Shown one piece after another: positions 1-64,000 of a stretch of DNA of 64,000 nucleotides. The translations under genes were made by a program, and so were the position numbers. The first letter of the stretch is position 1; every line of letters starts with the position of its first letter. Under the pieces are notes generated by a model, which saw nothing but the letters and a program-made list of their open reading frames with translations, made no database searches and had not been told where the DNA came from. Source of the stretch: Hyphochytrium catenoides (Eukaryota; Sar; Hyphochytriomycetes; Hyphochytriales; Hyphochytriaceae); contig FLMG01001379.1 of the NCBI GenBank assembly GCA_900088475.1, positions 23,445 through 87,444 of the forward strand. Direction: 5' to 3'.

Positions 1-9
1 GAGAGAGAC

Positions 10-52
<43 letters not shown>

Positions 53-296
53 GAGAAAGAGAGGAAGGAGAGAGAAGAGGTGAAGGAGGAAGGACACTGA
101 TTCTGATGATGCGAATCCTCGTCATTCCTAGTTGTTCATTTTCCTTCGGGTAATTCTATGGGTCCTCCCCTCTCCCTCAATCCTATAAAAGGCACATCCT
201 CATCAGCAGCCCACGAAAGGCAGTCGGTGCTCTCCCATCGCTGGTGCATTCTGATCCCTCTCTGCCGCTCCATCGTCCCAGCGAGTGCGAAGGCAC
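1..296. repeat. GA-rich microsatellite and upstream region of riboflavin kinase
   Basis: Bases 1 to about 85 are an almost pure GA/GGA purine tract, truncated by the window edge. The following 200 bases up to the first ATG at 297 show no gene. A TATA-like TATAAAA lies at about 183-189 and could serve the downstream riboflavin kinase gene, but nothing else supports this. A complementary CT-rich tract lies at about 400-475 inside the first intron of that gene. Confidence 0.8.
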
Positions 297-1465
297 ATGA
301 CTCCAACAGCTCCTAGCGCTGAAAGGCAGGTAGTCCCCTATGGACCGCTGAAGCTGAGGGCTAAGATAGTAAAGGGTAAGTGTGGACTTTATAAGTCGCT
401 TCTTTCTCTCTCTCTCCCTCTCGCTCTCTCTCTCTCTCTGTCTCACTCTGCCTCTCTCCTCTCTCTGTTCTTGACCGTCACCGTCGCCGTTGTCAGTAGT
501 GAGAGCTCAGTCTCTTAGCTCCTGTGCTCGTTGCTTTGATCCTCCTGTCCGAGTCTTCGTTCTATGAGAGCCCCTACTTTTATCGCTGTTAAAGAGTCTC
601 ACTGGTCCGCTCCCTGCTGCGGCTATTACAGGCTTCCAGCGGGGAAGTTCGGAACTTGGCTATCCCACGGCCAACCTTTCCCCTGAGGACTTGGGAGATG
701 AAGTATTTTCATCTCTAGAGCCTGGTGTGTACACTGGCTGGGCTTCTCTGTCGGGCAAGTACAAGGAGGGCGGTCCATACATGGCTGCGGTCAGCATAGG
801 CTGGAATCCAGTGTATAACAACAAGGTGAGCCATGGATTGGGGAGATGGGCATAGGAAAGACGATGAAAGCTTGAAGGCGGTAGAATCGAGGAGAAGAGA
901 GGAGCGGCAAAGGGAAATAGATAGAAAACAGGCTAATCTAAAAGATGACCATTGAGATGGGAATGCGACAGGATAAGTAGTGCCTCCCTGGATGCGTGCT
1001 CTTAAGAACCCCGCCAGAGAGGGAAGAGAGTTAGAGCCAAAGCGAGAGACAGTTGATCTGGGAGACAAACTACTTTAGAGTGTGATTGAGGGACAGGTTG
1101 CCACCTCTGACGCCTTTGCCCTTGGTGACAATTATCGTCTTGTGCACGCTATAGGAAAAGACTGTCGAGCCCTATCTTCTTCACAAGTTTGAGGAGAACT
1201 TTTACGGAGAGACGATGAAGCTCATCATCTGTGGCTACGTACGGCCAATGTTGAACTTCACTTCGCTGCAGGAGCTTATTGACGCTATAGAGGCGGACTG
1301 CAGAATCACGCAAGAGACCCTCGACCTGGAGCCGTATAAGGTACCACGGCCAGTTTTAGTCTTCATGGCTTGCTCTTCAACTAGGGCGTACGTGAAATAA
1401 GTAGTCTAACTCTTGTTCTCGTCTTACAGGCTTTGAAGACAGACAGCTTCTTGAGCTGTTCCTAG
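297..1465 (+). CDS. Riboflavin kinase (FMN-forming), 4 exons
   Basis: Phosphorylates riboflavin with ATP to give FMN. Exons read as 297-375, 632-825, 1155-1340 and 1430-1465; phases match and give about 164 residues, the usual size of a monofunctional eukaryotic riboflavin kinase. The second exon opens with the diagnostic GFQRGSSELGYPTAN, in which the PTAN motif binds nucleotide and Mg2+, and continues with GVYTGWA and SIGWNP. The third exon has EKTVEPYLLHKF and NFYGE, where the conserved Glu/His strand of the active site lies, and then RPMLNF. No FAD synthetase domain is attached, unlike the bacterial RibF. No targeting peptide is obvious, so a cytosolic location is likely. It lies tail to tail with lumazine synthase, an earlier enzyme of the same pathway. 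The start at 297 is the only ATG in frame with the first coding exon. Confidence 0.9.
400..475 (+). repeat. CT-rich tract in intron 1 of riboflavin kinase
   Basis: A run of CTCT/CCTCT units begins about 25 bases after the first donor site (GTAAG at 376). It is complementary to the GA tract at the window start. Confidence 0.7.
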
Positions 1466-1856
1466 CGCCCAGCTATGCCTGCGCATGCAGCCTGAACGTG
1501 ATCTGCCATCCCCATCCTACTGTTTCCTGCATCTAGCTCTCCTGTCTCTTCTAAGGTCCCTCAGCCTTCCTCTGAAATCGTCTCTTCGTCCTTTCTTCTG
1601 ATAGGCAGTTGTGTGGGCCTTTTGCCTCAGAACTAGGTGCACCACAGCTATATTTAGCGACTTAAGTTATTCCCACCATTTGGTCCGATTCTCGCTGCAT
1701 CTGCTTTGTCAGCTGACAAAGCTCCTGATATTGGCTCCTTCTGAGTCCAGTAGCCCAAGAAGCTGTCTCTGGAAAGTACAATTCGTAAGGCAGCGTAGGG
1801 CACGGTCTTGACCTTAGCTGCATTGGACCCCAAACTTTTTAATCCTCTCCTAATGC
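1466..1856. other. Convergent intergenic spacer
   Basis: About 390 bases between the stops of riboflavin kinase (+) and lumazine synthase (-). I see only short chance reading frames and no RNA gene. It probably holds both 3' untranslated regions. Confidence 0.6.
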
Positions 1857-2968
1857 TTAGCTTCGATCCCAGAGTCTATAGAAGTGAGAAGTAATCGTGG
1901 TGACAGCAATAAAGACTAGAGCGGTTGAGAGAAGGAGCTCGGGAACTTTTTGTAGGGTGGACTTTTTGGTCTGACGCCTTAGAGTAGCCATCTCCACAGC
2001 GCTTTGAGCCCACTCTGGGCCATGATTGTGTCCACCAGGCAGTAGTCCTGCCCTAAGCTTTGCTTGTTCTTCATTTAGACACTCCAACACTCCAAAGAGC
2101 ACCTAATGCAAGCCGCAGTCAGTCTATAAGGACCTTTCATCCCCTTTCTTTGTCGTTGCCATGTCCCACGGCTCTCCTTAGCGAGTCTCTCTCGCATCGT
2201 AGCCATCCATCGGCGAGAGACTTTCCGCAGGCTCTTCCTGTCTCAGTATCCGCCATTGCGCTGTTCTGGTTCCCTGTTCACTTACCGGCACTCCTGTCTC
2301 AAGGTTCAGTTTCATGATACCCTGCGTCACTCCCTCAGAGATGTACTCGAAGTGCATCGTGTCACCCTTAATGAGGCAGCCCACGCATATCACCGCATCA
2401 ACTTTCTCCTTCTTGATGACCCTGCTGGCTGTGTAAGGCAGCTCGTAGGCGCCTGGACACTGATAGAGAAGGATATCCTAGAGCGATAGAGCAAGACGAA
2501 AGTTCTGAGTATAGGGAAGAAGCTGGTGGAAGACTAAAGGGTAAATGTCACTGGCAAGATGACGCGTGAAGAGCAGCTGAAGAGACTGAGACGAAGTTCA
2601 GCAAGCGAGAACTAATAGAGAAGCAGGAATACGTGCAGGACTGCGTCCATGAGGGGTGAGTGGGCTGGGGTGACGTAGTAGATAAGAGTGTCAGCCAACC
2701 TTCTCTTTGAGGTTCAACTTCTTGAGCTCCTCTTGAGCACCCGAGACTATCGCCGAAATGACCGCCTCATTCCATCGAGTGTAGCAGATGGCTTCATGGC
2801 GAGATAGATTGGACATTTGAAGTAGATGGAGAGGTTTGTTAGCACGTAGATCACCATAAGTCCAGCACTATTGGGACCACGCTGCCTACCGATTCTGAGG
2901 CCAGTGCCATCCAGCTCCCGGTCTCTAATCCCTTTCACAGCCTCCGCGGTCTTCTCGTACGTCGCCAT
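1857..2968 (-). CDS. 6,7-dimethyl-8-ribityllumazine synthase with hydrophobic C-terminal tail
   Basis: Condenses 5-amino-6-ribitylaminouracil with dihydroxybutanone phosphate to form the riboflavin precursor. Exons on the minus strand are 2968-2890, 2791-2700, 2477-2286 and 2102-1857, all in phase, giving about 202 residues. Family signatures: [13 protein letters not shown] near the start, [25 protein letters not shown] with the catalytic His, [17 protein letters not shown], and [16 protein letters not shown]. Normal lumazine synthases stop soon after this last helix. This one adds about 35 residues with a basic stretch and then a run of about 20 hydrophobic residues ([15 protein letters not shown]) followed by a short basic end, which looks like a tail anchor. 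Riboflavin kinase is the convergent neighbour. The enzyme identity is firm; membrane anchoring is inference. Confidence 0.9.
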
Positions 2969-3544
2969 GACAGGTATCCCAAGATCTTTACTTCAGTAGG
3001 ACTGGGGAAGGTTGATGAGGCCGTTGATGAATCTCAGATGAAGCATCAGGAAGAGGATTAACGCCTGCTTCCGGTCGCTCATCGAGGATGCACAGTTCTA
3101 AGATCTTCGTCTTCAATCGGCAGCAGATCTAGATAGAGACGATCACGATCAAGAAGCTTGCATTATCGGTTAGCAGCTTTTCGGGGCGTTACCGGGTGGT
3201 GGACGAACTTTCAATGGCTTGAAGCCATGGATAAGAAGCTCTTTATTCTAGGATCTCCTTGACAGTATCTGTGCTGCATCCGCTCATCAGCGACTGGTGA
3301 AGCACCATCTAGAGCTTCATCAATCGCCTCAGACATGAGTGGAGGGTCTCTCCGCAATATCCTAGTAGCCCCTTCTTCTGGTTTTGATCTTTAGATACTA
3401 TGGCGCATCGCTGCCCTTTGTAGGAGCCCGAGGTCGTCCTAGCGCATTGATCTTGGCCTCCGAGACGAGAGAGCCTCATCGTTATCGAGGCCTGGCTTAA
3501 AGAGGTGGTTTTCTGAAAACTCTTAACCTTTCACCGCGTGAGAT
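2969..3544. other. Divergent intergenic region
   Basis: About 575 bases between the divergent starts of lumazine synthase (-) and uridine kinase (+). It should hold both promoters. I see no recognisable coding exon or RNA gene in it. Confidence 0.5.
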
Positions 3545-4963
3545 ATGGTGCCAACCAGTGAGAGGGTCTTCTTCTTCACGACTGGGTTTGCCGCTGCCCT
3601 GGGTCTTCTAGCAGTCCAACACTTCCTGCTGCAACATCTAGCAAAGGGGAGGAAGTCGGCGGATGACAAGCACAAGCAGTGGGCGGATGCCAGTTCTCCC
3701 AAGAGTTCAGGCTCCTTGTCGACGCCCGGCAGTCCCACATCCTCATCTGTTATTGGTGTAAGAGACCCCGCACATTTGGAGCACTGTCAGGTGAGTGGAG
3801 CTGCCAGTCATAGTGCATAGTGAAGGCTGCCCTTCGACGAATGAAGAACCTTCTCTTCTTGCATTTGGTTAAAGAAGCTATCCCCTTGCTCCGATATATC
3901 AGAACAGATGTCTGGCACGACTACCTCTTTGTCGGCCGCCGATCAGGCTGTTTGATGCTGGTGCTTTGACGCTACTTTGTGACGATGCTAATATCTGTTG
4001 TTGAGGTTGAGTTTTCCTCCGTTCTCCTCTATGTGAGCCTGGTACTCTTCGTGCTGCCGCCTGTCTCCCGCTAGCGCGCTCACGGATCTCTCCCACAATC
4101 AGGAGGTCATCAACTCTAGGAAGGCTAGCGTCCACGATAGTGAAGATAGTCCTATAATTATTGCGGTAGCAGGAGGCACGGGATCGGGCAAAACGACGCT
4201 AAGCCGTGCAATTGTAGAACGATTCGGAGAGGAAGATGTGACGTACATCAACCACGACTTCTACTATAAGGACCTCAGTCATCTAACCCTTGAGCAAAGA
4301 GCTAAGGTATCACTTTATGAATCTTTCTTTCAGCGCTATTCGCACACGAGCGCTCTGTGGCTTTTACTCGTGGGATGGGCCATGTCCATTGTCTAACTTC
4401 AGATGCCGCAGCACAACTTCGATCATCCTGAGGCTCTGGACACCGATCTCTTGATCTCGCATCTGAAGCTATTAAGAGAAGGGAACACAGTGCTCATTCC
4501 TCAGTATAACTTCAAGACCCATTCCAGAGAGGAGAGAACAGTTCCGACAAAATCCAAGAAAGTAATCTTACTGGAAGGGATCCTCATCTTTGCCGGTATG
4601 TATGCGTTTGGACTTGTCGTTCAAATCTGCCGAGAAGGCCGACATCAGCACGAGGGCTGTTGCTAAGCATCTCTTTCTATCGATCCAGATCCACAATTAG
4701 TGGAGCTGCTAGATGTGAAGATTTTTGTGGATACACCTGCAGACATACGCTTCATTCGAAGACTGAGAAGAGATATATCCGAGCGCGGAAGGACGGTTGA
4801 AAGCGTAGTAGGGCAATATAACACAACCGTTAGGCCTATGCACTTGACATTCGTTGAGCCGTCGAAGCAGCTCGCTGACATCATTATCCCGTTTGGGCTG
4901 AACCGTATTGCTCTAGATATGGTAGTGTCACGGCTGCGAGCTTACGTGGCGAACTCCTGCTAG
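3545..4963 (+). CDS. Uridine kinase with N-terminal membrane anchor, 4 exons
   Basis: Pyrimidine-salvage kinase that phosphorylates uridine/cytidine to the monophosphate. Exons 3545-3790, 4103-4306, 4403-4595 and 4689-4963 join in phase to about 305 residues. The P-loop [19 protein letters not shown], the [12 protein letters not shown] substrate loop, the [12 protein letters not shown] segment, [12 protein letters not shown], the Walker-B-like [12 protein letters not shown] and the lid [17 protein letters not shown] are all present. The C-terminal uracil phosphoribosyltransferase domain found in many eukaryotic and plant enzymes is absent. The first exon is not part of the kinase fold. It encodes a hydrophobic helix ([16 protein letters not shown]) near the N-terminus and then a Ser/Pro-rich linker, so the enzyme is probably membrane-anchored or exported. 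Confidence 0.88.
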
Positions 4964-4979
4964 TTCTCTCGGTTTTATG

Positions 4980-5862
4980 AGGCTGATCCATGTTATGCAA
5001 TTATAATAGAGCAGTTTTCTTAATGCTGAGCTTTCAGACGCACGAATCAGGCTGTCCGTATACACGCAGCAAGAGACCATGATGACTGCTAAAGGCACTT
5101 CGACAGCGTGGCCTGAAAAAGTGAAAGTTTGTCATGACCTTCTGACCCGCGGATTACTCCGATCCTAATATTTCAGCTGAAGGAGTCTCCACTGCCTGCC
5201 TACATAGAAACTCAACCTGGTACAAGGCTGTCAAAGAGGTAACGGAAGGAAGCGCAGAGAAAAAAGACACAGAATCCAGCATCTCTTTTCCATATTACTG
5301 GCACATGCACAGCGTCCCTTGACATGCGCCCTAGTGGTGTCGCAAAATGTCTTACGCTGCGAGGCGGACTTTCGTGAGCTTACCACTAGTCCTTCCCATG
5401 GACAATCAAGAACGAGGCCACGATAAAGATAGCCTTATTGCACATTGACGTAGATTCCACGGCCATTCCTGGTCCTAGTACCCATCCGCCTCATGGTCAC
5501 CGCTTAGACTAGAGGTCTCCCTAGCTAGCTAAAGGATGTCAGGAAACAGTTGTCTTTGGCTATTCCTGTGATCCTTGTTCGAGAAAGCCCCACGATGCGA
5601 TACCATTAGACATAGGACTAATTCATCAACAAAGACGTCAGGAGTTCAAGAAGTCCATGGTTACAGAAGCAAGTGGCTATGTCTTCTCCCGCAAAGATAT
5701 CGATCTTGTGGCAGCCTCCTAGGCCTTTATTTGCATAGATCGCGCTACTGCTGCCAGCATCCTGACACTACTTCCTGCAAATGTGACTCTCCTTCCAACA
5801 TGGCACAGGGGCCCTGCCATCGAATCCTTGATGTGTCTTTAGAACCGAACTGTATCCTACAG
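4980..5862 (+). CDS. Candidate multi-exon gene, unrecognised
   Basis: I do not recognise this gene and the model is weak. Several short open stretches flanked by plausible AG and GT signals lie in a row on the plus strand. One gives LKESPLPAYIETQPGTRLSK at about 5177-5238. Another gives VRKQLSLAIPVILVRESPTM at about 5537-5606. A third gives DIGLIHQQRRQEFKKSMVTE and runs to a stop near 5719. They cannot be joined with confidence and no start is clear. The first stretch faintly resembles the beginning of a dynactin p25-type protein, but the left-handed beta-helix repeats that should follow are not seen. The region may be a real small gene, a decayed one or chance. Confidence 0.25.
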
Positions 5863-7040
5863 TAGTCCCCTCCAACTCTCTCGTGTAATATAAGACTTCG
5901 TGTACTCGTAACAGATTGAACAGCCCTTCAGTCTTTTCCTGGCCTTGCTGTCTGCGTGCCTCATAGAGTCATCAGACTGTAGGAACAGCCACCGAACGGT
6001 ACGAGTTACATCGACGTCGCCGCGGTGGGCACCCAATAATGGCGTGTTTCCCAAAGTTATCTTCCCCCCTTTGTCCATACAGAGTCAGCATTGGACAGCC
6101 AGCCCGCTAGTCATATCCCAGCCAATGGGAGGCGAGATCCAGGACAAGCAGCCAATCGGAGGGAAAAGGGTTGTACTTTGCCCTTGCCAGTTCTGGTGCC
6201 TCATCACCACGTGAAACCTTCACAGAATCATTGAAAGAAACTTACCCTTTAACACCACAGTTACAACATCAGTCCGGAAAGATTCAGCCATATCATAGCT
6301 TTCACTCTCGAGGGCGGACAGCATTGCATAAGAACGGACCCAAACAGCCCCAACTGCCCACTGCCATGGAACCAACAAGGAGCCAACAAACTTTGTCCTC
6401 TGAAGCCCGTTATAATCCTAGACCCGCAACGAACCAGCACTTAAGGAAAGGGGATGATCGGTTATGGTTTTATAATGGCCGATAGATATCGAAGAGGTTC
6501 TTTTGTTCTATAGTCTTAGACGAACCTTAGGTAAACTTAGGTAATTTAGATAGTCCAAAGAATAAAAGCGCGGGTTACGGAAAGCTCTGATCACCCCCTC
6601 CAAAGTGTGTGAGAGGAGGGGACAGCTTCACGTCTCTACTTTTGTATGATAGTTCTATCTCGATAATAATAAGAGCCGGACTCTACCACAAGCATGAAGA
6701 AGAGTTTCCAGAGTTCAAGAGAAAGACAGAGCTTATGAGACCCGCTGTATCTCTTCTGGCGCCGAACATCATCAGCCAGATTTCCCGACATTGCCCGCAA
6801 AGACCCCGACCCTCCTCACACTCATCGTTTGAGCTCAAGCGGCAAGGTGGGCGGAGCTCCAGGTTCCTGAGTTCGTTCATTCTGGCCATGCCATAACCTC
6901 CTTCTCCTGCGCCGTGCACCATCAGTCTCCACTCTTGGGGCATTGTGCAGACTCAGCAGCATATGAGCTGGCCAATCGTCAGTGTTTAAGCTAGGGTGAG
7001 CCACATACGGTAGGCTCAAGACTGAGAAATAACTCCCAAA
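5863..7040. other. Intergenic region, no gene seen
   Basis: Nearly 1.2 kb upstream of the acid phosphatase. Open frames here are short, overlap on both strands and have no family resemblance. I see no RNA gene or repeat. Confidence 0.5.
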
Positions 7041-8654
7041 ATGAGGCTCTACGCAACAGGCATCCTAGCCGCGGTTCTCCTTTCTTTTCCTCAGGCGGAG
7101 TGCCAGGACTTTCCTCTGCGACTATTCGGTATTGGTGACTGGGGCAACACGCAACCGGAGACAGGAGCAGACAAAGATGCACAGCGGAGAGTGGCAGAAG
7201 CAATGGCAAAGTATGGAGCTTCGGTGCGCCCTGTCGCGGTGGCAACCCATGGGGACAACTTTTACTGGGGCGGGCTGGCAAATCCTAACCATGAGAAGTT
7301 TCAAGAGGCGTTCGAGAACGTCTACACCGGAGATTCGTTGAAAGATGTTCCATTTCTGTTGACTTTAGGAAACCATGACATAGGAGGCAATGCCTACTTA
7401 TGCGGCAAGGATCCGGGAACTAGTGCACAACACGACAAGTGGCATGTACCATGCAACAGTAAGCAGGAAGCGATAGATGCAACACGCATGTATTACCAGG
7501 CATCTCAGAGCTACAGTTCTCAGAAGAAAGGCTCTGGAAGGCTTACCTTTGATGGAGCTTACTATATGCGGGCGTTTAAGGTGGGCTCGCTCAGTGTGGA
7601 AGTCTATATTGTGGATACCAATGTAGTCGATAGTGGACATATTTGCTGCCAGAAGGACGGCTACGGACAATGTGCGGACCGCATGGGCGGTGTCCCTAGA
7701 GAAACCTTTGATGGGTGTATGGAAGTCTTACGACAATCCTTCAGCGAGAGCATGGCAAAACTCGGGCAGGATTTGGACAAGTCAACGGCAACTTGGAAGG
7801 TTGTGAGCACCCACTACTGTCCCACAAGACATATTGGAGGGCCCGAACTCCAGAGCATTGTCAGCACGGTGAAGGACAGGGTACATGTATGGATGTGTGG
7901 GCACACCCACACAACGGTTCATGACTATATGAGCGTACCGAAACTGCACGTTCTCATGAATGGTGCTGGAGGTGGGATTGTTCTTGATGGTCCTTCTTCT
8001 CTGGGGGAATCTGGCGAAGTCAGTACGGTCTGGGCCCCTCCTCGATCAGCCTATGCGTTCACGGATCTTCAGATGTCTGCAGAGTGGATGAAGATTAGCT
8101 TCGTCACCTATGACACGACTGTTACTGGGGGAAAAGAGGTAATGGCGTGCAGGGCCATTCCGGTCAAACCAGGACCAGCAGTGGAATGCGACACCCTGCC
8201 GTCCCAAGCCCCCGCGGTCGAGCAGCCCCCCGTTGGTGACAAAGCTGCTAATCAGTCCTCAGAGGGCAGTGCCCAAGAGCCAGGCGGCACTCAAGGCGAC
8301 TCTTCGCCTACGGCTTTGCTCTTGCCTACCACGACTTCTTCCTCAGTTGACAACGTAGTACAGCAGGGGAGTATCATTGGTAGTGACTCTGGTGATCCCA
8401 CTGCTGTCAATGAGGCAGCCGCGTCGGGAGCGAGTCGGAACAGCACTACCGTGATGCTCTCAGTGGTAATGTCCTTAGCAGGTGTGGGAGCAATTGTGGT
8501 AGGCGCCGCGATGTGGTATAGACGACGACGGAACACTAGGTGGAGAGCTAGCGAGCTGCAAGAATCTATGGTCTACGATCCTAGGAGCAGAACGCCTAGA
8601 GAATCTTCAGTAGTGTTTGACTCGCGAAGAGGCACCACTCTACTGCGACTATAG
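7041..8654 (+). CDS. Membrane-anchored purple acid phosphatase (metallophosphoesterase), intronless
   Basis: A 537-residue single-exon protein of the small purple/tartrate-resistant acid phosphatase family, which hydrolyses phosphomonoesters with a binuclear metal centre. All metal-binding blocks are visible: GIGDWGN (D33), HGDNFYWGG (D72, with Y75 as the iron-ligand Tyr), LGNHD (N111), VVSTHYC (H258) and MCGHTHTT (H288, H290). Residues 1-21 form a signal peptide ending near AEC. The catalytic domain ends at about residue 375. A Ser/Thr/Pro-rich stalk of about 90 residues follows, then one transmembrane helix (about 470-493), an RRRR stop-transfer stretch and a 40-residue cytosolic tail. It is therefore predicted to be a type I membrane protein with an outside or lumenal active site. 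The absence of introns is unusual beside its neighbours. Confidence 0.92.
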   Translation: MRLYATGILAAVLLSFPQAECQDFPLRLFGIGDWGNTQPETGADKDAQRRVAEAMAKYGASVRPVAVATHGDNFYWGGLANPNHEKFQEAFENVYTGDSLKDVPFLLTLGNHDIGGNAYLCGKDPGTSAQHDKWHVPCNSKQEAIDATRMYYQASQSYSSQKKGSGRLTFDGAYYMRAFKVGSLSVEVYIVDTNVVDSGHICCQKDGYGQCADRMGGVPRETFDGCMEVLRQSFSESMAKLGQDLDKSTATWKVVSTHYCPTRHIGGPELQSIVSTVKDRVHVWMCGHTHTTVHDYMSVPKLHVLMNGAGGGIVLDGPSSLGESGEVSTVWAPPRSAYAFTDLQMSAEWMKISFVTYDTTVTGGKEVMACRAIPVKPGPAVECDTLPSQAPAVEQPPVGDKAANQSSEGSAQEPGGTQGDSSPTALLLPTTTSSSVDNVVQQGSIIGSDSGDPTAVNEAAASGASRNSTTVMLSVVMSLAGVGAIVVGAAMWYRRRRNTRWRASELQESMVYDPRSRTPRESSVVFDSRRGTTLLRL

Positions 8655-9986
8655 AAGCGACGATAGTAACGGTCGCTAGTTGACTCGTGTGTTAACAATT
8701 CGTATTTATTGGGGCTCGCCCTGTGATATGCTCGTTCATCTTGACTAGTCGCGTGCTGTTCGTGGCTCTTGCGTTAACTATCGATAATTGGGAAAAGTAT
8801 TAGTTCATCAACTCATGTGGCCAGCCGTTCTTTCTTTTCTTTCCCTAGGACAGGAGCTCTTGACCCCGAAGCTGTACCCACAGCCACTGACGTTTAGCGC
8901 AGAGAGCGCCACTTTGCCTAGTGACAGTGTCCTCAGTAGTGCAATCATTGGATAGAGTAGGCCTTAGAGGTTGTCATGGGTCCCTAATTACACCTTTTCC
9001 GTCGCCAGATGACAGGTGAATCGGTCTTTCCCTCTCTCTTCAGACACTCACCCAAGATGACCCTTTACTGATTAGTTCTATGCCGAAAGTCTGCTAGCTA
9101 GCTGCAAGCCTCAACAATGCATGACCGAGCGAAGCCTGTTGGGTCCTCTACTACTGGAACTTCCTAGCAAAGTCTCATGATGCTGCAGGATATCTATAGG
9201 AGAGCAGGGTGGAACGGGGTTGGGGGAGGAAGGGGAAAGGAAAATCTTTCCCCTCGGTCAAGCAAAGTCTGATGGGGAGCTGATTTTCCCTGATACCCCA
9301 GTTTGGCATATATGTCAAAATCGGGCTCTTTGATCTCTATGTTTCTGAACCCATCATCCTATCGAAAGGGTGTCTTGGGAAATAAATGTCACATTCGACT
9401 TTGTTCCTTTGACGACCTGACGATCTTATTCCACCACTCTTTCCCCCATCTCTCTCGGACTCTTCCTCACCTTTGGCCCGTCCTTTCCTCTGCTTCTAGG
9501 ATACGTCTTCTGCCTCTGTCTCTCTGCTCATGTCATCGTCTCCTGTCATCATCGAAACCCAATCAGCATCCCAGACCAGCCTCGCTCCTCCCTCCTCCCA
9601 CCACTGAGCAGGCGTCTCCCTCGCTCTCTCCTCCTCTCTGTTCTATGAGGATCGAAAAGCTTCTTCACTCTTCCTCTTAGCGCGTCGTGCAGGGTGACGT
9701 GTTCAAGCCCCCGCTCTCCAAACTCCTTCCTCCTCAGCAGCTGCCGTTATAACAGCGCAATACCTTGATCTGCTGGTCATTCTAGGGTACATACCGGCGC
9801 TGGATTGACCAGATAGTCTCTCTTTGACCCAAGTCATCAGCCCTGATAGGATCACATCGTTTCCTTCGTTTTGACGAGATCTGGTCGTCCAGACCTCATT
9901 TGTGAATTTGACTCTTAGTCTTCAAGACCGATACAGACGCCAACGCATCTACTTACCGATCTTCGCCGCTCAATAGGACAAGGAGC
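8655..9986. other. Intergenic region with CT-rich stretch
   Basis: About 1.3 kb without a supported gene. A pyrimidine-rich stretch at about 9430-9680 produces a long Ser/Pro/Leu-rich open frame that looks compositional, not coding. The last 300 bases presumably contain the promoter of the old yellow enzyme gene. Confidence 0.5.
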
Positions 9987-11132
9987 ATGGTAGAGACAAG
10001 GCATAACCCAGTAGCTCCGGAGCTTGGATCTCTCCGGACGGTGGACATGTTCACTGCCATACAGATTAGGGGCTTGACCATCCGGAACCGGATCATGTTG
10101 AGCCCAATGTGCATGTACCATTGTGAAAACAAGGACGGAGTTGCATCTGACTTCCACGTCATGCACTACGGAACAAGGGCGCTGGGAGGGACTGGCATTG
10201 TATGCGTAGAGGCAACCGCAGTGGAACCAAAGGGCCGAATTTCTCCTCAAGATCTAGGGATTTGGGGTGACGAGCATGTAGAGCCTCTTAAGCGGGTCAC
10301 TAGCATTATCAAGGAGAATGGCGCTGTCCCAGCCATTCAGCTAGCTCATGCAGGAAGAAAAGCAGCAACTTATAGGCCCTGGGGCGTAGGTACTAAGAGA
10401 GGGGCTATTCCTGAGGACGAGAGCTGGGAACTTGATGCTCCAAGTTCTATCGCATGGGGCACGCACTATCCTACCCCTCGTGAGCTAACTGTGGACGAGA
10501 TCAAGGAGAAGGTCAATCTCTTCAAGCAAGCTGCAGAGAGAGCCCTAGCCGCCGGGTTCCAGATTATTGAGATTCATGGGGCCCACGGCTATCTCATCCA
10601 CGAGTTCCTTTCGCCTGTCACCAACAAGCGGACGGACAGCTATGGCGGGAGCTTCGAGAATCGTATAAGCTTTCTCTTGGAAGTCGTGGATGCCGTTAGG
10701 AGTGTATGGCCCGAAGATCTTCCTGTGTTCCTCCGTATTTCAGCTGATGATTGGCATGAGAGTGGCTGGACGCCAGAAGACTCTGCTCGTCTAGCCCAAG
10801 TGGTAAGGGAACACGGCGTGGACCTTGTCGATTGCTCCGCAGGAGCTATCTCAAACGACGTCAAGTACCCAGCATCTCTCGGTCAGCAAGGCTATCAAAT
10901 TTACCTCGCTGAGAAGGTGAAGAAGGAAGGCGGCGGTGTGCTTTCAGGCGCCGTAGGAGGCATCAAGGAGCCTGCATTTGCCGACAGCATTATAAAGGAG
11001 GGTAAAGCTGACATCGTGATTATTGGGCGGCAAATGCTTGCAGACCCATTCTGGCCTAATCATGCAGCTGTGGAGCTGAAGCAGAGAGAGCGGTTAGACT
11101 ATGCCCCAGTCTACAGATGGGCGATCAAGTAA
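9987..11132 (+). CDS. FMN-dependent old yellow enzyme, YqjM/NamA type, intronless
   Basis: NADPH-dependent flavin oxidoreductase of 381 residues, reducing activated C=C bonds such as those of enones. It follows the bacterial YqjM/NamA-like class closely: SPMCMYHCEN near residue 40 (C42 at the redox-tuning Cys position), the FMN-contacting VEATAVEPKGRIS, QLAHAGRKA, the substrate-binding pair in EIHGAHGYLIHEFLSP (H197, H200), then TDSYGGSFENR, and the phosphate-binding end with GAVGGI and IIGRQMLADPFWP. No signal peptide is evident. The gene lacks introns, unlike most neighbours, so acquisition from bacteria is possible but untested. The ATG at 9987 leaves a short N-terminal extension before the barrel. 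Confidence 0.92.
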   Translation: MVETRHNPVAPELGSLRTVDMFTAIQIRGLTIRNRIMLSPMCMYHCENKDGVASDFHVMHYGTRALGGTGIVCVEATAVEPKGRISPQDLGIWGDEHVEPLKRVTSIIKENGAVPAIQLAHAGRKAATYRPWGVGTKRGAIPEDESWELDAPSSIAWGTHYPTPRELTVDEIKEKVNLFKQAAERALAAGFQIIEIHGAHGYLIHEFLSPVTNKRTDSYGGSFENRISFLLEVVDAVRSVWPEDLPVFLRISADDWHESGWTPEDSARLAQVVREHGVDLVDCSAGAISNDVKYPASLGQQGYQIYLAEKVKKEGGGVLSGAVGGIKEPAFADSIIKEGKADIVIIGRQMLADPFWPNHAAVELKQRERLDYAPVYRWAIK

Positions 11133-12020
11133 GGGAGATGGTGGGAAGGAGACAGAAGGAATATACTATTTAAAGCTTTTAACTCAACCTCTAATTAACA
11201 CACATATTTGAAAGGATTGCTCTGTATGAAGTCTGTCAAATGCACCTTGTACAGAGTCGGGAGCGCCATCCATCATATCTTCAAAGGATGAGGTGCTGCA
11301 TCTAGTGCCGTGAGCAGGTATCCAATGTGAAGAAGAAGCCATGACGGGAGGGGTTTGAGGGACAAACAGACTGCCGTTGGCTCCATCTACCAGGATGGGT
11401 CTCGTCCAAAGCGGCACTGCGACGACAGATCATAATCTCCAGAGATCCATCATCCATCACCTCCAACATGCATGAACTTTGGCTGAAATGTTTCCATCGT
11501 CGGGACCTAGCTGTACACAGTGAAGAGGGCTTGAAAGAATGAGATGATACTTTCTTGATGAAAGCTTCATGGCCAGTCTAACCTTCATTCACATCATCGA
11601 AAGGACACGCACGGCCACGCCATCATTAGAGACCTAGCAGGCCAGCAGATAAGGAGCGCTTCCGTACGAGAACATGCAAGCAATGTCACACCGATAGGAG
11701 AGAAGCTGAACCGCCAGTGAGAAGTCGAGAGCAGACCCGATGGATGAGAGATAGAAATAGTCAGGATGTTAAGAGCTTGATAGCTGCAGCTACACTCAGT
11801 CAACGTCAAGTAAGTCACAGCAGATACTGCTGGAAATGGTGACTATGGCCCCAGATGACACCATTGTACTAGAGCAACACTAGACGAACAAAGGCGATGA
11901 GGCTAGGTTTGGGTCATCCTACTATCGGAGGACTAAGTTGACCTTCCGGGAGCGGGAAAGCGCCAGCCTCGCGGCCAGAGGGTCCCTACGAGGAGAGTAA
12001 AAGCCAGACCCCCAATAAAG
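11133..12020. other. Intergenic region, no gene seen
   Basis: About 890 bases between the old yellow enzyme and the receptor-kinase gene. Only short unsupported minus-strand frames are present. It should contain the promoter of the receptor-kinase gene. Confidence 0.5.
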
Positions 12021-15000
12021 ATGACAGTAGCACAAGTTCTCCTCTTCCTACTATCGATTCAGACTTATGGAAAGTTTACGGTGGCAACCCGTGCAGGTGA
12101 CGATATGCTGCTTCCTTGACTGACCCGATGCAGGCCTTTAACCATAACCCGCTCATGCACCCCTGCGCCTATAACTTGACACTCCTGCTGTCTACCCTCG
12201 GTGTCTGCGACTCCCAGCTTGGTTGGAGGCTTCCGATAACTGTACGCAAGCCTGCTTTCAATATTGTGCTTGTCCATTGGGCATAAATAAGGTGCAGAGC
12301 TTACACACAATAGCTGCTGCATGATAGCGTGTTGATGGGTTTGAATGACGCTCTTCCAGGTACCTTGTAGCGGGAATGGGAACTGTATCGAGGGTGTCTG
12401 CCAGTGCTTCGGTGGATTTGAATCGTCTGATCCTACTCAAGCAAACTGCGATGTTTGTAAGTGGAAGGAGTGTGCCAGTTCCCTCTGCCAACCTGGATCT
12501 TCAGACATCAAGTGCTACCTGATCCGCTTCTGTCCCTCCTTGCCTAAGTCTTATAAGGTTGATTGTCTTTTCCCTCCTCGCCTGTCAATCCAGTAGTCTA
12601 GTAGCTTCTCTCCTTTGATGCAGTAGCTCTCCTCAGCTAAGCCTCCCTAGACCCTGGTATGTTAAGTTAACAGCACTTTCTTAACATCTGCAGTGGTTCT
12701 TGGCATAAGCAGCTACCCGTACCTCATAGCTACCACTGCAGCAGCCATCACTCTCATCATTACCATCCCGTCCTCGCTCATGGTTTTCCTACTGCGGCGG
12801 AAGAAGTCAATCATTGAGATGAGGCCAATTCTTTCCCAGCTGATCAATGGTGGCGTGGTTCTAGGAATGAGCGCTCTTCTATATGCCCTGAATAATGAAT
12901 CTTCCAACGCGGATTGTGCTGCCATCTGGGCCGTACTGGACTACTCCTTCGTCATTACGTATGGGACGCTTCTCCTCAAGGTACACCGCATCTCATTCTA
13001 CGATGTGCGGGACACACTCAGGTTTGGCGCTTAGTGGCATGTCTTGTGGTTGCAGATGTTGAGTATCTCTCGGACTGTGACATCCAAGAACTCCATTGCA
13101 TTGGACGACCGATGGGTTATGAAGGGCCTACTAGCCCTCCTCCTCATCAACACAGCTGTACTTGGTATTGTGTATGGTAAAATGACCCTCGTCTATCTCA
13201 GAACTCATCCCTTGATCGCCTGACTACTTCTTCCTCCTTTTCCGATATGGAAAAGGGGTTCAGGGCGTGGACACTTTCAGTGACAGTCAGACAGCGAGTC
13301 AGCTTAGCCGGGAGGAGGGAATCACTGCTATGGTAAGGAACCTTGGTCAGCGGTAACTAGATGGCTTAAGCATTCATGTCTTTGGAAATACGCCAAGAAC
13401 TTTCAGTCCTGTTGCCCGACTTGGGTTGGGGCTCTAGTCTGTGCCAGTCGCCCAGTTCTATCTCTTGACAACTGAGAGTAGAACCTTGAAGTTTTATAGC
13501 ACGTCTTCTCCACAATTGCCTGACTTTCTCGGACCGCCACAGGGCCCGGACCAGTCTGATGAATATTTAATCTTGCTGTGCTTCTGATTGGTACAGACAT
13601 ATCGCGGCTGTGTCTTGAGAGACTATGGCCTCATTCTCTCCATAATCATAACTAAGGCCCTCCTTGTCCTTGGAACTTTCATCATCAGCTTCAGGTCCAG
13701 AAGGGCCCCGGAGCCCCATGGAGGTATGCAGATTGTTATTGGGATATTCATATTCCGGCCGTTATTGTCTCGCCTTACATTCCCCATTCTTACCTCTCTC
13801 TTCCAGCGGAGAGTCGGGCCATTCTCTTCGCCATCTTCACTTCGGGTTGCGGTTGGGGTGTGGCCGGGCTACTCCTACTTCCCAATCTTCAGGTCCCTGG
13901 CGTAAATTATCAGTATATGTGTGTCTCCATAGGCATGGCGCTTTCCTTCGTAAGTATTCACTACTAACTGGTCGTTCCCTACTTTCGGCTAGTCAATGGT
14001 TGTAACATCTCACTTTACTGCTCAATATCCTTAACATGGTCTCATCGCCGACCATCCCTCTCTCACTGAACTGCTCTCGTGTCCAGAGTATCTGTGTTCT
14101 ATCTTCGGTGGGTCCTGCAATGCGTAACCATTTCTATAGCAGCCGCTCACGGTTTCTGGTAAGTGGCTTGTCCTCGATAACACTAAGCCTTCACCCCCAG
14201 GATCCTCATTATGCTCACCAATATCACCCCATTGCCTCTCTGTGGCTTATTGCCCACAGATTGCTCCAGTCCATTTTTTGAGCCTATCAGCTAAAGGAGA
14301 CGGGCTTAATGTGCAGGACCCTGGCAGCGTTAATGACCTGCTTATAAAGACCGACTGGTCAGGTAAGTTGAGGAACAATGTGGCCGATAGAGCGACAAAG
14401 GAACTTCATCCACACCCTCATTCGGCGGGGCAGAGCGCAGCGTGCATCCCATCTAAAGTAGGGCGAGAAAAGAAGGCTGGTTACCAGGCAGATAACAGGG
14501 AACATAAGACATTGACAGTCTTTCCTTAGACTTCAATAAGGTGGAAAGACTACACCAGCAGTTGGAGACATTGGGCTACCCGCTCACATCGTTGCCAGAG
14601 CTTCTTCTTTTCCTCCTGTCCGGGGACATCAAGATAAATAAAATGAGAGCCTATGCGGTGCGCTGTCTAAAGGTATTCGGCCCTTGCAGCCTTTCATCGT
14701 GTTGCCATGGCAGAAGATCCTTCGTCCTCCACTGTCTTTATCTGATCTTGGGCTCCCTCATGGTCCGTAATCAATGTCACGCTTAACTGTGTACTCTTTG
14801 TTCTCAAGCTTGCGCGATTTATCTCAGCTTTCCACTCGTGAATCTCTTCTTGGCATTCTTGGTCGCCCTGCACCGAATGATGTACTCCATGGGCCTCAGT
14901 TTGCACCTGCCTTCAGGAGCTGGACAGCACAGACCTGGAGTTCCTACTCCCACAATTGGTACAGGCTCTACGTTATGAGCCCCAGCTCAATGATCCTTCT

Positions 15001-18000
15001 TGTGGCCATTCTGAAACCCGGCATGCCTGCGAGGATGAGAGCCCGCTTGCATCCTTTTTAATAGCAAGAGCGATAGAAGAGGAGGTGTTCGGCACTGCTT
15101 TCCATTGGCAACTAGAAGTAGAGCTTCATGCCGAGATGTTGGTTACCTACAATGTGGTACGAGGCAGGAAGAGACTTGTAGAGATGTCGGTCTCCTTTTT
15201 CTTCGTCCTATATAGGCTCCTTCGGCTCCCTTTTCCCTTCTTGTTTCAGGCCTGCCTAGGCTAATATGCATACGAGGAGTCAACGGATTCCGTAGATAGA
15301 ACCAACACAGCCTGTCCTTCGACTGTTGCTAAGCTAAGCCTGGTTGGCGCCGTAGGACGGATTTCTTAAGAAGGTGTCCAGACCGAGTGATGTCATTTAC
15401 ATCTACAAAGGGTAAGTTGACCTGCTGAGGCGAGAGAACGAAGGCAAAATGAGAGAGCAGCCGGTTCTGAGCAATGGCTGTCGACGGCCATATCCAGGAC
15501 CAATGCTCGCACTCTTATACCCATATGATTGCCAGGGTTCAAGAAGTATTCATGCGAGAGCTGAAGGCAAAAAACCCCGAGCTGCTGCAAAAGATTCAAA
15601 ACCAGCGCAACTTCATGGCCAGGATTCATGAGGCGTGGAACGAGGCTGATGAGGAGGGAGGGAGCGCCTCCCAGAAGACAACCTATCTGCAAAAGAGTCT
15701 GGAAGCAGGGTAAGGATTGGCTAGTAGATTGCCCTCTGAAGTAAAAGAAGGTGGTCATCTGGTAAAGTCCATCAATGACCGTAAGAGAAGACAGAGAGGA
15801 CGGAGAAGAGCGAGGAGGAGTTAAGATAAATGGAAGTAGAGTAGTACGGGGTGAAGAAACACGTAGTCTCAGGAAGCGCAGGGTTGAAGACATTCAGAAG
15901 CAAGGCTAATAGCTTTTTTCTTACGCAAGCGGGAAGTACGAAGACCTTGCACTTCTGTCACCTGGCACTACCCACCCACTTTACCCTCAAGTGATAGTCA
16001 AAGGACTAGATCCTCGTGGCTGCTTTTTTCTGAAGAGCAAGACACGACCCCTTTTGGTTGACTTTGTCATAGACAAGGAGGCTATGATCAAGCGTGAAGA
16101 GGAAAGGATAAGGACCAAGGAAATGGTGGGCTACCTCCTCTCGGTCTCCATGACAGACCGCTCCATACTGCAGTGTGTGATACCCCTGTCTCCTAAGCCC
16201 TATCACAGACTGCTCCTATTTATTGACTGTTGCCCTGGTAGATCTAGAGTTTAACTTAGAGCTCTCGACTTTGCAGGAAGAGTTCTACTCTGAAGACGAT
16301 CAGGTACCCCAAGGAACTAAAAAGATTGCCAGCTACATTCAAAATGGGACCCTTACGTCCTACACTTCGCTCATCATTTGGCTAATCCTTTCACCCATGC
16401 GCGCCTGTCTGTAGGTCAACGCTAAGAAGTACCGCATCAAAATAAAGAACCTGAAAGCAGAGCAACTCCTGAACTTTGACTCCAGCAGCCTAAGTGACCC
16501 TTTCATCTGTGTCGAGTGTCTAGGCAGAATAAAGGCCACAGAGTAAGACCTCTTGCGACACGGTCTTTCGCACGCTTAATATTCTTCTATAGACTTCCCT
16601 GAGCTTCAAGGCTTTCCTTTTTTCTTGGTTATCTCCTCTGAGCATACGTTGAGTAGGCTCTGACAGTTGTCTCTTACTTACGTATTAGGACTGTCATGGA
16701 CTCTCTCTCTCCCCACTGGAAGGAAGAACTAGTTTTCACCGTCGGGCTGCGTCCCGATGTCCTGCTCTTCTCCTTGTTTGATGATGATGACTTTGGCAGT
16801 GAGAAGAAGGGTGATCATAAACGAAAGAAAGACTTTCTTGGAGAGAATAGTGTTCTCATTGAGGATGGCTGGTGGTCTATGAGGTTAGTCCTTCCCTAGT
16901 TTGCCCCGTTCTCTTTGTGCTCAGATGTGTACGTGTTGCAAGGCATTTTCTGTGGGCTTGGCAATGCTACTTTGATCTCTGGAGCCGCTGTTCTTCATTA
17001 GTGACTCTTATCAAGTCTCTGGTCTTGCAGCAATGCGCTGATCTAAGCTTCTGACGTGAACAGTCCCGAAGACCAAGAACGCACAGAAAGGACCCTAGAG
17101 CTTGAATTGGAGAGAGTGAGGAGAGGAGGAGGTGGAACGGAGAAAATTAAGAGTGGCAAAGTACACTTTAGTATAATCTGCGAGGAACTCGCGCCTCATT
17201 CCCCACAACCGCCATCCTCGTCTCTTCCGCCTGTTCCCGGTGCAGTCGCTCATAAGTTCACTCCCATCGCACCTAGTGCCCTGGAGAGCAACTACAGAGA
17301 AAGAGCGAGACAAGCAGTTGAAGGATTTCTCTCGTCACACTCCTGCCGGCTAATTTACAAAGCAGGGGACAATCTTCGCCAAGACGTACTGGCGCTACAA
17401 CTGATGGGACACTTTGATTTTGTTCTGAAGCAGAGGGGCTTTGACTCGAAGATCACAAAGTACGGTTGTCTACCACTAGAGCCCACCCGGGTAAGCTCTT
17501 GTCCTCTTTGTTTCTAAACTCTCTAGTGTTTTAGCTGAGCTATAGGTCCTGCCAATATTTGCCTACGGGGTGCTGCCTCTCCTGGTTTCATCGACATTTC
17601 CATTATTCTGTCTCCTATACCTTGCAGCAGCCGTTGCCGTGTCCGTCTTGTTGGTCATCTTACTCTCATTAAATACTAACCACTCCGCTTAACTGTATCG
17701 ATTGCTGGGTGTCACATGTCTCGGATCTCCTCAGGGTTTCATTGAAGTTGTCGACGCTATCCCCATCAGCAGAGCCCTGAGTGATTATAGCTCGCTCTCC
17801 TCCTTCCTCAAGAGCAAAGCTGGCGATATAGTCATGCCCAATGGTCTCGTTTCTGAACCAGCTTTTCATTTGCATGCCTCGTCTCCCCTTCCAGCTTCGC
17901 CGTGAATACTCTCTCCACTGCGCTACGAACTTGATGTTAACACTTAGTGTATCTGGCCTTCTGTCTAGAAGAATATGCTGCCCCATTCAGCATTCTTCCA

Positions 18001-18903
18001 TGGCCATTAATAGCGTTCGCCATTGCGATCTTTACCTCTCATTCTTCTCGTAGGCATTCAGAAGGATATCTACAGCAACTACGTGCATTCCCTTGCGTCT
18101 GCCTGTGTACTTTCCTTCGTGCTGGGGGTGGGAGATCGCCATCTGGACAACATCATGATAAGCCCTTGTGGGAAAGTGTTGCATATAGACTTTGGATTTC
18201 TCTTTGGGAATGATCCGAAACCATCTCCCCCTCCATTCCGTCTCACACCTGAGATGGTGGCCGTTCTGGGAGGTCCAAGAAGTAAGGTGAGAGTATAAAA
18301 CGACGAGGTCACGAAAGTAGGACTTAGAGGAGAATACGCTATGGTGCCAGATAGCGCAGGGCAACTAAGCGCTAGCAGACGCAAGGGGGGTGGGCCACTA
18401 AGCAAGCAGGGCCAGTGAACTGACAGTTTCCCGCTCCTGTGGGTTATCCTCTGCTGCCAGGAGTTCAAGTTCTTCATACGCCTTTGTCAAGACATCTACA
18501 TCACCATACGCGGATCACCATCCCTCTATCTGATGATGGTCAATCTTATGAGAGATGCAGGCATACCTGACCTACAAGAAAAGCCAGATAGAGTTCTTGC
18601 GGAGGTGAGTAAGTCTCTGACATGGCTCATGCCCAATCCTCTCTATCTTTCGGTCCGTGTAGATGTAAGTAGCTCTCAGTTTTTGAATGTCTGCTCTCGA
18701 GCCGAAGGATAAGCGATGTATGAATCTATCATAACCGAGCTTCTCGCTTAATTCAGCTCCGCGCCAGATTGCTGCTTGGCAAGGACGATAAGAGGGCCCA
18801 AAAGTTTATGAAGCGGTTGGTACTGGAGAGTCAACAGCTCAGTACAGCTGTCCGGCTTAGCGTACAAGAGCTCCTTCACAAGTTTGCCGTCACTTTGTCA
18901 TAA
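12021..18903 (+). CDS. Predicted fusion: EGF-like/class C seven-helix receptor joined to a PI3-kinase
   Basis: A putative receptor lipid kinase. Exon 1 (12021-12096) encodes a signal peptide (MTVAQVLLFLLSIQTYG). Exons 12218-12291 and 12360 onward add a Cys-rich, EGF-like ectodomain (NCTQACFQYCACP; CSGNGNCIEGVCQC). Exons between about 12694 and 14160 give seven hydrophobic helices with the class C Cys pair (NADCAAIW above TM3; TYRGC before TM5). TM6 and TM7 run through FAIFTSGCGWGVAGLLLLP and YMCVSIGMALSFSICVL. The next exon (about 14270-14362) continues in phase 0 straight into the PI3K helical domain (LLIKTDWS, DFNKVERLHQQLE, PQLVQALRYE). The kinase domain follows: CFFLKSKTRPLL, then an inserted C2 domain, IYKAGDNLRQD, GVGDRHLDN, HIDFG, and a tail ending at 18903. 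All catalytic motifs are intact. Least certain are the borders after TM4 (near 13177) and the exons at 15160-15470. Confidence 0.7.
14270..15160 (+). other. Junction and PIK helical domain of the receptor-kinase
   Basis: The receptor exon ending SSRSRFL at about 14159 has a GTAAG donor in phase 0. The acceptor at about 14270 opens IAPVHFLSLSAKG and flows into LLIKTDWS. A phase 1 intron then leads to DFNKVERLHQQLETLGYPL (about 14532 onward) and AVRCLK, and a phase 0 intron leads to ELDSTDLEFLLPQLVQALR (about 14920). This is the helical (PIK accessory) domain. The usual upstream class III C2 domain and the first helices are missing, and there is no room for a separate promoter and start. Confidence 0.7.
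16073..17345 (+). other. C2 domain inserted inside the PI3K catalytic N-lobe
   Basis: Two neighbouring strands of the kinase N-lobe are separated here. CFFLKSKTRPLLVDFV is encoded at about 16018-16070 and RLIYKAGDNLRQD at about 17347-17387. Between them lie a charged helix (KREEERIRTKEM), a short acidic exon, and a C2 domain over three exons: YRIKIKNLKAEQLL and SLSDPFICVECLG (from 16415), SLSPHWKEELVFTV and LFDDDDFG (about 16690-16885), and KSGKVHFSIICEE (to about 17190), then a Pro-rich linker. Asp residues in SDPF and DDDDFG lie where C2 domains bind Ca2+. In known PI3-kinases only a short loop joins these strands. Confidence 0.7.
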
Positions 18904-19070
18904 ATTTGTTCACACTGAACGGAAAGACGAGTAGGTGGCTACGGGGTGCCTTTAAAGTAACGAGCTTCTTGTCCAATTGGCAAAGGCGCCGCTTAGTTCT
19001 CTATGCATTTAGCAGGGCTGTAGAAAGGCAGTCGTGAAGGAAGTCTTCACAGATAACGTCCTTAAGATGT

Positions 19071-22000
19071 CTATAGCCACTGCATTGCTTTGAAGGAGTA
19101 GTGAGTACTAAAACAGAAAGACATCGCCAGGAGCCACCAATACAGGTAGCCGTATCGCTCCCGTAGCTCCGGCATAATATCGAAGTTCATCCCATACACA
19201 CCAGTCAAGAACTGCGCTGGCAAGAAAACAGCAAACACAATGATTGCAATCTTCATCCTCTTCTCAATGCGTGCCTCCTATATTCAGATCAATGTGCAAA
19301 GCGGACAAGAGAGTGAGTTTGGTCACTGCATCTGATCGTCGCTAGTAAGATGCATTCACCCTACCTGCATCTTGTAGAAAGCATAGGTTAATTTACGGCA
19401 TTGAGAGATAAAAGTGTCCACAAGTTCAACGGCCTGAGAGGAAAGCGATTAGTCAAGACCAAACCGCTTCCAAAAGAAACGCCGTCTGCACTGCAATTAG
19501 CAAGGACATCAGCAGCAGTGGAGGGTACAAAGGTGAATCGACGGGAAAGCCTTGGAGTGAACAAAGGTGACGAAAACTAAGAGCCATAGGTTATTGGGTA
19601 AAGAACATCAAACAAGGATCGCCAAAAGTGCTGGTAGAGATAAGAGGCGCATACATCGCTGGCATCATCTCTCGTATCTCTTAAGTAGAAGACAGTGTTG
19701 GTATCTATGGCAGATGCTGCGATGAACTGATTGATGACATCAAGGTAGGGAAAGAGAATGCGACGAAGCTTGGCCAGTTGACCGCTGTGACAGAAGATGC
19801 ATTAGTGACACTTTCCATGTATTGTAGATGCCATCTGGCGCAGTAAGCATCTCCATTCCCACAATGACATTCTAGAGTAACCTTTGAGCGAGATTCGCTG
19901 CTTACCTAAGCCTATGTATTCGCGAAATCTGGAATTGGTGGCGTTCAATGTTCATCTCGTGCTCAAGTATCTCAAGCTGCGTCTGAAAGGCCTCGACAAC
20001 TGCCTATCATAAGCAGGAAGGAAGAGCAGCGCTTAGTGAACTCTTTCGCAAGCGCTATGATGTGTTGAGAAGGTGGCCCAGCGAGGTGACCATGCAGATA
20101 TTGAGAGGCTAGGTGACAGTAGGCTAATGTATAAGGAATTTAGGAATTAGGCGCGCAAGGTGACAAATAGTCACCACACAGAGCCAAGACCGGCGACTTT
20201 TGGGAGAGCCTGGTGAGACTCAAGGAAGAGGGTTGCTAAGTTAGAATCAGGTCAGGAGACTCACCTTTGCCTCTCTAACCAGTTGATTTAGTATCTCATA
20301 CGTTAGGAAGACTGCTCCTCCTGTCCTAAGCCGCGAAAGGCGATGGTTCATCTTCGCCACAATACCGCTCCACAAATGAGGAGGGCATTGGTCTAATATG
20401 GTCAACACTGTGCAGTCTTCGACTACCAGGATGTTGACCTATGCCACAATGCTAGTTAATGCAGAGTATCCGAATGAAGGGCAATTTGATATCATTCACT
20501 CACGACCAGGAATCACGACGAAGGACCATAGGTTGAAAGCCATTCATTGCAATGAATATGAGGGTAACATGAAACGGCAAGACCATCACACTTTGAGGTT
20601 ATCTATGGATGTAATCAGGAACAGTGACACGGACATCTAATAACTCAGTCACGAGGAGGGAAAGGGGAAGAAAGAAGGGGATGTGGTATCTTCATCTTAA
20701 AACCCACCTGACCAAGCTTCAATTGCGTAAGATCGTCCATTGCAGGAATTGAGGGGGCAATTGAGGAGAGACTGTTTCCCTCGCTGTTCATAGAAAGGCG
20801 CTCCTCCAACTCTTCTAAAGCCTGATCTTTACGTTTGAGCTCCCTTATCGTTAATGCCTCCTCCACCTCCTCACTTTCTCCAAGAAGATGCAGCTGTTCC
20901 TCGGGGCCTCCAACCGATCTCCTCGACGCTGAGCTGCAACAACACGTTAAGCTCTATTCAGCAGAGCTGATGAGAAGAAGGCACTACAAAGAAGGCTCTA
21001 TTCTCCCACCGTAACCAAGCCTTGCTCTGTAAGCGCATAAGACGGCGTATAGCGTCGTTCCACTGCCCCGACCGTCTACCTCCTTGGACCTTAGGACTGC
21101 CAGCTAAGGTTCCGTATCTAAGGAGGAATTGGTGAGTAACGGTATCAGACAGATATGGAGCCTGAAGCAAAAGGAAGCTTCGTCATTGCAAAGTTTATAG
21201 TTTGCCTCTACCTGGAAGTATGCCGATGAAGGGCTTGGGGAGACGAGATATTGTGAGGACTGCTGCCAGTGCTGGAGACTCCTAGTGCGGCGCCTCTCTT
21301 GTCCGGTCCGGAGATATTGTTGAATTTCGTGGTGGTCCAGCCGTACCATATTCTAGATGGTTTGGCCAGCAGGTTTCCCCCATCAATCTCATCATGATGG
21401 AAGGAGCCGTCATCTTCGTCTCCGTCTTCGACGTTCCCCTGCCCTAGTTGAACGACCGGTAGCACAATAAACAAATGATGCTCGTGCTGCTCAATCTTCG
21501 GTCGTTGACCTAGGTGAGGAAGCAACAGAAGTCAATACGTATCGAAGATTACAAATAAGCACATAACGAGCACAAGAGCCTTCAGCTAACAGAGAAAGAG
21601 GGAGGAGGGGAAGACATTTTTTTGCGCAAGCAGACAGCTAGGTTCCTGATGGACGGTTATTAGTAACACTAACCAAAGTGAAGAATGTCTTCAACTGCCA
21701 GGGGATGCAGCCTGTGCTTCACTGCTAGCCGCTTAAGAGCCAACTCGTTAACTCCACGTAGATTGACCCACCGAACAGTTGCCCAGGGGGGTAGGTTTGA
21801 ATAGGTAAACCCTTCGAAGTCCTTGACGTGAAACAGAGAGCGCACCCTAAAAGAAAATGTTAAATCGCTGTCAAGAGGAGAATGTTATCGAATAGGCCCT
21901 CAACGAAATGCAGAGGACAACCACTAGCAGGCAGCTAAAAAAAGCATTCAGGAGTGCGCATCTGTTCTACAACATACAGTCTAGCCACGTGAAAATGACC

Positions 22001-24370
22001 AATTCAGCTTACCTTGATGGAGAATAGTCATGGACATCGAGTTCAACCGTGTCCTTTCTGAATGCTGAACCCTCAATAGATCTAACAGTGCTCGGGGAAA
22101 AGAGGTCTGCTAGCTTTATACGGAGTACCATAGATTCGAACTCTTCAAAGGTGACCCCGCCACTGTGGTCGCTATCCACCTATAGATGGGACCTTGAGCG
22201 GAGACTGGACTATCTATCCCTCTAATAGCGTTATTGTAGACCAAAAGAACGTTACTAGAGTAAGCAGAGGAACAAAAAAGAAGAGTCAAGATAAACCACG
22301 TCAGGGTGTTTTTAGGTACCCGTTTGAGCAAAGCCCTGAATGACGCTTGGTCCTCGCACCAGATGCCCAGTTGCTTGAGCCCCTCGTAGAAATCGTCGTA
22401 GGAGACCAATCCATCGGCTAATGCAGGGCACAACAGCCATGAATGGTAGGGGAAAGTTAGAAGACTACCAACCGGGCAGTGGAACGAAGCAAGTTTGTAT
22501 GCTGGAACTTGAGGGGAGGCAAGACTTAACATTTTCAAGAATCTTACCGTTCAGATCAAGTTTGGAAAACAATCTCTGAAGTAGACTTCTGGTAGTGTCG
22601 AAGTAGCTGGAGGGAACAGATCAGCGAGGTGTCGTCAATTCATATGCCAACAAATGCGTACACTACTGGCCACAGCATCTTATCAGCTTGTAACATTCAT
22701 CTTGAGCTATTATAGAAGCGTGCGCCCTTTCCAGCATGGAACTTACGGGTCTAGAAGTGAGAGGTCATCACTTATCTCTCGGTGTCTCTCTCCGTCGTCA
22801 AATGAGTGACGACGCCTGCTCAGTGGAGAAGCAATGACATTAAAGCCCTGCAGATCCACATCGCGAGTTTTGATGGAAGGAAATGTCTTTGGGCGAAGTG
22901 GGGTGGATCCTAAAGCGAGGGAGATTGAATAAAGTCAGAGTTAGCCCGCATGCCAAGCCTAAAAAGCGCCGAGCCCAATCAGGGGCAGATGAAGACAAGG
23001 CATAGAGAGGGCTAAATGGAATATACAGAGGGAGAAGATGGACGGAAGACACTCTCGTTCTCCTACCTCTTTCCTCCTTCCCAGAGTTTCGTTCATACTG
23101 AGCCAAAGTTTTCTTGGCCGATTCAAGAAAATAGGCTGTAGCGTTGTCAACATCCTGCGAACTCTTTCCTTCTTCATTCGTGGATGACTCGTCTGCAAAG
23201 AACGAGCTCTTTGATCTTTTCTCTCGATTAAGATCAAGATTCAAGCAGCTTAGATCGATTTTCTCCATCTTTCCCGAGCGCATCTTAGGTGTGCCATGGC
23301 CACGATTGCACAGGCTAGGAGCATACCTTTGTTCCTCTGGAGGCAAAACTGACTCCTGTTCAGAACGTGAGGTACTTTTATTGTCAGTGATGAATTCCAA
23401 GCACCCTAAAGAGGTAGCCAGCGGCGGAGAGCAAAAAGGCAGGATGAAGTACTAGTAATAACGGGACGAGCGACGGCAAGTAGAACCCAGCTAGTGGTAT
23501 GGGTTTAGAAGTAATCCTAACTCGAGCTCTTACCTCCTCCTCCTGTCCCGGCTTTTGATTGCTTCCCCAGAGCCAGTTTGTCATGCGATCCCCGATTGAC
23601 CCAGTGCGATAAAATGTGTAGGATTGTCTCTTGACTAGCAAAGGAGTGGTCTCGTACGAGTCTTTCGCCTGGATATGTTCAATTGCATCCTCTCCGTCCT
23701 TGGCGTCTGCTCTTGAGGCTCTTCTTCCAAAAGCCAGCTGCGTGACGGCTGGATTGCTAACAAAATCTCCATCGTTTTCTCCTTGTCTAAATTTATGCTC
23801 TGGCAGAACCGCAGTGGTGGTAATGTTCTGGTTGGCCTCTGGTCTTGAGCTCCGTCTGCCGAAAGGTAGCTGGGCAACCGCGGGGTTGATGGAGGTCTGT
23901 ACATCTAGATCGCCTTGCTTGTCGGGACCAGTGACAACGTGAGACGCTCCGTCACTATGCTGAGAGCCAACTTTAGCCTCGGGCCGGGACCTCCTCCTGG
24001 AGAAGGGAAGTTGAGCGACGGCTGGACTGATAGCCTTCTGACCGCTGCTCTCCCTCTGCCTCTCGGGTGGTGGCCCTACCGCAATAAGTCCACTTGGCTT
24101 GTGGTTACTTGTCTGCCCTGACTCTTCAGGGCGAGATCTGGATCGTGTAAAAGGGATTTGCGCTACTGCTGGGCTTATGTTACGGGAGCGCTGCTCTCCA
24201 GAAAGACTATTACCTTCTTCAAAATTTCCTTCCAGGTCTTTTGAGCGGACATGCTTCTTGGCCTCAGCCGTCGGTGAGCTTGAGGAGGAACCAGGATGGG
24301 ACCCTTGTCTGACGGGATCTGTGCTCAGTGGGAACTGGGGTGCTTCCCGAGATGAACTATTGCTTTCCAT
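19071..24370 (-). CDS. CorA-type Mg2+ channel with paired EF-hands and repeat-bearing N-terminal tail
   Basis: Divalent-cation (Mg2+-type) channel with a probable Ca2+-sensing module. Read from 24370 downward: a 279-residue first exon of disordered, Ser/Arg-rich sequence with four repeats; a charged linker with KKTLAQYERN and SRRRHSFDDG; EF-hand 1 (DLNADGLVSYDD, split by an intron at about 22440-22550); EF-hand 2 (DSDHSGGVTFEE at about 22140-22188); then the CorA cytosolic domain (ATVRWVNLRGVNELALKRL, HRLHPLAVEDILHF, RPKIEQHEHHLFIVLP), a long helical part, TM1, the signature YGMNF and TM2 (about 19256-19075). Both EF loops have the required acidic positions. An in-frame stop just upstream supports the start at 24370. 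It is convergent with the receptor-kinase, 167 bases apart. The junction after exon 1 (23534) is not resolved. Confidence 0.8.
23705..24178 (-). repeat. Four-copy protein repeat with basic Ser motif in the CorA N-terminal tail
   Basis: Residues 65-81, 114-130, 161-177 and 206-221 of the CorA gene product repeat the pattern (I/S)(S/N)PAV(A/T)Q(I/L)(P/A)F, then one small residue, then R and a Ser/Arg cluster ending SR. The copies are spaced about 45-49 residues apart. Their ends read RSRSR, RRRSR, RRSSR and RRASR. The sequences between copies are unrelated, so only the motif is conserved. Confidence 0.85.
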
Positions 24371-27281
24371 TGGGGCTCGTGCAGATCGAGCTTCTCCCTA
24401 GGCGATGTTCAGTGTCTCCATGCAATCTTCGCCATGGTGCCAATCACTTGAGCCCCACACTTCCACAAAGCGTTTCCCTTGACTCTACTGTTCGACTTGT
24501 ACCTGATGTCGTCGCCCGCGTGAAGACTAGACAGCCCCTACTACCTATAGGGAACGAGTTCCATCTGAGACCGCGACTCAGAAGGTGAGGTCCTCAACCC
24601 GTGCGCCGCATGGTCAGCTTCTCTCTATGAACAACTCCTCTTACTATAAAGAACGACGTGCACCATATGAGCGAAGCAGCAGCAATGTTCTTCTGTCTAT
24701 CATTTTATTGTTAAAGATCTGATCTGGTTAACACTGTGACGAAAAGAAGCGTTTTTAAGGTAACCTTATACATGGTTTACATAAGTAGTAAGGGTAAAGG
24801 CCTTTATTTTACTGTACGGGCGGCATTGCATGACCTGCTGACACGGACCAGATATCTTCGTATAGTTTCGGTCAGTGAAGCCGTGAAGCTGGCTGATCTT
24901 TTGACCATCATCAAGTTACAGAGGGAGCATACAGTCAAGGAGGACATAGAACAGCTAGAACAATCGTGCCATCTTTTTATAGGAGTTCATGAGAGGGAGG
25001 CGCACATCATCAGTCATATAGTGTGACATAGCTATTATATGTCGGTACCGCTAATTATAATCTGTCGATATTATAGTATCACCTCACGCCACAATCTCAC
25101 TTTCTAGCAGCAGCAAGCCTAGCAGTACAAGCCGTAAGGCCCCGCTTTAGCCTTGCAGTAGTAGGTTGAAGCACGTTACTACCTTATTATGACAGAGGAC
25201 CTGAGATCAAGGTTTGGAAGGATAAATCACAATCTACTTTCATAAATAACATCCGCGTCGCATTGACGATGCTTATCTTTATTTCTCATAATACTGATTA
25301 TAAGGGCTGCTTACTAGCATTCAATGCATCTTCAGACGATTGCAGATTCTCTTGTCCTTAATATTTTCCTCCTTCCTTCGTCTTCTTCAGATGAGCTGAT
25401 TGGCGCGTATTCACCCATATACGATGAGTGCTGTTGTCTACGTCTCTTTTTCCTTTATTCAGCGCGGAGTGATATTGCCCCTCCTCCTGCTGCCTTGTTG
25501 AATCACTTCCTTCCTGACAAGAACCACCGTTGGTCCCCGAGTGCTCCCTCTTGTGTCAAATTATTTCTTTCTTTCTTTTTCCCGCATTTCTTCCTCTTCT
25601 TGCACCGTCTTTTCCCACTTCTTTTGGGTGGTGAAGGCCAGCAGTTGCTGTTGACGGTGGCGTAACTCACATAATTCCCCTCCTTCCATCAAGAAATCTT
25701 CCAGGAAGAGGGTTGGTTGAGATGAAGAGTCATAGAGCCGGCGGACATGATTCTCCTTGCTCTTGAAGAACTGCAAGATAACTACGGGCGTCTTTGAAAG
25801 CCATGGTCACGTGAGAAGCCACCTATAATTGTATCTACCATAGCTCATGTTGCCTACAACAAACTAATTAAAAATCTACAGGCTAAGTTTGTTACGCATC
25901 GCCTCAGGGGCTTAGGGTTGATTCAAGAGCGGATCGGCCACTTTTCGTCACGAGACCTTTCAGTATTGAGACCGTCCATACTATCTAGTGATGACGCCTA
26001 TTATAGTCTTCTTTCTGTCAACACGATGACAGAAGAGAAGCATCTCCTTGTTGTTGGGGCAGTATGCTTGCAGGTGCCGCAGTATATGTCGCAGCATCAT
26101 GCGGTTCAACAGCTTCGATGATTTAGCCAGACTCGGAGAACACAGTCTTAGGTAAGACGTCGGGTAGGCGTGGTTCCTGAGCATTAGCAGCTTTTTGAGA
26201 GGGTCCACGACCCGATCGTACTCTCTGGCTATCGCTGTCATCTTATAGCAGGTACTGCTAGGCGTCTACAATAGGGACCGGTCCGCTCCTCTCTGATGTT
26301 CACACTCTCATCAAACAATATAAAAAATAGTAGTGACCGCATACTCACAGACCTCAATCCTTCGGGATACACAAGTTGATGGGTTCGCGCCTTCCAGTCG
26401 TGATGATGGTGTATATTGTATCCCTGCTCACCTTATTCCATATAGAAAACTGATGACTGATGACGGCAAAGGGTTTGGGGTGACACTGTGGCCTCCTCTC
26501 TATCATCAACCGGTAAGGCCATCTGAATGATCTGCAGCACCATTTGACAATGTGGTCAGCTGTCAAAGATCTTGAGCTGGTTGGCACTTCCTTCCTTGGT
26601 CGGCATAATAGCCGGTCAAGACCCAAAACGAAAAAGAGCTTGTCCTCACTACCCTTGAAAGGAAGCAGAAGCCCGCCACCAGTGTCCATCCTCCATACAG
26701 TTCCTAGTGCGGTAGGTTCTTAGGAAGGGAAGGGTGGACAGTGGGAGGAAAAACTGTGTTTCTGACCCCTGGATACAGGCTTGCTAACACTATACGAAAG
26801 GTAAGTGGTCTTATAACTGATCAGCTGTCCCGTGTAAGGAGGTAGGTGCGGGGGTTGACCGAAAGATGCGAATCATCATCCTTCCAATCCATCATCTTGC
26901 TGCCTGATGACACTTCATCACTCCGAGAGCTCATGCTACTCTCCTCTCCCAACAGATAGAGCTAGCAAGGAGGAGATGACCCCTAGCAGAGAATGGTAAA
27001 GTCCATGAAGGCAAGGAAGAGGCGTAGACTTTGCGCTGCCATCATCCTTTCTACATCGACGATCAAGGATGAGCTGACCGCAGCATAGAACCACATTGTC
27101 CGAGCATGAAGCGAAAGAGATTGTTATCATAGATAGATACGGAGCCGGAGACAGAAGTCGACCTTTGATCGATTCACAGACCGCGGTCTCTTTTGCCAAA
27201 GAACAAAGGGGCAGGAGAGTGACTAACAAAGGAACTGGAGCTGTTCACAGCTTGGATTTGTAACTTCGCAAGACTCGAGCC
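24371..27281. mobile_element. Gene-poor stretch with possible decayed LTR-retroelement
   Basis: No intact gene is seen in about 2.9 kb. On the minus strand, 26689-26354 encodes a stretch (LFFVLGLDRLL, then LTADHIVKWC, RLMIERRPQ) whose order of motifs recalls the core of a Ty3-type integrase. Another frame at about 26400-26340 continues with a degraded HHHHDWKARTHQLV, similar to the usual integrase continuation. This implies frameshifts. A short plus-strand frame at 24736-25026 is unrecognised. I find no terminal repeats or target-site duplication. The base composition is a little richer in A and T than that of the flanking genes. Confidence 0.3.
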
Positions 27282-28684
27282 ATGGAGAGCGCAGGAATCG
27301 ACGTCACGGGCGCCGAAGACTGCGAGTCTTTTGAGCTTTGTCAGTCTGATGGCTTCAGCGAAGTCTTTTATGACACAAGAAACACAACGGTGACACCACT
27401 CTTTGAAGCTGGCAGCAGAGAAGAGGTAGAAAGGAGAGATAGCTTGAGTAAGTGGCATTCTATGCTTTAACGGTTCGGTTCCCATCCTTACTATTGTTTG
27501 TGTCTTTAGTTAGTAGCACCATTGATAGTGCCAAAGAGGCCCTGGGATCAGCCATGACGGATGAGCAGCTGGCTTCGCATGCCTCTAGAGTGAAACAGTT
27601 GTTGACGCAGATGCTATCTGGAGACAGATGTGTGAAGTTGGTGGCCACTGTCGTCTCTGGTCTGTTGATTGCCTCTAGGGCAATGCAGAATATCACCTTC
27701 TGCAAGGCAGCTGCCGCAAGTCTAAGACAGTCTGCTACAGTCATCCGGCAGCCCATAGTGACTAACACTATGGCGAGATGCTTGGATGTTGCGGCTATAG
27801 CATTAGAGAACGAGCAGGTGACTACAAGTCTATCAAATTCATTGGCTCAAACTGCGGCGACCCTAGAGAATGAGACTGTGGCAGCCACCGTGGAAGTCAC
27901 TGCGGAATCGTTGGAGAAAGCCTTTGACAAAACAATGAAGATAATGAACCTTGCACTTCAGAACGAACGGCTCTCTGAGGTTGCCCACAAGATTTCTACC
28001 AATGAAGTGGTCAAGCAATCAGTCACAAAGACTGTTGAGATTATGGAGCAGGCTATGGAGACATCTGCTGTGAGGACGACTGTACAAACCGGGAAGTACA
28101 TAGCGCGCAAGACTCTAAGCAACAGACATGTGCAAACTGTTGGAAAGACTGCATTAGATGTAGCCTTCAGAGTAGCAGGAGACGAACGAGTCCAGACATT
28201 CGCTAGCAAGAATATAGAGTTTGCGGCAACGGCAGCGAGTGCAGTAGTCAACAATCAAGGCTTTAACAAGGCTTTCCGTCTAGGCTCGGATGTCGCGACG
28301 GCTGGAATGAGCGCAGTTGAATCTATCTGGGTCTATGCCTCGGCACCAGCAAGTCTGGTCCCGGCCTCTTTTCAGAAAAGAACACCTGAAAGACAGCTAC
28401 TTCTCGACGTGGTTGACGAATGTGGGCTAAGCGGACAATGTAGCGACCTCCATGCACTGTTAGCTGAGAGTGAGGCAGCCAGACGCGCTCTCATGACTTT
28501 GGCTCTACAAGCAAGAAAGGAACTTGAAAGCGAAAGACATGCCCATGCCCGCACATTGGACTATGCCAACGAACTCTCTATAGCTCTTGCAGCAGGAGTT
28601 CGGAGACTCAACCCTGACATCCATCTTCACAAGAAGCAGACTGATATTGCTTTGGATGGTCGTCTGTTTGCCCCTGTTCACTAA
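27282..28684 (+). CDS. All-helical repeat protein of unknown function, 2 exons
   Basis: Not recognised. Exon 1 is 27282-27447 and exon 2 is 27510-28684, joined in phase 1 by a clean 62-base intron, for 446 residues. The first 60 residues are acidic and hydrophilic. Residues about 70-350 are almost entirely predicted helix made of imperfect units of about 20 residues. Units often begin with NE or a similar pair, then V, and carry small residues (A, S, T): examples are ALENEQVTTSLSNSLAQTA, LENETVAATVEVTAESLE, LALQNERLSEVAHKIS, SNRHVQTVGKTALDVAF and GDERVQTFASKNIEFAA. The C-terminal 80 residues form a charged coiled coil (SEAARRALMTLALQARKELE). There is no signal peptide or clear membrane helix. 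The small-residue amphipathic pattern recalls lipid-surface or senescence/spartin-type helices, but this is only a resemblance. Confidence 0.8.
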
Positions 28685-29766
28685 GTGGCTTCTACTCCTA
28701 TTCTCAGGGCTCCCTTGCAAATGGTTTCTGTGAGAAGAGCTTCAAGGTCAAAGCCCGCTCTAAGCTATTGCGACGGGCCTTGGCGCTTTGCGTCGAGCAA
28801 CGTAATCTTTAGCACATGTAAATAGAAGATTTCCATCGCTCTACAGCTTAGTACTCCATCTAATAGCAGTCATTGCATGTTGTTCTCTTTTCAATCTCAC
28901 TCGATCTATAGCGTTAGCTGGCTAAGATGAATCTTCATGGCTAGAGCCCTCACGACCTAATTGATGATAAACAGGACCAGAGACGTCACCAGGCTAACTA
29001 ACTAGACAATAATCCTTAGCTGTCCGGGCGACCAGTTCGGTGCTGTAACCTTGGCCAGCCCTTCGTTACGATGGCCCTCAGGGTTGGCTGCTAGCGTTCG
29101 CAGGATTACCTCTTCGTGCTGGTCTGAGCACCTTGAGAAACTAAATCACGCGGGCCTGAACCTGGAGATACCGTCGTCCTTCAATGCCGCTGGCGGATCT
29201 CGTTGTTGGTTGCGGCTGATGAGCCGATGAGTAGCAAAAAACCTTTCTGCCTTCTTCTCGTCCAAATGATGCGAATGTCCCTTCCAAGCGTCATCACTCC
29301 CTGACTTGGAACATCAGTTAGACTTACTCGACTTGGAGACTATGACCACTTCGACCGTTACCGGCATTTCCTCATAAATATACCACAACGGACACTCGCA
29401 TCAACGCGAACATCAACCAAGCTCATGATGTGCCGTCGCCTAGGGCTTTCTGCTTCTTACGACTTGCCCACTCTGCTCTGTGCTCGACGGCAGTGAGCTC
29501 AACAAGTGGCATTCCTAGTCTTCTTTTAGGCGCTGGTGTGTGGCGTGGTTCACATAGTGATTGGTTGACTGACAATGGTTGCCTGGATCGGGCTCAGGAC
29601 ATCAAGCGCCAGATGGAAGCTCGCAGATCGTACCTACGATAGAGTCCAAAGGAGGAAGCGGCCATAAGAGGTTCGCTTTTAACATAGACAGCTGCCCATC
29701 GCCGAGGATGGACGACAGCAGCTCTCCCCACTATTGTCCTTCCACCAGTGCCTAGATAAGGGCAGA
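28685..29766. other. Intergenic region, no gene seen
   Basis: About 1.1 kb upstream of the giant ARM/PH/SMP gene. One short plus-strand frame at about 29430-29642 has no supporting features. I see no repeat or RNA gene. Confidence 0.5.
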
Positions 29767-32700
29767 ATGGAGCCATCACCTGGGGGAGACATGCCCGATC
29801 TGGTGACTGAAGGGAGTGAAGGCAGGTCATCCACTCGGGGCGACTCAGACGCGACCGAGGCGGGGAGGGCTGGAAGGGGGATCTCGAAGGCCCAGGAACA
29901 TCTTGACCACTGCCTTGCGGACTTCGTCGCATCGTGTAGCGATTATTACACCTTGCTGCATCAGCGAACCTCTTCAAGGGCTGGGTCAAAGTCCTTTGTC
30001 GACGTCGTGAGAACCAAGCTTCTGACCCTTTATGATGCCGTCACCCACGTGTGGCAGAGTGAGGTAAGCACCATTTTCGGAACCTCCTTGCGGCAGTATT
30101 ATTAACAGGCGGAGTCTTCTCCTGGTAGGACGACAATTGCTGCAGGAGCATCTTTGAGCAGAAGCTTCAGGACAGGCCTCTAGACACCATTCTTGGCATC
30201 CTTCTAACTACCTCATCTTTAGAGAAACCTTTGCATACACCCGTAAGTTCATAACGATACAAGCAAGATAATCTCTGACTTTTGGATCTTCAGGCGCTGC
30301 ATCTGCTCTCTGGGCTCGGGTATCACCCCTCCGTTAAGCTAATGCTGGCCCAGAATGTCTCAGTTTGGCAGTCGATCTTCAAGTTTCTAGCCAACGAGAT
30401 AAATGATGCGTCCGCCTCCCAGATGGAGGTGGAAGCGTTTACCCTGATCAATGACCTGCTTGGTATCAAAGATGGACCGAACAAACTTATCTCCTGCTTT
30501 CGTTCGTTTCCTGAGGTCTTTCAGTATTGTGTGCGACAGTCAACGTCTCAAAATCCAATTGTCAAGGCTGCAGTTAGTTGCATGCTGGAGAAGCTCGTTA
30601 ACGACCCGGATGATGTAATCAGAAGTGGGAATGAGGTTTTACTGCTAGGTTTGGAAGTTTCCCAATTGATATCCATGGTGCAATGTGCTGTGCCCTTGGC
30701 CTGCTCTCGTGCCCTGGACGCCCTGAGTATCTTGCTCGATAGGGGTAAGGAGCAATTTCTGATGGGTGCTCGGCCCGCCAGGAGCTAACCTCTCAATTGT
30801 TAGGGCTTTTAAATGGTTCAAAGAGTATTGAAGCGCCAGTTCATTGGGGTTATCTTCTGTGTTCTTCAGTCGCATCCCGCCATTCCTGGAATAAGCGGCT
30901 GTTTGTGATGAATAAGGAGTATTTATTTAGGTGATTACTGGCCCTGTCTCCCACTGACTTCTTTGTTGACATCATTTTAGCTACGTGCAACTGCTACTGT
31001 TCCCTAACCTCAATTATCTCGATTCAGTGACCCTTGCGTGCCGTAGGTATGGAGATGGTACATCTGCGGTGGCGAAAGAGAAATATTACCTCCCAAGCCT
31101 CACTCTGAAGATGACCGGTCGGTGATCTTTTAAGCTCTTGTTCCTCTTTCATGGAAGTCATCTCACTCAATCTTCCATATACTCTGCTCTAATCTACTAG
31201 ATGGAAATACTACCATCCACCTTTGTCCTGAATTTACGGCGGCCCCAGTCATTGCTCTTCGCTCTAACGGGGACGACTCTGGCATACTCTCCTGCTGGTA
31301 TGAAGCGCTGGCAAACGCGATCACTGTTGGAACACCAGATCGGCTTGATCGTGGGCTCACACAGGGACGCGATATCAAGAGGCCTTCCGGCCCTCCTTAT
31401 TTTGGAATGGATGATATGAAGTTTGTCTCCCTTTCGGATATTAACCTAGAGGTTTTGATGGAACAGGTAGCATACGAAGAAGATCTACGGCATTTGCGCC
31501 TCGACTAACTGCTACTGACTCCACCTCCCTCTTCTCTCGTGTCTCGCATTTGTCCCTCCCCCGCTCTCCGCTTCTTTTCGCTTCTCTTACCTTAGCTGGC
31601 GAACTTATTGCAAATATCTAGAAGTCCAGCTGTCCTAGAATCAGCCACACGTGTACTTTCTATCATATCATCCTCTGGTAGCCAGAGCCATCGCGCAATC
31701 CTTCTGGCTTGCAGCATCCCACACCTAGCACTGCACCATGTCCGGTCCCCAAACCAGAGAGTTCAGGAGTATGCTGCCAGGGCGCTTTCCAATCTTACAG
31801 ACGAGTACGATCTAGAGCCAGGTAAAGTTGACGGTTTTTTGGGTTGTACGAACTCGCATCTCTCGTGAGTTCCAAAGCTACGTTATATTTGACTCGAGCG
31901 CGTGTTATTCACATTGTCCACCTCACCTGCTGACCTTCTGCCTTAATACATTGCTATATAATACTTCTTAGACGGTATGCTTAGCCGACGCCCTATCGTG
32001 AATATCGTTTCTAATACAGGCAAGAACAGCAAATCCCATATCGACATCTGCCAGTTTTTGCTGGCAGCAGGAGCTATTGAAGGCGCCTGGATGGGCCTTC
32101 AATCTAGGCGAATTAAAACTGTGCTCTATTCGGCTAGGACCATAGTAAATCTGGAGTTGTTTCGAGCCAAACACCCCGAAGGACAAGAGCCGAGCTCAAA
32201 TTCTACACGCACACCGTCCATGTCCTCCTCCCAATCCTTTTACTTTCTGAGGGGCCTCTTGAGCATAGCAGAGGAACACGCACTGACTGACGATGACGAA
32301 GTCGAGGTTGCGGTTGCTGTAGTAGAGCTCCTTCTGATGAAGGCTGCCTTCAGCTCAGATAAGGAGGTTTGTGCTAAACCAAATTTGAAGTGATACAAAG
32401 CTAAATAGCGAAGGGCAGTGTGGGTTGATTATGAAGTCAGGAGCTTGAAGAGAACACCAATTTACATAGAAGAAGGGACGGGTAAAGGAAGCGACGGCGA
32501 CAGAAGGAAAGTAGCTCTGAACGGAAAGCGAGTTATTGCAATGGGCGGAATGGTCTAGGGAAAACGAAGAGGGTCAAAAGGAATCAGTATCCATTCTTAT
32601 AGAGCTTTTCCTTCCCGCCACTTTGTGACCATTAGGCTATCGTGAGAGAAGGCGGTGTGGATTACCTGTTGCATGTCTCCCGGCTGACTCCGCAAAGAAA

Positions 32701-35700
32701 GTTTCTCGGTGGCCTTCTAGACCTTCCGCTAAAGCGCCTGATTTCCATTCTATGTGAAGTTGGCAGTTCTGGTAAGTAAAGAAACTGTCCCGCATGCCCT
32801 CTTCCCTTCTTTTTTTTCCTTTTGGGATGCGCTAACGTAATACTCTTACAGCTTCCGGGAATGTCACTCTATCGCACCTGGAGCTCTTGATGTTTACGAA
32901 GCAGGCGGACTTAGTCAAGCTTTCTCTTTCTCTCGCCCTGCAGAAGCTAAGCGCCTCTTTGCCGTCGTCACTTATTCCCGATGCACAACCCTCACGCTTG
33001 TGGATGGACGCCACACCCTCTCTGCTTGACCCGTTATCTCAGCCTGCTGTACCGGATGTGAGGAGAGCGATGGCGGATATCCTGCAAGAACTGTCAAAGG
33101 ATGAAGAAGTGTCACTCAAATGCCCCCTCCCCAACATCGTTAGTCAAATGACTATTCAAACCTCAATTTCAGGAGGTCCCACACTATCAAGCCCTCAATC
33201 GCCTCGTCATCGGCCTAGCTATCTTTCCCGGATCCTACACACCATGGGGGAAGCCTTACGAAAGGGATATGCCGAATCGAGTACAGATATCCTGTTAAGA
33301 TCTCTAGATTGCCTTTACCTGTTGTCATATTTTCCTGTCGCCTCGGCAAGGATGCGCCAGTTAGGTGCTCACTTGAGCCTATGTGAATGTTTGGCTGCAC
33401 CCATTTCGGTTGTTCTACAACTGAAGGCAGCCAGGATCTATCTTTACCTCCTGCTAATGTGTTCCAAGGTTACTGCTCTTGATCCTCAGTTAGAGGTAAG
33501 CTAAAGGAGTTAGATCCTGGTGGAGATCCACGTTGCCCTTCCTCGATATTCCCTCAGACTACTGGTGACTTAGACTAATCCCAAGCCTCAACTTGATGGG
33601 ACGACTCATTCAACAAATACGCAGACTCTTCATGGCTAAGTCTTCTATGTCATTGCAGGTGACCCCTCTTCTCCTCTGCCTTCGCCGAACACGAGACCTG
33701 GATTGCGAGAAGGAGTCATCTTCTGTGGAACTGATGTTAACACTGTTATCAATCCTCACACTCTCTTCCCACTCAAATCCCAAACCGGAGTCAGGGCCAA
33801 TTGGAGACTCCGTGGCGGCTGATATTGAAAACAACCGTCAATCAATCAGTGCTTGTGGGGGCTTAGCCGTCCTGTCCTCTTGTCTAGGTCATCCTCGGAC
33901 ACTGATCGTCACTCGCGCATGCGAGGCTTTGGCGTCTATCTTTCGTTCAGAGTAAGCAACAGTTGACGGCTATACCTCAGACAAGGAGAATAAAGGGGAG
34001 GGGCATCGAATTGAACAAGTGTTTAGTAAGGCGTATGTACCTCGCGCACTCAGAACCCATTAAAGGTGAAGGGTCAGCAAGCAAGGGTACTATTGAGTAT
34101 AAATCAACTAGGAAGGAACAGCTTATGCTTTGTCCGGTTAGCTGTTATTGATACCCTTTTCTCATCATCTCCCTTTTCAGGAGTCTAGCGGAGAGATACT
34201 TCTACAATAACATGGACGGAGTTACTTGCTTGGCGGGCTGCATGTTTCCCTCGGACTTACAAACCGAAAGCTCCTCTTTCTCGTCGGCGTTCTCGACCTC
34301 AGACTTGCTTCAGCTTGAGGCCTCCCATACCTTGAAGGAGCTTTGCAAGACGCAGGCAATCAAAGCGTCACTTCTTCGGCTTACGGTGGGACAAAAGGGG
34401 CCCCGACGCATGCTTGTGGAACTCTTGGCAGCCCTTTGTTCTCAGAGGGAGGCATTGGAGAAAGATGTAAGTGAAGGTTAGGTTTGTTCCCGTTCCGTAT
34501 AGTTGATATATTAATATCGGCCGTCTCTGGCCCCATCTCAGCTGGAAGCACTTCTGGAGGCCATGGTGACTGATAACAACGGGGATCTTGACGTAGTCCC
34601 TCTAGAGTGCATTCTAGATGTTTCAGCCCTTAAGTCCTTACTTAGGGTCAGAAGTAAGTTATGATACTAAACTGAAGTGAAGGGGCAGTAATGGCAACCG
34701 ACGGTTTGCCCCTAGTGAGAACGCGTTGGTTTGCCCCTAGTGAGAACGCCTTCTGCCCTTGTCTGGTGCAGGGAGATTCGGGTTTTGAAGCGTTCTCTAC
34801 TAACAGCCAGTTCGTCCTTGCACCATTAGGTCCAATTGTGGTCAGAGCCGGACTGGCGGTGTTAGCATCAAGAGCGGAAAGAGGATGCCTTCCCGCTATA
34901 TCCGCACTTCCCTTCCCTTCACTAAAAGCTCGACTGCTGATCCCGCAAACTGGTGTTGTTGGCATGGTGCGGTCGTGGACTAGAAAGTAGGTGTATAGGC
35001 TTCTCACTGTTCACTGTATTTGCTCCTGCGTTGGCGAGCATCTTGTACTCTGCCGCTTGTATTAATGCAGCTTTGGTCCTTTTCGTCTTTCTCTGGTGTG
35101 GTCCACCATCCTCCTGTGCTTGTAGGTTGTTTGTTTTGAGCGAAGAGTATTTATACCGATTTGATCTTAAGCCCGAACTCCTCGCGGAGGCTAGGGATAA
35201 AACGTGGCTTGGAGGATGCATTGTTAGACTTCAAGAGGTAACAAAACACCTCTCTCTACTGATGCGCGCTTTTGTCGTAACGTTTTCGGGCTAACTGGTT
35301 CTGGATGACCTTTTAACCTCGGCACCGTTGGTGTCACGGTCATATCTGTGGACATGGGGTGCGCCCCCTATGGTAGCTCAAATGTCTACGTAATAACTTG
35401 TCATCCTGTGGAGTGGAAGCTCAAGTGAGATTGAAGGCTAACCATCTATTTCGGCGTAGGCTCAAGGCCGACGATGTGTAGAGCTGTTGGAAAAGGCTGA
35501 CACCTCATCGCCAGTGATGGTTTTTACTGCAGAAAGGGGAGAGTCAGGAGACGGGCAGCTGCTGGATTGGTTCCAGGCTATAGCTAGTATATGCAGCAAG
35601 TACGGCAACAGCGATGGTGAGCTGCTACACATTAGTTTGTAACGCCTTATTCTCATCTACTCTCACTATGGCGATTGCATTCTGGTTTACCCTGTCTGTC

Positions 35701-38700
35701 TGCCATGTTTGTGGTCTCAGATCGTCTTTTACGAGAACAGTATGTTCCGCTAACTTGCGGTGTTCCTAGGCTCCCCAATTCTCTCTGCCCTAGACGATGG
35801 TAGTCGTCACCGCTCCTTCTCCATTGCGTCCTCCTTCTCACAGCTCTCCAAGACCAGCGGCTTGTCGTCTTCATCACTGCGTCCCACCTTCTCCAGCTCT
35901 TCCTCCGCTCGACGCCAGACTTATGGATTAACTGCACATTCAGCTCTCTCGTGGAATGAGCTCGAGCCAGAGATATTTTTGCCACAGCTATTGGAGGTAT
36001 ATGTTGCCTGTTTTAAATCTGGCCTTTGCTACTTAGATGGGGTACTTTCGCTTAATCCTCTCATGATCATCCCCCATCTGGTCCTCTCGCTATTGTCCCA
36101 TCGTTCCATTGGATAGAACGTTGCGGCCGTAATGGGCCAACTCGAGTCCTTTGTATCGTTTGCTAGTTACGTTTTTCAAGCAATGTAAATAGTGACTTTC
36201 CTTTGGCAGCTTATGAGCAGATTTGACGAGGATATCGTCAAAGAACAGCTAGGGCGCCTTCTTTCTACCTTGGCCGCAAGTCTACATCAGCGAAAACGAG
36301 GTTCGAAAAGCGCACAGACTAAGACGGCGAGCTGTTCTCGTCACTTCTTTTATCTTCTTTTGATCTTGTAGATCGCCATTCTCGACTCCTGTGTTATGTT
36401 CCGCTACTTATAATAATCATTTGCAGTCCCATTTCCTACTTTTGGCCTGCCACAAGGAAAGCTAATCCATGTCCCCTGACTGCATCGCGGACGCAGCTGT
36501 ACTTTGCTCCCAAGAGTGCTTGCGAGGCTGCATCTCTTTGGTACGCTCGCGGAATCGTCGATGTGCAACGTATGGCGCGGCCATTCTTTGCAACCTCTTT
36601 GAGCCGCCATGTGCTGACACAATGGCAAATTTTTCAGGTAAGTCAGGAGTAGAAGCTACTGAGAGGGCAGTATTTCGGACTTTTGCGCTACTAAGCTGCA
36701 TACTCTGGTTTTAACGATACCACTAAGACAGCAAGTCTTCGATAAATCGTGGCAGCCTCTCATACGCCATGTGTGCCTCTTCATAGATGCTCTCGCAACA
36801 GCTGGCATCACACATCGGCTTTCTCTCCTAGTCAAGGTCCGGACACCGGTCTCTACATATTACGCCTTGCGGGCCTTGTGGGCTATATGCCAGGTGAGAT
36901 GACTCTCCAATCTCCTTGTAGTGCGGTCTCTCGATGGGCTGGCATCGCCTTTTTGGGCATTTGATGCATTGGGACCTAGCGGCCTGGGCGAGCAAATACA
37001 AGCGGCATCTGAGCACTATGTTGCAGTCCTCTTCCCGAAATTCGACCAGGGCTCTGGTAAGCACTGACGCTGAGTTCCTGAAAGCTGTCATCACTTCGCA
37101 ATGGACCATCCAGCAACAAGTTGCGATAGGTAAACATTAATTTGATGTTCAGCTACATGTCTGATCAGCTTTTGAGCTTCAATCTGACCCTATTGAGTTA
37201 TGTTATCACGTATTATTCTATCTCCTGTTCCCTAAGAACTATCAAACTAATGATCCCTCTTCCTTGTGTGCCATGGTACCCGTGCTCTATAGGGTATCAA
37301 GCTGTCGCCCTAATGAGGATAATGGCTTCAGACAGAAATGCCAAGGCATTGTTAGCGACTAGAGGGGGCCTGGACTACCTTTTACACCTCACTTCCTTCC
37401 TATCATCCGAAGCAGTGACCCCAAGTGGCCGACGTTTTTCAATGTTCTCCTTGCTAGTCTCTGAGAGAAGCAAAGAGAGGGATAAGACTTCGGGCTTTTC
37501 TCCACCTTCGCCTTCAACGGAATTAGAGATGTTTGATGTTGATACTCTGAGCGTAGACGATCAAGGTGAGGACTCACACTAAGTGGAAAAACGTGTGCAA
37601 TGGACTCAGCTCGCCTTTGAGATAGCTCAATCGAGGTAGTGGTAGGATAACGTGGGGGTTGCAGAAGGGCAGCTCACTGTTGAGCTAACGTACATGCTAT
37701 TATCCGCTTCCGTTATTCCTTTCTAGTCGGAGCAGTGGATGACTTGAACGAACTTATACGGAGAGCTGAGTTCACGCTGCGTACCCTCTTTGGGGAGGAG
37801 GATGAGGTTGTTGAGCTTCTGCCTCTTCCTCTTATACTAAGACTTTGTGACGCCAAGGTTGGGGAAGTGGTCGTTCAGGCAACAAGAGCATTAGCGAAGC
37901 TGTGTGCATCTGATTCCGTCAGGGAGAGCAACACCGAGAATGAACAAGGAGGTGGACCTGGCGGAGATGGAGGATCCTTGCCAGATCAAACGGAAGGGGA
38001 GGAAGCTACGGGCCCCACGGACACACCCTTGCCGGAGGAGCTCGAAGAGCCATCATCTGAGGAGAAGAGAACTATACGGGAAGAAGCTGCCAAGCAAGGT
38101 GATCTATGGCGATTTTTCTGACATGCTCATAATAAGAGCTGCAGTACACCTTGTAATCAACGGTCTTTTATCCGATATTGGGCTTTACTACCTAAATCCG
38201 TTTCCCGAATGCTTTCCGTGCGAACTCTTGTTGCTCACTGAGACTCTTCGTGTTCCAGGGTTTCATCGCTTAACAACATTGATTGCCGAATCTCGAACGG
38301 GCTGCTTTGGCAAATCTAGTGCTCGGGTTCTGTTCTTCTCCCTTCTCGCCGTCAGAAATCTCATGAAAGACTCAAAGATACGGGACGAGGTCACAAAGTA
38401 CGACATGAGGGTGGCAAGACTGCACTACTCTTACCTTGGTTTACCTGCATATACTCTTACAAACCGGTGGTCGTCTACTGAAAGTGTATCTGTGGGACCA
38501 AAATCTTTTCGTTGTGACCTCTGTTAGTGTGAAAGACGTAAGCGTCTAACTTGGTATAGTGCGGTGCAGACATCCGTACACTAACACTAGATCCCCTCAT
38601 GCATTTCCTCATTCTTCCTTGCAGGAACTATGTCTTGGACGCCCTTCGCCAAGTGCTTGAGGATTCAACTGTGTCCTACTCCACACGTTCAGTAGCTAGT

Positions 38701-41700
38701 TCTGCGATCACGCTGTGCCTACTGTCTCCTTATAACTTTGACGAAGAGGTGCTTGAGCGCCTTCTTGACAAGGCGCTGGGGCTGCTACGGGACGGAGAAA
38801 TGATTCTTCAAAAAAGGTGGGAACGAATGTGGGCAAGGGTCAGCTAGGCTGGAATGGAAATTCTCCTCGCATACTTGTTGTGTCTACTCCCATTCTTCGT
38901 TGGCCTCATTTCGGTTACCCTTTGCTGCAAGGCCCTTTTCCCTTTTTCACTCAGCTCATTTGAACGACATGTGTCTATGTCCGAGGTTGCTTTTTATGTA
39001 CAACTTTCGTTCTTGCCTACCCACCGTACCAGTAAGAGGACACCCTGTGTGTGTCATCTTCAAGCATGACTTCCCCTTCCCTGTTTTGGCCCTCCCGGTT
39101 ACCAGTCTGGGTCTAACAGCTACCTCTTGCCTTCTATTTTCTTTTAGAGTTGTCCCTCCTCTCCGGATATTTTGTATAAGTTTGGCTGGTTGCCTAGCGC
39201 AGCTCTGCCGCTTATCCGAGCGCCACCGACACCAGTTGGTTAGCAGGGATGTCCTAGAGGTTGTCAACGCATGTTTTGACTTGAAGGACCAGGAGTTATC
39301 GGCCGCCTGTTGCAAAGTAAGTCGCTTGTAAAAATACAAATCTGGTAGAACGGATACCTGCGCTCTGGTGTGCGATTTATTGCGCGACCACACTTAATAA
39401 CATCTCGTTGGTGTACCACAGATCTTAGTCTCCCTCTGGGCGTCTTCGCCTTTGAAGTCACTCATTATCTCGCACTTCTCCTCTGGCCTCGAAAGAATAG
39501 TAAGACCTCTGGGATACTTCTCATCGCTTGAGGCTTTCGCATCATAATCGAAAAGTACATGTTGTGGTCCGTCCTCTCATTCTCGTCCTCAGCATTTCTG
39601 ATCTGCCTATCAAGTCATGCTTTTATCCTTCAGCGCCGCTAGCTATCCTATTGATTTTTCCAGATTGAGGCAAGGGACGCGAGTGTATTGCACTTCCGCT
39701 GCCTCTTACTGCTCTGCTTGTAAGCTCACAGTTCGTCTTGCTTGGAGGTTTCGCTCCTGGGCTCTGACAAGCCACATGTGCTGGTGGCTGCCTGTCGAGT
39801 TATCCAAGGATTTTGTTATGACAAGCAGTCTAAGCTTAGGGTGCTTAACATGAATTTTTTGCTCCCAAAGGTTAGATCTCTTAGCGAGGAGCAGCTACTC
39901 TATCATAACAGTCTTTCGTTCCCCATGGTAATGTCATTTTCTAATCCTTGCCCTTTGCCCTAGCCTTCCCTTCTCCTCGCGTTTCATCCCATGGCCTTTG
40001 CTGTTCGATTCGCCTCGCAATTGACATGACGCACATTATCTGATAGTAATGCTTTGTTTGGCTACGTTTCGGGGCACTTAGAATTCATCTGGACCATCTT
40101 CGGATAGCCCACACGGCCTTTCAACATCACCATCCTCCTCCTCGACGTCAGGAGGGGGTATACTAATTATCTGTGCGGAAAGGCTAGTTCTTCTCTCTAC
40201 TTTGGAAGACCGAGTTAGGGAAGTGGCCAGCCAAGTGCTGCTGGCGATAGTGTCCGACAGTCCAGACTGTAGTGGTAATCTCTTATTTTTTAGTGCCGTA
40301 GCATGCCTACCCTCAACGTCTGCTCGCTTCCGGATATTCTGCTCATTCTCATTGAGTTACCTCGACCTCCACTGATTTTGGTTTCAATACAGCTGAAGAG
40401 CTGATTGGAGCCCATTTGACGATCGATCAGCTCCTTATCTTGTCCCGCGCATCGGTCCCGCTAGTGGTCCGACGCGTGCTTGAAGTGCTGGGCAGGATGG
40501 TAGAGAGGGGGGCCATGTCTGGAGCGGCCCTGCTCCCATTTCCGGCAAAACTGGGTAAGCTCATATACTTTTGTATTTTTGGCTGCTACTTGTGGGGCCT
40601 GTATACTTCCGGCTAAACCCATTGCTAACTCTTGCATACTTTTGTGTAGTTTAGTATATCTGTAATCGCTTTGCTCTTTCTTGATTATGAGTGTGCACTG
40701 TCTGGCAATTGATGTCCGTTCTCGATCTGGTCGATCTAGATAAGATCTCGTCTTCTATTATGCCTCCGAAGCAGCTGTGTCCTTCTTCCCACTCTTGTGT
40801 CTCATATTCTCACCCGGTAACTTCAGGATGGCTTGAGAGCGCCCGGCCCAATACTAACAGCTCTATGATGAGAATATCCAAGTCTGCGTGGAACAGAAGA
40901 TGGTTTGTGCTGTGTGAAGGTAAGCTTCACCTGATTTCATGTGTGTGTCGCTCCATTCCTCTGTGCTGTTCCCATGCAGCTTTTCATCCTTTGGACCTAT
41001 GCTAACCCTGGAACTTCCCCAGAATATCTGTACCGCTACGCTCTTCGACCCCCGGGTTTAGCGGAATCTAAAGAAAAGTGGTATCTCAAAAGTATGTCAC
41101 ATCGGATTCCCACTCTTCCTCCACCCTTGTCAGCATTATGTGGTGCGCCCCACCGGCGGTCTTTAGGAGCGATTTAACCTTTCGGCGTAGATGCTCATTA
41201 TCACTTTATGCGTTCTTGTACGTGCCTTCTCACAAACCATGACTCTTGATCAGCTTGTGAAGTGAGCCTAATTGAAGATACCAAGTCTGGGGGCAAAATA
41301 ATCGAGCTAACTTGTGGGCTGGAGCGCACCTACATGCGCATTTGTTCTCTCGAAGAGAATGCGGAGGATTGGTACAATGCCATATCGGCGTATGCGACTG
41401 CTACGGCGCCGTCTTCGTCAGGTAACACCACCACAGCAGCAGCTCTGGGCGTAACTTAGGGAGCTTTATCTACTGCTGTTGTCCAGCGGTCGTCACGACT
41501 TCTCCCCCATTCTTGTTGGTATAGCCGCTTCCTCGTCTTATGCTTATACCCTTTCCTAGATCTGATGGCGTTTCTTATCGAAAAAAATCCTACGAGACGT
41601 ACTTATCTTGCTTTTATTCATTTCTCATTCCTCTCCAGGTTCCCAGCTATCAGAAGTGGGGGATTCTGAGGTAGCCAGTGAAGGTATCGGTGTCTCTGCT

Positions 41701-44700
41701 AATGCGTTCACGATTATGGGTGAGATGATGCATAGCTCCGACCAAGATGGGGTAAATGCGGGTGGTGGAGGAAAGAGTGTCTCGGAAAGGATAACCGGGA
41801 AAATATCGGGCACTCTCCGCCGTCCTCTGGGCTCGTCCAAGCCTCCACCGGCTTCTCTTTACGGATTACCTCGTCAGAGCTACGCTCTCTGGTCCGACTT
41901 GAAGCTTGAGGAAAATCTTCAGCACTTTCTTCAGGTCGCTGGCTCTTCAGACGATGAAGGGATAGCCATCTCGGGTAAGGTATATCTTATTTATCACCTA
42001 TTCCTCTTCGCACCTGCGTCTTTCCTGTAGTCGCTGCTGTGCTCCTTCTACCTGATTATTCCATCCTAACGCCGGGACCCTCCTACCTACTTACTTACGT
42101 AAAGCTGGTCGTATTTTGGCGGCTCTGAGCAAACATGGAAGTGAGAGGAAGCAACGGCTCCTCTCAACTTTGGACGTAGTGGCTACTGCCGTGGTACTTA
42201 CCAAGTCTAAGATTCAGCCCGCAGCCCGGTATGGAGCAGCTGTCCTTGCAGGTATGAGTTAGGAATGTCATTTGACAGGACTAAGACCATGGGCTACGGG
42301 CAGCAAGGTACGCACAACGGACTCGCTCTCACTCTCCTCATGTTTAATGTGACAGGCCTCACTCAAAACCCACCGCAGCAGCAGTCCCAACACCCTGAAC
42401 TGAAGGCCTTGACTAAGCCTGCCCTACAGATGCTGCAACTCGGGGCAGGAAGTAGTCTGGTCCAGTTGCTACGTTCTCAGGACCCACAGGCTATCTATTT
42501 TGCTTCTTTAGCGCTTTATCAGGTACTACCTCTATAGCCGCTTTGTAGTAACCTTATAGCTTGGGAAGCACATAGGCCCCTCTGCGAAGGTCGTGTATCG
42601 CTTTCTGGCATAACATCTGCCATTAACATATTTCTTCTAACAATCACGGTCGACCCCTCTCAGGTGGCAGCTCAGCGCGACGAGAACTCGTCCCAGCTCC
42701 TTGATCTGGGTATTGTGGACGCTTATGTTACGATCAACCTCTCCGCCTTTGAGCGCAACATTAGGAACGCCATCTATCACATATCCTGTCAGCTGATTCT
42801 CTGTTTTGTCACTAACGTTGACCAGAAAATTAGAATTTTTAAACAGGGTAAGAGCACGCCCTCTGCATCTGTATAGAATGCAATTCCCACCCTTCCAGCA
42901 ATCTGTTATAACAGCCTACCATGGTTTCTCAGTGCAACCCTTTTTGGACTGCACTCTGCTGCTGCCAGTCTAAAATACTTTCAGCTGCAGGAGCTGGAGA
43001 ATTGTCTCCTTGTATCTCTTATTCTGTATTGCAGTCCTAACATGATGTTGATCGGACCGTGCTGCTACAATGCAGGAGGAGTCGAATATTTGTTCTCTAT
43101 TTATATGGGTCAGGAAGTTAGCAAAGAGCTCTTTGCGGAGGTAGCAATGACTTGTCGTTTCGTGTCCCTTTGAATCATCTCTTTCTACTTGACTGGTGAC
43201 CCATTATTCTGCCTCAGGATATTGTCGTTCATTTGCTCTCTTTCGGTGGTCTGACAAATTTACTTTGACCTTGGATTAGATCGAGGTAATACTCTCAGCA
43301 CTCTTTGGGACGAATGATGGTGCTGTCTCTATCCTACCGATCCGTTCAATTATTCTGCTGGCGGGCTCCAACATTATACCAGCAAAGGTGCAGGCTGCTC
43401 ATGCCTTTAGCACCATAGCGGCAGAATACCCGTATAATAGCACAGACAAAACAGAGATGATCAGCTTCGTAATGTGCCTCATGGCGCTCCTCGAGGAGGG
43501 CTACGGAGAGGTATCTCAGAGTCGTGAAAGTACCTCTTCTTCTTCAACCTCCTCCGGTGTACTGAGAAAGCGAGGGGCGTTATCTCCTTCACAAGCCCAT
43601 GAAGTGATTCAGTGCGGTTTGGAGGCACTGAAGCAACTAAACCAGGCAGCTGCCAACCGACAACTTGTCGGCGAAGCAATCCCAACTTTAGTGACACTAG
43701 TTTCTTCGAAGTATATTCCCCTAGGTACAAATAGCCCTTGCCCGTTATGGTGCTATGCTCCTCGTTTTTGCCGTCTCTATGCGAAATGCCCTTCTTAACG
43801 TTTGGACCAGCCATGACTCCCAGACACTAATAATCTTTCAGTTTTACTATGCACTGTCTGACCACTGTCACTAACTACCCGTTAGCATAGCAACCACTAA
43901 CGTGTACATCCGCACCTTATGATCGTTCATGATGGTGTAAATCTTCCTTTATAACCCCAGAAACACGCCTTGGTGCTGTGCGTCTACTGCTGGACTTACA
44001 TGAGGGTGTGGATCACGAGGGGTTGCTAGCGGCAGACAATGGAGCTGCTACTATCTTTTTATGTTTCCAGAACCAGTTGTCTGCGCCAGGAAGAGAAAGA
44101 GAAAAAGAGGAAGAAAATGCTTTCATCGAAGCGCTGGCGAAGTTGCTCGGGATCTGCTCTAAGTTTGTGAATGGGCGGCAGAGTATCGCCGTCAATAACG
44201 GTGTCGCAGAAACTTTTCAGTATCTTCAGTCCAAGAATTTATCGGCTGCATGTCAGGTGAGGGAAGGGAGCTGAGTTGTAACCTTTTTACATGCTTTCCG
44301 AATTTAATCTGGCTTTGGAAAGCAACAAGGACCCTTCTAGAATGGTGGTCTCTATGACTGTAGAGTACCGATAGCGTTACAAGTGGCACTTTGGATAACG
44401 TTTTGCGGGGCCAAATAGTGACTCCTGAGAGGAAGGACAACCGGCGTAACGTGATGCACTCTAAAACCGTCCTGTTGACTGGCAGGTGGACCTCCTCGTG
44501 CTTCTGGGTAATGTTCTCGCTGTGCCAGAGTTTGCTCGAGACTACTTTCAGCCAGTAAAGAAGAAAGCCATCCACTTCCTATGTAGAGGAATGCAGTCGG
44601 CCACTGTTACGCTGCCGCTTCAGCGTCAAATGCTTCATTGCATAAAGCAGTTGGTGGAGTTTGAATGGATTAGGGTAAATGAGCACGGATTGGTGGCTCC

Positions 44701-46977
44701 TGATAATTCCGTTCTCAATTCTCAGACACCCCATGCTTGTTCGATATCTAGGATGACTTCCTTCGTGTGGAACGCCTGAAATGTTTTGATGGTCTACTGA
44801 AGAGTGATGGCCCCCTGGCAGAGCTAGCAATAGCTGTACTTCGTCTCATTCTGTCTACCCCAACTGCTGCTAACGCAAGCGGACCGCTAAAAACAACTAT
44901 AGTGGAGTTAGAAGGGAAGATGGCTGAGGTAGAAATTCTGTCTTATGACTTAGTCTCAAGCTCGCACTCCATTTCCTCTATTCATCTTCTCGCTGCTGCC
45001 AGGTATACTTTGAATACTCCATAGGTTCCCTCTTCCCATTAAATCGTACGGAAGAGGTCATGAGCTTTCATTTTGTAACTTTCTTGTCACTACCTTACCC
45101 TTGTTCACAGGTAACTAAAGCGATAGAGAAGCATGAAAGTAAGCTGCAGCATACTCGAAGTGAGCCATCTATTGTCGGACAACCAGGAGAGCGCAGAGAG
45201 CGATCAAGTCAGGATGAGGGCCCCACTATTCCCATTTCCTCTGGTGGACGAGAAAGCGTTGTGCTGGGCGAGGAGATCGACTTTCTGCTAAGGTTCACTC
45301 TCACTGTCCTACGTCATATTTTTAGCGGTTTGGGTTCCTAAAGTTTTTTATGGAGTCACTCGATTGATTGCATACTCGCCTTACTCCATCTCTTCAAATC
45401 AATGCCAGTCGTTTCTTCCGGTACTTGATAAAGAGCTGATACGTATGTTACCCTCTTGCTCCTGTGCAGTCGGAACTTAGTCTTGTTCGAGCCTTGGAGG
45501 GTACCGTTTTTTGGTGGACTATCGATCGTTTCTTCGCACCTAGGTCTTTCTCTAGCCTGGGTGCTCGTGGCCTATTGCCTGTGGACATATTACCGCAGTA
45601 GGCTTTTTTCAGAGAGACTGTCGACGACGAGCTCTTTGTGTTGCATTGTGCTTCTGGCCTTGGCGTATGTCCTATGCTGGAGTTACTTTTTCTCGCTGGG
45701 TGTGCTTGGCATTACTTACTTCCTATGGACAATTGACCGTCAAGGGAATGCGGAGATAAAACCCGTCCTTACCGTTAGGGAGGTTTCAGAAGACAAGGTA
45801 CGTCGTTTTTTGTTTCGAGGTGGTGAGGCTTTAGATCTCTGCCTGGATTTGAGTCCAAAGGGATGGTAGTTGCCGATGAGCGAATGTTCGTGTCACCTAT
45901 AGCGTCGGTTACCTTTCAGTCGGATGGGCTGAGCCTGAGGTCAAGAGGTCAAGGGCATTTAGTTACGATTAACTCCTTGTACACAGCTCTCTACCCTCAC
46001 TCAACTGGATTGGCTTAATGCCACTGTGGACGCAGTTTGGCCTTGCCTTAACAAAGCCACCATGGATACAATCATGACTTCCGTCCAGCCGCTACTAGAC
46101 AGCTCTCTACCCTACGGTCCTTTGAAGGCAATTCACCTAGATTGCGTTGATTTCGGAACCGTGCCTCCTCGCATAACGGGAGTGAAAGCGCACCGGGTCG
46201 ACGCGACGGGCAGCTGCCTCGACATAGACCTTAAATATTCTGGGAAGCCCAACATTGTCCTGAGCGTCCAACTTCTTGGTCCAATGGGAACCATGAAGGT
46301 GCAAGTGGCAGTTAAAACACTTCAATTGGCTGGGTGCTTAAGACTCCAATTCAAGGCGCTTGTTCCCGTTTGGTGAGTAGTCCCATACCGGAAGAGGAGA
46401 TGGAGCGTGCATCGAGATCATTGTTCTGGGTACAGAGATGTGGAAAATTCATGAGACGAAAGATCACCCACAGCGCCAGTGCGAAGAGTAGCGAAAAGAA
46501 AGCTTCAAATGGGAGGAAGCAGTCGCTCGGTGTTCACTGATGAAAATGGAAGACAGCAAAGCATGGGGTGACAGGAAGAAGTCAATGTCATATAATTGTG
46601 AATGGACTCATCATTCCCCTCCCCTTTGCAGGCCTCTATTCTCTGCCATTGGGGTTTCCTTTACAAGCAAACCGCACCTTGTTTTCAGCGTCAATACACT
46701 CAAGATGGATGTTATGAACGTCCCTCTGCTGTCGAACAAGCTACAGGAGCTTCTTATGCGCGCCATCACGGAGAATTTCGTGCTTCCCCACGTTCTATTA
46801 GCACCTGATTGGCGGCCCGAAATGGTGGAATACATGAAAAACATGGGCATTCCAGATCTGCCAGACGGATGGTTTGCCCGATATCCAGCCTTAGCTTCAG
46901 AGCTGATCCAAGCTGCGGCTCTACCAGCCCCTGCCTCCACCCCATCGCATGGCACAGAAAGAGACAATGAGGGATAG
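29767..46977 (+). CDS. Giant armadillo-repeat protein with three PH domains, membrane segment and SMP domain
   Basis: Likely a membrane-contact-site tether and lipid-transfer protein. Exon 1 is 29767-30063 and many short exons follow. Helical ARM-like repeats fill most of the length (for example QEYAARALSNLTDEYDLEPG near 31770, and CRLSERHRHQLVSRDVLEVV near 39200). Three related PH domains interrupt them: PH1 about 30830-31440 (SWNKRLFVMNKEYLFRYGDG), PH2 about 34900-35600 (SWTRKLFVLSEEYLYRFDL), PH3 about 40825-41400 (AWNRRWFVLCE, EYLYRYALRPP). After a coiled coil (KMAEVTKAIEKHESKL) and a Ser-rich linker, a phase 2 splice (donor about 45290, acceptor about 45470) enters a hydrophobic segment (LGLSLAWVLVAYCLW). 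An extended-synaptotagmin-type SMP domain follows to 46977, with no C2 domain after it. Not every one of the many introns was checked, so the locus could be two genes. Confidence 0.65.
34703..34749. repeat. Short tandem duplication in an intron
   Basis: Two perfect copies of a 22-base unit (GGTTTGCCCCTAGTGAGAAC plus two more bases) with a period of 25 bases, at 34703-34724 and 34728-34749. They fall in an apparent intron just before the exon that leads into PH2. Confidence 0.9.
45470..46977 (+). other. Membrane segment plus SMP lipid-transfer domain
   Basis: The C-terminal module of the giant gene. A hydrophobic anchor at about 45520-45600 is followed by the SMP start LDWLNATVDAVWPCLNKATM and the conserved IHLDCVDFGTVPPRITGVK. 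Lipid-groove strands follow (IDLKYSGKPNIVLSVQLLG, LAGCLRLQFKALVPV). The end has PLFSAIGVSFTSKPHLVF, NVPLLSNKLQELLMRAI and the NFVLPHVLL segment typical of SMP domain ends. SMP domains form lipid-carrying tubes at ER contacts. The protein then ends about 60 residues later. Confidence 0.85.
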
Positions 46978-47214
46978 GCGTACGACTGCCAGCGATCGCG
47001 AACTGGCGACAGCCACCACCGCGGTCTCCAAATGGAATCTCTAAAAGTTGAAGTGAGAAATATTTATTAGGGTTCATGACTATTAAAATTTCAATTGAAC
47101 CGTGTGACCCTAAGAGCAGGTGCCGTAACGCTTCACTTGCTAACTGGTACCGAACTCTCTACGCCATGGCTGACGGTGGTTACAATCCCCTCCGATTTAT
47201 ATACACGACCTCTT

Positions 47215-50200
47215 CTAATCCCGATGTTGACCACTCTTAAGCTCTCGTAGAACCTTCTGGACTTCACTAATCCGAAGATCGTTGGTATCATAGTTGTCCA
47301 AGTAGGCAGCCTCGATTGTCGTCACATCTTCGTTTAGCCGCTCATGGATGTCCCCAGCGTAAAAAGAGGCCCGGCTCTGCCGTCGGAAGCTGGAATGACG
47401 GTAAAGAAACCAAGGGAAAGAGTCTTAGTCCTGGTAAAGTGATCTCCAGGGAGGAAACCATAGGGGTATGACATCCAACGGAAAACCCTACCACAAAGGG
47501 AGGGAGTGGGAGGAAAGGACTAGACCCTATCGCAAGTGAAATAAGAATCACAATCCAATAAAACTGCTTACCTCGCTGAGAGCCGATCTCGCTCTTTGTG
47601 CATCTCTGGGTCTTCTGAGGATGAGTTCTCAATAATCTTCTTCATAATGGCTACCATCTGTTTGGTGCTCTTGGCGGTACCTGGAAGATGGGTATCGTAA
47701 GTGCCTAGTTGCTTGTTTGGTACTCTTCTTTTGTGCTACTTTCATGACTATAACCTTTTAACTAACTTGCAGGTGTAAGTCAGAAACTCTTAGAGGAACT
47801 TCTCGTCAGTCTAACATTGTTGACAACCCTTTGCAGACTAGCCAACTAAGTTCCTCCCCGTTGCTGGTGGGGGCCAACGTCTTTGTTTGTTTCGCCGTGT
47901 ATATACATATATATACATACAGAAATGCTCAATGGAAGTGTACTACAGGGCTTTACCCCTTACCAAGTCAGGCAACTTGCCAATAGCTCATGTTCTTACC
48001 TGAGATTGTTCCATTCGTGATGCTACTTTTGAACAAAGTTGACTTGGTAAAGTGGACGCTAACTTCAACGGCTATGCTGCACGCCGTACCGTCGGCACTA
48101 TTTGTAAATATGTTTGCAGTTTCAATCTGTCGCAGCGAAGACAATCCGCAGTTGTAGGAAATGGGTTTAGGTGGAGAAGGGGAGAGAAAACGCGTCTTGT
48201 AGGAGGGTATAGTGCGAGCTAAGGCGTTCCACTTGCCGAAAAGTAGCTTCCATACGGGATATCTTTCGCGTATGTCTTTGTCCTACAAACCAGCTGACCA
48301 CCGTCCGCTGGAGGCAGAGGTAGGAGGCTTAGATTCGGTAGTGAGGAGATAGTAAGAGTGACACAAAACGGGATGATAGGAAACTCTCAAGAGACGAGCG
48401 ACCTCTAATGACAAAGGCTACAAGACACGCTGGTCACGCATTGGGCAAGACCTACCAGTGAAGAAAGCGTTCTGATATTCTTCAACTCGACTTGTTTTGA
48501 CCCCTGGGACTCCACTCACAGGCATGGCGAATGTCTGCTTCCTGGTGCAAACGACGGTTGTGGTCAAACCTATCCTTGATCTATCTTACTCTCTCTCAAA
48601 CCGTGCTGTCTCGTTACTAATCTGTCCCATTATGTCGAAGTTGTTCTCTTTGGGCGGGCGACGAATAATTGGCCGGCACGACATTGCCTTGACGTACCTC
48701 ACTTTACCCAATTCTGGGTGCCTATACCAGCAAGTCACGTCCACATCTGCGTTTCCATCTTCCTCATGACGCTCCATGTTGAAGTCGGAGCTCTCTGCAT
48801 AGAACAGTTCCCAGACCTTCTTCACGCTAGAGAGTAGTTCAGGTAAGTTCGATGAGCGGCGGCCATTAGATTGAATGGTTATCGGCGAGGAAGATGTTGG
48901 TAAGAACCCAAAAGCTAGAAGATGAAGCTGACGGTGTTCTGCAGATAATCCTCCATACTTACTTGACCCCTAGTTCGTCCGAATAGATCTCTTTGAAGTC
49001 TGAGTCTTTCGATTCGAAGAACCCCGGCTTCACCTCGTCCAACCAGGGACACGTTGGTGTCGGAGGTCTTAGACTTTTGACAACTTCTTGCTCCGAGGCC
49101 CCCCGATCTCTTTGAGCTGGCACAAGTCTCTGGTGTGTTTAGAAAGTATTTGGGTCAATAGAGGGTGACAAATGCGTGCAGTAGGCAGCTATCAAACGAA
49201 TTAACCGGAAGGCTGAAGCTCTACCTACCGATCGGGAGCTAGCTCTAGATCTGGTGCTTCCAGCTAGGGGCACTGGGGTGCCATACACGGATGAATGGAG
49301 GGAAAGGCCACTTCTTGTGGAATAGTAACTTTGTTCAGAATTTGTTGGGGAGGAGGACCCGTCAAAGGGCTCAGGACTTGGGACTGTAGGCAAACGCGAA
49401 GCAAAAGCGGATTACTTTCTCTCCTAGCTCTAGTGCCCTGTTGGATTTTTAAGGCTGTCATATCGTGTCTGCCTCTAACAATACAGCAACTCTAACCTCG
49501 TGACTCTCATCCCCATCTTCAAGTGCTTTTGGACTGCAAACTTACTCTCCTCATTCTTGTCAGCGAAACGCGAGCAGTAGAATCTCTGCGCCTTGTTGAT
49601 AGCGACTGGGTCCTTATGCCCTCGATACAGCTTCAATCCTTCCCCTTTTCTGACGACCCAAGCTCCCTTAAACCAGTTTGCCTGGGGTAAATAAATGCTG
49701 ATGCAGTAGTCTGCTGCTAGATTTTCCACGGGAACCGAGTAAATTGCTAGGCTCTCCCAGTTGCCGCATTTCTTAGCTTTTACCTACGTTTAAACAGTAG
49801 ACGGTTATAAGTAGGGTTAATGGCAGGGCCATGATCGAACATCACTAAAGGCGAATACTTAGAGGAAACCTTGGAGTATTAGGCGGAAGCACTCTGACGA
49901 TCAGAAAGAGACAACCGGGACGCGAATGGAGAAGTGTTGACACAATCTTAGATAGATACCGACTTGAAGGGAGCTTCCCATTCCGGTCTGTCCCAGGTAA
50001 CGGCCGGTCTTAACACTTCGAATGCCTAGTCGACCCTTATATCGCACAAAGTGAAACAGACAAGATTCATCTGGCTGTTGTATCAGCTTCGCACTACGCC
50101 CCTGTACGGATAGAAACTTCCCAGTCTCACAGTCCTATGAAGGGAAAGCGAAACCGAAGTGTGAACATCCTTATCGCAACTCAGGGACCTCTCCTTCAAC

Positions 50201-51133
50201 AAAGATCTCCTTTAACAATATTGTAAGCGCAGGGGAGATTACCTTAAATATGTACTTCTCTCCTGTGTGCCCAATGGAGTCTAACCGCTCTACCAAAGTC
50301 GAATGCGAGGTTGGTAGCGTTTTTACTCTTGTTGCCTCACCAAAGGAAGAGATTGAGTCCGTGAGGTCTGCAGGAAAACTGTTATGAGAAAAGGGAGCTT
50401 GTGCCCAACTTCTCTCTGCAACCCAAGGTGCGTCATCTCCTCTTTCAAGAATTATCCTTTTCCCCTGTACCGTCAGACCACCTTGATCTCCTTTTTACTT
50501 ACCTTCGCTATCGCTCTCCGCAGTCTGCAGATAATCCCTAAGTCTTGCTGCATCCAGGGCCTTGATCAGCGTTATCAAGAGCTTGAGGATAAGCCCCAGT
50601 TAGGGCCAGAGATACCGCAATTCTTCTCATGAATTATTTGAAAAAATTTGGTACATTGACATCATCCCCACTGAAAGGCTGAAGGCAGTCTAAGGTATTC
50701 GAGAGGAGAAAAGAACCGGATGGCCGTGACCATCACTTAGGTCACTAATTGTAGGAGAACATCGGTTGCTATGTCGAGAGACTGAGGCTATGCCGAGAGA
50801 ATGAGGCTATGCTGTGAAGAAGCTACCTTATCGTTGGCTGTCTGCATAGATATTGGCTTTCGGCAGATGTCCAGAACACGAACCTTCAGCTCATTCGTCT
50901 CTTCATAAGAGATGGACCCAGACGCGCTGAGTTGGCCAATCTGTCGCAGAATGTATACCGCTTCTGACACATCCCTTTAACAAGTAGGAAGGGTTAGGAG
51001 CGCAATGTAACGCTTAGGTCTTCAAATGTCAAGGACTCACATGTCGTCTGTTGAATCAGCTGTGTCATAGCTACTGAGCTTGGCTGAGAGAGGGCCCGAC
51101 GAGTTCAAAGCTACCCTTTCACTTCTCCCACGA
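47215..51133 (-). CDS. VASt-domain protein with beta-trefoil-like region, 5' end lost in assembly gap
   Basis: Probable intracellular sterol/lipid-transfer protein. Reading down from the gap: a Ser-rich stretch, DVSEAVYILRQIGQLSASGS, helices (LLITLIKALDAARLRDYLQT), then a region with repeated short strands and aromatic residues (CETGKFLSVQGRSAKLI, LGIRSVKTGRYLGQTG, WFKGAWVVRKGEGLKLYRG) that resembles a fascin-like beta-trefoil. A Ser-rich linker follows. The VASt-like domain starts at about 49000: PWLDEVKPGFFE, KKVWELFYAESSDFN, DVDVTCWYRHPELGKVRYVK, then TTTVVCTRKQTFAMP and FTKSTLFKSSITNGTIS. A helical tail ends at 47215. VASt is usually preceded by a GRAM domain; I did not identify one. No C-terminal transmembrane helix is visible, unlike yeast Lam proteins. 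The stop lies about 240 bases from that of the SMP gene. Confidence 0.6.
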
Positions 51134-51196
51134 NNNNNNNNNNNNNNNNNNNNNNNNNNNNNNNNNNNNNNNNNNNNNNNNNNNNNNNNNNNNNNN
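51134..51196. other. Assembly gap (63 N)
   Basis: A run of unknown bases interrupts the 5' part of the VASt gene. The true length is unknown. Confidence 1.
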
Positions 51197-52720
51197 TTGG
51201 AGTAGTACGTGGAACTGGTGAAAAGTACGCTTACGCTAGCATTCTTCCCCCAGAGCTCAAGCTACTGCGTAGAACCGTAGTTGGATTTATCCTGGGTGCG
51301 AGACTGAGCTCGCTGCTGCTCGGTTGGCCTACTTGCCAGTCATCTCTCAAGAACCTAAACCGATGTTATGGTGTTGCGTTGACAGGAAGACTCGTTAGTG
51401 TCAAGAGGCACTGTAAGAAGAGGATGTGTGTCTCTACACTTGCCGGATTATTGAGCACGATTATCTATAGAGACATCCGCTTCAATGCACCCCCCTAACG
51501 TCTACGAAGCTAAAGTGGGTAGCTACCGAGCTTGTCAGGGGTGACTGCAGTCCCTATTTGTGCTGCTTGCTACTCCTCCCAGATGGACTGGGTGAGGCGA
51601 GATCCGACAGAAGGAAGAATACTGATTGTTACCTATAGTTATTGTCGGCAGGAGTCAAGAGGGAGTTGCACAAGGCTCAAGGAAAACAGCAAGCTCATCA
51701 GAGACAACAAGCAGTCAGGAAGGTGGTCAAGCAGTGCAGCGGGGAGAGATGAAGGAGGACACTTTGTACGACGATGCTGATCTGTTGACAACTGGAAGAA
51801 AGAAAAAGCACTTTTGTGCCTTCTCTCTGTTCCCCTTCTCCTTTCTTTCCTTCTGTGATGGCTTTTGGGTTGCAGTTGAGAACTATGAACAGCAGAATAG
51901 CCTTTACATTATGAGGGAGAGAACATAGAGGAGCAGCACGAGACAGACAGAGAGGGAAGGGGAGGGGAGAGAGAAGAGGGGGAAGGGGAAGAATCAGGAG
52001 CTAAAAGTGGCATCAACCATATCAGGGATAGGGGGGTATTATACCAAACTAGTACGTACGGATTCTGGACACAAATCGTGCGTTCAGCACAGGGAGGAAT
52101 GCGTGCTCTAGCAAGTGGGGTTCCCACCCCTGTCTACAGGTCACGGAAATTTAAAGCTACACATTATCCGCAATTGGCCCCTCTGGCAGGGGTCCTCCCA
52201 TTGGCGGAATCTGTCTTGCACTGTTCTTTCGACCCAGCAAGCTCGGTTAGTGCATCCGATCATCGGGAAGCACCTCAGCTCTAAACAGCGGACAGCGGCA
52301 AGCATCAAGACCTCCAAGAGCCTCCTAGCGCTCCTAGGAAGGCTATTCCTGACGCCCGCCCGATGACCCATCAACAGCTGGTAGTTCTAGATGCATGACG
52401 CGGACAGCTGGTTACCTAGATGTGGTTGCTGGGATCGCTGGGACTCATCTATGCGCGCCATCGTCGCGGTTTCTAAGGAATGCGTGGTGGAGTTGATCGG
52501 CTCATCTGCTGCCAGGACTCGTACTTGCTACAGTCTACTCATTCACTCCATTGCTTGCTTTACATTGAGCGTATAGCTAGGTACCTTCGACCCGCAATCC
52601 CTTTATCGTATCTTCTTCAACAGTGTCAACAGAACGGCCTTCGCTGTCCGCTGCTGCAGTACATATTGAGGTCTCTAAGGCTTGCGCTCCGTGCATCATG
52701 CAGTTTCTAGTACTAGCAGC
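51197..52720. other. Region with purine-rich tract, no gene supported
   Basis: About 1.5 kb right of the gap. A GA/GGGA-rich tract lies at about 51918-51995. The 5' exons of the VASt gene could lie here, but I could not identify any. Confidence 0.5.
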
Positions 52721-52721
52721 T

Positions 52722-52930
52722 TTATGAAAGCCTCACAAAATATACTTCTCCAGCTCGCTGTACTGGAGGGAACGGATGCGCCAGCAAGACCTGTATGCGT
52801 CGCAGTTGAGTCTTCATACCCTCCATAATTTGTATCTTAGATCCGCCTAAAATACATGCGACATTAAGGTTCTCTGGATGTACCGTCACTGGCTTTCCTC
52901 CGGCGACTGTTACATCCACGACGGTCTAGA
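52722..52930 (-). CDS. Possible exon fragment of an unknown protein
   Basis: An open stretch reading VDVTVAGGKPVTVHPENLNV looks like the small beta module with a final PENL found in many protist MYND/ankyrin-type proteins. No start, partner exons or downstream gene could be built, and it may be chance. Confidence 0.2.
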
Positions 52931-53356
52931 GTCTGCATCGACCTTCAGAGTAGCAGTAACCACTCATGGGGGGGTGCTGTAAGCATACTCCGTAAGCTGC
53001 TAATCCTGATCAGTCCTGCTGCTGTCCCTTTGTGCATATTGTCCAATATTACTACCCGTGACCTTGTGTGTGAGGGATTGGTAAGAAGCCCATCGGACTA
53101 TCCCTTCAGGAGAAGCAGTCGCGTATAGTTCTACCTTCCTCTATTACTTTATGCGAAGAGCAAGGACCATTTTCGCTCGTTCTTCCGAACCGCAGCTGCC
53201 TTTAGGACACTCAATGAAAAGCTCTCTTCAAATAGTCTACGACTCCTTCGCTAAAGGTGTAGGTACTGACTGGTCTCTGAATCCTCGTGATCCTTACCGT
53301 CCAAAATAAATCAATTCTCAAATGCACTTCAAGCTGTGTCCCCTTCCTGTTTTCAG

Positions 53357-54696
53357 CTATCTTGCTGTCACCCCGAGAGCCCTGAGGCCATTGAACCGGC
53401 CGGCCTCTTCACCACCCTGAAGATCTTCAGTCTGATGCATGGCAAGCATCCTAATGTCCTCTCCAAGTTGGCGGGAATATAGTGCCTGTTCCATACACCG
53501 ATAGGACGACGACATTAACATTGGTAAGCGAAAGGACAGTACGCAAGGATTAGAAGAAAAGCGGTGGGGAAGCCACTCAAGCTGGCCTACCAGGAGGCCA
53601 CTATCCTTGAGCTCTGCCATCAACTTGTCGTCAGTTATGAGCAAGTTGTCCGCAGGAAGCCCAGCCTTTCGGACTGAGTTCCTAAGCAGCGTTTGCAACA
53701 GTCCTGGAGGAGATAAGAATCTGGAACCCTTCACATCCTTTTCTGACGATGGAGCAAGGAACCACGATGCCCCTCCAGTCGCTGTGACACAGGAAGGCTA
53801 TGGTTAGACCAAGACCATCATCACGTAACGGTTTGAAATGATGTGTCAAGCGTCAGACTCTTAGGTAGGTATGGGCCAGTTCAAGCTGAAGGCACGTGAG
53901 AAATAGACGATAGCGAAGAGATGAGCCGTTTCTGTTTTATCCGCAGCAAGCAACCAAATTTCAAGCGGTAGCACTATCTTAGCATTGGGAGGAAGGGCGA
54001 TAAGCCTCAAGGGCCAATAGAGAACCAACCAGGGTTTCAAGAAGGTTCACCTTTAGATTTCTGAGAATAGGTCCTACTGAACGGCCTTTGCGGCGGAAAT
54101 GATCGTTGCCTTGTTGCGTCACGTTCAATTGTAGCTTCCCACTTAGAACTCTCGTCCGAACTGAGGCACGATAGAGCTGACCTCCAGTCCGAGCGGATGG
54201 CATCTGCAGAGAGGGGGCTGTCCTTAAGTGACGAGACCTTACTATGAGGCTTAAAGTGAGGTCAAAACATACTCTGACGGGCGTAGCCTGCATTGTTTCC
54301 TTGAAAAAGCTGTGACATCATAGGCATCATCTGCGACATCATGTCTCCCAGGTTTAGTTGTGGTCCGGGAGCAGTGGTGGGCTGTTGACGCCGGCGACGT
54401 TGAGCGAGAGGCCGCACTTCTTGCTGTCGGGCTGCTACCTGCGACCCAGCTCCTGCGCCTTGCCCTTCTGGGGCTAATTCCTCCAGCATCTCATCAGCCA
54501 GATCATCTAGACTTAACGCCTGCGGAGGAGGATTTGCTTCCTGAGGAGCCATCGACTCATCTAAATCGTCCATCATTGACTCCAGAATGTCATCTGCTGA
54601 CTGCTCGGTCGCTTCTCCGGGTTCCTTCTCGTCATCTGAGTCCAAGGACATAGAATCTAAGAGGTCCTCCGGATTGGCGGATGCCATCTCTACCAA
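53357..54696 (-). CDS. Acidic, Met-rich protein with weak BAG6-like features
   Basis: Not firmly recognised. The first exon (54696 to about 54267) is acidic and low-complexity (EDLLDSMSLDSDDEKEPGE; DDILESMMDDLDESM), then basic (RRRRQQ), then a Met-rich helix (LGDMMSQMMPMMSQLF). A phase 1 intron joins it to AIRSDWRSALSCLSSDE and WEATIERDATRQRSFPPQRP, followed by FSRTY. This resembles the end of BAG6/Scythe-type chaperones, where a Trp-containing helix precedes a PPxSDAY-like element. A third exon (about 53756-53600) gives LLQTLLRNSVRKAGLPADN. A last one ends DIRMLAMHQTEDLQGGEE and stops at 53357. If the second intron is not used, the protein stops at about 54030. No N-terminal ubiquitin-like domain is present, which argues against a true BAG6. 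Confidence 0.45.
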
Positions 54697-55342
54697 GTCG
54701 TTTGACTCTTCTTCCGTGACGACCCACTAACTCTCTCAATTCAAGAAGTCCTGGGAAGACGAGATAGTGAGCTTATGTTCTGGACAGTGAGTAGACCAAC
54801 GCGGCGAGTGATGTTGGGCAGACTTCTCTCTGTCACTCGCCATGCGGGCGAAGTGGGTCTGAAAGAGTCTCCGCAGTCCTCGTACAGAACCCATCACACA
54901 TTTCCTTACACCAAAAAATCATCCACAGACGCCTTTTGAGCGCACGGTCAAGTGCGCTTCGAAGAGGACAAGGCTATAATCTTGCCTTCGTCGCTATGTT
55001 TAGCGCACATTTAAATTACCATTTGGTCTGGTGCGTATTGTACTGTGTGTGAAGCTTCTTCATCACTTTGCTGACGAAGGAGAGTTCTCTAACCTGCAGC
55101 CATCGTTCCAAACTCATAAAAGCCACTGAGGATGAAGACCCATAAGGCCCACAATCCCTGCCATGCACTGATGAGTCTTGGCAGCACTGACCTTGTCGTC
55201 ACCACTAGATCTGAGCTCACGGAGGGCATCCCAGGTCTAGTCATCACAGTCTTTGGGCAGTCCACAACGTCTCAGGAGGTGTAGGTTGCGAGCGATGGCA
55301 ACAACTGCATCATAGTCTCTGACTACCAGACAACCAGGAAGT
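54697..55342. other. Divergent intergenic region
   Basis: About 645 bases between the starts of the acidic protein (-) and the histidine phosphatase (+). It should contain both promoters. No other feature is seen. Confidence 0.5.
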
Positions 55343-56484
55343 ATGAGCCCTAAAGAAGAAGCAGCTCCCGCAGCGAAGCGCCAGAGATGTGGAGTACTGG
55401 ATTCGGTAGCTGATCTGAATTCAGTGGCGCCTTCTGGTCGAAATGGAGCAGAGGCGATAGATTCAGACTCAGCAACAGGTACAAGCCAAGTTATTGCTGG
55501 ATCAGGGTCAGCTTACAGGGGAAGAACTAATAAAGATTAAACAATTGTTATCACTACCACGCAGCGGGCAAACAAGCAGCTATTGTGAGTAGCGAGAAGC
55601 CAACATCATTCTACTCTATCTTCGCTGCTAGACGCCAGAAGACCCTCTACCTCGTCCGTCACGGCCATACATCTTCAAAGGACTCTGATAGGAACATTGA
55701 CGTTCCTCTTACTGTGACAGGTGACTTTTGACGCTTGGTAGAGGGTCTAGGATGAGCGCAAAGTGTTCTAAACTCCGCCTTTCAAAGGATGTGATCAAGC
55801 GCGGTTGCTTGGGCGAAACCCAATGTGGTCCTCGTGTGAACTTCTTGTTGTCAGCGACCTCTCTAGGTACCTTCGCGTTTTGCTACCAAGTCCTTCAGTT
55901 GTGAAGCTGACGAACTAGCTACTTTAATGACAGAGCTCTAGAAACCGCAGAAATTGCATTGCAAGAGCGCTTTCCATCTCCCTCAGAGCGGCCTCCTGTC
56001 CTTGTGACACATCTTCACAGAGAACAGCTCAACGTCAGTGGAGATGTTCCTCGCGATCAAAAAGTGCTTGACAAGGAGTTTGCGACGATCTTCAGCCGCT
56101 CTCTCAAAGAACTTCCCAAGGGATGCTTTCATTCTCCTCCTGCCTGCCGTAGGACAGATAGGGAAAGTACTGAAGAGCTGAAGAAGAGAGTCGGTGCATT
56201 TAGGGAGTGGATACGATCGTTGAACCAGAAGGTGTGTCCTATCTTCCTCCAATGTTACTTTAATTGGCACCCCTAGAACTCTCTACCTTCCTACTTTAGC
56301 CAAGGACGTATCGCTTACTCTTGGGCTCTTCTACCTTCTACCTTGATGTTATAGCCGAGGATGAAAGCTCACAGCATTTATTGAGTAGCAGATCATCATC
56401 ATTGGGCACTCCCTCTTCTTCAAGCAGTTCTTGAGTTCAAGAAAGCTCATGAAGAATTGTGAGGTGGCCAAGTTCGTGATGTAG
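55343..56484 (+). CDS. Histidine phosphatase superfamily (phosphoglycerate-mutase-like) protein
   Basis: A phosphatase or mutase that uses a phospho-His intermediate; the substrate cannot be predicted. A hydrophilic N-terminal exon (55343 to about 55480) precedes the exon with the catalytic RHG motif, KTLYLVRHGHTSSKDSD (about 55635-55729). A later exon has the ALETAEIALQERFP helix that usually follows the second conserved Arg, then EFATIFSRSLKELPKGCF and a Cys/Arg-rich loop. The final exon has the second catalytic His in IIIIGHSLFFKQFL (about 56391) and stops at 56484. The middle exon between 55730 and 55930 is not resolved. The 3' end almost touches that of the convergent ML gene. Confidence 0.75.
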
Positions 56485-56505
56485 CTAATTGTCCCTTGGA
56501 GCTTA

Positions 56506-57261
56506 TCATTCGACGTCCTGAGCTTGCCGGTACTGAAGCCTGGTGTCCTTTGTGCTGGAGCTAAGGTCAAGCAAAACTGAGAGACACATCAGCTTAGGCA
56601 TTGTTGCCAGCAAGCGTTCGGTCTGTAGGTCTGCGTTTGCTGTGATTAGGATTTTGTACTGAGAGGAAGGGGCAAGATAGGGAAGGGTGACGTCCATCCC
56701 ATAGCTTGCATTCCCTTGCTTCATTGGACATGGTAGGCCGTGCATCTGTTACCAGGAGTGAGACGCGAAGTTTTACTTTGCCGTCAGCCATGACATCTGT
56801 AAGCGATCTTACCTGGATGGATCCAAATCCCATAGGGAGCGAGATGGACTCTTCTCCACAGCTATTTCCCTCATGAGAGAAGACTTTCCTGGATCCCATA
56901 TACACCTCCAAGCTGTAGTTACCTGAGGAGATCGCATCCTGCCAAGGCAACACGGTCATAACAAACCCTAGTCAGCTTAGTGGTCAACATCTGAAAACGC
57001 AACTAGGTTGAGATGCACCTTTAGGGTACCCTCGGCGCGAAGGGACACGGGCTCACCCTTAACTGGAGCCAAAGGATGGGCACTAATGTCAGTGAACGTT
57101 ATCAAAGTTTCCTTATCTGAGCAGTCGCGGGCAGTAATGGACGTCCTGAGGCCGTGGTGAGTGTCCATATCACCGGCGTTCCCTTGCAGATATAGCCCTT
57201 GCGCATGGTAAGGTTGAAGTTGAAGGAGCGCAGCAAAAAGTAGCACCACCACGAGCATCAT
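56506..57261 (-). CDS. Secreted ML-domain (NPC2/MD-2-like) lipid-binding protein, 3 exons
   Basis: A soluble lipid-recognition protein for the lumen or secretion. The start at 57261 gives a clear signal peptide (MMLVVVLLFAALLQLQPYHA). The mature part opens with RDCSDKETLITFTDIS and PLAPVKGEPVSLRAEGTLK. An exon with SGNYSLEVYMGSRKVF and GNSCGEESISLPMG follows, then a third exon with MDVTLPYLAPSSQYKILITA and LMCLSVLLDLSS, ending at 56506. The Cys spacing and the two-sheet pattern ending in a Pro-x-x-Tyr strand and a final Cys strand are those of a single ML domain. The third exon requires splicing at GTAAG after IQ (about 56813); reading through instead gives a different, less convincing end. 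Confidence 0.75.
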
Positions 57262-57826
57262 TCTGCAGTCTAGGAAGCGTATCCTCTATCTCTCTAATAT
57301 CTCAACAAGGAAGTACGTCTGACCCACAAACAAGCCGAAATCCCTCAAAAGATTTATGGTCAAAGGACTGCTGACCCCAAGAGAACTTGACTAAGTGACC
57401 AACGTGATGGGACGGAACCAGGACCAGAAGAGAGCATGCCACATCGACCAAGCTTCGATCTCAGCACAAGGATATGAACACGTTAGACAACAGCACAACG
57501 AAGTACAAAGGGTTACTGTAGAATAACCCACTCTTTCCCCCACTCCCGCAAAGTTCTTATTCCACCTAAAGGATTCTTTTTTTATATGACTTTCTACAGC
57601 GTGTCCTGCTAGTTCCCAGTGAACTTCAGAACACGAGGAATCAAGAGACAGAGTAGTTTTCTCTCTTCAATCATCATGGTGATGAATGATCTGAGACTTC
57701 GCTGCTCACCTGGTCATCCTATAAAGGGCACACCCGTGCGTGCTTGAGCGTATTGCCTTTGCCTCATTGCTGTTTGCAGAGCATTGCTCCTCAGAGGACC
57801 CGTGATCGCTTTGACTGGTCGTCTTC
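57262..57826. other. Divergent intergenic region
   Basis: About 565 bases between the ML gene (-) and the recombinase gene (+). A TATAAAG-like sequence lies at about 57720, some 105 bases before the recombinase start. No terminal inverted repeat was recognised here. Confidence 0.45.
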
Positions 57827-60088
57827 ATGGCATCAGCGTCAGAATCGGAGACACAAGTGACCTCTACCGATGCCAAACCTGTCTCTGTGACGTCCAGGAA
57901 TGGCTACATCAATTCGATGGTGAAGTTCCTGGCATGGCTTTCCACCAATAGAAGGCATCTTTTAGAGGAAGAGTTTCTCGAGGCTGGTTCTCTCATTAAG
58001 CAGCAAGGAGAGAATGAGAACAAACAAAGGGGACGAGAAGACGAAGAGCAAACGGGGGTCGGTAACTCCTTGAGTGAAGCGACGATAAAGATTCTAATAG
58101 AAGGGCGCCCTGACTTGCCTCCAATCAAGTTTAAGAAGCTTGCTTCGCAGGACTTTAAAACATGGTTAGGCACACTTAGGAAGAAAGATGGCACAAAGCC
58201 TGGCTACTCCAGTTACCTCGGGCATCGAGCAGCCCTGGTCAACCTCTATCGCGAACACGGCAGGCTGATGTCACGGACGCTTGAGGCGGAGTTACGGAGA
58301 CTCTTTAGAGGCCTAAAGAGGCAGAGAGCAGCAGGAACAGGTGCAGCCCAGGGCAGGTGGGAAGGAGGAAAAGCTCCTCTTTCCTTCACCCTGCTGCAAT
58401 TCCTAGCCAAGGAGATGCTGCAACGGAACTCTCGAGACTTAATGTTCGCACGCACATTTCTGATCTTGTGCTGGAATTTGATGTCTCACGCAGGCAACGT
58501 CATGTCTGTGTGCTTTGAAGATATGGAGCTCTTTGAAGATGCATTGCGCATCTATTTTGTACCCATGAAGAACGATCAGTCTGGGAACCAGCCACAGGGA
58601 GACCCAAGACACATTTATGCAAACCCTGTTCTGCCAGCGATATGCCCTATGCTAGCACTTGGACTATACTGGCTGTCTTTCCACTTCTCTAACAATGAAA
58701 AAAAGCTCTTTCCGGGCAATAGTCAGGAGGATCGCCTCCGGAAGATACTTCAGAGGTTCCTTGCACAGCAAGATGTTTCAGCGGAATTGGCGAGGAGAGG
58801 GATTAGCGCCAAGGATATAGGATTTCAGTCTATAAGAAAGGGTGCGGCAGCCTTCGTGTCATCAGGATCTACTGCTTGTCCCTCATCTGCAGCCATCCAC
58901 CTGAGAGCGGGCTGGAGTTTAGGAATAGTGCAAGACACTTCTCACCGGTATGAGGCTGCGGCAGACATGCATGTGGGTCGGACAGTGTGCGGTTTGCCCT
59001 CTGACAGAGCAGAATTTTCTCTGCTGCCGCCTCGCTTTAAGGCCGATTGTAATAGGGAGATTGTCACCAAAGCCGTAGGCCTGTGCTTTCCAGCTCTGCC
59101 GTCTGAGCTAACCCTGATAGCAGAGCATGCTTTAGCATCTGTTCTCTACCATCTCGACTTTCTTCGAAAAACTCTGCCCCCTGGCCACTATTTACTACGG
59201 ACTTTGCCATTTCGTGAGGATCTTGACTTCATACAAGAAGCGCGGCAGTCAGTTGTTTGCAATCTTCCAGATCCTGCGGAAGGTCTGTATGCAACTGGCA
59301 TACCACCCCATATTTCTACATTGAGGGAGTTGCGAGAGCTATCATCACGTCTGGATCGCAGCATGGAGATGCAAGCACAGTACGCCGAGGACATTGTCTC
59401 GAGAGTTGCTGATCAATTGATCAAAGAGCTTGATGCTCACGCAATTGGAGGAGGAGCTGTCACAAGTACGGGACTACGGAATACTATCATGGACTGCCTT
59501 CACGAAGTATCTGCTACTACCAGAGCCTCCGTTGCCCCTGCCCTTGCAGCGGTAGAAGAGCAGCAGGCGCCGAACGCGCGAGAAGGAAGGCATGTCTCGG
59601 GACAGGGTAATGAAGGTTATTCTATAACAGGGTCCAGGCAGGTTGAGGCTTCCACTGAAACAACAATAACAGGGAGAGCAGTGTATTGCTGGGGTGGAAG
59701 GCTCCATCCTGTACCCCAAGACTTCCAGCTTCCGACGGGAAGCGTTTCTGAAGCTTGGAGGCTATGGTGCTGTGGTGATCAAGTTAACGGCCGTCCATAT
59801 CCTCCACTGAGAACAGTGCATCCGTCAGACCTGGAATCAAGGAATTCAAGAAAGCGATTCTGTGAGTACAAGTTTTTGATGGGTCTTATAGAGGCTAAAG
59901 CAAAGGAATTGGGGCTGTGGAAGACGCAAATGACAATTGCAGAGGCACTGTCGACATTTACAGCTTGCCAGGATGTTGTCAAAGTCTCCGAAACTTCGGA
60001 GAAGAATCGGAAGCGACGAACAAGTCAGCTATCATGGGTGACTGTCGCTACTTTGAAACGGAAAAAGGGAAAAGCGGATACTGCCTAA
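57827..60088 (+). mobile_element. Crypton-like tyrosine recombinase ORF with GCR1_C-like C-terminus, intronless
   Basis: A 753-residue uninterrupted ORF. Residues about 20-160 resemble a core-binding SAM-like domain (NGYINSMVKFLAWLS; SSYLGHRAALVNLYREHG). Residues about 185-400 are a tyrosine-recombinase catalytic domain in the Crypton style: LCWNLMSHAGNVMSVCFEDM, YFVPMKNDQSGN (K248), RHIYANPVLPAICPMLALGL, FQSIRKGAAAFVSSGSTACP (R337), LRAGWSLGIVQD and HRYEAAADMHVGRTV (Y375). Residues about 628-720 resemble the GCR1_C DNA-binding domain (SVSEAWRLWCCGD, PPLRTVHPSD, SRKRFCEYKF), followed by a basic tail. Two usual catalytic residues look replaced: His221 at the box I Arg position and Gln334 at the first position of HxxR. 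Either an intact element ORF or a host-adopted one. Confidence 0.8.
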
Positions 60089-60809
60089 TGGCTCTGCGGT
60101 CCGCGAATGTATTTGACTTTACCTCTCGGGCATCTCTTGCATTATTTGTCTCGTGTATCTGCTTCGTCAAGAAGGCTCCTTTTCATGACTTACGACTACC
60201 GCACTATACCAATGAATGTCAAACAGCTGCTAGTCATGATGAACCAAGCTTCCTTTAAGCCAGCCCTTTCAGTCTTACGCTTAAATCCATCATATCATAT
60301 ATTATTGTTATCTGCAATCGCAGCTGAAAACTGGCGGCCAAAAAGTATGCTTGAATATAATGGCTTCTCTGGATCCTTGAGCACGTTCCCCTCGTTTACA
60401 ATCTGCAGAGGTTTCCATCTTCCAAGAAAGTAACACCTTTCCCTTTCACCCTATCTGCCCAGCATAACCCGGCCTAAGTTGCTCCTATCTTGCTATTCGG
60501 CGGAGTACATACGTGCTCTCAAGCAACGCGTAGACTAATGCTTATCGGCCGCTTCCTTGCAGAACGAAAAACAAATGCTAGTTTTGCGCACCATCTCATA
60601 GGGTGTGTATGGTGCAATCCTTAAGGTCATCCTCTGGACCTTAGGCTAACTAAATCCTTACATACAGGTCGAATGGCCACAAGATATAAATGATGGACCT
60701 TAGACACTGCTGACATTAGCAGTGGCTGGCTTGGGCATTTTCTCTGCCAGAGCCTAAGAAGATATAATAACGTACCGAGACACAATGAGTGACTTTGTAT
60801 ACACTTTCA
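60089..60809. other. Intergenic region, no gene seen
   Basis: About 720 bases downstream of the recombinase and beyond the end of the DHHC gene. Short frames only. If the recombinase is a mobile element, its right boundary should lie here, but I could not find one. Confidence 0.5.
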
Positions 60810-62600
60810 CTAATCGACTCTCCCTACCTTGCGTTGTGCAGCTCTCCGCTTGCGCAGCCTGGCGGAGGCAGCCTTCCTTTGCTGATCCAGATACTCATAA
60901 GTGTTAATCTGCCGCCACCCTTCAACAAGTTGTCAGTCAAAAACACCGAACTCCTTCGTGCGTGGATGAAAACGTGGTACTTACACAGCATGATGTGGAA
61001 GCTTAGTAGCTGCAGAACGCTCAGCAGCACTGGAATGTTGAAGACAGATAGGATGCTCGCAAAAATGAACATGAAGCTTGGAGAGAATACGGAGACCAAA
61101 AAGCATGGGCCATCTTTGGAGCAGTCGAATGCATATTTCACTGTGAAGAGAGGTATCGACTTATCAGCGCCTATTGATCAGTTGGGAATGGACAACTTCC
61201 TCTGCAAATAAAGAACTCACGAGATCTATCCAGCCATTCCCACTCCATAAGAGAGGACCCCAGAAGGTACATGCACATAAACACATGGATGGCGGACATC
61301 AGACAAGCGCCTAGGACGGAGGCGAAGAACCATCTGTGTGGAGGGAGAACCAGAGAGGCGAACAGTGCGGGTCAAACAAAGCTGCGTGATCACAATCAAG
61401 CCCCGCCTGCCGTTGAGTATCGTACTTTTTGGTGGGTTCGTCCGGCCAAGGGCGGCGGCCTAACTGCTCACCACGGATGGCGCTACAAAGGTTTATTGCT
61501 ACCTCATACTTCTACATGATCCTCTTTATAGATGTCTCAAGAGGGTCAAGAATCAGTGTATGGGCTCTCATCGTCTCTTTTCATGACATCTTATTCACCC
61601 AAACCTCAAGCCCGCCTCAGCTCCCGTGTGATCATGCATTACACACCTGTAGTTCTTCGACCCAACGCAGTTATTGATCGCCACACAATGATGATCATAG
61701 TCCTGCACACACTTGTTGCACCGCCTGCAGTGTTTGGAACTTCTCTTCCTGTTCAGGGGTGAGATTTGATAAATGCCCGGGGCAAAGGTTCACAGAGATT
61801 TGCGGTGATGATGGCACACGGTGAGAATGCTGCAGGAGTGTCTTTTCAAGTCAAACGGACGTACACTGCCAGACGGCACAAGTTGCAGAACATGTACTCC
61901 TGAACGTCTACTCCTTCAGGAGCTTTTGTGGGCTAAGGATCAATAGAAGAGTCAGACACATGGCCAGGTCTGAAGAGAACGGCTATAGCACTTGTCATAC
62001 CAAGATATGCAGGGCCTTGCTGTCAACTGGGTCTATTGTCGTGGCTACACCCGTCACAAGGCCCACGACTATGGCAAGGATACTGTATAGCTGCCCAGTA
62101 CGATAATTAGTGTCACATCTCAGCATAGGACCGAAGGGATATAAGTATCATGAACACCTACAGCGGTAAGGACAGCAGCGCCGGTGACACTCTGAGAGAC
62201 TAAAAGCACTATCGGATAGAGTGTTGTCAACTGAAGAAGCCAAGCCACCCATGATAACACCTGCAGGAATGGGATTAGACTTCCTTATGTCCTCAAGAGT
62301 TCTTGGAGCTCGTGGTGCTTGTACCTGAAGGAACTCGAACGGCCAATGCCATCCATTCTTAACCACTTCCATTCTGTGACTCAGGGCATCTTCGCCTGCA
62401 CCATCGGCAGGGGCAGTGATCTGAGGTCCATTTATTGCTGACTTGTTACTTGCCAAATCTTGAAGTGACCTCTTTGACCCTTCTGAGGTTTCTGCAGTGG
62501 TAACTTCAAGAGTCGAGCAGACAAGAGGCGGCTCTTCTCTTCGAGATGCCATTGCCCTCAGGTAGCTGCTGCTTGCAGCCTCCTCTTTACTGGTTATCAA
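60810..62600 (-). CDS. DHHC-type protein S-palmitoyltransferase
   Basis: Attaches palmitate to Cys residues of membrane proteins. After a hydrophilic N-terminus (start 62600, or 62552 at the second Met) comes [11 protein letters not shown], which leads into TM1 ([20 protein letters not shown]) and TM2 ([19 protein letters not shown]). The cysteine-rich domain follows: [31 protein letters not shown] and [13 protein letters not shown] (about 61764-61648). The catalytic DHHC is intact. Two more hydrophobic helices follow (about 61310-61260 and 61110-60975; [20 protein letters not shown]). The TTxE-type motif is present as NTYEYL, and the protein ends with a basic tail at 60810. Four membrane helices are the family norm. 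Confidence 0.85.
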
Positions 62601-63062
62601 ACAGAAGTATCAGCAGCGTGGCAGCTAAACGCCTAGAGACCGAGCGCGGGAGGCTCTCTACAGAATGACCACCTTGAGCGGCACCGCCAGGAAAACGAAG
62701 AATGCTAGATGATCAGGGCTGAAGGGCCGGCGCCTTGTTCCTTTTCATTCTGTGAGACCGAACAGCTTTCATCTCAGGAGGGCAGTCAAGGTGAGGAGTA
62801 CATCAGGGCGTCGTCCTAACCCGGATAATATGAGTCTAAAGCCAATTATTCTAATATATGACTTAAATTTATCTAGAATGCCTGAGTAAAAAGAAGAAGC
62901 TTCCTCCTCCTGCCGCTTCGTGCAGAAAGACTGTCTCATCACAACTCTACAGAGTTCTGCCAGAGGAAGCAGACTTGAACTAGTGAGCTATCGCCATCAT
63001 GATCATGGACCACCGAGCACTCATCACCACACGGTACAGCGGGCCCTAGAGGAAAGGAGAGT
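62601..63062. other. Intergenic region, no gene seen
   Basis: About 460 bases between the DHHC gene start and the end of the last gene. Nothing recognisable beyond short frames. Confidence 0.5.
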
Positions 63063-64000
63063 CTAGGCTGCATTCAGAGCTAAGGCAAAGGCAGGAAGTG
63101 TCGATAACATCAGAGTCGATAGGAAGAAAGGATTCATTGGTACGCTGAGATCTCTAATAGAAGGTACAAAGAGCAGGAAAAGGCCAAGAGACTCACACGA
63201 CCTAGCCCTTGGACCGGGTGACTTGTTCTTTAGAAACCCATTAGCTTTAGACTGAACCTCTACTCGGCAAGCCCTTCTCATTAGCGATTCGCTTACGGAC
63301 GTACTATTTATAAAAACATTGAGGCCTGTGCTAACCCAAAGGTAGATCGACGTCACGGCAAACTATACAGGGCAAGGCACCTCTGGCTGCCTGTGCTTAG
63401 GGCTGGACATACCAGCCGCTGTCCTGGGCATGTTGTGCGCACACCCAATGCTCAAAAGCCCCTCCCGCCTCTGCTCGTCTGCTCTCAAGTAGCTGGACCT
63501 TTCTAAGGCCTCCAATGACAAACTGCCGTTCCCAGTCGACCTTCTCATCGGCAGCTCTGAGAGACTGTAGGAGCGTTTGCCTGCCCTCCGCCGTCATGCA
63601 AGCACTCCTAAGCTTTGCAATAGCCTCTCCCACAGATTGGCCTCCGGCGGCTCCTTGAAACTCCTTGGCCCTCTCTACGAGCTCTTTGATTTGTTCCTTC
63701 GTCTGGTTATCGAGTCTGTGCCTTAGAATGCTCTCCGCGTACAACTCTAAGTCGCTGACGCTCTTTAGGAAGATCAGCGCTCCCAGCGGTGAGCCAGGTA
63801 CCATTGCAACCATTCCGATGAGCTTCAAAAATGTGCAGGTTCCCATAATGACTGGTGCCGCTTTGACGAAGATTTTTCCGGGCTTTTTAATCTGCAGAGT
63901 AGCTGCATCATCCGGAAGAGAGCAAGGAAACCCCCGGTTGAAGGCCTCACATACGAATCGCAGCTCACATTCATCGTGCAAGAGTTCCTTCATCCTTCGC
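63063..64000 (-). CDS. Unknown membrane-associated protein, 5' partial
   Basis: Not recognised. The frame is open to the window edge, so the gene probably begins beyond it. The main exon (to about 63403) has IKKPGKIFVKAAPVIMGTCT, a moderately hydrophobic segment (FLKLIGMVAMVPGSPLGALI), then charged helices (KEQIKELVERAKEF; IAKLRSACMTAEGRQTL). A GTATG donor near 63408 probably joins it to a second exon (about 63360-63200; SIYLWVSTGLNVFIN) and a final hydrophobic end (MNPFFLSTLMLSTLPAFALA), stopping at 63063. The pattern of I-x-x-Pro-x-x-F-x-x-K-x-x-P followed by hydrophobic helices recalls the tails of large multidomain NTPase-type proteins in protists, but this is a loose impression. Confidence 0.45.

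Follow-up and report, generated by a model that had tools for sequence, protein, structure and literature searches.

A gene of Hyphochytrium catenoides that very likely encodes a receptor PI3-kinase joining a class C-type seven-helix bundle to a Vps34-like lipid kinase

Among the closest described counterparts of the gene reported here are the GPCR-bigrams of oomycetes, in which a seven-helix receptor and an enzyme occupy one polypeptide. Proteins of the GPCR-PIPK type (RpkA of Dictyostelium and the GK family of Phytophthora) combine a receptor with a lipid kinase of the PIP5K type, presumably Pfam family PF01504; LRxGI has been published as their linker motif. Vps34 (PIK3C3) is a further point of comparison: the PI3P that it makes normally is an internal membrane-traffic signal governed by multi-protein complexes. 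The GPCR-bigram survey that mined Phytophthora infestans distinguished six types, with PIPK, TKL, INPP, AC, PDE or AP domains, in the accessible portion of that article (PMC5784254). For GPCR-bigrams in general, models of direct activation, cleavage and relay through G proteins have been published, and direct drive of the enzyme by the seven-helix receptor was termed "unprecedented" by the authors in the part of the text that is accessible (PMC6033456). According to the accessible part of the report, RpkA is found at phagosomes and vesicles of the endosomal system, not at the plasma membrane (PMC3206951). Choanoflagellates also possess receptor-kinase fusions, GPCR-TKL/K and GPCR-TK, but these bear protein-kinase domains as presented in the available section of the catalogue (PMC12716839).

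The gene under study resides in a 64-kb stretch of H. catenoides DNA, referred to here as the window, on a contig labelled C361 in an assembly whose 1105 contigs total 42.5 Mb. It is very likely, judging from its sequence, to encode a receptor PI3-kinase in which a receptor replaces the N-terminal C2 domain and first helical part of Vps34. The predicted product falls within the general definition of a GPCR-bigram, a GPCR and a catalytic domain in one polypeptide. However, no PIPK, TKL, INPP, AC, PDE or AP domain was detected in the window protein with Pfam at E-values up to 0.1, and its kinase belongs to PF00454. None of the six published types includes a PI3-kinase in the accessible text of the two bigram articles, in which a term search for PI3K also found no mention (PMC5784254, PMC6033456). 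Likewise, a GPCR-PI3K fusion was not named in the available portions of the choanoflagellate (PMC12716839) and ciliate (PMC9960496) GPCR catalogues, an inositol review (PMC9694693), the P. infestans kinome (PMC3019232) or the RpkA paper, where mentions of PI3K concern other enzymes (PMC3206951). Term searches of open-licence literature likewise listed no paper on such a fusion. Within these searches the original statement that none was known to be described stands, although an earlier mention elsewhere is possible. GPCR-PI3K accordingly is a GPCR-bigram type that was not found described, while unremarked fused proteins already are present in public databases. It would be a seventh enzyme type beside the six listed for P. 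infestans in the accessible part of the survey (PMC5784254).

A hand-built model, put together from the three reading frames, produced a 23-exon spliced frame of 1130 amino acids without internal stops (Table 1), and all 22 introns have GT-AG ends and matching phase. As the splice sites were hand-picked under GT-AG, phase and open-frame conditions, the model proves only that such a frame exists, and independent support is provided by the relatives described below. Two splice sites are weak, the acceptor of intron 5 (GAAAAG) and the donor of intron 20 (GTCTCG). Exons 1 and 2 were revised using the relatives: an initial exon 2 (12134-12241) was dropped when these proteins pointed to another frame carrying the NCTQACFQYCACPLGIN pattern. 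The Pfam scan and protein searches were run on the first model of 1136 amino acids, whose numbering exceeds that of the final model by six after exon 2. Signal peptide and transmembrane helices were predicted from a hydropathy scan. The four introns at the junction are at 13724-13806 (phase 1), 13950-14086 (phase 0), 14159-14259 (phase 0) and 14363-14529 (phase 1), with donors GTATGC, GTAAGT, GTAAGT and GTAAGT, respectively; their number and phase had been predicted correctly, but the positions were off by up to 11 bases. The genes of the window bear introns and are of eukaryotic type.

Table 1. Features of the predicted fusion gene, with coordinates in the window.
Feature	Position	Strand	Description
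Exon 1	12021..12096	+	Start codon; aa 1-25, hydrophobic N-terminus resembling a signal peptide (predicted)
Exons 2-3	12218-12291, 12360-12456	+	aa 26-82, EGF-like ectodomain rich in Cys
CSGNGNCIEGVCQC	12366-12407	+	Within the Cys-rich EGF-like ectodomain (exons 2-3)
Exons 4-9	12694..14158	+	aa 83-358, 7tm_3 domain of seven helices, class C-like, with C157 and C249
Exon 10 (junction exon)	14260..14362	+	Cytoplasmic linker into start of helical domain (VNDLLIKTDWS), aa 359-392
Exons 11-15 (part)	14530..16068	+	N-terminally truncated PI3Ka and stretch leading into kinase N-lobe
Exons 15-19 (part)	16069..17352	+	N-lobe insert; C2 domain at about 16430-16881
Exons 19-23	17353..18903	+	Class III-like PI3-kinase catalytic domain; stop 18901-18903
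ATP-site IYKAGDNLRQD	17353-17385	+	Catalytic domain
GVGDRHLDN	18125-18151	+	Catalytic domain
HIDFGFLFG	18182-18208	+	Catalytic domain
NDPKPSPPPFRLTPE	18209-18253	+	Catalytic domain, directly after HIDFGFLFG

The receptor half of the 1136-residue model matched the Pfam domain 7tm_3 with 58.6 bits against a curated cut-off of 33.5, as expected of a class C GPCR. Residues C157 and C249 align to columns that are invariant across the six fused relatives, as anticipated for the cysteine pair that we take to be that of helix 3 and the second extracellular loop in class C receptors. The ectodomain had been described as Cys-rich and EGF-like: its cysteine pattern indeed is common to the window protein, P0035, P0038 and P0039, but all EGF-type Pfam matches were under their cut-offs. 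A Venus-flytrap ectodomain is typical of class C GPCRs without being universal, and neither Pfam nor the alignment detected one in the window protein, which instead has only the short EGF-like stretch. The protein lacks a large ligand-binding ectodomain, and any ligand is putative. The seven-helix part yielded no match to PDB sequences at E-values up to 1.

In the kinase half, the same model matched PI3Ka (66.3 bits; cut-off 31), PI3_PI4_kinase (138 bits; cut-off 27.1) and C2 (39.3 bits; cut-off 22). Among the best 60 of 153 matches to PDB sequences, the part following the linker scored 217 bits with PIK3C3/Vps34, compared to 133 and 125 bits with class I and class II enzymes, respectively. 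A helical-plus-kinase tree separated the window from two class II rows, class I rows being absent from this tree. By these sequence comparisons, the kinase is of class III and Vps34-like. As this family leads PI3P to be expected, the product of the fused kinase is likely to be PI3P; the earlier proposal of 3-phosphoinositides was more general. The window protein has K877, by family knowledge the lysine of the ATP site, together with a DRHLDN loop at residues 984-989 and a DFG motif at 1002-1004. Alignment revealed intact catalytic motifs in the window protein, P0035, P0039 and P0041. The DPKPxPPP segment after DFG, which from family knowledge would point to phosphatidylinositol as substrate, aligned with Vps34 in the PDB comparison.

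Although the window kinase has the kinase core, the DPKPxPPP segment and the C-terminal region in common with Vps34/PIK3C3, it differs in having seven helices in front, a truncated helical domain, an N-lobe insert that bears C2 and no N-terminal PI3K_C2. The last domain (PF00792) was absent from the window protein in Pfam scans at E-values up to 0.1 and from all six fused relatives in hmmscan at E-values up to 0.01. The PI3Ka match in the window begins at profile position 48 of 185. The corresponding starts in fused relatives are 50, 49, 45 and 39, and 92 in P0036 and P0038 where more is missing, compared to 2 and 23 in the unfused proteins P0034 and P0012, respectively. This late start in the window and its relatives is the expected outcome of a receptor replacing the N-terminus of the kinase. 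Two stretches of the N-lobe are separated by ~230 residues in the window protein, whereas the spacing in Vps34 is ~10 residues, and the insert on its own elicited a C2 match of 44.1 bits.

Relatives were recovered in a dense search with the catalytic core (residues 955-1060), in which 24 of 111 candidate proteins were significant matches. Six of the 24 possess PF00003, PF00613 and PF00454 in a single protein and in the domain order of the window: P0035 (1047 amino acids), P0036, P0037 and P0038 of Aphanomyces astaci, P0039 of Achlya hypogyna and P0041 of Aphanomyces invadans. Aphanomyces and Achlya are members of the Saprolegniales (Oomycota), and the named relatives thus are oomycete proteins like the GPCR-bigrams. 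All three domains were identified by hmmscan in every one of the six, with the 7tm_3 score of P0037 (31.1 bits) below the 33.5 cut-off. Homologs encoded as two genes had been named as evidence that would count against a single polypeptide; the search favored the fusion. The relatives are automatic gene models and were compared as proteins. An alignment of the window protein with five of these relatives showed them to be collinear with it at 26-31% identity. Only P0035 and P0039 are near-complete, their collinearity spanning the EGF-like ectodomain through the C-terminus, and that of P0041 extends from helix 1 onward; P0037 and P0041 start inside or near helix 1. The GDDLRQD ATP-site segment is missing from all three A. 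astaci models, of which P0036 and P0038 also lack the linker and helical start and P0037 lacks the ectodomain and C-terminus.

Where present, the ectodomain cysteine pattern, the seven-helix cysteine pair, the truncated helical domain and the N-lobe insert are at the same positions across the relatives, and the linker ends in the same place with N-x-x-L-x4-W-x-D/N-V/F-x-x-V-E. Exon 10 aligns to P0035, P0039, P0041 and P0037, but is missing from P0038. The C2 signal in the insert is strong in the window only: it reached 21.2 bits against the cut-off of 22 in P0035, and none was detected in the Achlya and A. invadans relatives. When searched alone against 55 proteins, the insert found no fused relative, but only the C2-bearing P0030, and its homology therefore rests on position and on the sub-threshold C2 of P0035. 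The whole protein or residues 90-560 as query returned no fused relative (32 and 1 matches, respectively, from 8000 scored candidates each), and these negatives carry little weight. The fused proteins surfaced solely with the query of residues 955-1060, and the range of lineages is that of its 111 candidates. Viral contigs contained no match to P0035. Since some water moulds have annotated proteins with the same fusion, the joint appears to be genuine and ancient.

When parts of the window protein were searched separately against 55 proteins, with E-values that assume 100,000 sequences, P0035 was the top match for the seven-helix part (92.6 bits), the linker and helical part (78.5 bits) and the kinase (219.8 bits). 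In the helical-plus-kinase tree (20 chosen rows of 56, 477 columns; P0036 and P0038 omitted due to missing pieces), the five fused rows including the window formed one clade with support of 99/97. The seven-helix tree (16 rows) split five fused rows from 11 class C receptors of the H. catenoides genome that are unfused, with support of 100/100; omitted from it were the relatives P0036 and P0037 as well as two H. catenoides places, C433 and C896:8705-9385. The window is a flagged long branch in both trees, and the seven-helix tree also flagged L059 and L060 beside the window row (win_W) and carried a caution about meeting long branches. A kinase-only tree (252 columns; 33 of 56 rows, 23 having been removed as PIKK-like, fragmentary, distant or near-duplicate) united the other fused rows (99/96), but did not place the window with support. 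Overall, the window protein and the fused relatives share ancestry by these sequence criteria, with the helical-plus-kinase and seven-helix parts each grouping together. The fusion in one polypeptide that was originally reported thus is borne out by an open, phase-consistent frame, four Pfam domains, six relatives with the same three domains and the grouping in the two trees.

Might the gene model merely have merged a GPCR gene with a neighboring kinase gene? The model rests on genomic sequence, and retention of intron 9 would produce a receptor that terminates at 14281 (frame 14006-14281). Nevertheless, exons 9 and 10 are separated by just one 101-base intron with GTAAGT/CAG ends, and exon 10 alone holds both the linker and the beginning of the helical domain. 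In six annotated relatives, the two halves likewise form one protein. The kinase also has neither an N-terminal domain of its own nor the first part of the helical domain. As predicted, it has no ATG-led 5' end: there is no ATG in its frame from the stop at 14137-14139 up to exon 11, including exon 10, and PI3Ka has already begun where exon 11 encodes its first Met. Thus, a stand-alone kinase would have to start at a codon other than ATG or depend on an upstream exon that went unseen. The two-gene explanation, which is very improbable, was rejected on the missing kinase start, the truncated helical domain and the fused relatives. The chance that a GPCR stretch was stuck to a kinase stretch during assembly is smaller again and close to negligible: although this is a draft of 1105 contigs, the same architecture is found in the relatives, phase is maintained, the only Ns in the window (51134-51196) are not near the junction and GC content is almost equal on the receptor (0.495) and kinase (0.489) sides. 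It is very probable that the fusion is genuine and has been conserved.

In the mechanism that is proposed for the fusion protein, a signal-peptide-like start would lead through the EGF-like, Cys-rich ectodomain into the class C-type bundle, the cytoplasmic tail of which would run straight into the Vps34-type lipid kinase. Family knowledge suggests that the kinase would be on the cytosolic side and would make PI3P from phosphatidylinositol at whatever membrane carries the receptor, with the cell surface or, by analogy with RpkA, the endosome or phagosome as candidates. A ligand-induced change in the bundle or receptor dimerization might alter access of the kinase to the membrane, perhaps assisted by the C2-type insert, and PI3P might then recruit binding effectors of the FYVE or PX type. 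It is a tentative possibility that the protein is a ligand-gated class III PI3-kinase which converts an extracellular signal to PI3P on its own membrane through the N-lobe C2-type module, without G proteins, as the original reading proposed, and without the Vps15/Beclin complex on which canonical Vps34 depends. If so, a signal would be coupled to PI3P by the built-in enzyme in a single step. The gene would then offer a one-gene system for asking whether a seven-helix receptor drives an enzyme directly. A protein that signals chiefly via G proteins, its kinase being a constitutive PI3P source or scaffold that is not ligand-gated, is compatible with the fusion itself, but is somewhat unlikely. 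The 7tm_3 domain is retained, and G-alpha is matched over its full length at least once in the genome (364.7 bits), besides further G-alpha pieces; however, the catalytic motifs are intact in the window and the three relatives noted above, which does not distinguish a gated from a constitutive enzyme. Cleavage of the fused polypeptide after synthesis into a receptor and a free kinase is among the published models in the accessible part of the bigram article (PMC6033456), but appears improbable here: the linker is short (~46 amino acids) and alignable in P0035, P0039, P0041 and P0037, albeit at 18-29% identity. All three bigram models could apply to the window gene, and the sequence decides among none of them.

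In the genome of H. catenoides, 7tm_3 was matched 15 times, at 14 places. The scan covered nine of the 13 places that are unfused, with one open frame each; these share 7tm_3 with the window protein. They differ from it in that none of the nine has a kinase domain and six gave periplasmic-binding-protein-type matches, one below its cut-off. A chlorophyll-binding protein produced no match in the genome search. A Vps34-like gene on contig C559 includes the start of the helical domain; 7tm_3 had no match on C559, which ends ~1.9 kb upstream of that gene. An additional PI3K-type gene is located on C579. In view of these separate genes, the fused kinase seems to have been added to the kinase set of the genome rather than replacing a member of it. 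PIP5K-type matches amount to 29 pieces in the same genome.

The fused receptor-kinase gene carries a C2 domain within the N-lobe of its kinase, at a site where Vps34 possesses instead a stretch of only ~10 residues. Inserts also are present at this site in the fused relatives. Pfam profile comparison revealed that similarity of the insert to C2 domains is strongest in the window, is weaker in P0035, the relative without a species name, and is absent in the Achlya hypogyna and Aphanomyces invadans proteins.

Six PI3-kinases (P0013, P0042, P0044, P0045, P0048 and P0053) bear a FYVE domain (PF01363) and form their own branch in the kinase tree (support 100/100). The genome that contains the window (G000) possesses a further PI3K-type gene, L046 on contig C579, whose non-coding stretches are apparently rich in pyrimidine simple repeats as read from frame translations.

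Whereas the fused gene is intron-rich, each of six class C receptor loci in this genome comprises a single long open frame in the Pfam scan, and their ectodomains match periplasmic-binding-protein-type families, in one case below the cut-off. Four 7tm_3 genes constitute a closely related group in the 7TM tree (support 98/92); the long N-terminal parts of the three that were scanned matched no Pfam family at E ≤0.001.

Features of the fused gene, its surroundings and receptor loci of the same genome (G000)
Feature	Location	Strand	Basis
C2-bearing N-lobe insert	16069-17352, fused gene		alignment with Vps34; Pfam (C2)
NADH:flavin oxidoreductase (old yellow enzyme family)	9912-11132	same as fused gene	Pfam, 276.7 bits
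Calcineurin-like phosphoesterase match	open frame 7026-8651		Pfam, 36.4 bits
CorA-type magnesium transporter-like frames (putative)	19000-22000	minus	motif GMNF
Class C receptor loci L050-L054, L060	C995, C604, C633, C594, C913, C365		
7tm_3 group L055-L058	L056, L057 on C896; L055 on C858; L058 on C183		

Three long open frames in the window (23387-24397, 27452-28681 and 57815-60085) had no Pfam match at E ≤0.001. The oxidoreductase gene is one open frame located immediately upstream of the fused gene. The GMNF-containing frames, which may specify a CorA-type transporter, are convergent with the fused gene.
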